Part shown: one piece after another, positions 1-35,744 of the stretch
How positions within the stretch are numbered: the first letter of the stretch is position 1
Layout of the letters: the number at the start of each line of letters is the position of its first letter
From: Microthrixaceae bacterium
Lineage (GTDB): Bacteria; Actinomycetota; Acidimicrobiia; Acidimicrobiales; Microtrichaceae
Length of the DNA: 35,744 nt
NCBI GenBank assembly: GCA_007118345.1
Contig: SKRR01000068.1
Location: 1 to 35,744 of the forward strand
Reading direction: 5' to 3'
Notes under the pieces: model-generated
The model's input: only the letters and a program-made list of their open reading frames with translations
The model's database searches: none
Told to the model about the DNA's origin: nothing
Made by a program: the position numbers and the translations under genes

Positions 1-660
1 CGACACGACCTCACCTTCGGGTGTGGCCGGCGCAGGGCGAGACCACGAGTGGTTGCGGATTCCGTCGAGGGTCTCGACACACAGGTTGAGCGGTTCCAGC
101 ACGGTGTCGGCCCCCCAGGTGGCGTGGTCATAGCCACCACGGACGAACGGCGAGAAGGCGTCTTCGCTGGCGTGGCCGCCAGGGCCGTGCCCACAATCGT
201 GCCCGAGCGCGATGGCCTCGGTGAGCGCGACGTTCAGCCCGGCGGCACGAGCGATGGCCACTGCCACCTGGGCGACCTCGAGCGCGTGTGTGAGTCGGGT
301 GCGTTGGTGGTCGGCCGGGAAGACGAACACCTGTGTCTTCCCGGCCAGTCGACGGAACGCCGTGGCGTGCAGGATGCGGTCCCGGTCGCGTTCGAAGCAG
401 GTGCGCTCCGGGTCGGGCTCCTCCTCGCAGGCCCGGACCCCGGCACCCCGTGCTCGGGTGGCCCCGGGCGCCAACAAGGTCTCCTCGAGTTCCTCCCGCG
501 CTGCGCGATCGCGCCTCGGTGTGGTTCCCACCGACGCGTCCGAGTCGCCGTGGGCGAGCCGGACCACGGGATCGTCGCCGACGGGACCGTCGGCGGGGTG
601 ACCGTGCATGGTGGCGGCCCATTCGACGGCTCGATCGGTCTGGTCAGCAGGGGTCCTCAC
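1..660 (-). CDS. dgt: Deoxyguanosinetriphosphate triphosphohydrolase, 5' part (runs off left edge)
   Basis: Hydrolyses dGTP (or other dNTPs) to the deoxynucleoside plus triphosphate. Reading the minus strand from the GTG at 660 gives an open frame to the window edge, about 220 residues. It carries the family signatures RDRDRILHATAFRRLAGKTQ and HQRTRLTHALEVAQVA and the HD-domain metal site GHDCGH. The region after HD reads GPGGHASEDA where the family usually has TPFGHAGE. The start is placed at 660 because a TAGCAT box lies 7 bases upstream; an in-frame GTG at 690 and ATG at 609 are alternatives. It is divergent from obg. The C-terminal part, including later active-site residues, is outside the window. 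The family assignment is firm; substrate preference cannot be read. Confidence 0.88.
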   Translation of the reverse strand, partial: MRTPADQTDRAVEWAATMHGHPADGPVGDDPVVRLAHGDSDASVGTTPRRDRAAREELEETLLAPGATRARGAGVRACEEEPDPERTCFERDRDRILHATAFRRLAGKTQVFVFPADHQRTRLTHALEVAQVAVAIARAAGLNVALTEAIALGHDCGHGPGGHASEDAFSPFVRGGYDHATWGADTVLEPLNLCVETLDGIRNHSWSRPAPATPEGEVVS

Positions 661-667
661 ACCGACG

Positions 668-673
668 ATGCTA
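668..673 (-). promoter_or_regulatory. -10 box of dgt (leaderless type)
   Basis: TAGCAT on the minus strand, 7 bases before the GTG at 660. Position relative to the start codon suggests transcription begins at the start codon. Confidence 0.5.
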
Positions 674-693
674 GGACCGGCCAGTGACACCCG

Positions 694-699
694 TATCCT
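694..699 (+). promoter_or_regulatory. -10 box of obg (leaderless type)
   Basis: TATCCT, 6 bases before the GTG at 706, with no Shine-Dalgarno site between. The dgt box lies on the opposite strand 20 bases away, so the two genes share a compact divergent promoter. Confidence 0.55.
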
Positions 700-705
700 T
701 GGCCC

Positions 706-2013
706 GTGTCCAACTTCGTCGACGAGTGCGGCCTCAACGTCCGCGGGGGCGACGGCGGCGCCGGCTGTGTGTCGTTCCGCCGTGAGGCGCATGTCGCGCG
801 AGGTGGGCCGGACGGCGGCGACGGCGGCTCGGGCGGCGACGTCTGGCTCGTCGCGGACCGCAACGTGGCCTCGCTGATCGCCTTCCGTGACCATCCGCAC
901 CGTCGTGCGACCAGCGGCACCCACGGCTCGGGGCAGAAGCGTCACGGTTCGAGTGGGGACGACCTGGTGGTCGCGGTGCCCGAGGGAACGACCGTGCGCG
1001 ACCAGGACGGTGGGGTGCTCGCCGACCTCGTGCACCACGGCGACCGTTGGCTCGGCGCTGCAGGAGGTCGCGGCGGCAAGGGCAACGCGAGGTTCCTGTC
1101 GAACCAGCGACGCGCGCCCGGGTTCGCCGAGCAGGGTGAGTACGGCGAGGAACGCTGGGTGCGCCTCGAGTTGCGGCTCATGGCCGACGTCGCGCTCGTC
1201 GGGTTCCCCAACGTCGGCAAGTCGACGCTCATCTCGGTGATCTCCGCAGCGAAGCCGAAGATCGCCGACTACCCCTTCACCACCCTCGAGCCGAACCTCG
1301 GGGTGGTCCGCCTCGACGACGGCGGTTCTGGTGCGGGGCGCGCCCCTCGCTTCGAGATGGTCGTCGCCGACATCCCCGGTCTGATCGAGGGTGCCGCAGA
1401 GGGCAGGGGGCTCGGCCACCAGTTCCTGCGTCACGTGGAGCGTGCGCGGGTGCTCGCCGTGCTGATCGACCTGTCGCCACTCGCCCTCGCCGCCCCCGAG
1501 GAGCAGTCCGCGACGCTGCTGGCGGAACTGGCCGGCTACCGCCCGGAACTCCTCGACCGCCCACGAGTGGTGGTCGGCTCCCGGGCGGATCTGGCCGAAC
1601 CGGAGGTCCTCGCCGCCTTCGACGGCCCGACCATCTGTGCGGTCACGGGCGACGGCGTCCCCCAGTTGCTCGGTGAGCTCCGCCGTCTCGTCGAGCAGTC
1701 TCGTGACGCGGAACCCGAGCCCGACAGCTTCGTGACCCTGCGTCCTGCTCCCGAGGGCGTCACGATCGGTCGTCGCGACGACGGCAGCTTCGAGGTGCAG
1801 GGCAGGGAGGCCGCGCGTGCCGTGGCACTGTCGGACCTGACGAACGTCGAGGCGCTCGACGTGGCCCGAGAGCGACTGGCGCGCCTCGGCGTCGACCGCG
1901 CGCTCGCCCGGGCCGGTGCCCGCAACGGTGACGTCGTGCACATCGGTTCGATGACCTTCGACTACGAGAGTGACGACCACCTCGAGGTCCAACCGTTCGA
2001 CGAGGCGGAGTGA
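706..2013 (+). CDS. obg: GTPase Obg/CgtA
   Basis: Essential-type GTPase of ribosome assembly and stress control, 435 residues as usual for actinobacteria. Residues 1-160 are the glycine-rich Obg fold (VRGGDGGAGCVSFRREAHV). The G domain follows, with G1 GFPNVGKST at 166-174 and G3 DIPG at 222-225. Residues from about 340 form the C-terminal OCT domain. The G4 position reads SRAD (292-295) instead of NKxD, and G5 reads CAVTGDG instead of SAxTGEG, so guanine recognition may be altered. The GTG start follows a TATCCT box by 6 bases. The usual upstream rplU-rpmA genes are absent; dgt is divergent instead. proB begins 11 bases after the stop, so both are probably cotranscribed. Confidence 0.96.
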   Translation: MSNFVDECGLNVRGGDGGAGCVSFRREAHVARGGPDGGDGGSGGDVWLVADRNVASLIAFRDHPHRRATSGTHGSGQKRHGSSGDDLVVAVPEGTTVRDQDGGVLADLVHHGDRWLGAAGGRGGKGNARFLSNQRRAPGFAEQGEYGEERWVRLELRLMADVALVGFPNVGKSTLISVISAAKPKIADYPFTTLEPNLGVVRLDDGGSGAGRAPRFEMVVADIPGLIEGAAEGRGLGHQFLRHVERARVLAVLIDLSPLALAAPEEQSATLLAELAGYRPELLDRPRVVVGSRADLAEPEVLAAFDGPTICAVTGDGVPQLLGELRRLVEQSRDAEPEPDSFVTLRPAPEGVTIGRRDDGSFEVQGREAARAVALSDLTNVEALDVARERLARLGVDRALARAGARNGDVVHIGSMTFDYESDDHLEVQPFDEAE

Positions 2014-2024
2014 GGCGACGGTCG

Positions 2025-3116
2025 ATGCGCGTCGTGGTCAAGATCGGCAGCTCCAGCCTCACCGACGAATCAGGCGGCATCGACACGGCTGCCGTCGCGA
2101 AGGTGGCTGCCGAGCTGGCGTCGTTGCGCACCGCCGGAGACGACGTCGTCGTCGTGTCCTCGGGAGCTGTTGCGTCGGGTCTGCCGGCACTCGGCCTGGA
2201 TGCAGCGCAGCGGCCCCGCGACGCCAGGACGCTCCAGGCCATTTCGGCGGTCGGCCAGGCCCGCCTGGTGCAGACGTGGAACGCCGCGCTGTCGAGCCAC
2301 TCACTGGTCGCCGGTCAGGTGCTGCTGTCGCCGCTCGACTTCATGGTGCGCTCCCAGTACCTCCAGGCGCGGGGCACGCTCGAGCGGTTGCTCGAGCTCG
2401 GTGTGGTGCCCGTGATCAACGAGAACGACGCGGTGGCCGACGACGAGCTGCGTTTCGGCGACAACGACCGGATCGCCGCCCTGGTGGCCCACCTGATCCG
2501 CGCCGAGCTGCTCGTGCTGCTCACGGACACGGCCGGATTGATGGACGCGGACCCACGGTCGAGCCCTGAGGCCAGCCTGATCGAGGAGATCGTGCAGATC
2601 GACCAGCAGCTCGAGTCGCTCGCCGGCGGCGCGGGCACGCCTCGGGGCAGTGGAGGGATGGCCTCGAAGCTCGCCGCTGCCAAGATGGCGTCCTGGTCGG
2701 GGGTCCGGGCCGTGATCGCCGCGGCTGGTCGACCCGACGTGCTGCGGGACGCCGTGGGGGGAGTGGCGGGTGTCGGCACGGTCGTCCAGGCTCGTGATCG
2801 GCGCCTGTCGGCGCGCAAGCTGTGGATCGCGTTCGCACTTCCGAGCGAGGGTGGTGTCGTGATCGACGCCGGTGCGGTCCGCGCGCTCGCCCTCGGCGGC
2901 CGGTCGCTGCTCGCCGCCGGGGTCACCGGGGTGCGGGGCACCTTCGACGCGGAGCAGGCGGTGGAGCTGCTCGATCCGACCGGGCGCGTCGTCGCGAAGG
3001 GCCTGTCACGGGTGGCGGCGGCGACCCTCCGAACGATGGCCGGTCGTCGATCGGACGAACTGTCCGAGGGCGAGGGTGAGGTCGTCCACGCCGACGACCT
3101 CGTCATGCTGCCCTGA
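2025..3116 (+). CDS. proB: Glutamate 5-kinase
   Basis: First step of proline synthesis: ATP-dependent phosphorylation of L-glutamate to glutamyl-5-phosphate in the cytoplasm. The 363-residue protein has the amino acid kinase domain (VVVKIGSSSL at the N-terminus, VVVVSSGAVASG, PVINENDAV, FGDNDRIAALVA, LLTDTAGLMDADPR, GTGG-like GSGGMASKL). A C-terminal PUA domain follows from about residue 265. The start at ATG 2025 has GAGG 9 bases upstream; a GTG at 2010 overlapping the obg stop is less likely. Its partner proA is not adjacent but lies at 9587. The stop is 3 bases from the stop of the convergent pspA gene, leaving no room for a terminator. Confidence 0.96.
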   Translation: MRVVVKIGSSSLTDESGGIDTAAVAKVAAELASLRTAGDDVVVVSSGAVASGLPALGLDAAQRPRDARTLQAISAVGQARLVQTWNAALSSHSLVAGQVLLSPLDFMVRSQYLQARGTLERLLELGVVPVINENDAVADDELRFGDNDRIAALVAHLIRAELLVLLTDTAGLMDADPRSSPEASLIEEIVQIDQQLESLAGGAGTPRGSGGMASKLAAAKMASWSGVRAVIAAAGRPDVLRDAVGGVAGVGTVVQARDRRLSARKLWIAFALPSEGGVVIDAGAVRALALGGRSLLAAGVTGVRGTFDAEQAVELLDPTGRVVAKGLSRVAAATLRTMAGRRSDELSEGEGEVVHADDLVMLP

Positions 3117-3119
3117 CGG

Positions 3120-3911
3120 TCAGCCCGGTTGCTCCTCGCCCGAGGCCTCGTCCTTCGTCTCGGTCGCCTCGGTCGGGGTGCTCGATGCGCCGGAGATGCC
3201 GAGCTTCGAGCGGATCTCCGACAGCCGGGCCTGTGCCTCGACGTTCACCGCAGCCTGCTCGACCTCGATCATCTTGGTCTCGACCCCCATGCCCTGGATC
3301 TCAGCGGTGCCCTGTGCCTTGGCGTACCGCTGCTCGATCTTGTCGCGCACCTCGTCCAGGGTCGGGACGTCGCCGCCGACGGTCTCGGTCAGTGAGCTCA
3401 TCGCCGTGTTGACCTGTTCCTGCATCTTGGCCTGGTCGAGCTGGCTCAGGAGTTGCTGCTTCTCGGACAGCTTCTGTTGCAGCACACGCGAGTTCTGCGA
3501 CACCGCGCTCTTGGCCTGATCAGCCGCCTCGGTGGCCTGCAAGGACATGTTCTTGAGGTTCTCGACCTCGTTCTCCTTGGCGATCAACTGGTTCGCGAAC
3601 GCCTCGGCCGCGGTGGTGTACTCGGTGGCCTTCGCGTCGTCGCCCCGCTGCACTGCTTCGTCGGCCATCATCACTGCCTGTTGCGCGTTTCGGTTCAGCT
3701 TCTCGAGCTCGTCCATCGCCGAGCTCAGGCGCAGTTCGGCCTGTTTCTGGTTGGCGATCACGTTGGCGGCCTGCTCCTTGAGCCTCCGGTGCTGATCCTG
3801 TGCCTCGGTGATGGCCTGTTCGAGCTGGACCTTCGGGTCGGCCCGCTCGTTGAACGTGCTGGAGACCTTGGCCCCCATGTACTTCCACCACTTCTTCAGT
3901 GATCGCCACAT
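3120..3911 (-). CDS. pspA: PspA/IM30 family membrane-stress protein
   Basis: Peripheral membrane protein of the PspA/Vipp1 family, thought to stabilise the inner membrane under stress. The 263 residues begin MWRSLKKWWKYMGAKV, an amphipathic helix suited to membrane contact. A long charged coiled coil follows through about residue 225, rich in A, E, K and Q (LEQAITEAQDQHRRLKEQA, KLSEKQQLLSQLDQAKMQEQV). The last 35 residues are a low-complexity acidic tail. The reading frame stays open far upstream into murJ, but the ATG at 3911 is chosen because TAGGCT lies 7 bases before it and the homology starts there. It sits just downstream of murJ with its own promoter. Confidence 0.9.
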   Translation of the reverse strand: MWRSLKKWWKYMGAKVSSTFNERADPKVQLEQAITEAQDQHRRLKEQAANVIANQKQAELRLSSAMDELEKLNRNAQQAVMMADEAVQRGDDAKATEYTTAAEAFANQLIAKENEVENLKNMSLQATEAADQAKSAVSQNSRVLQQKLSEKQQLLSQLDQAKMQEQVNTAMSSLTETVGGDVPTLDEVRDKIEQRYAKAQGTAEIQGMGVETKMIEVEQAAVNVEAQARLSEIRSKLGISGASSTPTEATETKDEASGEEQPG

Positions 3912-3918
3912 GGCGAGG

Positions 3919-3924
3919 AGCCTA
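3919..3924 (-). promoter_or_regulatory. -10 box of pspA (leaderless type)
   Basis: TAGGCT on the minus strand, 7 bases before the ATG at 3911. It lies in the 47-base gap after murJ and supports separate expression of pspA. Confidence 0.55.
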
Positions 3925-3958
3925 CGCCACCGGCCTGTCGGTCGGTCCCGCCCCGGCC

Positions 3959-5602
3959 TCAGTCCCGGCCGGGAAGCAGCCGTCGGATCCGGTCGATCAC
4001 GGGTTCGAAGCCGTAGGGGCGCGTGAGCGCCACCGCTGGCACGAACACGACCAGTGCGACGGCCACGGTGAGCAGCACGTCGGCAACGGCGCCATCGACC
4101 TCGACGTAGGTCCGCGCGACGCCGATCCACACCAGTACCGCGACCGCGGCGAGGATCCCGCGGCCCAGCTGCGCGAGCGCCGTCCACGACATGAGTCCCG
4201 GCACCCGTCGCTGCAACAGGACGAGGGCGCCGACCGCGGCGGCCACGTAGGCGACCGAGTACGCGACCGAGAGGCCGCTGGTGCCGAACCAGGCGATGAA
4301 GGGCAGCACCAGGGCGACGTTGAGCGCGTTCTCGAACAGGTTCATGTAGAAGGGTGTGCGCGTGTTGCGGCGGGCGTGGAAGGCGCGCACGCAGTACAGG
4401 AAGATCGCGAAGGCCGGCAGGCCGAAGCTGAAGCCCAACAGCATGTCGGCGGTCTCGCTGGTCGCTGCAGCGTCGAACTCGCCACGCTGCAACAGCAGCT
4501 CGATGAGCGGCCGACCGATGAACAGGTAGGCACCTGCGGCGGGCAGCATGAACGTCAGCAGCAGGCTGAGTCCTTCGCGGAACCGCGCGATGAAGACCGC
4601 ATCGTCGCCGTCCCGTGCCGCGGTGGCCAGCTCCGGGAGCACGGCGGTCATCAGCGACACGGCGATCAGACCGTAGGGCAGCTGGAAGAAGATGAACGCG
4701 TACTGGTACGCCGACACGGCCCCCACTCCGGCACCGCGTGCGATCGTGAGCACGACCAGCAGGGCGATCTGGTTGGAGATCGCGAAGCCGACCGTCCAGC
4801 CCGAGAGCCGCAGCACGGACTTCACCGCCGGATGCTTCGGACGGAAGTCCCACTTCAGGCGGATGTCGGCACGTCGGATGGCGGGCAGCAGCGCGACGGC
4901 CATGGCGGCCACGCCGGCGGTGGTGCCCACACCGAGCACGTAGACGGTGCGCATCGTGTCGGGGCCGTCGACCGTGGGGTCGATGAACAGGTAGACCGAC
5001 AGCGCAGCGAGGGAGATCACCACGTTGGTGAGCACCGGCGTGAACGCGGGAGCGGCGAACCGCCGGCGTGAGTGCAACAGCGCCGTGCCGAGCGTCATCA
5101 TCCCGTAGAAGAACACCTGGGGCAGGAGCAGCATGAGGAAGTCGCCGCCGATGGCGGCCTGACGCGCCCGCTCCTCGCCGTCGAGCGAGAGCGAGAAGAT
5201 CTGGTTGATGAGCGGTGACGCCAGCACCGCGACCACGGTCAGCGCGGTGATGGCGACGAACGCAACCGTGATCATCACCGAGGTGCTGTCGTCGTCGGCG
5301 GGGTCCTTGCGGGCGTGGATGAACAGCGGGACGAGCGTCGAGGACAACACCCCACCGATCACGAGCTCGTAGAGGATGTTCGGCGCCGTGTTGGCGAGGT
5401 TGTAGACGTCCGCGATCTCGGTCAGACCGAGCGCTGCGGTGAGCGCAGCCACACGCAGCAGCCCGGAGGCCCGCGACAGCGCGGTGCCGACCGCCGGTGC
5501 AGCGCTCGCACCGATCAGGCTCCTGGTGGGCCCGTCGACGGGCGCGACGCTCACCTCGTCGGTGGTGGGGTCACCGCTGACATCGGCACTCAGGTCCGTC
5601 AC
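3959..5602 (-). CDS. murJ: Lipid II flippase MurJ
   Basis: Integral membrane protein of the MOP exporter superfamily that flips lipid II for peptidoglycan synthesis. The 547-residue sequence shows an N-terminal cytoplasmic tail of about 30 residues and then repeated hydrophobic segments consistent with about 14 helices. It carries MurJ signatures such as SRASGLLRVAALTAALG, NTAPNILYELVIGGVLSSTL, PQVFFYGMMTLGTALLHSRR and FQLPYGLIAVSLMTAVLPEL. The GTG start at 5602 has AGGA 6 bases upstream, and the small ORF at 5616-5747 ends 13 bases before it, so translation is likely coupled. In many actinobacteria MurJ carries an extra kinase-like domain (as in MviN of mycobacteria); none is present here. 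Confidence 0.94.
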   Translation of the reverse strand: MTDLSADVSGDPTTDEVSVAPVDGPTRSLIGASAAPAVGTALSRASGLLRVAALTAALGLTEIADVYNLANTAPNILYELVIGGVLSSTLVPLFIHARKDPADDDSTSVMITVAFVAITALTVVAVLASPLINQIFSLSLDGEERARQAAIGGDFLMLLLPQVFFYGMMTLGTALLHSRRRFAAPAFTPVLTNVVISLAALSVYLFIDPTVDGPDTMRTVYVLGVGTTAGVAAMAVALLPAIRRADIRLKWDFRPKHPAVKSVLRLSGWTVGFAISNQIALLVVLTIARGAGVGAVSAYQYAFIFFQLPYGLIAVSLMTAVLPELATAARDGDDAVFIARFREGLSLLLTFMLPAAGAYLFIGRPLIELLLQRGEFDAAATSETADMLLGFSFGLPAFAIFLYCVRAFHARRNTRTPFYMNLFENALNVALVLPFIAWFGTSGLSVAYSVAYVAAAVGALVLLQRRVPGLMSWTALAQLGRGILAAVAVLVWIGVARTYVEVDGAVADVLLTVAVALVVFVPAVALTRPYGFEPVIDRIRRLLPGRD

Positions 5603-5615
5603 GTGCGGTCCTGCC

Positions 5616-5747
5616 TCATGTGGCGTTCAGCGGGTTGCCGGACGTCGGTGTGCCGAGCGCCACCTGCGTGGTGGCGACGATCGCCGACGGCGAGGTCACC
5701 GCCCGGGCGACGCGTGGGGTCAGGAACCTGTCCCGGAAGGAGGCCAT
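5616..5747 (-). CDS. Small 43-residue ORF between acylase and murJ
   Basis: An unrecognised short frame beginning MASFRDRFLTPRVARAVTSP and ending TSGNPLNAT. It starts inside the last codons of the acylase gene (28-base overlap) and stops 13 bases before the murJ GTG. Nearly every third codon position is G or C, as in the neighbouring genes. The N-terminal half is basic and the middle is hydrophobic (SAIVATTQVALG). It may be a genuine small protein or a degraded N-terminus of a longer membrane-associated protein. No clear Shine-Dalgarno site precedes it, so expression would depend on coupling to the acylase gene. Confidence 0.45.
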   Translation of the reverse strand: MASFRDRFLTPRVARAVTSPSAIVATTQVALGTPTSGNPLNAT

Positions 5748-8047
5748 TCGGCACCCATGTTCCCATCATCGGAGGTGAGGATGAGCCGTCGCAGCTCCGG
5801 GTCGGCGTCGATGTCGGCATCGGTGAACCGCAGCGGTCGGAGTTCCTGCTCCGCGTAGGCGACCGTGCCGTCACGATGGTGCGGCGAGCGAGGGTCGCTG
5901 CTCTGGCCGTACGCGAGCAGCCCCGCAGCGTTCGGTCCGTCCGGCGTCAGCTCGAGGACCATGAGGAAGCTGGTGCCGTAGGTGACCTGGTAGCCGCCCT
6001 CGGCGAGGCCGGTCCGTTGCCGACCGATGACCGCGGTCGGCGCCGGCGGCATGGGGTCGAGCGACGCCGACGCCAGGGCACCCACCGGAGCCAACACGTT
6101 CAACAGTCCCTCGGCCTCGCCGCCTCCGTGGACGGGGACGCGCTCGTCGCCCCTGCAGGCCCACTGCACGTCGCGCAGCGGCGCGTCGATGGCGATTCCT
6201 GCGGCATCGAGCGCGGCGAGCGCCTCGGTCGCCGCTGCTGTGATCGGGTCCGGACCGTCGGCCGGGGCGGGCGCGAGCGTGTGGGGTGTCGAGAGGGGTG
6301 CATCGGCGTCGAAGTCGACCGAGAAGAGTGGCCCTGCGGACTTCCACGCCAGCTCGGGCAGGCTGCAGAGCAGCTCGCGCCACAGCACCACTCCGACCGA
6401 ATCCATCCCGGCGGTCAGATCCCACGCGGCGAGCACGTCCGCAGCGTCGGTCAGTTCGCCGTCCCGGAGCCGTTCGACCACCGCGTCGCGCAACAGCTCG
6501 CCGCTGAGGCTCGCGTTGTCGAACACCGAGTCGACGAGATCGTCGAGGGTCACCTGGCCGCGTTCGCGAAGCCCGGCCGCGAGCCGCAGGTTCTGGCGGG
6601 TGCGCAGACTCCTGGGTGTGCGTTCCAGCCCACACAGCACCGGGTAGCCCTCGAGGCGCTGCTCCGGGTGGTTCAGCCAGTGGGAGTCGTTGGCGTTCGC
6701 CACGACGTCACGCACCGCCAGTTCGGGGAGCCGGTCGGGCGGTTCGAGACCCGGTGAACGGGCCCCGTCGAGATCCAGCCAGTCGTCGTCGGGCTCGCTG
6801 CCGTCGAGCATGGCGATGCGGTTCTCGAACGCGAGCGCGGTGATGAGGTCCTCGTCGAGCCGCCGCAGGAAACGTTCGGTCGCTGCGTCGGACAGGGCCG
6901 GGGTGGCCGAGTGGTCGGCGTACCAGGCGTCGCCGTGCGCGTCGGCGGCGAGCGTGTTGACCCACGGCAGCGCCCCGGTGGTGTGGAACACCCGCCGGAA
7001 CTCGGTCAGGTCCCGAGCCCGGCACATGCCGAGGAACTGCTCGAGCACGCCCCAGTTCTCGGCGTTGGCGTCCCGGTAGGAGAACGCCACCTCGGTGCCC
7101 CAGCCGAGCAACGGCAGGTTGAGCATCGGCCCGTGGTGCGTCGACCACATCTCGCGGGTGAGCTCCTCGACGGACCCGTCGTCGCGTCGGACCTGCACGG
7201 TCTCGTCGCTCGCGCTCATCGGGCGGATGTCGTCACCGTGGTGGTAGGAGGTGCCGTCCCCGTCGAGGCGGAGCTGGTACACCGCGAACCGGTGACCGCG
7301 GCTGAAGGTGTGGGCCCAGCCGACGTGGCGGTTGAAGCCCATCTGGATGCCGGGAGCGCCGAGCAGGCACACGCCGTAGACGTCGAGCTCGCCGGGGATG
7401 GTCAGGTGGCACTCCCAGAAGCGGCCCTCGCCGCTCCACGGGAAGTGAGGGTTGGCGAGCACCATGCCGCCCCCGGAGGCGGTCACATCGCCGCCGAGCG
7501 CCCAGCCGTTGCTCGCCGGGGTCGGGCCACCCAGCCCGGTCGGTGGCGGTGGGTGGGGTCCGTCGGGGCCGGGCGGCTGCGCCCAGCCCATCAGCTCCGC
7601 CAGGTTGCGGCCGCTGCCGAGCAGTCCGATGTCGTTGATGTAGGCGTACAGGTCGAGCTCGTCGATGGGGCGGATCCACTCCGCCCCGGCGCACCACGTC
7701 GGCAGCGTCGCACCGTCGTGGGCCTCCGCCACAGCCCGGTTGTAGCCGGCGACGTAGCCGGTCACGAGCGCCCGGATGAACTCGGGTTGGTGGTCACGGA
7801 GCGCCGGTGCGCGGGCCGCCACACCGAGGGACCGGTACCCCAGGTCGGACGCGAGGTTGCTCTCGTGGACGCCGACGCCGTGGTAGCGGGACCGCTCGGA
7901 GCGCACCTTGACGATCTGGTCGGCGATCGTCGGCAGGTGGTCCCTCGCGCACGCCCAGCCCTGGCCGTAGCCGAGCTCTTCCCAGCTGTCGGCGCGGATG
8001 TGGGCGACCCCGTGGGTCGTGTAACGGATGTCGGTGGACCAGGCCAC
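5720..8047 (-). CDS. Penicillin acylase-family (Ntn-hydrolase) amidase, PvdQ/aculeacin acylase-like
   Basis: Member of the peptidase S45 family, which cleaves amide bonds of penicillins, acyl-homoserine lactones or lipopeptides after self-processing. The 775-residue precursor has an alpha-chain region (HGVAHIRADSWEELGYGQGW), a linker rich in Pro and Gly, then the processing site PAS-NGWALGG. The nucleophile would be Ser179. The beta-chain shows NPHFPW, LLGAPGIQMGFNRHVGWAHT and THHGPML. The GTG at 8047 is preceded by GGAGGG 8 bases upstream and an in-frame stop 45 bases upstream, so no signal peptide can be added. This is odd for a family that is normally exported. Gene order suggests transcription after the AAA ATPase gene, or from the box at 8094. 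Confidence 0.88.
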   Translation of the reverse strand: MAWSTDIRYTTHGVAHIRADSWEELGYGQGWACARDHLPTIADQIVKVRSERSRYHGVGVHESNLASDLGYRSLGVAARAPALRDHQPEFIRALVTGYVAGYNRAVAEAHDGATLPTWCAGAEWIRPIDELDLYAYINDIGLLGSGRNLAELMGWAQPPGPDGPHPPPPTGLGGPTPASNGWALGGDVTASGGGMVLANPHFPWSGEGRFWECHLTIPGELDVYGVCLLGAPGIQMGFNRHVGWAHTFSRGHRFAVYQLRLDGDGTSYHHGDDIRPMSASDETVQVRRDDGSVEELTREMWSTHHGPMLNLPLLGWGTEVAFSYRDANAENWGVLEQFLGMCRARDLTEFRRVFHTTGALPWVNTLAADAHGDAWYADHSATPALSDAATERFLRRLDEDLITALAFENRIAMLDGSEPDDDWLDLDGARSPGLEPPDRLPELAVRDVVANANDSHWLNHPEQRLEGYPVLCGLERTPRSLRTRQNLRLAAGLRERGQVTLDDLVDSVFDNASLSGELLRDAVVERLRDGELTDAADVLAAWDLTAGMDSVGVVLWRELLCSLPELAWKSAGPLFSVDFDADAPLSTPHTLAPAPADGPDPITAAATEALAALDAAGIAIDAPLRDVQWACRGDERVPVHGGGEAEGLLNVLAPVGALASASLDPMPPAPTAVIGRQRTGLAEGGYQVTYGTSFLMVLELTPDGPNAAGLLAYGQSSDPRSPHHRDGTVAYAEQELRPLRFTDADIDADPELRRLILTSDDGNMGAEWPPSGTGS

Positions 8048-8093
8048 GGTCGGTTCCCTCCGTCCCGGGCGGCGAGCCCGTGCGTGGCGTCAG

Positions 8094-8099
8094 AAGCTA
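8094..8099 (-). promoter_or_regulatory. Possible -10 box for the acylase gene
   Basis: TAGCTT on the minus strand, 46 bases before the GTG at 8047. It would give an untranslated leader of about 40 bases containing the GGAGGG ribosome site. Confidence 0.3.
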
Positions 8100-8166
8100 C
8101 CGGGACGCCGGGCGACGGTCAGTCCTCGGCCACGACGAGGTGAGGTGCGTTCGGTGCCGCCCGATG

Positions 8167-9549
8167 TCACGTGTCGGCCACGTGGGGGACGTCCTCGGCG
8201 GTGAGGGTGGTGAGGTCCTCCTCGGAGGGGTCCTCCATCCGCACCACACGGGAGGCATGCCGGTTGACCGCCGCTTCGAACAGGTTCCGGCCGACACGCG
8301 CGTTGCCGAACCCCTTGGCGCGCGGCGTCTTCTCGAGCACCGCGCGGAACCGGGCTCGGCCCGCCTCGTCGAGGTGGTAGCGCTGCGCGGTGCCCATCGA
8401 CTCGACGATCGCGAGGATCTCGTCGGTCGAGTAGTCGGGGAACTCGATCACCGTGGGGAAGCGCGACCTCAAGCCCGGGTTGGTCGAGAGGAACTCGTCC
8501 ATCTCGACGGGGTAGCCCGCGACGACCAGCACGACCCGGTCGCGGCGGTCCTCCATCAGCTTGACGATCTGGTCGATCGCCTCACGGCCGAAGTCGCTCT
8601 CCTTGCCCCGCGACAGCGTGTACGCCTCGTCGATGAAGAGCATGCCGCCGTCGGCCCGGTCGAACATCTGGGTCACCAGCGGCGCGGTCTGGCCCACGAA
8701 GCCGGCCACGAGTCCCGACCGGTCGGTCTCGACGAGGTGGCCACGTTCGACCACGCCGAGGGTCCGGTAGATCTGGGCCAGCAGTCGCGCGACGGTGGTC
8801 TTGCCGGTACCCGGATTCCCGGTGAAGACCAGGTGGTGGCTCGTGGACATCGTCGGCAGGTCGCGTTCCGCGCGCAGCCGTTGGACCTGGAGGAAGTCGG
8901 CGACCAGGTTCACGCGCGCCTTCACCTCTTCGAGGCCGATGAGCTCGTCGAGCTCGGCGAGCAGCTCCTCGAGTGGTCGGGGTGGGTCGACGGGCTCGTC
9001 GGGTGGCGTCGGTGCCGGAGCGCTGGCGGCTGCCGTCGCTCCCGGTGTCTCGTCGAGTGGCCGCAAGCCGGCGAGCAGTCGTGTGCGGAGCCGGGCGATC
9101 GCTTCGAGCTCGGCGGTCGAGGACAACACGTCGAGCGACGCCACCACGTGAGCGACATCGAGGGTCCGGTCGTAGTACACCGCGGCGTGTCGGGTGCCGT
9201 GCAGGCGGTCGGCATCGGTGAGCAGGCCCCAGAGCTGGGAGTCCTCGTCGAGCCAGTGGCGACGGTCGGCCACCAGGCGGCTGCCTCGCAGGTCGGCCGG
9301 TGTGGCGTGGAGCAGCTCGGTGTCGCGCAGCCGGTGGCCGAACGCGTCGATCAGTGCGTCGAGCTCGTCGGTGGTGTGGCGTTCGTCGGCGTCGATCATG
9401 GCGGTCGACAGCGAGAACGCCTCATCGACCACGGCGCGGCGCAGGTCCTCGACGTCGACGCCCTCGAGCCCGGTGGTGGCAGCGACCACGGCCTCGGTGA
9501 CCTCGTCGACGAAGCGGGTCACGACGGCGTCGAGGGCTCCGGTACGCAC
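8167..9549 (-). CDS. CbxX/CfqX (SpoVK-like) AAA ATPase
   Basis: A 460-residue AAA+ ATPase of the CbxX/SpoVK/EccA class, likely a remodelling chaperone; its client is unknown. Residues 1-175 form an acidic helical domain containing a TerB-like stretch (AMIDADERHTTDELDALIDAF). A Pro/Ala linker (ASAPAPTPPDEPVDPPRP) leads into the ATPase, with Walker A GNPGTGKTT, pore segment GFVGQTA, Walker B MLFIDEAY, sensor VVLVVAGYP and the arginine finger region PGLRSRFP. The start at GTG 9549 follows a TAACCT box by 7 bases and is divergent from proA. No ESX secretion genes are nearby, so an EccA role is not supported. Confidence 0.9.
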   Translation of the reverse strand: MRTGALDAVVTRFVDEVTEAVVAATTGLEGVDVEDLRRAVVDEAFSLSTAMIDADERHTTDELDALIDAFGHRLRDTELLHATPADLRGSRLVADRRHWLDEDSQLWGLLTDADRLHGTRHAAVYYDRTLDVAHVVASLDVLSSTAELEAIARLRTRLLAGLRPLDETPGATAAASAPAPTPPDEPVDPPRPLEELLAELDELIGLEEVKARVNLVADFLQVQRLRAERDLPTMSTSHHLVFTGNPGTGKTTVARLLAQIYRTLGVVERGHLVETDRSGLVAGFVGQTAPLVTQMFDRADGGMLFIDEAYTLSRGKESDFGREAIDQIVKLMEDRRDRVVLVVAGYPVEMDEFLSTNPGLRSRFPTVIEFPDYSTDEILAIVESMGTAQRYHLDEAGRARFRAVLEKTPRAKGFGNARVGRNLFEAAVNRHASRVVRMEDPSEEDLTTLTAEDVPHVADT

Positions 9550-9556
9550 GGGCGGA

Positions 9557-9562
9557 AGGTTA
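9557..9562 (-). promoter_or_regulatory. -10 box of the AAA ATPase gene (leaderless type)
   Basis: TAACCT on the minus strand, 7 bases before the GTG at 9549. Only 11 bases separate it from the opposing proA box. Confidence 0.5.
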
Positions 9563-9573
9563 CCGGTGGGCGA

Positions 9574-9579
9574 TAGCCT
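9574..9579 (+). promoter_or_regulatory. -10 box of proA (leaderless type)
   Basis: TAGCCT, 7 bases before the GTG at 9587, with no ribosome site between. Confidence 0.55.
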
Positions 9580-9586
9580 TCCCCGC

Positions 9587-10840
9587 GTGACCGACCGACC
9601 CACTCCCGTCAGCGACCAGGCCCGTGCCGTGAAGGCCGCCTCCCGGGCACTCGCCACCGCGTCGACCACATTGAAGAACGACGCGCTCCTCGCCGCCGCG
9701 GACCTGCTCGAGGGGCGAAGCGCCGACGTGCTCGCCGGCAACGCCCTCGACGTGGCCGCCGCTGAGGACGCCGGCATCGCCGCAGGTCTGGTCGACCGCC
9801 TGCGCCTCGACGAGTCCCGCGTCGCGGCGATGGCCGGTGGGCTCCGCCAGGTGGCGACACTGGCCGACCCCGTGGGAGAGGTGCTCGACGGATGGGTGCG
9901 CCCGAACGGTCTGCGCATCTCGCGGGTGCGCGTGCCGCTCGGCGTCGTGGCGATCATCTACGAGAGCCGACCGAACGTGACCTCGGACGCCGCAGCGCTG
10001 TGCCTGAAGTCGGGCAACGCCGCGTTCCTCCGAGGGTCGTCGACGGCGATCCACTCGAACACCGCAGTGGCGGCGGTGCTGCGCGAGGCGGTGTCGAAGA
10101 TCGGGCTCCCTGCCGACTCGGTGGTGCTCGTGGAGGACACGTCGCGTGAGGCGGCGGTCGAGTTCATGCAGCAGCGGGGCCTGGTCGACTGCCTGATCCC
10201 ACGGGGCGGGCCGTCGCTCATCGCGTCGATCCTCGAGAACGCCACGGTGCCGTTCGTGATCGACGGCGACGGCAACTGCCACGTGTACGTGGATGAGCAC
10301 GCCGACCTGGACATGGCCGAGTCGATCGTGGCCAACGCGAAGCTGCAGCGGCCATCGGTGTGCAACGCCGCCGAGTCGCTGGTGCTGCACGCCGACATCG
10401 CCGACGACTTCCTCGACCGCATCGATCTCGTGTTGGCGGGTGTGGAGCTGGTGGGCGACGAACGCTCCCGTTCACTGCTCGACCGGATCGAGCCGGCGTC
10501 GCCCGAGGACTTTGCGTCGGAGTTCCTCGACCTCAAGCTGTCGGTCAAGGTGGTCGATTCGCTCGACGAGGCGATCGAGCACGTCAACGCCAACAGCTCG
10601 GGTCACAGCGAGGCGATCGTCACCGACGACCTGCGCTCGGCCGACCGGTTCCTCGACGAGGTCGACGCGGCGGCGGTGCTGGTGAACGCGTCGACCCGGT
10701 TCGTCGACGGTGAGGAGTTCGGGTTCGGTGCCGAGATCGGCATCTCGACCCAGAAGCTGCACGCCCGGGGGCCGATGGGTCTGGCGCAGCTGACCACGGC
10801 GAAGTACCAGGTCCGTGGCGACGGACAGACACGCGGTTGA
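9587..10840 (+). CDS. proA: Glutamate-5-semialdehyde dehydrogenase (gamma-glutamyl phosphate reductase)
   Basis: Second step of proline synthesis: NADPH-dependent reduction of glutamyl-5-phosphate to glutamate semialdehyde. The 417-residue protein shows ProA signatures in order: VPLGVVAIIYESRPNVTSDA, LKSGNAAFLRGSS, VDCLIPRGGPSL, the catalytic cysteine in RPSVCNAAESL (Cys259), NSSGHSEAIVTDD and NASTRFVDGEEFGFGAEIGIS. The frame is open well upstream, but GTG 9587 is chosen because TAGCCT stands 7 bases before it and the homology begins shortly after. It is separated from proB by the murJ-AAA block on the other strand. Confidence 0.96.
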   Translation: MTDRPTPVSDQARAVKAASRALATASTTLKNDALLAAADLLEGRSADVLAGNALDVAAAEDAGIAAGLVDRLRLDESRVAAMAGGLRQVATLADPVGEVLDGWVRPNGLRISRVRVPLGVVAIIYESRPNVTSDAAALCLKSGNAAFLRGSSTAIHSNTAVAAVLREAVSKIGLPADSVVLVEDTSREAAVEFMQQRGLVDCLIPRGGPSLIASILENATVPFVIDGDGNCHVYVDEHADLDMAESIVANAKLQRPSVCNAAESLVLHADIADDFLDRIDLVLAGVELVGDERSRSLLDRIEPASPEDFASEFLDLKLSVKVVDSLDEAIEHVNANSSGHSEAIVTDDLRSADRFLDEVDAAAVLVNASTRFVDGEEFGFGAEIGISTQKLHARGPMGLAQLTTAKYQVRGDGQTRG

Positions 10841-10924
10841 ACTGACCTGGCGGAGCCGACATCCGGCGCTCACCCGTGTCGACTGTTCGGCTACTGCCGG
10901 CGGCTGGCAGGCAGCGAGAGTTCC

Positions 10925-12190
10925 TCATCCGGTGTCGAGCGGGAGTGGGTCGGTGGGGGTTCGGCCGTGTTGTTGGGCCCAGAAGCGGGTGATGGGGGTT
11001 CGTATCCAGAACTGTCCGGTCCCGGTCGCGTGGAGTTGCCATCCGGGCCGGTGGATCACCTGATGGTGGTGCCGGCAGAGGTGTGCCATGAGGTCGGTGT
11101 CGGTGGTGCCGTCGTCGTCCCAGGGGGTGGCGTGGTGGAGGTCACACCAGGCGATGGGTGTCGAGCAGCCGGGCCAGATGCAGGTGCCGTCGCGGAGGGC
11201 GGCGGCTCGACGTTGGTGGGGGGTGGCGAAGCGTGAGGCTCGTCCGAGATCGACGGTTCGCCCGAGGGAGTCGACGACGATCGGGAACAGGCGTGAGTCG
11301 CACAGGAGGTGTCGGGTGGTGCCGTCCTGCAGTGGCACGGCGCCGGGCGTGTGGCCGTTCGTGGGTTCTTCGGCGTTGATGACGACGGTGACCTCGGGCA
11401 CGGGTGCTTTCGAGGCATCGAGGTCGGTGGCTCGGGCTCGGCGGGCCATTTCGACCAGGGCGAGTGCTTCGAGCGTGGCGCGTGGGGGTGTCCGGAGGTC
11501 GCCGGGCGCGACGTGCTCGTCGTTGCGGTGCTGGCGGAAGAGCTCGTCGGCGATCGTGTCGATGGTCTGGAACACGATCTCGCCGTCGAGGCCGTGGAGC
11601 TGTGCTCGGATGACGTGGGTGTCGTCGAGTGTGGCGGCCTTGCTGAGGCGGTTGCGTGTGGGGTCGTCGTCGGGTTCGTGGCCGCCGTCGGCGTCGAGGG
11701 CGTCGGCGAGTGCTCTCACGTCGCGTTGCCACACCTCGAAGCGGGTGCCGGACGCGCCGTCGGCCAAGAGTGGTGCTGCGGCAGCGAAGCCGACTTGGTT
11801 GCGGGGGTTGGTGGCGTCGGCGAGGACGCGGGCGTGGTCGAAGCCGATGCGGCCGTCGGCGAACATGGCCGCGACCTCGGGCAGTGCGCGGCGGAGTTTC
11901 ACCCCGACGCGCACCCGGGAGCGGGCGACCGCCGACGGTAGTTCCGTTTCGTGGGCGAGCCAGGCGTGGGTGGAGAGCCCGAGGACCGCGTCGGTGGCGT
12001 CACGTGCGTCCAACTCGGCGAGGGCGGCGCACTCGGCGGCGTCCAGCAGACGGCGGGCGTGTTCGAGTCCGGCGACGGTCGCCATGAGGTCGTCGTCTCC
12101 CACCGTCGCGGGCGACGACGCTGCGAGCGCGCGGGCCGCGGCGGTGAGGTCGCGCACCGCGCTGTCGGACTCTCCGGACAGGTCGAACAT
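10925..12190 (-). CDS. DUF222 / HNH endonuclease domain protein (13E12 repeat family-like)
   Basis: A 421-residue protein of the actinobacterial DUF222-HNH family, related to the 13E12 repeat proteins of mycobacteria. The N-terminal two thirds are the helical DUF222 region (LDAAECAALAELDARDATDAVLG). The C-terminal HNH nuclease motif is intact: CIWPGCSTP, CDLHHATPW, HLCRHHHQVIHRPGW. These proteins often occur in many copies per genome; their role is unsettled and may be that of a selfish nuclease. The ATG at 12190 is chosen because TAGGGT lies 7 bases upstream; an upstream in-frame ATG (MSHPFGRVKH) would place the start before that box. It sits convergent to proA and divergent from the serpin gene. 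Confidence 0.88.
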   Translation of the reverse strand: MFDLSGESDSAVRDLTAAARALAASSPATVGDDDLMATVAGLEHARRLLDAAECAALAELDARDATDAVLGLSTHAWLAHETELPSAVARSRVRVGVKLRRALPEVAAMFADGRIGFDHARVLADATNPRNQVGFAAAAPLLADGASGTRFEVWQRDVRALADALDADGGHEPDDDPTRNRLSKAATLDDTHVIRAQLHGLDGEIVFQTIDTIADELFRQHRNDEHVAPGDLRTPPRATLEALALVEMARRARATDLDASKAPVPEVTVVINAEEPTNGHTPGAVPLQDGTTRHLLCDSRLFPIVVDSLGRTVDLGRASRFATPHQRRAAALRDGTCIWPGCSTPIAWCDLHHATPWDDDGTTDTDLMAHLCRHHHQVIHRPGWQLHATGTGQFWIRTPITRFWAQQHGRTPTDPLPLDTG

Positions 12191-12197
12191 GTGTTTT

Positions 12198-12203
12198 ACC
12201 CTA
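12198..12203 (-). promoter_or_regulatory. -10 box of the HNH gene (leaderless type)
   Basis: TAGGGT on the minus strand, 7 bases (AAAACAC) before the ATG at 12190. The A-rich spacer stands out in this GC-rich DNA. Confidence 0.55.
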
Positions 12204-12409
12204 CCGAAGGGGTGCGACATCGCGCCGGTGTCGCACCGGGCCGAACTCCCCGGTTCCAACGCCGACGAGGAACAGCCGATCGGCACAGCCGACGAGTGGG
12301 GCAATGCCGTGGCGGTTGCAGTCGATGCGACTGACGCGGCAGCAGCACGGTCGGGAACCTGGTCGTCGAGTCCGTCGTCGGAAAGGATGACGCCCAGCCG
12401 GAGGTTCCC

Positions 12410-13660
12410 ATGCGTCCACACACCTTGATTGCGATCGGTCTCATCCTGGCGATGCTCGCTACGGCGTGCGGCAGTGAAGGCGAGCAGGCCGACCCACCCG
12501 GTGACGCGGGTCGGATCGACGTCGAGCTCGTCGGCGAGCTGAGCGACTCGGACGCGGCCGAGGTCGCGCGATCGGTGAACTCGTTCGGGTTCGACCTGCA
12601 GGCGGCGCTCATGGCCGAGGAGGGCGGCAACGTGGTGACGTCACCGTTGTCGGTGGCGACGCTGCTCGCCATGGTCGCCGTGGGTGCCGGCGGCGAGACG
12701 GCTGAGCAGATGGCCGAGGTGCTCCACCTCGACACCGTGCGCGACGACCGGTTCGCCGCGTTGTTGCGCACGGTGTCGGACACCGATGACGTCGTCGTGT
12801 CGGTGGCCAACGCGTTGTGGGCGAACGAGGGGACACCGTTCGAGCAGGACTATCTGTCCTTCGCGCGGGACGTGTTCGGCGCAACTGCCGAGCAGGCGCC
12901 GCTGGGTGAGCAGGCGACGGCGGATGAGATCGACGAGTGGGTCACCGATCGCACCGAGGGGCTGATCGAGGAGATCGCGGCCGATCTCGGGCTGCCGAGC
13001 CCGAACGCCGTGCTCGTGTTGCTCAACGCCGTCTACTTCCTCGGTGAATGGAGTGTGCAGTTCGACCCCGACCTGACCGCCGAGCAGCCCTTCACGCTCG
13101 CCGACGGCACCCGGGTGGACGTGCCCACCATGTACCGTCCGTCGGACCCCGAGGGGCCGGTCCAGGTCGCCCAGCGTGACGGCTACGAGGTGTTGCGGCT
13201 GCCGTACGGCGACGACGAGCGGTTCGCCATGGACGTGTTCCTCCCGGCACCCGAGCACGACACCGCCGCGATGTTGGACCGGATGGATGTGGACGAGCGG
13301 CTTGCGGCGCTCGGAGCGCTCGAGGGAGGAGCACTGGACGTGCGGCTGCCGAGCTTCGAGCTGGAGTGGGACGCGAACCTGAACGCCGCTCTCGCCGCAC
13401 TCGGCATGGAGCTGCCGTTCTCCGGTGCAGCCGACTTCTCAGCGATGTCGCCGTCGGACCCGTTCCTCAGCGCCATCGTGCACAAGAGCTACATCCGGGT
13501 CGACGAGGAGGGCACCGAGGCCGCTGCGGTCACTGGAGGAATGATGGCGACGTCGGTGCCGCCGTCCTTCACCGTCGACCGGCCGTTCCTCTTCACCGTG
13601 AGCGACACCCGGACCGACACGGTCCTGTTCCTAGGCACGGTCGAGGACCCGCGAGGGTGA
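12410..13660 (+). CDS. Serpin family lipoprotein (protease inhibitor)
   Basis: A 416-residue serpin, a suicide inhibitor of serine or cysteine proteases, with a lipoprotein signal. The N-terminus has a hydrophobic h-region and lipobox LATAC with the lipidated Cys at 20, so it should sit outside the membrane. The serpin core shows NVVTSPLSVATLLAMVAVGA, LNAVYFLGEW and the C-terminal DRPFLFTV. The hinge of the reactive loop reads EEGTEAAAVTGG (from residue 366), with the small residues expected of an inhibitory serpin. The scissile bond probably lies within MMATSVPP, which would favour elastase-, chymotrypsin- or subtilisin-like targets (inference). GGAGG stands 5 bases before the ATG. Its stop abuts the stop of convergent greA. 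Confidence 0.93.
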   Translation: MRPHTLIAIGLILAMLATACGSEGEQADPPGDAGRIDVELVGELSDSDAAEVARSVNSFGFDLQAALMAEEGGNVVTSPLSVATLLAMVAVGAGGETAEQMAEVLHLDTVRDDRFAALLRTVSDTDDVVVSVANALWANEGTPFEQDYLSFARDVFGATAEQAPLGEQATADEIDEWVTDRTEGLIEEIAADLGLPSPNAVLVLLNAVYFLGEWSVQFDPDLTAEQPFTLADGTRVDVPTMYRPSDPEGPVQVAQRDGYEVLRLPYGDDERFAMDVFLPAPEHDTAAMLDRMDVDERLAALGALEGGALDVRLPSFELEWDANLNAALAALGMELPFSGAADFSAMSPSDPFLSAIVHKSYIRVDEEGTEAAAVTGGMMATSVPPSFTVDRPFLFTVSDTRTDTVLFLGTVEDPRG

Positions 13661-14131
13661 TCACTCGATCGTCATGACGACGACGCGCAGTTCGCCGTTG
13701 GGGGCCTCGTAGGCGACCGTGTCGCCGACCTTCGCCCCGAGCAGCTGGGAGCCGAGTGGCGACTTGGGTGAGACCACGTGGTCGACCTCGTCGTGGCGCT
13801 CCTCGATGGAGCCGATCAAGTACGTCTCGGCCTCGTCCTCGTCGTCGTCCTCGTAGCGCAGGGTCACGATCGAGCCGCTCATGGCCGTGTCGGCACCGGA
13901 GGAGTCGACGATCGTCGACTCGGCGAGGATGTTGGTGATCTGGCCGATCCGCTGCTCCATCTTCGCCTTCTCCTCCTTGGCGGCGTGGTACTCGGCGTTC
14001 TCCTTCAGGTCGCCGTGCTCACGTGCCCGCTCGATGCGGTCGGCCATCTCGATGCGCCCGCGTGTGCGGAGCTCATCGAGCTCGGCGGCGAGTCGGTCGT
14101 GGGCGGCTTGGGACAGCTCGTGCTCAGCCAT
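13661..14131 (-). CDS. greA: Transcription elongation factor GreA
   Basis: Rescues backtracked RNA polymerase by stimulating transcript cleavage. The 156 residues have an N-terminal antiparallel coiled coil (LAAELDELRTRGRIEMADRI) with the acidic tip GDLKENAEYHAAKEE that reaches the polymerase active site. A C-terminal FKBP-like domain follows (HVVSPKSPLGSQLLGAKVGD). An acidic insert (YEDDDEDEAE) lies between the two. The frame extends upstream, but ATG 14131 is chosen because TACGCT lies 6 bases before it and the homology starts there. It is divergent from the leu leader transcript. Confidence 0.95.
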   Translation of the reverse strand: MAEHELSQAAHDRLAAELDELRTRGRIEMADRIERAREHGDLKENAEYHAAKEEKAKMEQRIGQITNILAESTIVDSSGADTAMSGSIVTLRYEDDDEDEAETYLIGSIEERHDEVDHVVSPKSPLGSQLLGAKVGDTVAYEAPNGELRVVVMTIE

Positions 14132-14137
14132 CACCAC

Positions 14138-14143
14138 AGCGTA
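14138..14143 (-). promoter_or_regulatory. -10 box of greA (leaderless type)
   Basis: TACGCT on the minus strand, 6 bases before the ATG at 14131. Confidence 0.5.
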
Positions 14144-14206
14144 GGCAACACATGGGCAGCACCTGCTCCCCGGATTCCGAGGTGCGGGGCACCGCAGTGC
14201 TGACGG

Positions 14207-14212
14207 TAGACT
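14207..14212 (+). promoter_or_regulatory. -10 box of the leu leader transcript
   Basis: TAGACT, 7 bases before the ATG of the leader peptide at 14220. No ribosome site lies between, so the leader peptide appears to be translated from the 5' end of the mRNA. Confidence 0.6.
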
Positions 14213-14219
14213 CTCGGGC

Positions 14220-14267
14220 ATGTCCTGCGGACCCGGCCTGCGTGCCGTCGTAGCCATCATTCCGTAG
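14220..14267 (+). CDS. Branched-chain amino acid leader peptide (attenuation)
   Basis: A 15-codon ORF, MSCGPGLRAVVAIIP, ending in TAG. It contains Leu, two Val and two Ile codons (CTG, GTC, GTA, ATC, ATT), the three amino acids made with the help of the downstream leuB-ilvE-cimA genes. Its stop codon overlaps the start of a perfect 11-bp hairpin, and an intrinsic terminator follows before leuB. This arrangement is that of classical amino acid attenuation: ribosome stalling at scarce Leu/Val/Ile codons would change leader folding and allow read-through. The peptide itself probably has no other function. The ATG follows TAGACT by 7 bases. Confidence 0.75.
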   Translation: MSCGPGLRAVVAIIP

Positions 14268-14290
14268 CGCACGTCGACACGACGTGCGCT
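14266..14290 (+). promoter_or_regulatory. Leader hairpin 1 of the leuB attenuator
   Basis: Perfect 11-bp inverted repeat AGCGCACGTCG / CGACGTGCGCT with loop ACA. Its 5' arm begins within the leader peptide stop codon, so a ribosome on the Ile codons or the stop would cover it. Confidence 0.7.
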
Positions 14291-14295
14291 TCCTT

Positions 14296-14322
14296 GCCGT
14301 CCCACCGGGGCGGTTTTCTTTT
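14296..14322 (+). terminator. Intrinsic terminator of the leuB attenuator
   Basis: Stem GCCGTCCC / GGGGCGGT (8 pairs, two of them G-T) with loop ACC, followed directly by TTTCTTTT. It lies between the leader peptide and leuB, 44 bases before the leuB ATG, where a conditional terminator is expected. Confidence 0.72.
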
Positions 14323-14366
14323 GCACCCGGACCACCACTCACCGCACCCCACAGGAGCACGAATCG

Positions 14367-15365
14367 ATGACCCACAGGATCGGCGTGATCGGCGGCGACG
14401 GCATCGGCCCCGAGGTCATCGCGGAGGCCGTCAAGGTGGTCGACGCCGCCGGCGTGGCCTACGAGCGCACCGACTACGACCTGGGTGCGCATCGCTACCT
14501 CGAGGACGGCACGGTGCTGCCCGACGAGGTGCTCGAGGAGTGGCGGGGACTGGACGCGCTGCTGTTGGGTGCGGTGGGTGACCCCGCGCCCGGCCTGTCC
14601 GCCCCGGCGGGCCTGGTGGAGCGCGGGATCCTGCTGCGCATGCGCTTCGACCTCGACCAGTACATCAACCTGCGCCCGTTCCGTCTGCCGCCCCGCTGCG
14701 ACTTCGACGTGATCCGGGAGAACACCGAGGGCACCTACGCCGGCGAGGGCGGGTTCCTGCGCAAGGGCACCGAGCACGAGATCGCCACGCAGGGCTCGGT
14801 CAACACGCGGATGGGCGTCGAACGCTGCGTCCGGTACGCCTTCGAGAAGGCTGCCGGCACCGAACGCCAGCAGTTGACGCTGGTGCACAAGAAGAACGTG
14901 CTGACCTTCGCGGGGGACCTGTGGCAGCGGGTGTTCGACATGGTGGCCGAGGAGTACCCGCAGGTCACCACTTCGTACGACCACATCGACGCCGCCTGCA
15001 TCCACTTCGTCGAGCGGCCCGAGCGCTACGACGTGATCGTCACCGACAACCTCTTCGGTGACATCCTCACCGACCTCGGCGGCGCCGTCGCCGGCGGGGT
15101 CGGGTACGCCGCGTCGGCCAACCTGAACCCCGCCCGGACGGGGCCGTCGATGTTCGAACCGGTGCACGGCACCGCTCCCGACATCGCCGGCCAAGGGGTC
15201 GCCAACCCGGTCGCTGCCATCATCTCGGCACGGCTGATGTTGGAGTTCCTCGGCGAGCACGACGCTGCGGCCAAGGTGGCCGCCGCGTGTGCGTCGCCCG
15301 AGCAGTACACCGGGACCACCGCAGAGATCGGCGACGCGATCGCCGATGCCGTCAAGAACGCCTGA
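14367..15365 (+). CDS. leuB: 3-isopropylmalate dehydrogenase
   Basis: NAD-dependent oxidative decarboxylation of 3-isopropylmalate in leucine synthesis; the same enzyme type handles 3-methylmalate in the citramalate route to isoleucine. The 332 residues carry GGDGIGPEV at the N-terminus, the substrate arginines in MRFDLDQYINLRPFRL, VIRENTEGTYAGEGG, the Lys in LVHKKNVL, the metal aspartates in VTDNLFGDILTDLGG and the NAD loop EPVHGTAPDIAG. AGGAG stands 9 bases before the ATG. It is the first structural gene after the attenuator. ilvE follows after 14 bases. Tartrate dehydrogenase-type relatives are less likely given the operon. Confidence 0.94.
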   Translation: MTHRIGVIGGDGIGPEVIAEAVKVVDAAGVAYERTDYDLGAHRYLEDGTVLPDEVLEEWRGLDALLLGAVGDPAPGLSAPAGLVERGILLRMRFDLDQYINLRPFRLPPRCDFDVIRENTEGTYAGEGGFLRKGTEHEIATQGSVNTRMGVERCVRYAFEKAAGTERQQLTLVHKKNVLTFAGDLWQRVFDMVAEEYPQVTTSYDHIDAACIHFVERPERYDVIVTDNLFGDILTDLGGAVAGGVGYAASANLNPARTGPSMFEPVHGTAPDIAGQGVANPVAAIISARLMLEFLGEHDAAAKVAAACASPEQYTGTTAEIGDAIADAVKNA

Positions 15366-15379
15366 GCAGGAGCAGCACC

Positions 15380-16297
15380 GTGCCCATCACGCCCACCGAG
15401 AAGATCTGGATGAACGGCGATCTCGTCGCATGGGACGAGGCGCGCATCCACGTGCTGACCCACACCCTGCACTACGGCATGGGCGTGTTCGAGGGCATCC
15501 GCGCCTACGAGACGCCGAACGGGCCGGGCATCTTCCGACTGACCGAGCACATCGAGCGGTTGTTCGCCTCGGCGAAGATCATGGGGATGGACATCCCCTA
15601 CACGGTCGACGAACTCGTCGAGGCGACCATGCTCGTGGTGCGCGAGTCGGGGCTCCCGTCGGCCTACATCCGCCCGATCGCCTACTACGGCTACGGCGAG
15701 ATGGGACTCAACACCCTGCCGTGCTCGGTCGACGTGTCCATCGCCTGTTGGCCGTGGGGTGCCTACCTCGGCGACGACGCCGTCACCAAGGGCGTGCGGA
15801 TGAAGATCAGCACCTGGTTGCGCCACGACCACAACTCGATGCCCCCTGCGTCGAAGACCACCGGCAACTACGTCAACTCGTCGCTCGCGAAGGTCGAGGC
15901 GCTCAAGGCGGGCTACGACGAGGCGATCATGCTGAACCCGCAGGGCCTGGTGTCGGAGTGCACCGGAGAGAACATCTTCGTGTCGCGCGGGGGTGTGCTG
16001 TTGACGCCGCCCAGCTCGGCCGGCGCGCTCGAGGGGCTCACCCAGGACACCGTCATGACCATCGCCGAGGACCTCGGCTACGAGTGCGCCGTGGCCGACA
16101 TGGCCCGATCGGACCTGTACCTCGCGGACGAGATGTTCGTGTGTGGCACCGCGGCCGAGGTCTCCGCGGTCAACTCCGTCGACGACCGCGAGCTGCTCTG
16201 CCCCGGCCCGGCCACCACTGCCATCGCCGCCGAGTACGCCAGGGTCGTGCGCGGCCAGGTCGACCGTTACAAGGACTGGGTGGAACTGGTCGCATGA
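15380..16297 (+). CDS. ilvE: Branched-chain amino acid aminotransferase
   Basis: PLP-dependent class IV aminotransferase making leucine, isoleucine and valine from their keto acids with glutamate as donor. The 305-residue length fits the short IlvE type of E. coli. Signatures are HTLHYGMGVFEGIRAY, the PLP lysine in SKTTGNYVNS (Lys159), EAIMLNPQGLVSECTGENIFV and CGTAAEV. The start is GTG 15380 with AGGAG 7 bases upstream. The stop TGA overlaps the cimA ATG in an ATGA junction, so the two are translationally coupled. Confidence 0.95.
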   Translation: MPITPTEKIWMNGDLVAWDEARIHVLTHTLHYGMGVFEGIRAYETPNGPGIFRLTEHIERLFASAKIMGMDIPYTVDELVEATMLVVRESGLPSAYIRPIAYYGYGEMGLNTLPCSVDVSIACWPWGAYLGDDAVTKGVRMKISTWLRHDHNSMPPASKTTGNYVNSSLAKVEALKAGYDEAIMLNPQGLVSECTGENIFVSRGGVLLTPPSSAGALEGLTQDTVMTIAEDLGYECAVADMARSDLYLADEMFVCGTAAEVSAVNSVDDRELLCPGPATTAIAAEYARVVRGQVDRYKDWVELVA

Positions 16298-17916
16298 CGT
16301 CGGCCGAGCGGGTGCCCGAATCGGTCGAGATCTTCGACACGACGCTGCGCGACGGCGCGCAGTTCGAGGGCATCTCGTTGTCGGTCGAGGACAAGCTGCG
16401 CATCGCCGAGCAGCTCGACTGGCTGGGCGTGCACTGGATCGAGGGCGGCTACCCCCAGGCCAACCCGAAGGACGAGGAGTTCTTCCGACGCGCCGCAGCC
16501 GGGGACCTGCAGTTGGACACCGCGACACTCGTCGCGTTCGGGTCGACGCGACGTCCCCTCGGTCGCACCGACGACGACCCGACGCTGCGGGCCCTCGTGG
16601 GTGCGCAGACCTCGACGGTCTGCATCGTCGGCAAGTCGTGGGACTTCCACGTGATCGAGGCGCTGCGCACGACCCTCGACGAGGGCGCAGCCATGGTGGG
16701 GGACTCGGTGCGGTTCCTGCGCAGCGAGGGACTGCGGGTGTTCTTCGACGCCGAGCACTTCTTCGACGGCTACAAGGCAAATCCCGAGTTCGCGCTCCGG
16801 GTGCTCGAGGCCGCTGCCATCGAGGGAGCCGACTGCCTGGTGCTGTGCGACACCAACGGTGGCTCGCTGCCCCACGAGGTGCAGCGCATCGTGGCCGAGG
16901 TCGTCGACCACTTCGGTGAGACGACCGTCGGCATCCACACACAGAACGATTCCGGGTGCGCGGTGGCGAACTCGATCACCGCCGTGGTCGGCGGAGCCCG
17001 GCACGTGCAGGGCACCGTCAACGGCTATGGCGAACGCACCGGCAACGCCAACCTCATGACCGTCATCCCGGACCTCACGCTGAAGATGGGGGCCCGCACG
17101 CTGCCCGAGGGCCGGATGGACCGGCTGACGATGGTGTCGCGCCACGTGGCCGAGCTGGTCAACCTGCCACCGCACCCCGCGGACCCCTACGTGGGCTCCT
17201 CGGCGTTCGCCCACAAGGGAGGCCTGCACACCTCGGCGCTCGGTCGGGTCGGCGGAGCGAGCTACGAACACGTGGACCCCGACGCGGTCGGCAACCGGAC
17301 ACGTGTGCTGGTGTCCGACCTCGGTGGTCGGGCCGGGATGTCGATGAAGGCCAAGGAGTTCGGCGTCGAGCTCGACGACCGCGCTGCGGCCGAGCTGTCC
17401 GAGCGGCTCAAGCAGCTCGAATCGGACGGCTTCGTCTTCGAGGCGGCCGACGCGTCGTTGGAGTTGCTGATGCGTCGGGCCGCCGGGTGGGAGCAGCAGT
17501 ACTTCTCGGTCGAGGCGTTCCGGGCCACGGTGTACCACCGCGCCGGCAAGGCGCGCAGCGTCGACAGCGGCCTCGACCTGCAGACCGAGGCGACCGTGCG
17601 GCTGTGGATCGGCGACGAGCGCATCGCCGCACTGGGCGAGGGCAACGGACCGGTCAACGCACTCGACGCCGCGCTCCGTGCCGCGCTCAACGGGCGGTAC
17701 CCGGCGTTGGATCGCATCCACCTGGTCGACTTCAAGGTGCGGGTGCTCGACTCGACCGCCGACACCGGCGCGGTCACGCGGGTGCTGATCGATTCGACCG
17801 ACGGCGACGTGGTGTGGACCACCATCGGGGTGTCGCCGAACATCATCGAGGCGTCCTGGATGGCGCTCATCGACGCCGTGGTGTTCGGTCTGCTGCGTGC
17901 CGGAACTGCCGACTAG
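16294..17916 (+). CDS. cimA: Citramalate synthase
   Basis: Condenses pyruvate and acetyl-CoA to (R)-citramalate, the first step of threonine-independent isoleucine synthesis. The 540 residues have an N-terminal HMGL-like TIM barrel (EIFDTTLRDGAQFEGISLS, GGYPQANPKDEEFF, CLVLCDTNGGSLPHEV, NGYGERTGNANL) and a C-terminal LeuA-type regulatory domain from about residue 400 (ATVRLWIGDERIAALGEGNGPVNALDAALRAAL region). Family members carry the phrase YVGSSAFAHKGGLH, also present. The metal motif reads HTQND (215-219), with Gln217 where HxHND is usual. Length and motifs separate it from 2-isopropylmalate synthase. It closes the operon and starts in an ATGA overlap with ilvE. Confidence 0.93.
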   Translation: MTSAERVPESVEIFDTTLRDGAQFEGISLSVEDKLRIAEQLDWLGVHWIEGGYPQANPKDEEFFRRAAAGDLQLDTATLVAFGSTRRPLGRTDDDPTLRALVGAQTSTVCIVGKSWDFHVIEALRTTLDEGAAMVGDSVRFLRSEGLRVFFDAEHFFDGYKANPEFALRVLEAAAIEGADCLVLCDTNGGSLPHEVQRIVAEVVDHFGETTVGIHTQNDSGCAVANSITAVVGGARHVQGTVNGYGERTGNANLMTVIPDLTLKMGARTLPEGRMDRLTMVSRHVAELVNLPPHPADPYVGSSAFAHKGGLHTSALGRVGGASYEHVDPDAVGNRTRVLVSDLGGRAGMSMKAKEFGVELDDRAAAELSERLKQLESDGFVFEAADASLELLMRRAAGWEQQYFSVEAFRATVYHRAGKARSVDSGLDLQTEATVRLWIGDERIAALGEGNGPVNALDAALRAALNGRYPALDRIHLVDFKVRVLDSTADTGAVTRVLIDSTDGDVVWTTIGVSPNIIEASWMALIDAVVFGLLRAGTAD

Positions 17917-17919
17917 GTT
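17914..17919 (+). promoter_or_regulatory. -10 box of the 17926 gene (leaderless type)
   Basis: TAGGTT, 6 bases before the ATG at 17926. The TAG of this box is also the stop codon of cimA. Confidence 0.5.
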
Positions 17920-17925
17920 CGGCGC

Positions 17926-18456
17926 ATGGCCGCCCCCGAGTTCGTCCCGACCCGTCCCGTGCAGCGGGTTCGTTCGTACGAGTCGCCGCCGCAGCGCAGT
18001 GGTGGCTGGCGAGCGGATCGACCGGGTGAGCTGCGCGGGGCACAACCGGTCGGCGAGCAGTTGGGGACGCCGGGCCCCGACCAGGGCTACGCACTGACCC
18101 TGGCCGAGCGGTTCTCGGGGCGTCTGTTCCTCAGCTCCGGTGAGCACGAGGCTGACGCCCTGGCGGCGGGTTCGGCGATCGCGATGAAGCGGGCGGCGTT
18201 GTTCGGGCGCGCACCGGTGATCCACGACCTCACCGTCGGGCTCACCATCTGGGGCCTACTGGACACCGCCGCACCTGACGACCTGGTCGAGGTGCGTCGC
18301 GAGTGGTTCGACGAGGTACACCTGTCCATCCACTACCCGCAGCTCCAGCGGATCGTCGACGCAGCGCCGGCCGAGGTGCTGCACCTGCCTCACACGGCGA
18401 TCGCCGAGCGCCACGAAGCCGACTGGCGGTCGTGTCTGGACCTCACTGCGAAGTGA
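17926..18456 (+). CDS. Conserved-looking protein of unknown function, 176 residues
   Basis: Not recognised. The first 60 residues are polar and proline/arginine rich (PTRPVQRVRSYESPPQRSGG), probably disordered. The rest looks like a compact helical domain (LTLAERFSGRLFLSSGEHEADALAAGSAIAMKRAALFGRAP, then DLTVGLTIWGLLD). A conserved-looking stretch ends with HLPHTAIAERHEADW. No signal peptide or transmembrane segment is visible. It has a private promoter box whose TAG is the cimA stop codon. Location after an amino acid operon and convergent to an L,D-transpeptidase gene does not reveal its role. Confidence 0.8.
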   Translation: MAAPEFVPTRPVQRVRSYESPPQRSGGWRADRPGELRGAQPVGEQLGTPGPDQGYALTLAERFSGRLFLSSGEHEADALAAGSAIAMKRAALFGRAPVIHDLTVGLTIWGLLDTAAPDDLVEVRREWFDEVHLSIHYPQLQRIVDAAPAEVLHLPHTAIAERHEADWRSCLDLTAK

Positions 18457-18465
18457 CGTCGGTGC

Positions 18466-19413
18466 TCAGGGCCAGATGAGCACCGGTGCGCCGCGGGGGA
18501 GGGTCTCGGCGAGCATCGTGATGATCTCGTTGGGGACGCGGATGCAGCCGTTGGAGACGTTCTGGCCGAGGAGCTCGGGGCGGTTCGTGCCGTGGAGGGC
18601 GACGACGGGGACGCCGCCGTCGAACTCGTCGAGGGTCTCGCTGTAGCCGTCGGTGGCGAGTGCCACCGGTCCGAAGAAGGGACTTGTCTGGGGGACGATG
18701 TCGGTCACGTAGAACGTGCCCGTCGGGGTCGGAGTGGGATCCGCGCCGACGACCACCTGGGTCTCGGCGATGATCTCCGAGTCGGCGAAGGCCCGCAGCA
18801 TGCGCTCTTCGACGTGGATCTCGATGCGGTACTGCGTGCGTTCGATGTCCACGTCGGACAGGCGGACGTAGCCCTGGGTGCCGTTGGGCCGGACCGGTAC
18901 GTCGACGCGCACCCAGTCGCCACGGCGCTCGTGGACGAGCATCGTCATGGGTTGTGGTGGCTCGAAGGGGCCGGGGTTGTTGAACTCCCAGCCGAGGGGC
19001 GTCGCGTAGCGTCCGGCGATCGGTGCCTCGATGGTGGGCAGGGCCTCGCGTTCGGGCATCTCCGGCTGGCTGGCCGGTGGCATCGGGAACTCGGGGTCGG
19101 TCGCCACCTTCGGTGGGAGCTCGTCCCAGTTCTCGGGCGGGAACGCGGCGACCGAGATCTGCTCCAGATCGGGGCGGACGGTGGCGATCTCGAACGTCCC
19201 GCCGGGAAGTTGCTCGACCGTGGTCGTGGTGGCCTGTGTGGTGTTCGTCGTGGTCGTCGCGGGGGGAACCTCCTCGCTGCGTGGCCACAGCGCGAAGCCG
19301 ACCGTCAGCGCGACGAGGACCGCCGCGACCGAGAAGAGCACGGGCTTCGCTCGGCTGGGCGGGCGCGGCTGGTCGTTCGGGGGTTCGAGCCCTCCGAGAT
19401 CCATCTCAGTCAC
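18466..19413 (-). CDS. YkuD-type L,D-transpeptidase, membrane anchored
   Basis: Likely cross-links peptidoglycan (3-3 bonds) outside the membrane. The 315-residue protein has a short cytoplasmic N-terminus, one membrane helix at about 25-43 (VLFSVAAVLVALTVGFALW), a Thr-rich linker (ATTTTNTTQATTTTV) and a C-terminal YkuD domain with HGTNRPELLGQNVSNGCIRV. His and Cys290 of this motif are the catalytic residues. The GTG at 19413 is preceded by GGGAGG 8 bases upstream; a TACGAT box at 19451-19456 would give a 5' leader of about 30 bases. An upstream ATG at 19453 overlaps that box and is disfavoured. It is divergent from gltX. Confidence 0.9.
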   Translation of the reverse strand: MTEMDLGGLEPPNDQPRPPSRAKPVLFSVAAVLVALTVGFALWPRSEEVPPATTTTNTTQATTTTVEQLPGGTFEIATVRPDLEQISVAAFPPENWDELPPKVATDPEFPMPPASQPEMPEREALPTIEAPIAGRYATPLGWEFNNPGPFEPPQPMTMLVHERRGDWVRVDVPVRPNGTQGYVRLSDVDIERTQYRIEIHVEERMLRAFADSEIIAETQVVVGADPTPTPTGTFYVTDIVPQTSPFFGPVALATDGYSETLDEFDGGVPVVALHGTNRPELLGQNVSNGCIRVPNEIITMLAETLPRGAPVLIWP

Positions 19414-19450
19414 CCTCGCCGACCTCCCTGGACGTTGTGGCGCGTCGGCC

Positions 19451-19456
19451 ATCGTA
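19451..19456 (-). promoter_or_regulatory. Possible -10 box of the L,D-transpeptidase gene
   Basis: TACGAT on the minus strand, about 37 bases before the GTG at 19413; the short leader contains the GGGAGG ribosome site. Confidence 0.35.
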
Positions 19457-19506
19457 GGCCCGGAGCCGGCTGTTCCGGCGTCAGCAGTGGGGGGGTGCGG
19501 GGAGGG

Positions 19507-19512
19507 TAGCCT
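19507..19512 (+). promoter_or_regulatory. -10 box of gltX (leaderless type)
   Basis: TAGCCT, 7 bases before the GTG at 19520. It is the same hexamer as at proA. Confidence 0.55.
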
Positions 19513-19519
19513 CGGCCGC

Positions 19520-20947
19520 GTGACCGACTCCGTGCGCGTGCGATTCGCCCCGTCCCCGACCGGCTTCCTGCACCTCGGGAGTGCACGGGCGGCGCTGTTC
19601 AACTGGCTGTTCGCCCGGCGCCACGGTGGCCAGTTCCTGCTGCGCATCGAGGACACCGACCGCGATCGCAGCCGCCCGGAGCTGATCGACGTGATCTTCG
19701 AGGGGCTGGAGTGGCTGGGGTTGGACTGGGACGAACCTCCGGTGCACCAGTCCCAGCGCGACGACGCGCACCAGGCGGCGGTCGATGTGCTGCTCGCCGG
19801 TGGTCACGCCTACTGGTCCGACGCGGTCCCCGAGGGTGAACGTGACCGCGTCGGTGGCCGTGCCTACGACCCTGCAGATCGTGATCGCGGCCTCCCGCCG
19901 GCACGTGGCCGGGCCGTGCGGTTCAAGGTCCCACACGACGGTGGCGTCACCTCGTGGAACGATCTGATCCGCGGTGAGATCACCGTGGAGCACGAACACA
20001 TCGAGGACTTCGTCATCCGCAGGGCCGACGGCTCGCCGACCTTCTTCCTGGCGAACGCGAGCGACGATGCCCACATGGGCATCACCCACGTGATCCGGGG
20101 CGAGGACCTGATCAACATCACCCCGAAGTACCTGCTGCTGCGTGCGGCGATGGGCCTCGAGGACGCCACGCTGCAGCTGGCCCACATGCCGCTGATCGTC
20201 AACGAGCAGCGCAAGAAGCTGTCGAAACGCCGAGATGACGTGTCGCTCATGGACTACCGCGACCGGGGCTACCTGGCCTCGGCGATGGTGAACTACCTGT
20301 GCCTGCTCGGTTGGGGACCGCCCGACGGTGAGGAGGTCCGCATCGACCCGCTGAACCTGAACGACGGGTTCCCCACGATGTTCGACATCACTGACGTCAG
20401 CTCGTCGCCGGCCGCCTTCGACACGAAGAAGTTGGCCCACATCAACGGCGAACACCTGCGTGCGCTGAGCGTCGAGGCGTTCGCCGAATTGGCCATGCCG
20501 TTCATGGTGACCGCACCGTTCGCAGATCGCTTCGGGAGCGACCCAGCGGACCGGACCACCTTCGAACGGATCCTGCCCGAGGTGCAGACCCGGGTGACCA
20601 CTCTCGACGAGGTGCCCGGCTATGTCGACTTCTTCTTCGTCGACAGTCCCGAGATCGACGAGACATCTTGGAACAAGGCGATGGTGCCTGACGCCGCCGG
20701 CTGGCTCGATGCAGTGATCGCGGAAGTTCCTGGGTGGGACTGGGACGCGACGGTGCTGCACGAGTCCTTCATGGGCCTCGCCGAGGAACTCGGCGCCAAC
20801 CGCCGGAAGTTCCAGGCGCCGGTCCGGGTCGCGCTGACCGGCCGGAGCGTCGGCCCGCCGTTGTTCGAGTCGATGGAGCTGCTGGGCCGCGACGAGGTCC
20901 TGCGGCGGCTGACCGTCGCCCGGTCCCAGTTGGCGGGCGGTGGCTGA
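19520..20947 (+). CDS. gltX: Glutamyl-tRNA synthetase
   Basis: Class I aminoacyl-tRNA synthetase charging tRNA-Glu (in most actinobacteria also mischarging tRNA-Gln for GatCAB, which cannot be checked here). The 475 residues start VRFAPSPTGFLHLGSARAAL, with the HIGH-type signature HLGS at 18-21. They continue with LLRIEDTDRDRSRPE and the KMSKS-type loop KLSKR at 233-237. The C-terminal part is the helical anticodon-binding domain. The GTG at 19520 follows TAGCCT by 7 bases; the open frame upstream is not coding. tRNA-Gln and tRNA-Glu genes lie 0.7-0.8 kb downstream. The stop overlaps the next gene by 8 bases. Confidence 0.96.
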   Translation: MTDSVRVRFAPSPTGFLHLGSARAALFNWLFARRHGGQFLLRIEDTDRDRSRPELIDVIFEGLEWLGLDWDEPPVHQSQRDDAHQAAVDVLLAGGHAYWSDAVPEGERDRVGGRAYDPADRDRGLPPARGRAVRFKVPHDGGVTSWNDLIRGEITVEHEHIEDFVIRRADGSPTFFLANASDDAHMGITHVIRGEDLINITPKYLLLRAAMGLEDATLQLAHMPLIVNEQRKKLSKRRDDVSLMDYRDRGYLASAMVNYLCLLGWGPPDGEEVRIDPLNLNDGFPTMFDITDVSSSPAAFDTKKLAHINGEHLRALSVEAFAELAMPFMVTAPFADRFGSDPADRTTFERILPEVQTRVTTLDEVPGYVDFFFVDSPEIDETSWNKAMVPDAAGWLDAVIAEVPGWDWDATVLHESFMGLAEELGANRRKFQAPVRVALTGRSVGPPLFESMELLGRDEVLRRLTVARSQLAGGG

Positions 20948-21551
20948 GCGACGGTCCTGGCGTCGCCGGGCGTGGTGGGCGCTCGGCGCAGTGGCGCTGC
21001 TCCTTGTCGGCTACGTGGGGGTGATCGCTGTTCAGGTGGTCAACGCATCCCGCACGGACGATGCGGTACCCGCCGACGCGGTCGTCGTGCTCGGCGCCGC
21101 GCAGTACGACGGGACCCCGTCGCCGGCGCTGCAGGCCCGACTGGACCGAGCGCTCGAGCTCTACGAGTCGGGGCTGGTGTCCACGGTGGTGCTGACGGGG
21201 TCGAAGCAGCCGGCGGACCGGTTCACCGAGGCGTTCGCCGGCTACCGCTATTTGGCGGCCCGTGGTGTGGACGACGACGCACTGGTGATCGTGGACGACG
21301 GGGAGACGACCTACGACTCCCTCGCGGCGGCAGCCCGTGTGCTGCGCGACCACGGTGCGTCCGACGTGTTGTTGGTGACCGATCCGTACCACAACCGTCG
21401 CGTGCAGGGGATCGCGCGCGAGGTCGGACTGAGCCCGCACGTCACCCCCACGGATCGCGCGGCCTCGCCGGCACAGCTGATCGGAGAGACCGGCCGGGTC
21501 GCGGTGGGGGAGCTGATCGGGTACCGCCGGCTCTTCAACGCGACCAGCTGA
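20940..21551 (+). CDS. DUF218 (YdcF/SanA-like) membrane protein
   Basis: A 203-residue protein of the DUF218 family, whose members include SanA and YdcF and are linked loosely to envelope functions. The N-terminus has a basic stretch (ERRSWRRRAWW) followed by one membrane helix (ALGAVALLLVGYVGVIAVQVV). The soluble domain shows ADAVVVLGAAQYDGTPSPAL, VVLTGSKQ, the conserved E-x-T-Y segment in DDGETTYDSLAAAARVL and LLVTDPYHNRRV. The GTG start lies inside gltX (8-base overlap), so it is probably translated from the gltX mRNA. Enzymatic activity is unknown. Confidence 0.88.
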   Translation: MAERRSWRRRAWWALGAVALLLVGYVGVIAVQVVNASRTDDAVPADAVVVLGAAQYDGTPSPALQARLDRALELYESGLVSTVVLTGSKQPADRFTEAFAGYRYLAARGVDDDALVIVDDGETTYDSLAAAARVLRDHGASDVLLVTDPYHNRRVQGIAREVGLSPHVTPTDRAASPAQLIGETGRVAVGELIGYRRLFNATS

Positions 21552-21575
21552 GCGGACCGGTCGGGCGGTGGCCGG

Positions 21576-21606
21576 TTGCGACCGGGTGGGTCGCGTCGGC
21601 TACAGT
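21576..21606 (+). promoter_or_regulatory. Probable promoter of the tRNA-Gln/tRNA-Glu transcript
   Basis: TTGCGA at 21576-21581 and TACAGT at 21601-21606, 19 bases apart. A 6-bp inverted repeat CGTCCC/GGGACG with loop ATT (21614-21628) lies just after the expected start point and before tRNA-Gln. Confidence 0.45.
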
Positions 21607-21637
21607 CGACCGGCGTCCCATTGGGACGGCATCGCCT

Positions 21638-21712
21638 TCGGGGGTGGTGTAATCGGCAACACATCTGGTTCTGGTCCAGACATTGGGGGTTCGAGTCCTC
21701 CCCCCCGAGCCA
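21638..21712 (+). tRNA. tRNA-Gln (anticodon CTG)
   Basis: All arms fold. The acceptor pairs TCGGGGG with CCCCCGA, the anticodon stem TCTGG with CCAGA, and the T stem GGGGG with CCTCC (one G-T). The anticodon loop TTCTGGT gives CTG, read as Gln for CAG codons. The discriminator is G and the CCA end is encoded at 21710-21712. Confidence 0.95.
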
Positions 21713-21752
21713 GCGCAAGCGACAAGATCTCCGGAAGCTTCCGGTGAGACCA

Positions 21753-21825
21753 GCCCCCATCGTCTAGCGGCCTAGGACACCACCCTCTCAAGGTGGCGGC
21801 ACGGGTTCGAATCCCGTTGGGGGTG
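21753..21825 (+). tRNA. tRNA-Glu (anticodon CTC)
   Basis: The acceptor pairs GCCCCCA with TGGGGGT (last pair G-T), the anticodon stem CCACC with GGTGG, and the T stem ACGGG with CCCGT. The loop CTCTCAA gives anticodon CTC for GAG codons. The CCA end is not encoded (GCTCC follows). The 3' part of this gene is repeated at 28726-28744, which suggests it served as an integration site. Confidence 0.95.
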
Positions 21826-21832
21826 CTCCGAG
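21814..21832 (+). repeat. Left copy of the 19-bp tRNA-Glu 3'-end repeat (candidate att site)
   Basis: CCGTTGGGGGTGCTCCGAG, covering the T-arm/acceptor end of tRNA-Glu plus 7 bases. It is identical to 28726-28744, 6.9 kb away. Confidence 0.7.
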
Positions 21833-21863
21833 ACGAAAGCCCCGGATTTCCGGGGCTTTCGTC
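21832..21863 (+). terminator. Strong hairpin, bidirectional terminator after tRNA-Glu
   Basis: Perfect 14-bp inverted repeat GACGAAAGCCCCGG / CCGGGGCTTTCGTC with loop ATTT. It lies 6 bases after tRNA-Glu and 10 bases beyond the stop of the oppositely directed monooxygenase gene, so it can end both transcripts. The T-run is short. Confidence 0.75.
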
Positions 21864-21873
21864 GTTGCCGGGC

Positions 21874-23277
21874 TCAGCGGGTCGCCTGTGTGGATTGCAG
21901 GGTGACCGCACTTTCGTCTCCCGACGAGGTGACAACTCCCGGGCCTCGCCGAGAGGCCCACATCACCCGCAGCAGGAACCCAGGTGCGAGCAGTGACGCC
22001 GGCCGCCGGACCATGGCGGCAACCGCGTTGAACCGCAGCACGGCCGCATCGTCGTGCTGTCCGGCGATGATCACCCGTCGACCGTAGCGATTGAACAGAT
22101 CGGTGCCGAAGGGCTTGTCCCCGGTCGTGCCGTCGAAGGCGAAGTCGCCTCCCACTGCGATGGACCACGGCGTCGCCACGATACGGCCGGCGGCGGCGAA
22201 GTACCGGCGCCCCAAGCGGTGGTCGACCGCTCCGGCCCGGTCGAGCTGCGCTCCGAGGGCCTGGGCCTGCTGGGCAGCCGAGCTCATGCCCTGGCCGTAG
22301 ATCGGGTCGAAGCTGCAGATGGCGTCCCCCAACAGGATCCAGCCCGCCGGGAAGCGACGTAGCTTCTCGACCCGGCGGCGCTGGCTAGCCGGGAAGCGGT
22401 GGGTGACCGCCGGGCCCATGGCCTCGGAGGTCTCCATGACCTCGGCGATCGCGTGGGACTCGAAGGAGCGGGCCATCGCCAGCATCCCGTCGTCGTCAGT
22501 GGGTGGGACGACCCCGTTGACACCGATCAGCACCACGATCCAGCGCTCGCCCTCAATGGGTAGGCACATGATCTGCTGTTTGGCCTCGGGTCCGCCCATG
22601 ACCGCTGCCGCCGTCCAGCCCCGGGTCCGGCGGTCGTCGCGTCGGTAGACCCGGCTGACGTATCGGGTGTCGATGTGGACCTGGTCGACGACAGGCGACT
22701 CGTAGCCGAGCTCCTCGACCCACCGGACGCTGCGGGCATGGCGACCGCTCGCGTCGACGACGAGGTCGGCGGCGAGGACCGTGTCGTCGTCCAGGCGCAC
22801 GCCGGTCACCCGGCCGCCGCCGGACGCCTCGGTCAGGCCGCCGACCGCGGTGGCGCCCCGGATCGTGACGTTCGGGAGCGCTGCGACCCGCTGGCGAACG
22901 AGGTGCTCGAGGTAGGGGCGGGACATGGCCGGGCTGACGAGCTCCGACGTCGGGCGGCGGGCCAGGCCACCTTGGTCCCACCAGTGGACGTCGGCGGCGA
23001 TGTCGAAGAGGATGGCGCCGCCATCGACCAGGTCGTCGGTGAGGCCGGGGAACCATCCCTCCAGGATCTCGTGACCGGCCTTCATCAACAGGTGGGGATG
23101 CTGGCTCTGGGGGACCAGGCGCCGGTGCTCTGGCCCGTCGGGCAGGCGATCCCGGTCGAGGACCACCACGTGCTCGAACCGATCGGCCAGCACCCTGGCC
23201 GCGCACAGCCCGGCCATGCTGGCGCCGACCACCACCCCGGTCCCCCCGATCCATCGCGCCGTCCGCTGTGCTCTCAT
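21874..23277 (-). CDS. FAD-dependent monooxygenase (aromatic hydroxylase/epoxidase superfamily)
   Basis: Flavoprotein oxygenase of the p-hydroxybenzoate hydroxylase fold, 467 residues. It shows the FAD dinucleotide site GTGVVVGASMAGLCAAR, the ribose-binding VVLDRDRLPD, the segment PQSQHPHLLMKAGHEILEG, DASGR in the middle and the second FAD motif WILLGDAICSFDPIYGQGM. The HPHLL and FPGL-type segments resemble polyether epoxidases of the LasC/MonCI kind, but the substrate is unknown. The ATG at 23277 has GAGGAGG 9 bases upstream; frame continuation upstream is not coding. It follows the methyltransferase gene on the same strand after 95 bases and lies within the tRNA-Glu-bounded segment, where it may act in a tailoring pathway. 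Confidence 0.9.
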   Translation of the reverse strand: MRAQRTARWIGGTGVVVGASMAGLCAARVLADRFEHVVVLDRDRLPDGPEHRRLVPQSQHPHLLMKAGHEILEGWFPGLTDDLVDGGAILFDIAADVHWWDQGGLARRPTSELVSPAMSRPYLEHLVRQRVAALPNVTIRGATAVGGLTEASGGGRVTGVRLDDDTVLAADLVVDASGRHARSVRWVEELGYESPVVDQVHIDTRYVSRVYRRDDRRTRGWTAAAVMGGPEAKQQIMCLPIEGERWIVVLIGVNGVVPPTDDDGMLAMARSFESHAIAEVMETSEAMGPAVTHRFPASQRRRVEKLRRFPAGWILLGDAICSFDPIYGQGMSSAAQQAQALGAQLDRAGAVDHRLGRRYFAAAGRIVATPWSIAVGGDFAFDGTTGDKPFGTDLFNRYGRRVIIAGQHDDAAVLRFNAVAAMVRRPASLLAPGFLLRVMWASRRGPGVVTSSGDESAVTLQSTQATR

Positions 23278-23372
23278 GGGCTCACGCCTCCTCGATCCAG
23301 GTGTCGAGCCGTCCGTGGACCACGGCAGGTCACCGACCACCGCTCGACAGGTGATGCGCCGCGTCCGGACGC

Positions 23373-24437
23373 TCAGACCCTCGCTTCGAGGACCAGGTTG
23401 AGCGGGGTCTCGGCTGCACGACGGAAGTGGTGGTACCCGGCCTCCTCGAAGACCTGCCGGAGTCGGGCCTCGCCGGCCTGCGCGCCCAGGCCGAGCCCGA
23501 CCTCCTGTGACAACGAGTTGGGGGTGCACGCCACGGTCGAGCCGTTGTACAGGAGCGCCGCGACCGGATTCTGAGCGAGATTGGTCGGGCGTCCGTCCAT
23601 CGCGTACGGCTCGACGAGCAGGACCGTGCCACCGGGCGTGAGCTGGGTCCGGGCGTGCCGGGCAGCACCGACCGGGTCGCCGAGGTCGTGCAGGCAGTCG
23701 AAGAAGCAGATCAGGTCGAACGGTCCTTCGTAGCTCGTGGCATCGGCCACCTCGAAGGTGGTGCGGTCCGCAACCCCGGCCTCCTCCGCTCGCGCGCGGG
23801 CGGTCTCGATCGAGGGTGGGTGGAAGTCGAAACCGTGGACATGGCTACGAGGATGAGCGTCGGCGATGATCACCGCCGATGCTCCGTGTCCGCACCCGAC
23901 GTCGGCCACGCGTGCGCCCTCGACGAGCTGGTCGTGCACGCCGTCGAGAGCGGGGATCCACTCGGTGGTGAGCATGGCCTGGTAGCCGGTCCGGAAGAAC
24001 CACTCGATCCCTGAGAACAGGCACGGATGGTGATCGCCCCAGCTCAGGGCGCCGTCGCCGCGAAAGGCAGTCGCGACCTCGTCGAGGTCGAGGTAGAAGG
24101 CACGCAACGCGTTCATGCCCCGGGCGACGAACACGGGGGACTCGTCGTCGGCCAGGGCCATCGCCCCCTCGGGGCTGAGTTCGTACGTGTCAGCAGTCGG
24201 GTCGTACTCGATGAGCCCGCCGGCTGTCTGGCCGTCCAGCCATTCCCGGACCAGTCTCGGGTGGCACGCAGTCGTATGTGCCACCTCGTCAGCGCTCATC
24301 GGCGTCGATCCCGACATGGCCCGGTAGAGGCCGAGTTCCTCGCCCAGCCAGATCCCGAAGCACAGCGCTGATCCGGTCATGTGGCTCATCACCCGCCCCA
24401 TGTACGCCTCGAGGTGGGTCTCGTCGATCGTGGTCAT
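23373..24437 (-). CDS. SAM-dependent methyltransferase with N-terminal winged helix (Rv2258c-like)
   Basis: A 354-residue class I methyltransferase. Residues 1-85 form a helical/winged-helix dimerisation region (GIWLGEELGLYRAM, VREWLDGQTAGGLIEY). The SAM site reads VADVGCGHGASAVIIAD, followed by the acidic residue in HGFDFHPPS, then VADATSYEGPFDLICFFDCLHDLGDP and LTPGGTVLLVEPYA. This layout matches the Rv2258c group found near natural-product genes; the acceptor molecule is unknown. GGAGG stands 7 bases before the ATG. The start overlaps, in an ATGA junction, the stop of a decayed alpha/beta hydrolase frame, a trace of an older three-gene operon. The monooxygenase follows 95 bases downstream. 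Confidence 0.92.
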   Translation of the reverse strand: MTTIDETHLEAYMGRVMSHMTGSALCFGIWLGEELGLYRAMSGSTPMSADEVAHTTACHPRLVREWLDGQTAGGLIEYDPTADTYELSPEGAMALADDESPVFVARGMNALRAFYLDLDEVATAFRGDGALSWGDHHPCLFSGIEWFFRTGYQAMLTTEWIPALDGVHDQLVEGARVADVGCGHGASAVIIADAHPRSHVHGFDFHPPSIETARARAEEAGVADRTTFEVADATSYEGPFDLICFFDCLHDLGDPVGAARHARTQLTPGGTVLLVEPYAMDGRPTNLAQNPVAALLYNGSTVACTPNSLSQEVGLGLGAQAGEARLRQVFEEAGYHHFRRAAETPLNLVLEARV

Positions 24438-24730
24438 GTCATTTCCTCCATGTGTCGTGTTCGAGTGGATGAGAGGTTCGGATCATCGGATGCGCTCTTC
24501 GGTTGAACGCAGTGCTGCGGTGCAGGCTTCGCAGTGAAGAAGCGGATGAGTTCGTCGGCCACGGTGGCCGGCTCGGACATCGGAGCGAAGTGCCCTGCGC
24601 CGTCGATCTCGCGCACCTGCGCCTCGCGCGTCGTCCGAGGACCACCATGGACACGGTGGGGTTGCGCGCCGGCTGCAGCGCGGCTGCGTGCCCCCACGAC
24701 GGCTGTGGGGCACCCGTCGCGTCGCGCCTG
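24434..24730 (-). pseudogene. Remnant of an alpha/beta hydrolase (C-terminal part)
   Basis: The minus frame ending at 24434 contains VREIDGAGHFAPMSEP and TVADELIRFF, the typical end of an alpha/beta hydrolase with the catalytic His in GHFAPM. Upstream the homology appears to jump frames (PTVSMVVLG in another frame, CPTAVVGARSR in the first), and there is no nucleophile elbow, lid or N-terminal half before the divergent regulator promoter. So only about the last quarter survives. The frame ends in an ATGA overlap with the methyltransferase start. A functional short product is unlikely. Confidence 0.6.
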
Positions 24731-24750
24731 AAACCGGTCGCCCCCCGCCC

Positions 24751-24756
24751 TACGGT
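24751..24756 (+). promoter_or_regulatory. -10 box of the BTAD regulator (leaderless type)
   Basis: TACGGT, 6 bases before the GTG at 24763. The same hexamer occurs at the mannosidase gene. Confidence 0.5.
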
Positions 24757-24762
24757 GGTGGT

Positions 24763-27700
24763 GTGCTCGTACGGCTCTTGGGTCCGGTCGAGCTGGTTGG
24801 CGAGGCCGGTCCACTCCAACTCGGAGGCGAGAAGGAACGCACCGCGCTCGCCGCGATTGCGGTCGCTCGGCCCCACCCGGTCGACCGCGACCGGATGATC
24901 GCTGCGCTGTGGGATGAAGAACCGCCGCGGACCGCGGTCAAATCGATGCAGGCCTACGTGTCCCGGCTTCGTTCGGTGGTCGGCGACGCCATCACCTCCA
25001 GCGGGACGGGCTACACCTTGCACGCCGAGGTGGACCTCGAGACGGTCGAACAGTTGGTGGCTGAGGGACACCGGCGGCTCGCCGATGGCGACGCCGCGCT
25101 CGCGGCGCAGCAGTTCGGCGATGCGCTGCAGCGCTGGACCGGGCCCTCGTTGTCCGGCGTCGCCGCGACCGCTGCGATGGAGCTCGAGCGTGCCCGGCTC
25201 GACGAACTCGCCCGCGCGACCGCCGAGAATCGAATCGCAGCGCTGCTCGATGCCGGACACGGCCCAGCGCTGGTGGGTGAGCTGGAGGTGATGGTTGGCG
25301 AGGAGCCGCTGCGTGAGCTTCGGTGGGCGCAGCTGCTGAGGGCGCTCCACCGCTCCGGCCGGCAATCGGAGGCCCTGCGCGCCTACCAGCGCCTCCGCGC
25401 CACCCTCGCCGAGGAGCTGGGAATCGATCCGTCCCCCGAGTTGCAGGAACTCGAACGTCGCATCCTCACCCACGAAGCGCCCCCCGGTCCGACGACAGGT
25501 GACCCATCACGCCCGCCACCGATGATCCCCGCCGTCGACCTCCCCTTCCCGGAACGCCTCGGCCCACCGCCGACCGCGTTCGCAGGTCGTACCACCGAGC
25601 TCGCCCAGCTCCAGGCGGCATGGGCCCGGCGGGCGTCCCACGGACGACGAGGCGCAGTCGTGACCGGCGAGGCGGGAATCGGCAAGACCGCTTTGATGAG
25701 TCGCTTCGCCCGGGTGGTGCACCGTGCCGGTGCGGTCGTGCTCGCAGGCGAGCCCAGCGAGGACATCGGGCTCGCCTACCGACCATGGGTCGAAGTTCTC
25801 GATCCGCTGGTGCAGCACCTCCCCGTGGAGGTCCTGGTCGAACACGTCGCGAGGTGCGGCGGCGTGCTGTCGCGACTTGCCCCGGCACTCCGACGGCGGG
25901 TCGAGCTACCGGCGACGAACGACATCGTCGCCGACACAGAGCGGTACCTGCTGCTCGACGCGGTCGTGGACCTGCTCGGACGCACCCCCGCTCCGCTGCT
26001 CGTGGTGATCGACGACCTGCACTGGTCCGACCGGGCGAGCCTGCAGCTGCTGCGTCACGTGATGGCCAGCCCGTCGCTGCCGGACGTGCTGGTGGTCGGC
26101 GCCTACCGGCCGACCGACGTCGATGGCGGAGGTCCGCTCACTGACGTGATCGCCGAGCTGCGGAGGGTCGACGGCGTGGCGTTCGTCTCGCTCGCAGGTC
26201 TCGACGACCAGGAGTTGCTGGAGATGCTGACGGCCTGCGGCCACGTGCCCGTCGAGAGCGGCGTCGCCCTTCGTGACGCGCTCGCGGAGGAGGCCGGTGG
26301 GAACCCGTTCTTCACCCTGGAGATCCTCCGACATCTGGTCGAGACCGGAGCCGTCGACCGCGGCGAGGTCGACGGGTTCGGTTCGGACGGGCCCGTTGCG
26401 CTCGAACTGCCGGTGAGTGTCCGTCAGGTGATCGGTCAACGCGTCGCACGGCTGGGCGGGACCACCCACCGGGTGCTGCGCGAGGCGGCCGTCATCGGGC
26501 GCCAGTTCGACCTCAGCACGCTGGCCGCCGTCGCGGAGATCGCCGTCGACGACCTACTCGAGCTGATGGACGCTGCGGTCGCCGCCTCCGTGGTGGTCAA
26601 TCCCGACGGCGAGCACTTCCACTTCGCGCACGCGTTGATAGAGCACGCGCTCTACGCCGAGTTGCTTCCTGCTCGTCGTGTGCGCACGCACCACCGTGTC
26701 GCGAGGTTGTTGGAGCGGCGCTGGGGCGCAGACCCAGGGGACCATGTCGCGGAGGTGGCGCACCACTGGGCCGAAGCGGTCACCATCGCCGGCCCGGAGC
26801 GGGCGATCCTGTGGGCTCGGCGTTCAGGGGACCACGCGATGGCCCGGCTGGCTCCGGATGAGGCGGTCCGCTGGTACTCACGTGCGCTCGACCTGATCGA
26901 CTCCGCTCGTGACGACGAGCTCCGCCGAACGCTGCATGTCGAGCTGGGCAGAGCGGAGCGCAACGCGGGTGATCCCGTGCATCGACGTCGGCTGCTCGAC
27001 GCCGCGCACCTCGCTCGCAGCGTCGGCGACGTCGAAGTGCTCGTCCAGGCGGCACTCGCGAACAACGGCGGGGTCTACAGCGTGATCGGCGACGTGGACA
27101 CGGAGCGGGTGGCGGTGCTGGAGCAGGCGTTGAAGTGCGCGGACGACGGTGACCACTGCTCGCGCGCTCGACTCCTCGCGACGCTGAGCGCCGAGCTGAC
27201 GTTCAGCGGCTCGGCGCAGCTCGAACGACTCGCGACGGAGGCCGTCGCCACCGCCCGACGATGTGGCGACCCCGACACGTTGTGCGACGTGCTCAACCTG
27301 ACCGAGATCACCCGCAGGGTGCCGTGGCTGCTCGACGAACGCGACCGGTGCACGCGTGAGGCGATGGATCTGAGCGTCGAGGTCGCGGACCCGATCCGCC
27401 GGTTCAGCGCCGCACTGAAGCGACACCACGTGCTGGTGGTGCGTGCCGAGCGCACCGAGGCCCGTCGGTACCTCCAGGAGGCGATGACCATCGCCGACCG
27501 ACTCGCACTGCCGAACCTCCACTGGATCGTCCGTACTGCCAGCGTGCTCGACGCCGTGCTCGACGGCGACCTGGAGCTGGCTGAGGCCCGCGCGGCTGAT
27601 GCGCTCGAGGTCGGTACCGTCACCGGCCGGGCCGACGCCTTCACGAGCTACTCCGTCCAGCTGATGACCATCCGCCATCTCCAGGGGCGTCTGGGAGAGC

Positions 27701-28299
27701 TCGTGCCGGACATCACGCGGCTGGTCGCGGACAAACCGACCGTTGCGACGTTCAGGGTGGTACTCGCGAGTGCTCACGCCAGCGCGGGTGACCTCGATCT
27801 GGCCCGTCCGATCTTCGACGACCTGATCTCCGACCTCGATCGGGTGAACGCCGACCCGATCTGGTCGACCCACATGGGACTGCTCGCCGACACGGCCATC
27901 CTGCTCGGCGACCATCACGCTGCTGCGGACATCTACGAGCGTCTCTCCCCGTACGCTGATCAGATCAGCACCGTGGTCGGTGTCGTGTGCGACGGTGCGA
28001 TCTCTCACCGACTGGGGTGCCTCGCCGACCTGCTCGGTCGGCCCGGTGAGGCGGTCGACCACCTCACCGACGCGCTCGGTCGCCATCGGCGTCTCGAGTC
28101 ACCGCTTCACGTGGCGGGAACCGAACGCGAACTCGCTCGTGTGGTGGCGGCGAGCGCGGTGGGAGCGAGAGATCGGCAGGGCTCCGGCCACCGCGGGAGG
28201 CCGGGGCCCAGCCTCGCCCCGTCACCTGCTCAACAGCCGACGACCGCCGGGGTTGATACATCGCCACACGGGATCGGTGGAGCGAGTCCTTCGCGCTGA
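24763..28299 (+). CDS. Large BTAD/AAA transcriptional regulator (AfsR/SARP-like)
   Basis: A 1178-residue multidomain activator. Residues 1-87 form an OmpR-type winged helix (LVRLLGPVELVGEAGPLQLG start, KSMQAYVSRLRSVVGD, GYTLHAEVD). Residues about 92-240 are the BTAD helical domain (RWAQLLRALHRSGRQSEALR, ending EELGIDPSPELQELERRIL). The AAA/STAND ATPase has Walker A GEAGIGKT at 302-309 and Walker B VVIDDLHWSD around 417. The remainder is TPR-like helical repeats. The last 40 residues are low complexity and probably read past the ancestral end. Such proteins activate secondary-metabolism genes. It is divergent from the methyltransferase-monooxygenase operon, its likely target. Confidence 0.92.
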   Translation: MLVRLLGPVELVGEAGPLQLGGEKERTALAAIAVARPHPVDRDRMIAALWDEEPPRTAVKSMQAYVSRLRSVVGDAITSSGTGYTLHAEVDLETVEQLVAEGHRRLADGDAALAAQQFGDALQRWTGPSLSGVAATAAMELERARLDELARATAENRIAALLDAGHGPALVGELEVMVGEEPLRELRWAQLLRALHRSGRQSEALRAYQRLRATLAEELGIDPSPELQELERRILTHEAPPGPTTGDPSRPPPMIPAVDLPFPERLGPPPTAFAGRTTELAQLQAAWARRASHGRRGAVVTGEAGIGKTALMSRFARVVHRAGAVVLAGEPSEDIGLAYRPWVEVLDPLVQHLPVEVLVEHVARCGGVLSRLAPALRRRVELPATNDIVADTERYLLLDAVVDLLGRTPAPLLVVIDDLHWSDRASLQLLRHVMASPSLPDVLVVGAYRPTDVDGGGPLTDVIAELRRVDGVAFVSLAGLDDQELLEMLTACGHVPVESGVALRDALAEEAGGNPFFTLEILRHLVETGAVDRGEVDGFGSDGPVALELPVSVRQVIGQRVARLGGTTHRVLREAAVIGRQFDLSTLAAVAEIAVDDLLELMDAAVAASVVVNPDGEHFHFAHALIEHALYAELLPARRVRTHHRVARLLERRWGADPGDHVAEVAHHWAEAVTIAGPERAILWARRSGDHAMARLAPDEAVRWYSRALDLIDSARDDELRRTLHVELGRAERNAGDPVHRRRLLDAAHLARSVGDVEVLVQAALANNGGVYSVIGDVDTERVAVLEQALKCADDGDHCSRARLLATLSAELTFSGSAQLERLATEAVATARRCGDPDTLCDVLNLTEITRRVPWLLDERDRCTREAMDLSVEVADPIRRFSAALKRHHVLVVRAERTEARRYLQEAMTIADRLALPNLHWIVRTASVLDAVLDGDLELAEARAADALEVGTVTGRADAFTSYSVQLMTIRHLQGRLGELVPDITRLVADKPTVATFRVVLASAHASAGDLDLARPIFDDLISDLDRVNADPIWSTHMGLLADTAILLGDHHAAADIYERLSPYADQISTVVGVVCDGAISHRLGCLADLLGRPGEAVDHLTDALGRHRRLESPLHVAGTERELARVVAASAVGARDRQGSGHRGRPGPSLAPSPAQQPTTAGVDTSPHGIGGASPSR

Positions 28300-28330
28300 C
28301 GCCATCCGCTCCGCTACGAGTTCGGAGTTC

Positions 28331-28610
28331 GGAGACGAGCTCGAGGTCGAGTCGGATCGCTGTGGCGGCGATCCACCGATCCGCTTCGTGCAGCTTCTGC
28401 CCGAGTGGATGCCCCGCCGTCTCGCAGGAGGTCCTCAGATCAGCGCAGATGGACATCAGCGCAGCCAGCCGGCCTTCGACGCGCCGTCGCGGAGTTCTCT
28501 GACCGTCGCGAAGGAGATCACGATCGGCTGGCCGGCGATCAGCGGCGTAGTACTCGGCTGCTGATCGCCATCGTGTCGACCACCACGGCGGGTAGCGCCG
28601 GGTCGGTCAC
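28331..28610 (-). pseudogene. Decayed VapC (PIN-domain) toxin gene
   Basis: Three pieces of a PIN-domain ribonuclease lie in order on the minus strand but in different frames. The first, from the GTG at 28610, contains AVVVDTMAIS with the first acidic residue. The second (28459-28542) reads LIAGQPIVISFATVREL and ends at a stop after KAGWLR. The third (from 28456) reads CADLRTSCETAGHPLGQKLH and then EADRWIAATAIRLDLELVS, with the later acidic residue. Stretches of roughly 10 and 25 residues are missing between pieces, and the last part of the domain is absent. No vapB antitoxin is seen upstream. The 28300-28785 interval holds only this remnant and the right att-like repeat. Confidence 0.7.
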
Positions 28611-28725
28611 CGCGAGGCGATGGACATGGGGCCGATGGTACTGGACAGGATGGTCAGAACCGAGTGGCTCGGCCCCGCTCGCGGTACGCAGCGGTGGGGT
28701 GGCTGGCGATCCGCTTTTCGGTAAT

Positions 28726-28744
28726 CCGTTGGGGGTGCTCCGAG
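28726..28744 (+). repeat. Right copy of the tRNA-Glu 3'-end repeat (candidate att site)
   Basis: CCGTTGGGGGTGCTCCGAG, identical to 21814-21832. The match extends upstream as AAT-C with one base missing relative to the tRNA. The rest of a tRNA is absent, so it is a displaced 3' fragment, 41 bases from the cdd stop codon. Confidence 0.7.
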
Positions 28745-28785
28745 CGACAGCGGAGCGCACGATTGTCGAATCGCGCAACGACAGT

Positions 28786-29184
28786 TCAGCGACGGACGAA
28801 TGGCCCGTTCGGGAGGAGTTCGCCGACGGTCGATCGGCTGATGGGGGCGTCGTCGGCGACCGAAGTGGCGTAGATCGGCATCGAAGAACCGCCGAGCTCG
28901 AGCGCGACTTGGAGGCAGGCTCCGCACGGCCAGGTGAGGTCCTCGCCGGTGCGTGGCGCGACGAGGGCCAGGGCAAGCGGTCGGGCACCGAGTGCAACCG
29001 TGGAGAAGAGTGCGACCCGCTCGGCGCACATGGCCAACCCGAGTGAGACGTTCTCGACGATCACGCCGGGGACGACACCGCCGGAATCGGTGTGCACCGC
29101 CGCTCCGGCTCGGAACCGGGAGTAGGGAACGTGGGCGTTGGATCGGCACGCTCGGGCCCCGGCCACCAGTTCGGTTGGCGTCAT
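28786..29184 (-). CDS. cdd: Cytidine deaminase
   Basis: Zinc enzyme converting cytidine and deoxycytidine to uridine and deoxyuridine in pyrimidine salvage. The 132 residues match the small tetrameric type: substrate contacts in VENVSLGL (Glu44-Asn45), the zinc/catalytic motif CAER with Cys53 and Glu55, and PCGAC with Cys87 and Cys90. The family often has ENASYG where this protein has ENVSLG. The ATG at 29184 follows a TATGTT box by 6 bases. It is the first ordinary gene to the right of the att-like repeat. Confidence 0.95.
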   Translation of the reverse strand: MTPTELVAGARACRSNAHVPYSRFRAGAAVHTDSGGVVPGVIVENVSLGLAMCAERVALFSTVALGARPLALALVAPRTGEDLTWPCGACLQVALELGGSSMPIYATSVADDAPISRSTVGELLPNGPFVRR

Positions 29185-29190
29185 CGTCCG

Positions 29191-29196
29191 AACATA
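29191..29196 (-). promoter_or_regulatory. -10 box of cdd (leaderless type)
   Basis: TATGTT on the minus strand, 6 bases before the ATG at 29184. Confidence 0.5.
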
Positions 29197-29284
29197 CCGA
29201 AGAATCCGAACGCAGGGTGGAGCGGGCCGGCTCGTGCGATTGAGTGGAGGCAGGAACCAGTCCTCCGAGATCGGTCGATCCCCA

Positions 29285-29716
29285 CTAGTCGGTATGCCGC
29301 TCGAGCAGCTCAGCCAGTCGGGCGAGTCGGGTCATCCGGCGTCGCTGGCCGAGAGCCGACAGCGGTGCGGCAAGCCGCTCGATGACAGTGCTCGCCGGCC
29401 CGGTCAACCGGGCGGCGAAGTGCAGCGTGCTCCCATCGCCGCTCGCTGCGACGTGGTTGTCGTAGTCGAGCCGCCACGGTCCGAGCGTCGAATGCCAGGT
29501 GTAGCCGCCGTCGGGCCGGACGTCGTCGACGATCATCGACGTCGCGCCGGGCGAGAAGAAGGCCCGGGTCGCTCCGGTCCATCCCGGTGCGATGCGCCGC
29601 GTCTCGGCGGTCACCGATGCGACGTGCGGCGACCAGACGCTCCAGGCCTCGACGTCGACGAGCAGCTCGTGGATCGTGGACGGGTCGGCGGACGAGTCGA
29701 GCTCCGCTGTGATCAC
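29285..29716 (-). CDS. SRPBCC (polyketide cyclase/START-like) protein
   Basis: A protein of about 143 residues with the helix-grip fold used to bind hydrophobic ligands. It begins ITAELDSSADPSTIHELLVD, with the usual DVEAWSVWSPHV, then GATRAFFSPG, GGYTWHSTLGPW and a long C-terminal helix (LAAPLSALGQRRRMTRLARL). The GTG at 29716 is preferred because the family normally starts with such a segment and GAACCT lies 6 bases upstream; the ATG at 29734 would add six residues. The ligand is unknown. It is divergent from the PRMT-like gene; the 200 bases between them show nothing else. Confidence 0.82.
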   Translation of the reverse strand: MITAELDSSADPSTIHELLVDVEAWSVWSPHVASVTAETRRIAPGWTGATRAFFSPGATSMIVDDVRPDGGYTWHSTLGPWRLDYDNHVAASGDGSTLHFAARLTGPASTVIERLAAPLSALGQRRRMTRLARLAELLERHTD

Positions 29717-29904
29717 TGGGCAAGGTTCGCACATCGTGCGGCGCGGGGAGGCGTGGCGTGCCGTGGAACTCGGTCAGCTGCCGCGAGTTCCTCAGCCAGC
29801 AGCGCATGTCTCGACGCGCAGGTCCCGACGCCACTTCGACGCGCCGTCGCTGCACCGGGGCGGCCCGGCCACACGTACCGCAGCGCTCGAACTGCTTCGA
29901 CCAC

Positions 29905-29910
29905 TAGCTT
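29905..29910 (+). promoter_or_regulatory. -10 box of the PRMT-like gene (leaderless type)
   Basis: TAGCTT, 7 bases before the ATG at 29918. Confidence 0.5.
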
Positions 29911-29917
29911 CGGCGTG

Positions 29918-30835
29918 ATGCCGCAACTGCCCGGAAGCCCCGTCTGGCAGCGCGACAGCTCCCATTCCACCGTGCTCGACTACCACCTCAGCATGCTGCA
30001 CGACACTGCGCGGATGGACTCGTTCCGGCGTGCCATCGATGCGTCGGTGCAGCCCGGCGACGTGGTGGTGGACATCGGCTGCGGGAGCGGCGTCCTGTCG
30101 TTCATGGCATGCGAGGCGGGCGCAGGGAAGGTCTACGCCATCGAAGGTGGGCCGGTGATCGAGGTCGCCCGGGAGTTGGCCGTCGACAACGGGTTCGCCG
30201 ATCGGATCGAGTTCCTCGGTGGGTGGTCGATCGAGCTCGGCCTCCCGGAGCCGGCCGACGTGCTCATCTCAGAGACGATCGGCAACGCCGGGCTCGACGA
30301 GGGGATCGTCGCCTGGACCTTCGACGCGCGGCAACGTCTGCTCCGTCCGGGTGCGGCGCTCCTGCCACAGCGGCTCCGCATGTGGGTCGCGGCTGCTGAG
30401 TCGTTCGACGATCACGCAGTGGTGTCGGACTGGATGGCTGCAGGTCTGCGGTACGACTTCACCGCAGCCCACCGCCGGGCGGCGCGGACGCTGTGGTTCG
30501 CCGACCTCACGCCGGGCAACCTCCTCGGCCAGCCGGAGCTCGCCGCGGACATCGATCTGAGGTCCGCTCCGAACGAGACGATCAGCTCGACGGGTCACCT
30601 CCGGGTGGACCGTGACGGCACGCTGCACGGGCTGGCCTGCTGGTTCGACTCACTCCTGAGTGTCGGGGTCGCCATCGACAACATGCCACCGAGGGCCGAT
30701 TCGAGCTGGTCCCATGGCTTCTTGCCGCTCGTCGACCCGATCGCCGTCGCAGCGGGGGACCAGCTGACCTGGGCGCTCTCGGTGTCGGCCGACGGCGAGC
30801 ACTGGGCCTGGCAGGTCGATCGCATCGAGGAGTGA
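29918..30835 (+). CDS. PRMT-like class I methyltransferase
   Basis: A 305-residue enzyme with the architecture of protein arginine methyltransferases. The N-terminal helix reads YHLSMLHDTARMDSFRRAI, as in PRMTs. The SAM site is VVVDIGCGSGVLSFMACEAG (Asp52 onward), followed by the ribose-binding Glu in VYAIEGG. The loop SETIGNAGLDEG puts two glutamates at 119 and 128, the nine-residue spacing of the PRMT double-E clamp. A SWSHGFLPL segment near the C-terminus stands where the PRMT THW loop lies. The C-terminal half is a beta-rich barrel-like domain. The acceptor could be a protein arginine or a small guanidino compound. The alpha-mannosidase follows after 75 bases with its own promoter. Confidence 0.85.
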   Translation: MPQLPGSPVWQRDSSHSTVLDYHLSMLHDTARMDSFRRAIDASVQPGDVVVDIGCGSGVLSFMACEAGAGKVYAIEGGPVIEVARELAVDNGFADRIEFLGGWSIELGLPEPADVLISETIGNAGLDEGIVAWTFDARQRLLRPGAALLPQRLRMWVAAAESFDDHAVVSDWMAAGLRYDFTAAHRRAARTLWFADLTPGNLLGQPELAADIDLRSAPNETISSTGHLRVDRDGTLHGLACWFDSLLSVGVAIDNMPPRADSSWSHGFLPLVDPIAVAAGDQLTWALSVSADGEHWAWQVDRIEE

Positions 30836-30897
30836 CCTTCCGGCATGACAGCGAGGGGCTCCGACCCGTGCCCGGACCGCCCTCGTCATGGCGTTGC

Positions 30898-30903
30898 TAC
30901 GGT
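30898..30903 (+). promoter_or_regulatory. -10 box of the alpha-mannosidase gene (leaderless type)
   Basis: TACGGT, 7 bases before the GTG at 30911. Confidence 0.5.
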
Positions 30904-30910
30904 GCGGGCC

Positions 30911-33900
30911 GTGCCACGACCCGACGCGAAACGACTGGCCAGGATCGAGGAGGTCCTGTCCGAGCTGGTCGAGCCGGCGCGGTCGCCGGAGCGCAGCGAG
31001 GTGACGATCGCCGCCAACCACCTCCACGGGGAGCCCGTCGCCTTCGGGGAGGCCGTCACCGGAGTGTTCGAGCCCTTCGCCGTGGGTGACCGGTGGGGAC
31101 CCGACTGGGACACCACCTGGTTCCACATCACCGGACACGTCCCGGACACGTGGGCGGGTCGAACCTGCGTCCTCACCGTGCACCTCGGCTACGGCGGTGC
31201 CACCGGGTTCGGTGCCGAGGGGCAGGTGTGGGTCGAAGGGCAGCCGACCCAGGGCATCAGCCCGAACCACCAGGAGATCCTGATCGGCGACCCTGTCGTC
31301 GGCGGCGAGCCGGTCGACCTGTACGTCGAGGCGGCCGCCAACCCCGTGGTCCTCGGCGACGATCGCCGCGAGGAGCTGCTCCTGCCCGACCCCCACGGTG
31401 CACCCCGGCTGGTGCTGCGGCGCTGTCATCTCGCAGTGGTCGACCGGGAGGTCGAGTCCCTCGTCCGACGGTGGACGCTCGTGCACGAGTGCGGCACCTG
31501 GCTCGGCGGGGAACGGTCTGACGCGGCGAAGGCGGCCCTGGACGAGGCGTGCTCGCTCATCGAGGTCGGCGGGGTCACCGACGACTCGGTCGCCGCGGCC
31601 CACCGGGTGCTCGACCGGGTGCTGCACCGCAACAACAGCGGACCCGGTCCCGTCCACCTCGCCGTGGGCAACTCGCACATCGACACCGCATGGTTGTGGC
31701 CGCTTCGAGAGACGCGCCGAAAGGTGGTGCGCACGTTCTCCACCGCCTCGACGTTCCTCGATCGAGACCCCGATCACCGCTTCGCTGCGTCCCAACCCCA
31801 GCAGTTCGCCTGGATCCGCGATGAGCATCCGGACCTCTGGGAGCGGATCCGGGGACATGTCGCGGCGGGCCGGTTCGACGTGGTCGGGGCGATGTGGGTC
31901 GAACCGGACTGCAACATCCCCTCCGGGGAGTCCCTGGTCCGCCAGTTGATCCACGGGAAGCGCTTCTGGCGGGACGAGTTCGGTGTCGACAGCGACGGCC
32001 TGTGGTTGCCCGACGTGTTCGGTTACTCGGCGGCGATGCCCCAGATCCTCGCGCACGCAGGTGTCGAGTGGTTCCTGACCCAGAAGCTCTCGTGGAACGA
32101 CACCAACCGGTTCCCCCACCAGACGTTCTGGTGGGAAGGCCTCGACGGCACCCGGATCTTCACCCACTTCCCACCGGCGGACACCTACATCGGGGACCTC
32201 TCGGTTCCGAACCTGCTCCACGCGGAGCGCAACTACGCGCAGCGCGACGTGCTCGACCGGTCGCTCTACCTCTACGGCCACGGCGACGGTGGTGGCGGAC
32301 CCGACGCCGACATGCTGGAACGGACGCGCCTGCTCGAGGACCTCGACGGGATCGGTCGGGTGGAACGGACCGGTGCCACCGACGCGATCGCCGCGCTGCG
32401 CGCCGAGGCGGAGCAGGTCGACCTGCCGCTCTGGGTGGGTGAGCTGTACTTCGAGCTCCACCGAGGGACCTACACGACCCATGCAGCCGTCAAGCGCGGC
32501 AACCGTGAGCTCGAACGGGTCCTGTTCGAATCCGAGCTGTGGTCCCTCGCCGCGCAGCGTCACGCGGGTGTCCCGGTCCGGGCCGACGATCTCGACCGGG
32601 CGTGGAAGACGCTGCTCGTGCACCAGTTCCACGACATCATCCCTGGCTCGTCGATCCACTGGGTCTACGACGACACCCTGGCCGATTACGAGCACCTGCG
32701 TGAGGCGACCGAGGCGATGCGCGTCGACGCCCTCGACGCGCTCGCCGTCCGGGTCGATCCGGGCGGCGCGACGCGGCCGGCCCTCGTCGCCAACGCATTG
32801 CCGTTCGACCGCGACGAGCTGGTCGAGCTCGACGGCGAGTTGGTCCGGCTGAGCGCCCCGGCCTGCGGCTGGGAGGTCGTCGATCTCGACCGACCCCTCG
32901 ACGAGCTCGGTCCACCGGTGACGAGCGGCGACGGGTGGATGGACAACGGCATCCTCCGCGTCGAGTGGGACGACGACGGGCTGCTGCGGTCGCTCCTGCA
33001 CCACCCGACCGGACGTGAGGCGATCCGGGACGGGGCCGCGGCGAACCTGCTCCAACTCCTCGACGACCGGCCCAAGGAGTGGGATGCGTGGGACATCGAC
33101 CGTGAGGCGCTGGACACCGCCGTCGACCTCACCGAGCTCGACGAGCTCGCGCTCGTCGAGCAGTCCGAACACCGGGCCGAGGTGCGGGTGGTCCGGTCCT
33201 TCGGCGCGTCTCGCATCGAACAGCTGATCCGGCTGACCCGGGGGAGTCGACGTGTCGAGGTCCACTGCACGGTGGACTGGCACGAGGACCACAAGCTCCT
33301 CAAGGTCGCGTTCCCCCTCCGGGTCCACACGTCGGTGGCCCGTCATGAGATCCAGTTCGGCCATGTCGAACGCCCCACGCACCGCAACACCAGCTGGGAT
33401 CAGGCCCGGTTCGAGACCTGCGCGCACACCTGGGTGGACCTGAGCGAGGACGACTTCGGTGTCGCCGTGCTCAACGACAGCAAGTACGGCCACGACGTGT
33501 TGGGCAGTGTGGTGCGGATCTCGCTGCTGCGGGCCCCCACCTGGCCCGACCCGGCGGCGGACCGGGGTCGGCACCGCTTCGCCTATGCGCTCCAGCCCCA
33601 TGCCGGCGGTGCGACCGCCGGCAGGGTGATCGAGGAGGCGCACGCGTTCAACGCTCCGCTCCGGACCCGGCCGGTCGACGCGACCGACGCCTCGCTCCCG
33701 CCGCGCCACGCCCTCGTCGAACCGGACCGACCGGGCGTGGTGATCAGCGCGATCAAGGCCGCCGACGACGGCGACGGGATGATCGTCCGGCTCCATGAGG
33801 CGTACGGCGGCGCCCGCCGGATCGGGCTCGCCGTGGCCGGGGTGACGTCAGCCGAACGGGTGGACCTGCTCGAGGACCCCGTGGACAGCGCCCCGATCAC

Positions 33901-33967
33901 GGTGACCGACGCGGTCGTCGAACTGGACCTACGGGCGTTCGAGTTGGTGACACTGCGGCTTCGCTGA
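30911..33967 (+). CDS. GH38 alpha-mannosidase
   Basis: Class II alpha-mannosidase cleaving alpha-mannosyl residues, with zinc at the active site. The 1018 residues comprise an N-terminal beta domain (about 1-245), the GH38 catalytic domain with the zinc ligands in NSHIDTAWLWP (His256, Asp258) and the nucleophile Asp368 in WLPDVFGYSAAMPQ, a helical middle domain (about 510-610) and a long beta-sandwich C-terminal region. The size and the WFLTQKLSWND segment fit the cytosolic/lysosomal-type family found in actinobacteria. No signal peptide is seen, so it probably acts in the cytoplasm on mannosides. The GTG at 30911 follows TACGGT by 7 bases; upstream in-frame starts would precede that box. Confidence 0.93.
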   Translation: MPRPDAKRLARIEEVLSELVEPARSPERSEVTIAANHLHGEPVAFGEAVTGVFEPFAVGDRWGPDWDTTWFHITGHVPDTWAGRTCVLTVHLGYGGATGFGAEGQVWVEGQPTQGISPNHQEILIGDPVVGGEPVDLYVEAAANPVVLGDDRREELLLPDPHGAPRLVLRRCHLAVVDREVESLVRRWTLVHECGTWLGGERSDAAKAALDEACSLIEVGGVTDDSVAAAHRVLDRVLHRNNSGPGPVHLAVGNSHIDTAWLWPLRETRRKVVRTFSTASTFLDRDPDHRFAASQPQQFAWIRDEHPDLWERIRGHVAAGRFDVVGAMWVEPDCNIPSGESLVRQLIHGKRFWRDEFGVDSDGLWLPDVFGYSAAMPQILAHAGVEWFLTQKLSWNDTNRFPHQTFWWEGLDGTRIFTHFPPADTYIGDLSVPNLLHAERNYAQRDVLDRSLYLYGHGDGGGGPDADMLERTRLLEDLDGIGRVERTGATDAIAALRAEAEQVDLPLWVGELYFELHRGTYTTHAAVKRGNRELERVLFESELWSLAAQRHAGVPVRADDLDRAWKTLLVHQFHDIIPGSSIHWVYDDTLADYEHLREATEAMRVDALDALAVRVDPGGATRPALVANALPFDRDELVELDGELVRLSAPACGWEVVDLDRPLDELGPPVTSGDGWMDNGILRVEWDDDGLLRSLLHHPTGREAIRDGAAANLLQLLDDRPKEWDAWDIDREALDTAVDLTELDELALVEQSEHRAEVRVVRSFGASRIEQLIRLTRGSRRVEVHCTVDWHEDHKLLKVAFPLRVHTSVARHEIQFGHVERPTHRNTSWDQARFETCAHTWVDLSEDDFGVAVLNDSKYGHDVLGSVVRISLLRAPTWPDPAADRGRHRFAYALQPHAGGATAGRVIEEAHAFNAPLRTRPVDATDASLPPRHALVEPDRPGVVISAIKAADDGDGMIVRLHEAYGGARRIGLAVAGVTSAERVDLLEDPVDSAPITVTDAVVELDLRAFELVTLRLR

Positions 33968-34033
33968 CCGGTGCCGTCCCGCCCCGCGGCCGCTGATCGG
34001 TCCCGCACCCTCGAGACGTCAGGCCGGGTACAC

Positions 34034-35744
34034 CTAGGTGCGAGGCGGCGTGTGTCCACCCGTCGAGGGGAGGTGCCCCACCGAAGCGAGAGGGGAGTCC
34101 GTCCTGACGGCGAGGACGCGGTAGGCGCCGCTGCCGGCACGCTCGAACGGGGCAGTGACGAGTGCGAACACGGCGTCGGCCAGGCCGGCCAGCACGAAGA
34201 GTGGCGTGGCGGCCACGAAGACGCCCACCCGCCCGGCGTTCGACAACAGGGTGGGTCGTGGCATCCACGGCGCCGAACGGGACGGGATCAGGTTGTTGGC
34301 CCACAGGAGAACGGCCGATGTGATGAGCGGCACGTTCGCGCCGTCGAACTCGCTGGCGACGATGTCGAGTCCGCGCTCGCGGAGCCCGGCACACAGGTTG
34401 TCGTGGGGCGGCATGTGCTGATGCTGGGGCTGGAACCACGGCACCCAGTAGCGGCCCAAGACCTTCCGCAACCGTGACTCGGGGTCCGGCTGCTCGATCA
34501 TCAGGTACCCACCCGGGCGCAGCGCCACCACGGCGGCATCCAGCTCGTCGAGGGGTTCGCGGGTGTGCTCGAGGTAGTGGTGCATCGACACCACGTCGTA
34601 GTGACCGGCCAGCGCCGGTGCGAGCTCGGGAAACAGGCCCCGATGGCCGGTTGACACCCATCCCCGTCGCTCGGCGTCCTCGATGGCGGTGGTCATGTCG
34701 AGCCCGTCGAAGGTGGTGTCGGGGAGAACCTCGCGTGCCGCCATGCAGAAGTGGGCGTGGCCGGTGCCCACGTCCAGCCATCGTGCGGGACGGGTGCGCT
34801 CGGCCACCATTCGCGCCCGTCGCTGGTACATCTCGCCGCCGGCGCCGAAGGCCAGGGCGCTCATGAAGCTGCCCCGACCGTCGTAGAAGTCGCGGTAGTA
34901 GACGTCGAGGCCGTCGAGGGACAGGCGGGGATTCTGGAACACGTGACCGCAGCTGGTGCAGCCGTCGAGGGAGAAGGTGCCGGGCTTGCCCTGGAACAGG
35001 TCGGTGGTGGTGACCCGACGTTCGAGCGTCGCTGCACCGCACCAGGGACATGTGTCGCGTGGCGGCTCGAGGAACCGCTCGGTTCCGTTCGCGAAGTCCG
35101 CTGCATACTCGTCCCGACCGGCGTCCGGGTCAGGTTCGGCCCGAGAACGCCAATCGGAGCGAACCAGGCCGACCCAGTTGCTGACCGCTGTGACCAGTCG
35201 TCCGGGTCCGTAGCGGCCGAGGTCGCGGGGTTGCAGCCGGTCGTCCCCGGCGAAGACCACCGGCGCCTGCAGTGAGTACGCCGCGAGTGCGGCGCTTCCT
35301 GCCACTCTGTTGGTGAACGGGGCCAGGGCGAGGGCGGCCAGCGACACACCGCGTGCTGCCAGGGCGAACGCCTCGTTGTCGCCGTTGATCGCCCGGAGCG
35401 CCGACCGGCCCTGCTCCCCGCAGTCGGGGTCGGACCGCAACGCCGGAGCGATCACCGATCCGGTCGAGTCGGGGGCGTGGCACTTCAGCTCAGCGAGCGA
35501 CTCGATCATCTGGTAGCGGTCCAACTCGGTCGAGGCCGTGATCCGCGCCCGGTCGGCCACGTCGGCCCGAGCGACGATCACCTCGGCGGCGCCGCGACCG
35601 AGGGCCAAGGGGGCCTGCCGGCCTGTCCCGTCGACGTCGCGCAGGAGCGCCAGGGCAGCCGTCACGCCCAGGTCGGCGGGCACGACATCGACCACGTCGA
35701 GCCGTTCGGCATCTGCGTAGGACGCGACGTGGGCAACGAGGTCG
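34034..35744 (-). CDS. Zinc-ribbon methyltransferase with extra N-terminal region (5' end outside window)
   Basis: The open frame runs from the TAG at 34034 to the right edge, at least 569 residues. The first 200 visible residues are not recognised; they contain a hydrophobic stretch (ALAARGVSLAALALAPF). A zinc ribbon follows (CPWCG about 28 residues before CTSCGHVFQ). Then comes a class I methyltransferase domain with WLDVGTGHAHFCMAA, VVSMHHYLEHTREPLDELD and LRPGGYLMIEQPDPESRL. Near the C-terminus there is a hydrophobic segment (VGVFVAATPLFVLAGLADAVFALV) suggesting membrane attachment. Zinc ribbon plus methyltransferase resembles enzymes acting on polysaccharide or lipid-linked sugars, but the substrate is not evident. 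It is convergent to the mannosidase gene. Confidence 0.85.
   Translation of the reverse strand, partial: DLVAHVASYADAERLDVVDVVPADLGVTAALALLRDVDGTGRQAPLALGRGAAEVIVARADVADRARITASTELDRYQMIESLAELKCHAPDSTGSVIAPALRSDPDCGEQGRSALRAINGDNEAFALAARGVSLAALALAPFTNRVAGSAALAAYSLQAPVVFAGDDRLQPRDLGRYGPGRLVTAVSNWVGLVRSDWRSRAEPDPDAGRDEYAADFANGTERFLEPPRDTCPWCGAATLERRVTTTDLFQGKPGTFSLDGCTSCGHVFQNPRLSLDGLDVYYRDFYDGRGSFMSALAFGAGGEMYQRRARMVAERTRPARWLDVGTGHAHFCMAAREVLPDTTFDGLDMTTAIEDAERRGWVSTGHRGLFPELAPALAGHYDVVSMHHYLEHTREPLDELDAAVVALRPGGYLMIEQPDPESRLRKVLGRYWVPWFQPQHQHMPPHDNLCAGLRERGLDIVASEFDGANVPLITSAVLLWANNLIPSRSAPWMPRPTLLSNAGRVGVFVAATPLFVLAGLADAVFALVTAPFERAGSGAYRVLAVRTDSPLASVGHLPSTGGHTPPRT

Follow-up and report, generated by a model that had tools for sequence, protein, structure and literature searches.

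We propose that the genes leuB-ilvE-cimA of a Microthrixaceae genome are probably governed by a ribosome-mediated transcription attenuator that would read the supply of isoleucine and, to a lesser degree, valine, an assignment that fits because the codons of a short leader are matched to the genes and a predicted intrinsic terminator lies between the leader and the first gene. Judged from its sequence, the element belongs to a family of putative sensors in which the control codons follow the downstream gene, with Leu for leuA, Leu and Val for ilvB, Ile for cimA, and Val and Ile for leuB. Though the kind is known from leaderless actinobacterial ilv attenuators, on our best reading what is new is a switch that would work without competing base pairs.

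The analyzed stretch of 35,744 nucleotides (the window) carries the three genes on the forward strand, and NCBIfam models confirmed the identities given to them in the original prediction, with one or more models exceeding their curated cut-off for every gene: leuB, encoding 3-isopropylmalate dehydrogenase (14367 to 15365; NF002898, 472.9 bits against a cut-off of 393, with a single PF00180 hit), and, both with putative start codons, ilvE, encoding a branched-chain aminotransferase (15386 to 16297; TIGR01122, 387.5 bits), and cimA, encoding the citramalate synthase of the isoleucine pathway (16294 to 17916; TIGR00977, 662.3 bits). Because the leuB product is the sole Iso_dh-family protein (PF00180) found in the genome assembly, LeuB of the window probably serves leucine and citramalate-derived isoleucine synthesis alike. 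The divergent gene upstream of the leader is greA-like according to NCBIfam. An ORF at 12410 to 13660 on the forward strand has, by eye, a serpin-like sequence, with a lipoprotein-like start followed by NVVTSPLSVATLLAMVAVGAGGETAEQM; serpins are a family of protease inhibitors that is uncommon in bacteria.

Upstream of leuB, the forward strand shows every part of the layout first described for the locus. The -10 box TAGACT, of the TAnnnT type (14207 to 14212), stands without a clear -35 element on inspection of the sequence, and 7 bases after it an ATG at 14220 opens a predicted leaderless ORF of 15 codons, MSCGPGLRAVVAIIP (14220 to 14267, with a TAG stop at 14265 to 14267). Conservation among leaders of the leuB class marks positions -5 to -2 (Val, Ala, Ile, Ile; 14250 to 14261) as the control-codon block, and Val also occurs at -6. 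Next comes hp1, a hairpin of 11 uninterrupted base pairs around a 3-nt loop (14266 to 14290; arms 14266 to 14276 and 14280 to 14290). Its base is inside the stop codon, and it is followed by an intrinsic terminator predicted from sequence, terminator scan and covariation (14296 to 14322; stem 14296 to 14303 and 14307 to 14314, U-rich tail TTTCTTTT at 14315 to 14322). The Shine-Dalgarno sequence of leuB, AGGAG (14353 to 14357), lies 30 nt past the terminator tail. When the segment was shuffled 1000 times with dinucleotides preserved, no perfect hairpin reached 11 bp (shuffled maximum 10 bp), the terminator scan returned one terminator-like site against 0.1 expected, and the leader folds with a z score of -2.34. 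Elsewhere the 35.7-kb window holds three further perfect hairpins of 10 bp or more, namely its strongest, of 14 bp with a 4-nt loop (21832 to 21863), and those at 33136 to 33161 (11 bp) and 33601 to 33623 (10 bp).

When leuB upstream regions of relatives were gathered by protein homology, the element was present in 18 of 25 same-family loci and absent from seven (L006, L009, L010, L013, L022, L023, and L032), which counts against the proposed reading. In these seven relatives leuB itself is 80 to 89% identical, and two genomes (G007 and G019) have kept a leuA leader though the leuB element is missing. A covariance model, R1, built from 23 distinct aligned copies, matched 199 of 298 Acidimicrobiales genomes (134 of 172 genera), 80 of the 148 genomes in a sample of the class, and 57 of 396 across a sample of the phylum; five weak phylum-level matches (L234 to L237 and L239) had no leader and were taken as chance. 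In an alignment of 83 copies fitted to R1, which favors pairing, 98.3% of cells are paired and compensatory changes occur at 13 of 17 base pairs: 8 of 9 in hp1, where 98.7% of cells are paired, and 5 of 8 in the terminator stem. Double-change cells number 98 against 19 in shuffled alignments, none of 500 shuffles matches any of these measures, and sliding the alignment lowers the paired cells to 27 to 51%. RNAalifold, applied to the first 23 copies aligned without the model, returned the identical pair of hairpins, in which 8 base pairs are doubly changed. Thus conservation of the leader ORF and hairpins, on which the original prediction had staked its reading, is borne out, and the proposed alignment of leuB upstream regions upholds the stem covariation and the Val and Ile codons, but not the Leu codons. 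At alignment column 59, in the 5' arm of the terminator (CCGUCC), a U-G wobble is retained in 60 of 83 copies where C-G would be stronger.

All 83 aligned copies contain an in-frame leader ORF of 10 to 27 codons that terminates at the base of hp1, with TAG as stop codon in 82 and TAA in one. With the start chosen without bias, as the nearest ATG or GTG giving at least 9 codons, a -10-like hexamer (NANNNT) precedes it by 6 to 9 nt in 69 of 83 copies, against about two per offset elsewhere, and because of this conserved spacing the leader ORF is probably leaderless, as had been predicted. TTGA stands at -35 distance in 31 of 83 copies, the window not being one of them. For comparison, in S. lividans the mean distance between TAnnnT box and start site is 6.3 nt, and leaderless transcripts make up 17% (PMC8079986).

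The codons next to hp1 distinguish the classes of leader. In the leuB class, Ile occupies -2 in 69 of 70 leaders, and Ile, Leu, or Val make up 70 to 99% at -2 to -5 compared with 10 to 17% at -1 and at -6 to -9; R1 spans the last leader codons, so that among copies found with it selection partly favors such conservation, whereas the first 23 copies and the leuA set were obtained via protein homology instead. Composition at -2 to -5 is 48% Ile, 32% Val, and 1% Leu in 73 leuB-class leaders, 88% Ile in the cimA class, 37% Leu and 47% Val in the ilvB class, and 83% Leu in the leuA class. Accordingly worded endings recur, IIII-x before cimA (e.g., MNQRPNAIIIIP), LVVVT or LVLIT and the like before ilvB, and LLLL-x before leuA. 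The dependence on the downstream gene is strong (chi-square 242 against a shuffled maximum of 38; 0 of 2000 label shuffles), related sequences being non-independent. One peptide was originally thought to sense all three branched-chain amino acids, and this does not hold: the only Leu codon of the window leader is at -9, and the leuB-class block consists mainly of Val and Ile, so leuB-ilvE-cimA probably responds to Ile and Val rather than to Leu. For Leu, the leaders in front of leuA and ilvB would act as separate sensors.

Both of these leaders were located in the source genome via their genes. The leuA leader, MFLVCALLLLT, has TAGGGT 8 nt upstream and is followed by a hairpin and terminator (G000:C219; L285:1253 onward), as is the ilvB leader, MRDTTLLLVPV, with a TGA stop (G000:C244; L281, minus strand). 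A search of the genome for a second R1-type element gave only noise, and neither of the two leaders matches R1; they therefore have their build in common with the leuB leader, but not detectable sequence. By their sequences, the genome would thus possess three matched sensors of one build. Among 33 genomes, the source genome included, all 21 readable loci have a leuA leader of leuB-type build whose last codon is preceded by LLL or LLLL; Leu-rich ORFs were what the search looked for, and no readable locus failed.

Whether the arms of the two hairpins compete was assessed by duplex energy, comparing pairs within a sequence with swapped partners of one class. Across 83 copies the arms of hp1 co-vary (z -17.5), as do those of the terminator (z -14.8), whereas the 3' arm of hp1 and the 5' arm of the terminator pair more weakly in true than in swapped combinations (z +3.3), so that this pairing is, if anything, avoided. 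The leuA class, with 21 copies of different sequence, repeats the pattern (hp1 z -9.5, terminator -6.8, cross-pairing +2.7). Neither the arms nor the loop of hp1, the leader coding region, nor the downstream 40 nt co-vary with the terminator arms, and the two hairpins have no bases in common. A loop-to-terminator pairing such as that of ilvB-II was also considered and not seen (L x E, z +0.9). In equilibrium folding, the terminator forms with a probability of 0.93 in free RNA and of 0.92 to 0.93 under any ribosome mask; it thus seems insensitive to where the ribosome stands, a point against the switch as proposed. A stall simulation, also from equilibrium folds, followed pairing of the 5' arm of the terminator before its 3' arm is made. 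In the family this arm is paired 8 to 12% with the ribosome at -3 to -5, 28% at -2, and 50% at the stop; in the window the values are 1 to 6%, 43%, and 75%, so it is sequestered mainly with the ribosome at the stop and not at -3 to -5. Such a rise toward the stop is the reverse of the classical sign: with the same script, E. coli thrL, trpL, hisL, leuL, and ilvL gave 42 to 79% at nearly all control codons, except for one distal Leu codon each in leuL (3%) and ilvL (2%), and 1 to 15% at the stop. Because co-variation, terminator probability, and stall tests agree, the antiterminator is, in these models, absent rather than overlooked, and its lack is a property of the family. The original remark that no strong antiterminator exists beyond GACG/CGTC pairs therefore extends from one locus to the family, and its suspicion that the switch may differ from the classical one is strengthened, given that the E. 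coli positive controls were recovered.

The geometry of the element is tightly kept. Measured from its first base, the last branched-chain codon is 6 to 8 nt away from the base of hp1 in 79 of 83 copies, likewise in 42 of 53 further elements, and 7 to 9 nt away in all 21 leuA copies; this distance is fixed despite an hp1 span of 18 to 46 nt, and the gap from hp1 to the terminator is 0 to 6 nt in nearly all copies. A ribosome unwinds mRNA at about +11, counted from the P site. The base of hp1 would thus meet the unwinding position when the -2 codon occupies the A site, and about 6 bp of hp1 would be melted when the stop codon does. Premature termination in the cell, the direction of its response, and the route from stall to terminator are inferences in the working model that follows. 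Transcription would begin at or beside the AUG, and a 70S ribosome would translate the 15-codon leader. With ample Ile and Val, it would reach the UAG, melt about 6 bp of hp1, and depart, and RNA polymerase would halt at the terminator; with Ile- or Val-tRNA short, it would stall at -2 to -5, directly abutting an hp1 that is still closed, and the polymerase would read through. The last step that we prefer is steric: the ribosome pinned on hp1 would keep the terminator stem from closing at the exit channel of the polymerase. Such a base-pairing-independent attenuator, with termination permitted once the ribosome at the stop has melted hp1, and reused for leuA, ilvB, cimA, and leuB across Acidimicrobiia, is offered tentatively; we favor a contact or steric mechanism because of the fixed spacing from codon to hp1 and the behavior of H2 and H3 in C. 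glutamicum described below.

Four other readings merit consideration. Transcription-translation coupling, in which folded hp1 draws a stalled ribosome near RNA polymerase and the ribosome, remaining bridged to the polymerase (e.g., by NusG), suppresses the terminator, is a serious though improbable contender: it agrees with the constant spacing of hp1 from the control codon on one side and from the terminator on the other, whatever the length of hp1, but coupling in actinobacteria is poorly known. It is unlikely that hp1 is a mere pause hairpin synchronizing the polymerase with the first ribosome, or that a stalled ribosome simply shields the mRNA 5' end from decay, the terminator acting at a fixed rate. 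Pause hairpins do precede terminators as hp1 does, and shielding of leaderless 5' ends by a stalled ribosome would be expected, but nothing resembling a pause motif was seen on inspection some 11 nt from hp1, where one usually lies, and the fixed 6 to 9 nt from codon to hairpin would be left unexplained.

A classical trp-type attenuator, in which stalling lets the 3' arm of hp1 and the 5' arm of the terminator form an antiterminator, seems very unlikely. GACG/CGTC complementarity between the two hairpins exists in the window, though weak, and for C. glutamicum ilvBNC an overlap of just three nucleotides has been proposed to suffice (PMC11857589); against this stand the cross-pairing weaker than swapped in both the 83 copies and the 21 leuA copies, and a 5' arm left only about 10% paired by stalls at -3 to -5 where the E. 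coli controls reach far higher. Least credible of all is translation attenuation by sequestration of the leuB ribosome binding site: Canestrari 2020, as cited in PMC13236596, describes leaderless Cys leaders of mycobacteria as attenuating operon expression, but neither hp1 nor terminator arms co-vary with the downstream 40 nt, and AGGAG lies well beyond the terminator tail.

Compared by published description, a close parallel is the C. glutamicum ilvBNC attenuator (ilvL; ilvB-II motif), whose leaderless 15-codon leader, MTIIRLVVVTARRLP, has had its Val codons tested by mutation (PMC11857589, PMC10272879) and which likewise has a hairpin just past the control codons and an adjoining intrinsic terminator. 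There, the leader runs into the hairpin and antiterminator and terminator share GCC, whereas in Acidimicrobiales hp1 starts at the stop, a short gap follows, and no pairing competition was found; gene contexts in Acidimicrobiales, unlike those of C. glutamicum ilvBNC, also include leuB-ilvE-cimA, cimA, and leuA. In C. glutamicum, H2 and H3 are adjacent and overlap in GCC only, and the effects of mutants track how stable the terminator is more closely than how strong the antiterminator is predicted to be (PMC11857589). The M. tuberculosis ilvB1 attenuator similarly pairs a uORF, whose control codons are LVVI, with an intrinsic terminator; termination that depends on amino acids has been argued and an antiterminator/terminator model proposed (PMC13236596), and in a mycobacterial relative the hairpin bases overlap the terminator by eye, unlike those of the Acidimicrobiales element. 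Streptomyces ilvB and leuA leaders are leaderless, as is predicted for the Acidimicrobiales ones, and rich in Ile, Leu, and Val or in Leu (Seliverstov 2005, PMC1262725; S. lividans, PMC8079986), with attenuator parts missing and codon mutations lacking the expected effect (PMC1262725, PMC8079986). Such missing parts are the reason why, ever since mutants were studied in S. coelicolor and the 2005 survey appeared (PMC1262725), it has been unclear how branched-chain leaders of actinobacteria operate. The LEU element described before leuA in Actinobacteria, Streptomyces included, is a pseudoknot in which Leu codons pair with the leuA Shine-Dalgarno sequence, without a terminator (PMC1262725), whereas the Acidimicrobiales leuA leader has a hairpin and terminator. 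The E. coli thr, trp, his, leu, and ilv attenuators share the leader peptide with control codons, stop, and terminator, but possess a strong 2:3 antiterminator, which was recovered by the test that found none in Acidimicrobiales.

The family offers more than 100 copies in several gene contexts with a fixed, mutable geometry, and it would bring the citramalate route to isoleucine under leader control; the literature searched yielded no leader peptide for that route. Rfam release 15 holds no matching family: the window gave no match at E of at most 1, bar a chance sRNA match on the opposite strand, and 12 related loci gave nothing at gathering score. R1 offers a covariance model for annotation. 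By eye, ilvB leaders of Streptomyces, a Mycobacterium, and a member of the Nanopelagicaceae have a similar spacing, with hp1 within the coding region.

What the first reader, a model, noticed from the sequence alone, without database searches (positions are those of the whole stretch)
21814..28744. Cryptic genomic island bounded by a 19-bp tRNA-Glu repeat
CCGTTGGGGGTGCTCCGAG occurs at the 3' end of tRNA-Glu (21814-21832) and again at 28726-28744. The right copy lacks the rest of a tRNA. Between them lie accessory genes and two pseudogenes; outside lie ordinary genes. Tyrosine-recombinase islands characteristically leave this pattern, an intact tRNA on one side and a displaced 3' fragment on the other. 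No integrase is seen inside, so the element seems decayed or dependent on a helper.
Basis: partly seen in the sequence, partly recalled or inferred. Interest (0 to 1): 0.8.

Follow-up and report, generated by a model that had tools for sequence, protein, structure and literature searches.

The report
Decayed island at a tRNA-Glu hotspot
A bacterial tRNA gene that has repeatedly served as a docking site for mobile DNA carries, in this genome, a 7-kb decayed insertion without an integrase of its own: a textbook kind of genomic island, newly located in a little-studied actinobacterial family but not surprising.

Summary
The 19-bp repeat is real: exact at 21814-21832 (3' end of tRNA-Glu CTC plus flank) and 28726-28744, the only two exact copies in the draft genome. 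Comparison supports integration. In same-family relatives (Microthrixaceae, Acidimicrobiales) gltX-DUF218-tRNA-Gln-tRNA-Glu is conserved up to the tRNA, and downstream DNA differs in nearly every genus. Nine relatives carry displaced 30-49-bp tRNA-Glu fragments, some in tandem arrays; five have a tyrosine integrase beside the tRNA.

The window copy differs: 19 bp, starting in the T-stem rather than the anticodon loop, no terminator behind it, no integrase inside. Its regulator/hydrolase/methyltransferase cluster lacks orthologs in the family but is 72-84% identical to one in another family whose gltX is only 49% identical; the hydrolase is truncated and one gene is lost. Beside the right repeat is a decayed PIN toxin gene whose closest intact relative found lies just downstream of tRNA-Glu in another genus.

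Best reading: an integrase-less, decayed, CIME-like remnant at a tRNA-Glu hotspot. No empty site was found, composition is near native, and single-element origin is inferred.

The parts
21753..21826 (+). tRNA-Glu(CTC), intact; proposed integration target
   Evidence: ARAGORN; conserved gltX-DUF218-tRNA-Gln-tRNA-Glu order in relatives
21814..21832 (+). left copy of the 19-bp repeat (attL-like), tRNA positions 62-80
21832..21863 (+). terminator-like hairpin directly behind tRNA-Glu
   Evidence: inverted repeat found by BLAST; folds at -32 kcal/mol with flank; similar hairpins follow tRNA-Glu and most displaced copies in relatives
21874..23235 (-). FAD-dependent monooxygenase-like gene
   Evidence: weak FAD_binding_3 match; no ortholog in 32 family genomes, best elsewhere 50% identity
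23373..24437 (-). SAM methyltransferase with Rv2258c-like winged HTH
   Evidence: Pfam; best in family 36%, but 63-67% in three other families and 84% over 149 aa in G380
24490..24620 (-). alpha/beta-hydrolase remnant (C-terminal piece only)
   Evidence: 74% identity over 35 aa to the C-terminus of an intact hydrolase in G380; DNA match 24515-24611
24763..28299 (+). SARP/BTAD-AAA regulator, open frame; last about 50 codons lie beyond the homologous block
   Evidence: Pfam BTAD and AAA_16; 72% identity over 1136 aa to G380, DNA match ends at 28139
28329..28610 (-). decayed PIN-domain (VapC-like) toxin gene, pieces in two frames
   Evidence: 70% and 65% identity to an intact PIN gene beside tRNA-Glu in G008; own Pfam match only E=0.065
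28726..28744 (+). right copy of the 19-bp repeat (attR-like), no tRNA and no terminator

Best explanation
The segment 21833-28725 is a decayed, integrase-less remnant left by site-specific integration at the 3' end of tRNA-Glu(CTC). Proposed history: (1) a tyrosine-recombinase element carrying a copy of the tRNA 3' end integrated in the T-stem/acceptor part of the gene; its copy restored the tRNA, and the chromosomal 3' end was displaced to 28726-28744. (2) Foreign cargo (a SARP regulator with a divergent hydrolase/methyltransferase operon, a monooxygenase gene, a PIN toxin gene) came with it or accumulated there. (3) The integrase, most of the hydrolase, the dehydrogenase gene of the operon and a working toxin were lost. 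It now resembles a cis-mobilizable element: att-like ends without its own machinery. Shown: the repeat, its uniqueness, the hotspot in relatives, the distant kinship of the cargo, the pseudogenes. Inferred: the integration event here, its subsite, a single-element origin, and any residual mobility.
For: Unique exact repeat of the tRNA-Glu 3' end, same orientation, 3' fragment downstream. Same tRNA gene is a hotspot in relatives, with displaced fragments in nine genomes and integrases beside the tRNA in five. Cargo lacks orthologs in the family but the cluster is 72-84% identical in G380, another family with gltX 49% identical. PIN remnant next to the right repeat is closest to a PIN gene about 260 bp downstream of tRNA-Glu in G008; related PIN genes lie at the hotspot in G017 and G024.
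Against: No integrase or excisionase inside. No empty-site allele found. Repeat is shorter than in relatives, at a different subsite, without terminator. Composition close to native. Homology to the G380 cluster ends at 28139, so the interior may have more than one origin. The G380 contig could be a binning error, which would change the donor but not the absence from this family.
Confidence: 0.68

Rival explanations
1. The right repeat is the eroded end of the same anticodon-loop type of element seen in relatives. That element was mostly deleted, leaving the PIN remnant and 19 bp, and the SARP/methyltransferase cluster and monooxygenase arrived independently by ordinary recombination between the tRNA and the relic.
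For: PIN remnant beside the repeat is of the hotspot type; the G380-like block ends at 28139, left of it; relatives use anticodon-loop sites only as far as seen.
Against: No trace of the upstream tRNA half beside the right copy (p=0.52), although 19 bp next to it are perfectly kept including 7 bases of flank; erosion stopping sharply in the T-stem is unlikely.
Confidence: 0.18
2. The 19 bp at 28726 were copied from the tRNA end by a process other than integrase action (illegitimate duplication or gene conversion), and the variable genes beside tRNA-Glu are ordinary gene turnover.
For: Only 19 bp, no terminator behind it, no integrase, near-native composition.
Against: Position, strand and end point are those integration produces, at a gene that is a proven target in the same family.
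Confidence: 0.1
3. Chance match or assembly artefact.
For: Draft genome of 368 contigs; the window is one whole contig.
Against: 0 matches in 100 shuffles even with 3 mismatches; no word of 15 or more recurs in 168 kb of own sequence. A 19-bp repeat is shorter than usual assembly word lengths, so it should not cause a misjoin (inference).
Confidence: 0.04

Closest known systems
Islander-type tRNA genomic islands (PMC4383910)
   Same: Intact tRNA gene and a displaced 3' fragment, same strand, 3' side, 7 kb apart; repeat start fits the T-stem/junction subsite.
   Different: No integrase gene inside, which the Islander filter requires.
Cis-mobilizable elements, CIMEs (PMC5704250)
   Same: Att-like ends retained, no integration or transfer genes, at a site where related elements accrete.
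   Different: Function of the ends and origin from an ICE or IME are untested; no adjacent intact element in this genome.
Dehalococcoides ssrA islands (PMC3146451)
   Same: About 20-bp repeats of an RNA gene 3' end, T-loop region, tandem units at one locus, 15 islands without an integration module.
   Different: Target there is tmRNA and the recombinase is CcrB-like (serine type); here the target is tRNA-Glu and relatives have tyrosine integrases.
tRNA-Glu islands of the same family (G001, G016, G024, G004, G028)
   Same: Same tRNA gene, same side; PIN-type cargo also at this hotspot in G008, G017, G024.
   Different: They use anticodon-loop att fragments of about 30-49 bp and keep an integrase; the window has a 19-bp T-stem repeat and none.

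Membership tests
Islander-type tRNA genomic island | tRNA gene plus cognate 3' fragment, same strand, fragment downstream and reaching the tRNA end, 2-200 kb apart | tested here: met
   6.9 kb
Islander-type tRNA genomic island | fragment does not overlap a conserved protein domain | tested here: met
   right copy lies between the PIN remnant and cdd (28786-29184), outside called genes
Islander-type tRNA genomic island | integrase gene inside the island | tested here: not met
   no Phage_integrase match on contig C48; the four genome matches lie on other contigs
cis-mobilizable element (CIME) | lacks integration and transfer genes | tested here: met
   gene calls and Pfam of the segment
cis-mobilizable element (CIME) | functional attL and attR | not testable with these tools
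   only the 19-bp sequence identity is shown
cis-mobilizable element (CIME) | derived by deletion from an ICE or IME | not tested
   no ancestor element identified
inserted element in general | an empty-site allele with one repeat copy exists | tested here: inconclusive
   no same-genus genome held; in the family genomes fetched and 80 GTDB loci none has the window's right-flank genes beside tRNA-Glu
inserted element in general | cargo of foreign kinship | tested here: met
inserted element in general | foreign composition | tested here: inconclusive
   89th percentile for 7 kb; 97th at 26451-28750

The most novel reading that the evidence does not exclude
tRNA-Glu(CTC) of Microthrixaceae hosts a long-lived set of mostly integrase-less, toxin-carrying small units moved in trans by a few integrases of more than one subsite class, and the window unit is a member that captured a metabolic gene cluster.
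Probability: 0.15. Interest if true: 0.5.

Novelty: new member of a known kind. Interest (0 to 1): 0.3.

Why it matters
It documents a tRNA-Glu(CTC) integration hotspot in a poorly studied actinobacterial family, with tandem small islands rich in toxin-antitoxin genes, and shows a gene cluster shared between families ending as a decaying remnant at such a site. One keyword search found no paper devoted to such islands in this group, but the mechanism is well known.

Tried and rejected
Empty-site search: the family genomes and 80 GTDB loci found through DUF218 gave no same-genus allele. Compositional test: tetranucleotides and codon bias do not separate the segment; a first run failed because one fetched contig was all N, and was repeated without it. 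Extension of the right repeat into an eroded longer copy: rejected (p=0.52). Missing terminator behind the right copy as proof against insertion: dropped, because elements in relatives carry a terminator along with the tRNA end. Alpha-mannosidase as a conserved right boundary: widespread in the family but located elsewhere in relatives. Resident integrases as helper: two look like Xer recombinases; one on contig C154 is 30% identical to the G028 tRNA-Glu integrase but is cut by the contig end. The two pseudogenes gave no Pfam match above cut-off alone and were identified only by comparison with relatives.

Full report
Observation. The 19-mer is exact at 21814-21832 and 28726-28744, and these are its only exact copies in the 3.35-Mb draft genome. 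The window is the entire contig C48. ARAGORN finds tRNA-Gln(CTG) at 21638-21712 and tRNA-Glu(CTC) at 21753-21826, and nothing at the right copy. In tRNA-Glu numbering the repeat runs from position 62 (T-stem 3' strand) through the acceptor and discriminator to 7 bases beyond. Flanking sequence does not extend the match on either side.

The locus in relatives. Downstream of tRNA-Glu almost nothing is shared between genera; G014 and G015 share a few genes, and G001 and G016, of one genus, share an island. In G001, G016, G024, G004, G007, G029, G017, G028 and G032 displaced tRNA-Glu fragments lie downstream of the tRNA or, where the contig lacks it, in the same kind of array. Many start at position 33 (first base of the anticodon loop) and end around 72-77. 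Several are preceded by GGTCG and most are followed by a terminator-like hairpin. G024 has five displaced copies over about 20 kb. Integrases lie beside the tRNA in G001, G016, G024, G004 and, of a different type, G028; Pfam confirms Phage_integrase for G001 and G028, and HTH_17 for the small gene beside the G001 integrase. Other cargo includes PIN, HEPN and AbiEi/AbiEii-type genes. This is a site-specific integration hotspot with accretion.

The window segment. Genes: FAD monooxygenase-like (21874-23235, -), methyltransferase (23373-24437, -), hydrolase remnant, SARP regulator (24763-28299, +), PIN remnant, then the repeat. The monooxygenase has no ortholog in 32 family relatives; the methyltransferase reaches only 36% in the family members sampled; SARP homologs in the family reach 40% over part of the protein. 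In G380, another family of the order, one contig carries SARP, an intact alpha/beta hydrolase, an acyl-CoA dehydrogenase-like gene and the methyltransferase in the same relative order. Identities are 72% (SARP, 1136 aa) and 84% (methyltransferase, 149 aa up to the contig end), while gltX is 49% identical. The window version has lost the dehydrogenase gene and most of the hydrolase. DNA similarity stops at 28139, and the regulator reads about 50 codons past the point where its G380 homolog ends. The cluster was therefore very likely exchanged horizontally and has since decayed here.

The right edge. Between 28329 and about 28610 on the minus strand are pieces of a PIN-domain gene in two frames, 70% and 65% identical to an intact gene that lies about 260 bp downstream of tRNA-Glu in G008, in the same orientation relative to the tRNA. 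PIN genes of the same group lie at the hotspot in G017 and G024. This ties the neighbourhood of the right repeat to the hotspot independently of the repeat itself.

What differs from the relatives' islands. The repeat is 19 bp rather than about 30-49, starts in the T-stem rather than the anticodon loop, and has no terminator behind it. Islander (PMC4383910) distinguishes anticodon-loop from T-loop/junction subsites; the window repeat fits the latter, which suggests a different integrase from those now seen in relatives (inference). Dehalococcoides ssrA islands (PMC3146451) are a close analogue: 20-bp repeats, T-loop region, tandem units, 15 of them without an integration module. The definition of a CIME (PMC5704250), an element that lost integration and transfer genes but kept attL and attR, describes the proposed state; function of the ends is untested.

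What is not shown. No empty site was found; no same-genus genome was available. Composition does not mark the segment: the 7-kb value is at the 89th percentile of own-genome windows, with only the right end (26451-28750) at the 97th. The right flank (cdd, polyketide-cyclase-like, arginine-methyltransferase-like, alpha-mannosidase) is not beside tRNA-Glu in any relative examined, and alpha-mannosidase, widespread in the family, lies elsewhere. A single-element origin of the 6.9 kb is therefore uncertain.

Verdict. Observation confirmed. Island reading partly supported: the hotspot and the foreign kinship of the cargo are well supported, the unity of the element is inferred. Ordinary in kind.

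Noticed in passing
L031, L032 (G024 contig C12, about 11-31 kb): Tandem array at tRNA-Glu: five displaced tRNA fragments over about 20 kb, with two integrase genes and several small toxin-antitoxin-like genes.
   Followed up: partly
L035 (G007) and L036 (G029): Displaced tRNA-Glu fragments only about 1.3 kb downstream; the G007 unit holds little more than a HEPN-domain gene and no integrase.
   Followed up: partly
L038 (G028), oriented 3722-10234: The island at tRNA-Glu carries one very large open frame of about 2170 aa beside an unrelated integrase.
   Followed up: no
window 3451-5750 and 10925-12190: Two stretches outside the finding are compositional outliers: tetranucleotides at the 99th percentile and a gene with the most biased codon usage of its size class.
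   Followed up: no
L207 (G363), 9421-10606: A homolog (52%) of the window methyltransferase lies directly upstream of a tRNA-Glu(CTC) in another family; may be coincidence.
   Followed up: no
window 12410-13660: Full-length serpin gene (Pfam E=8e-91).
   Followed up: no
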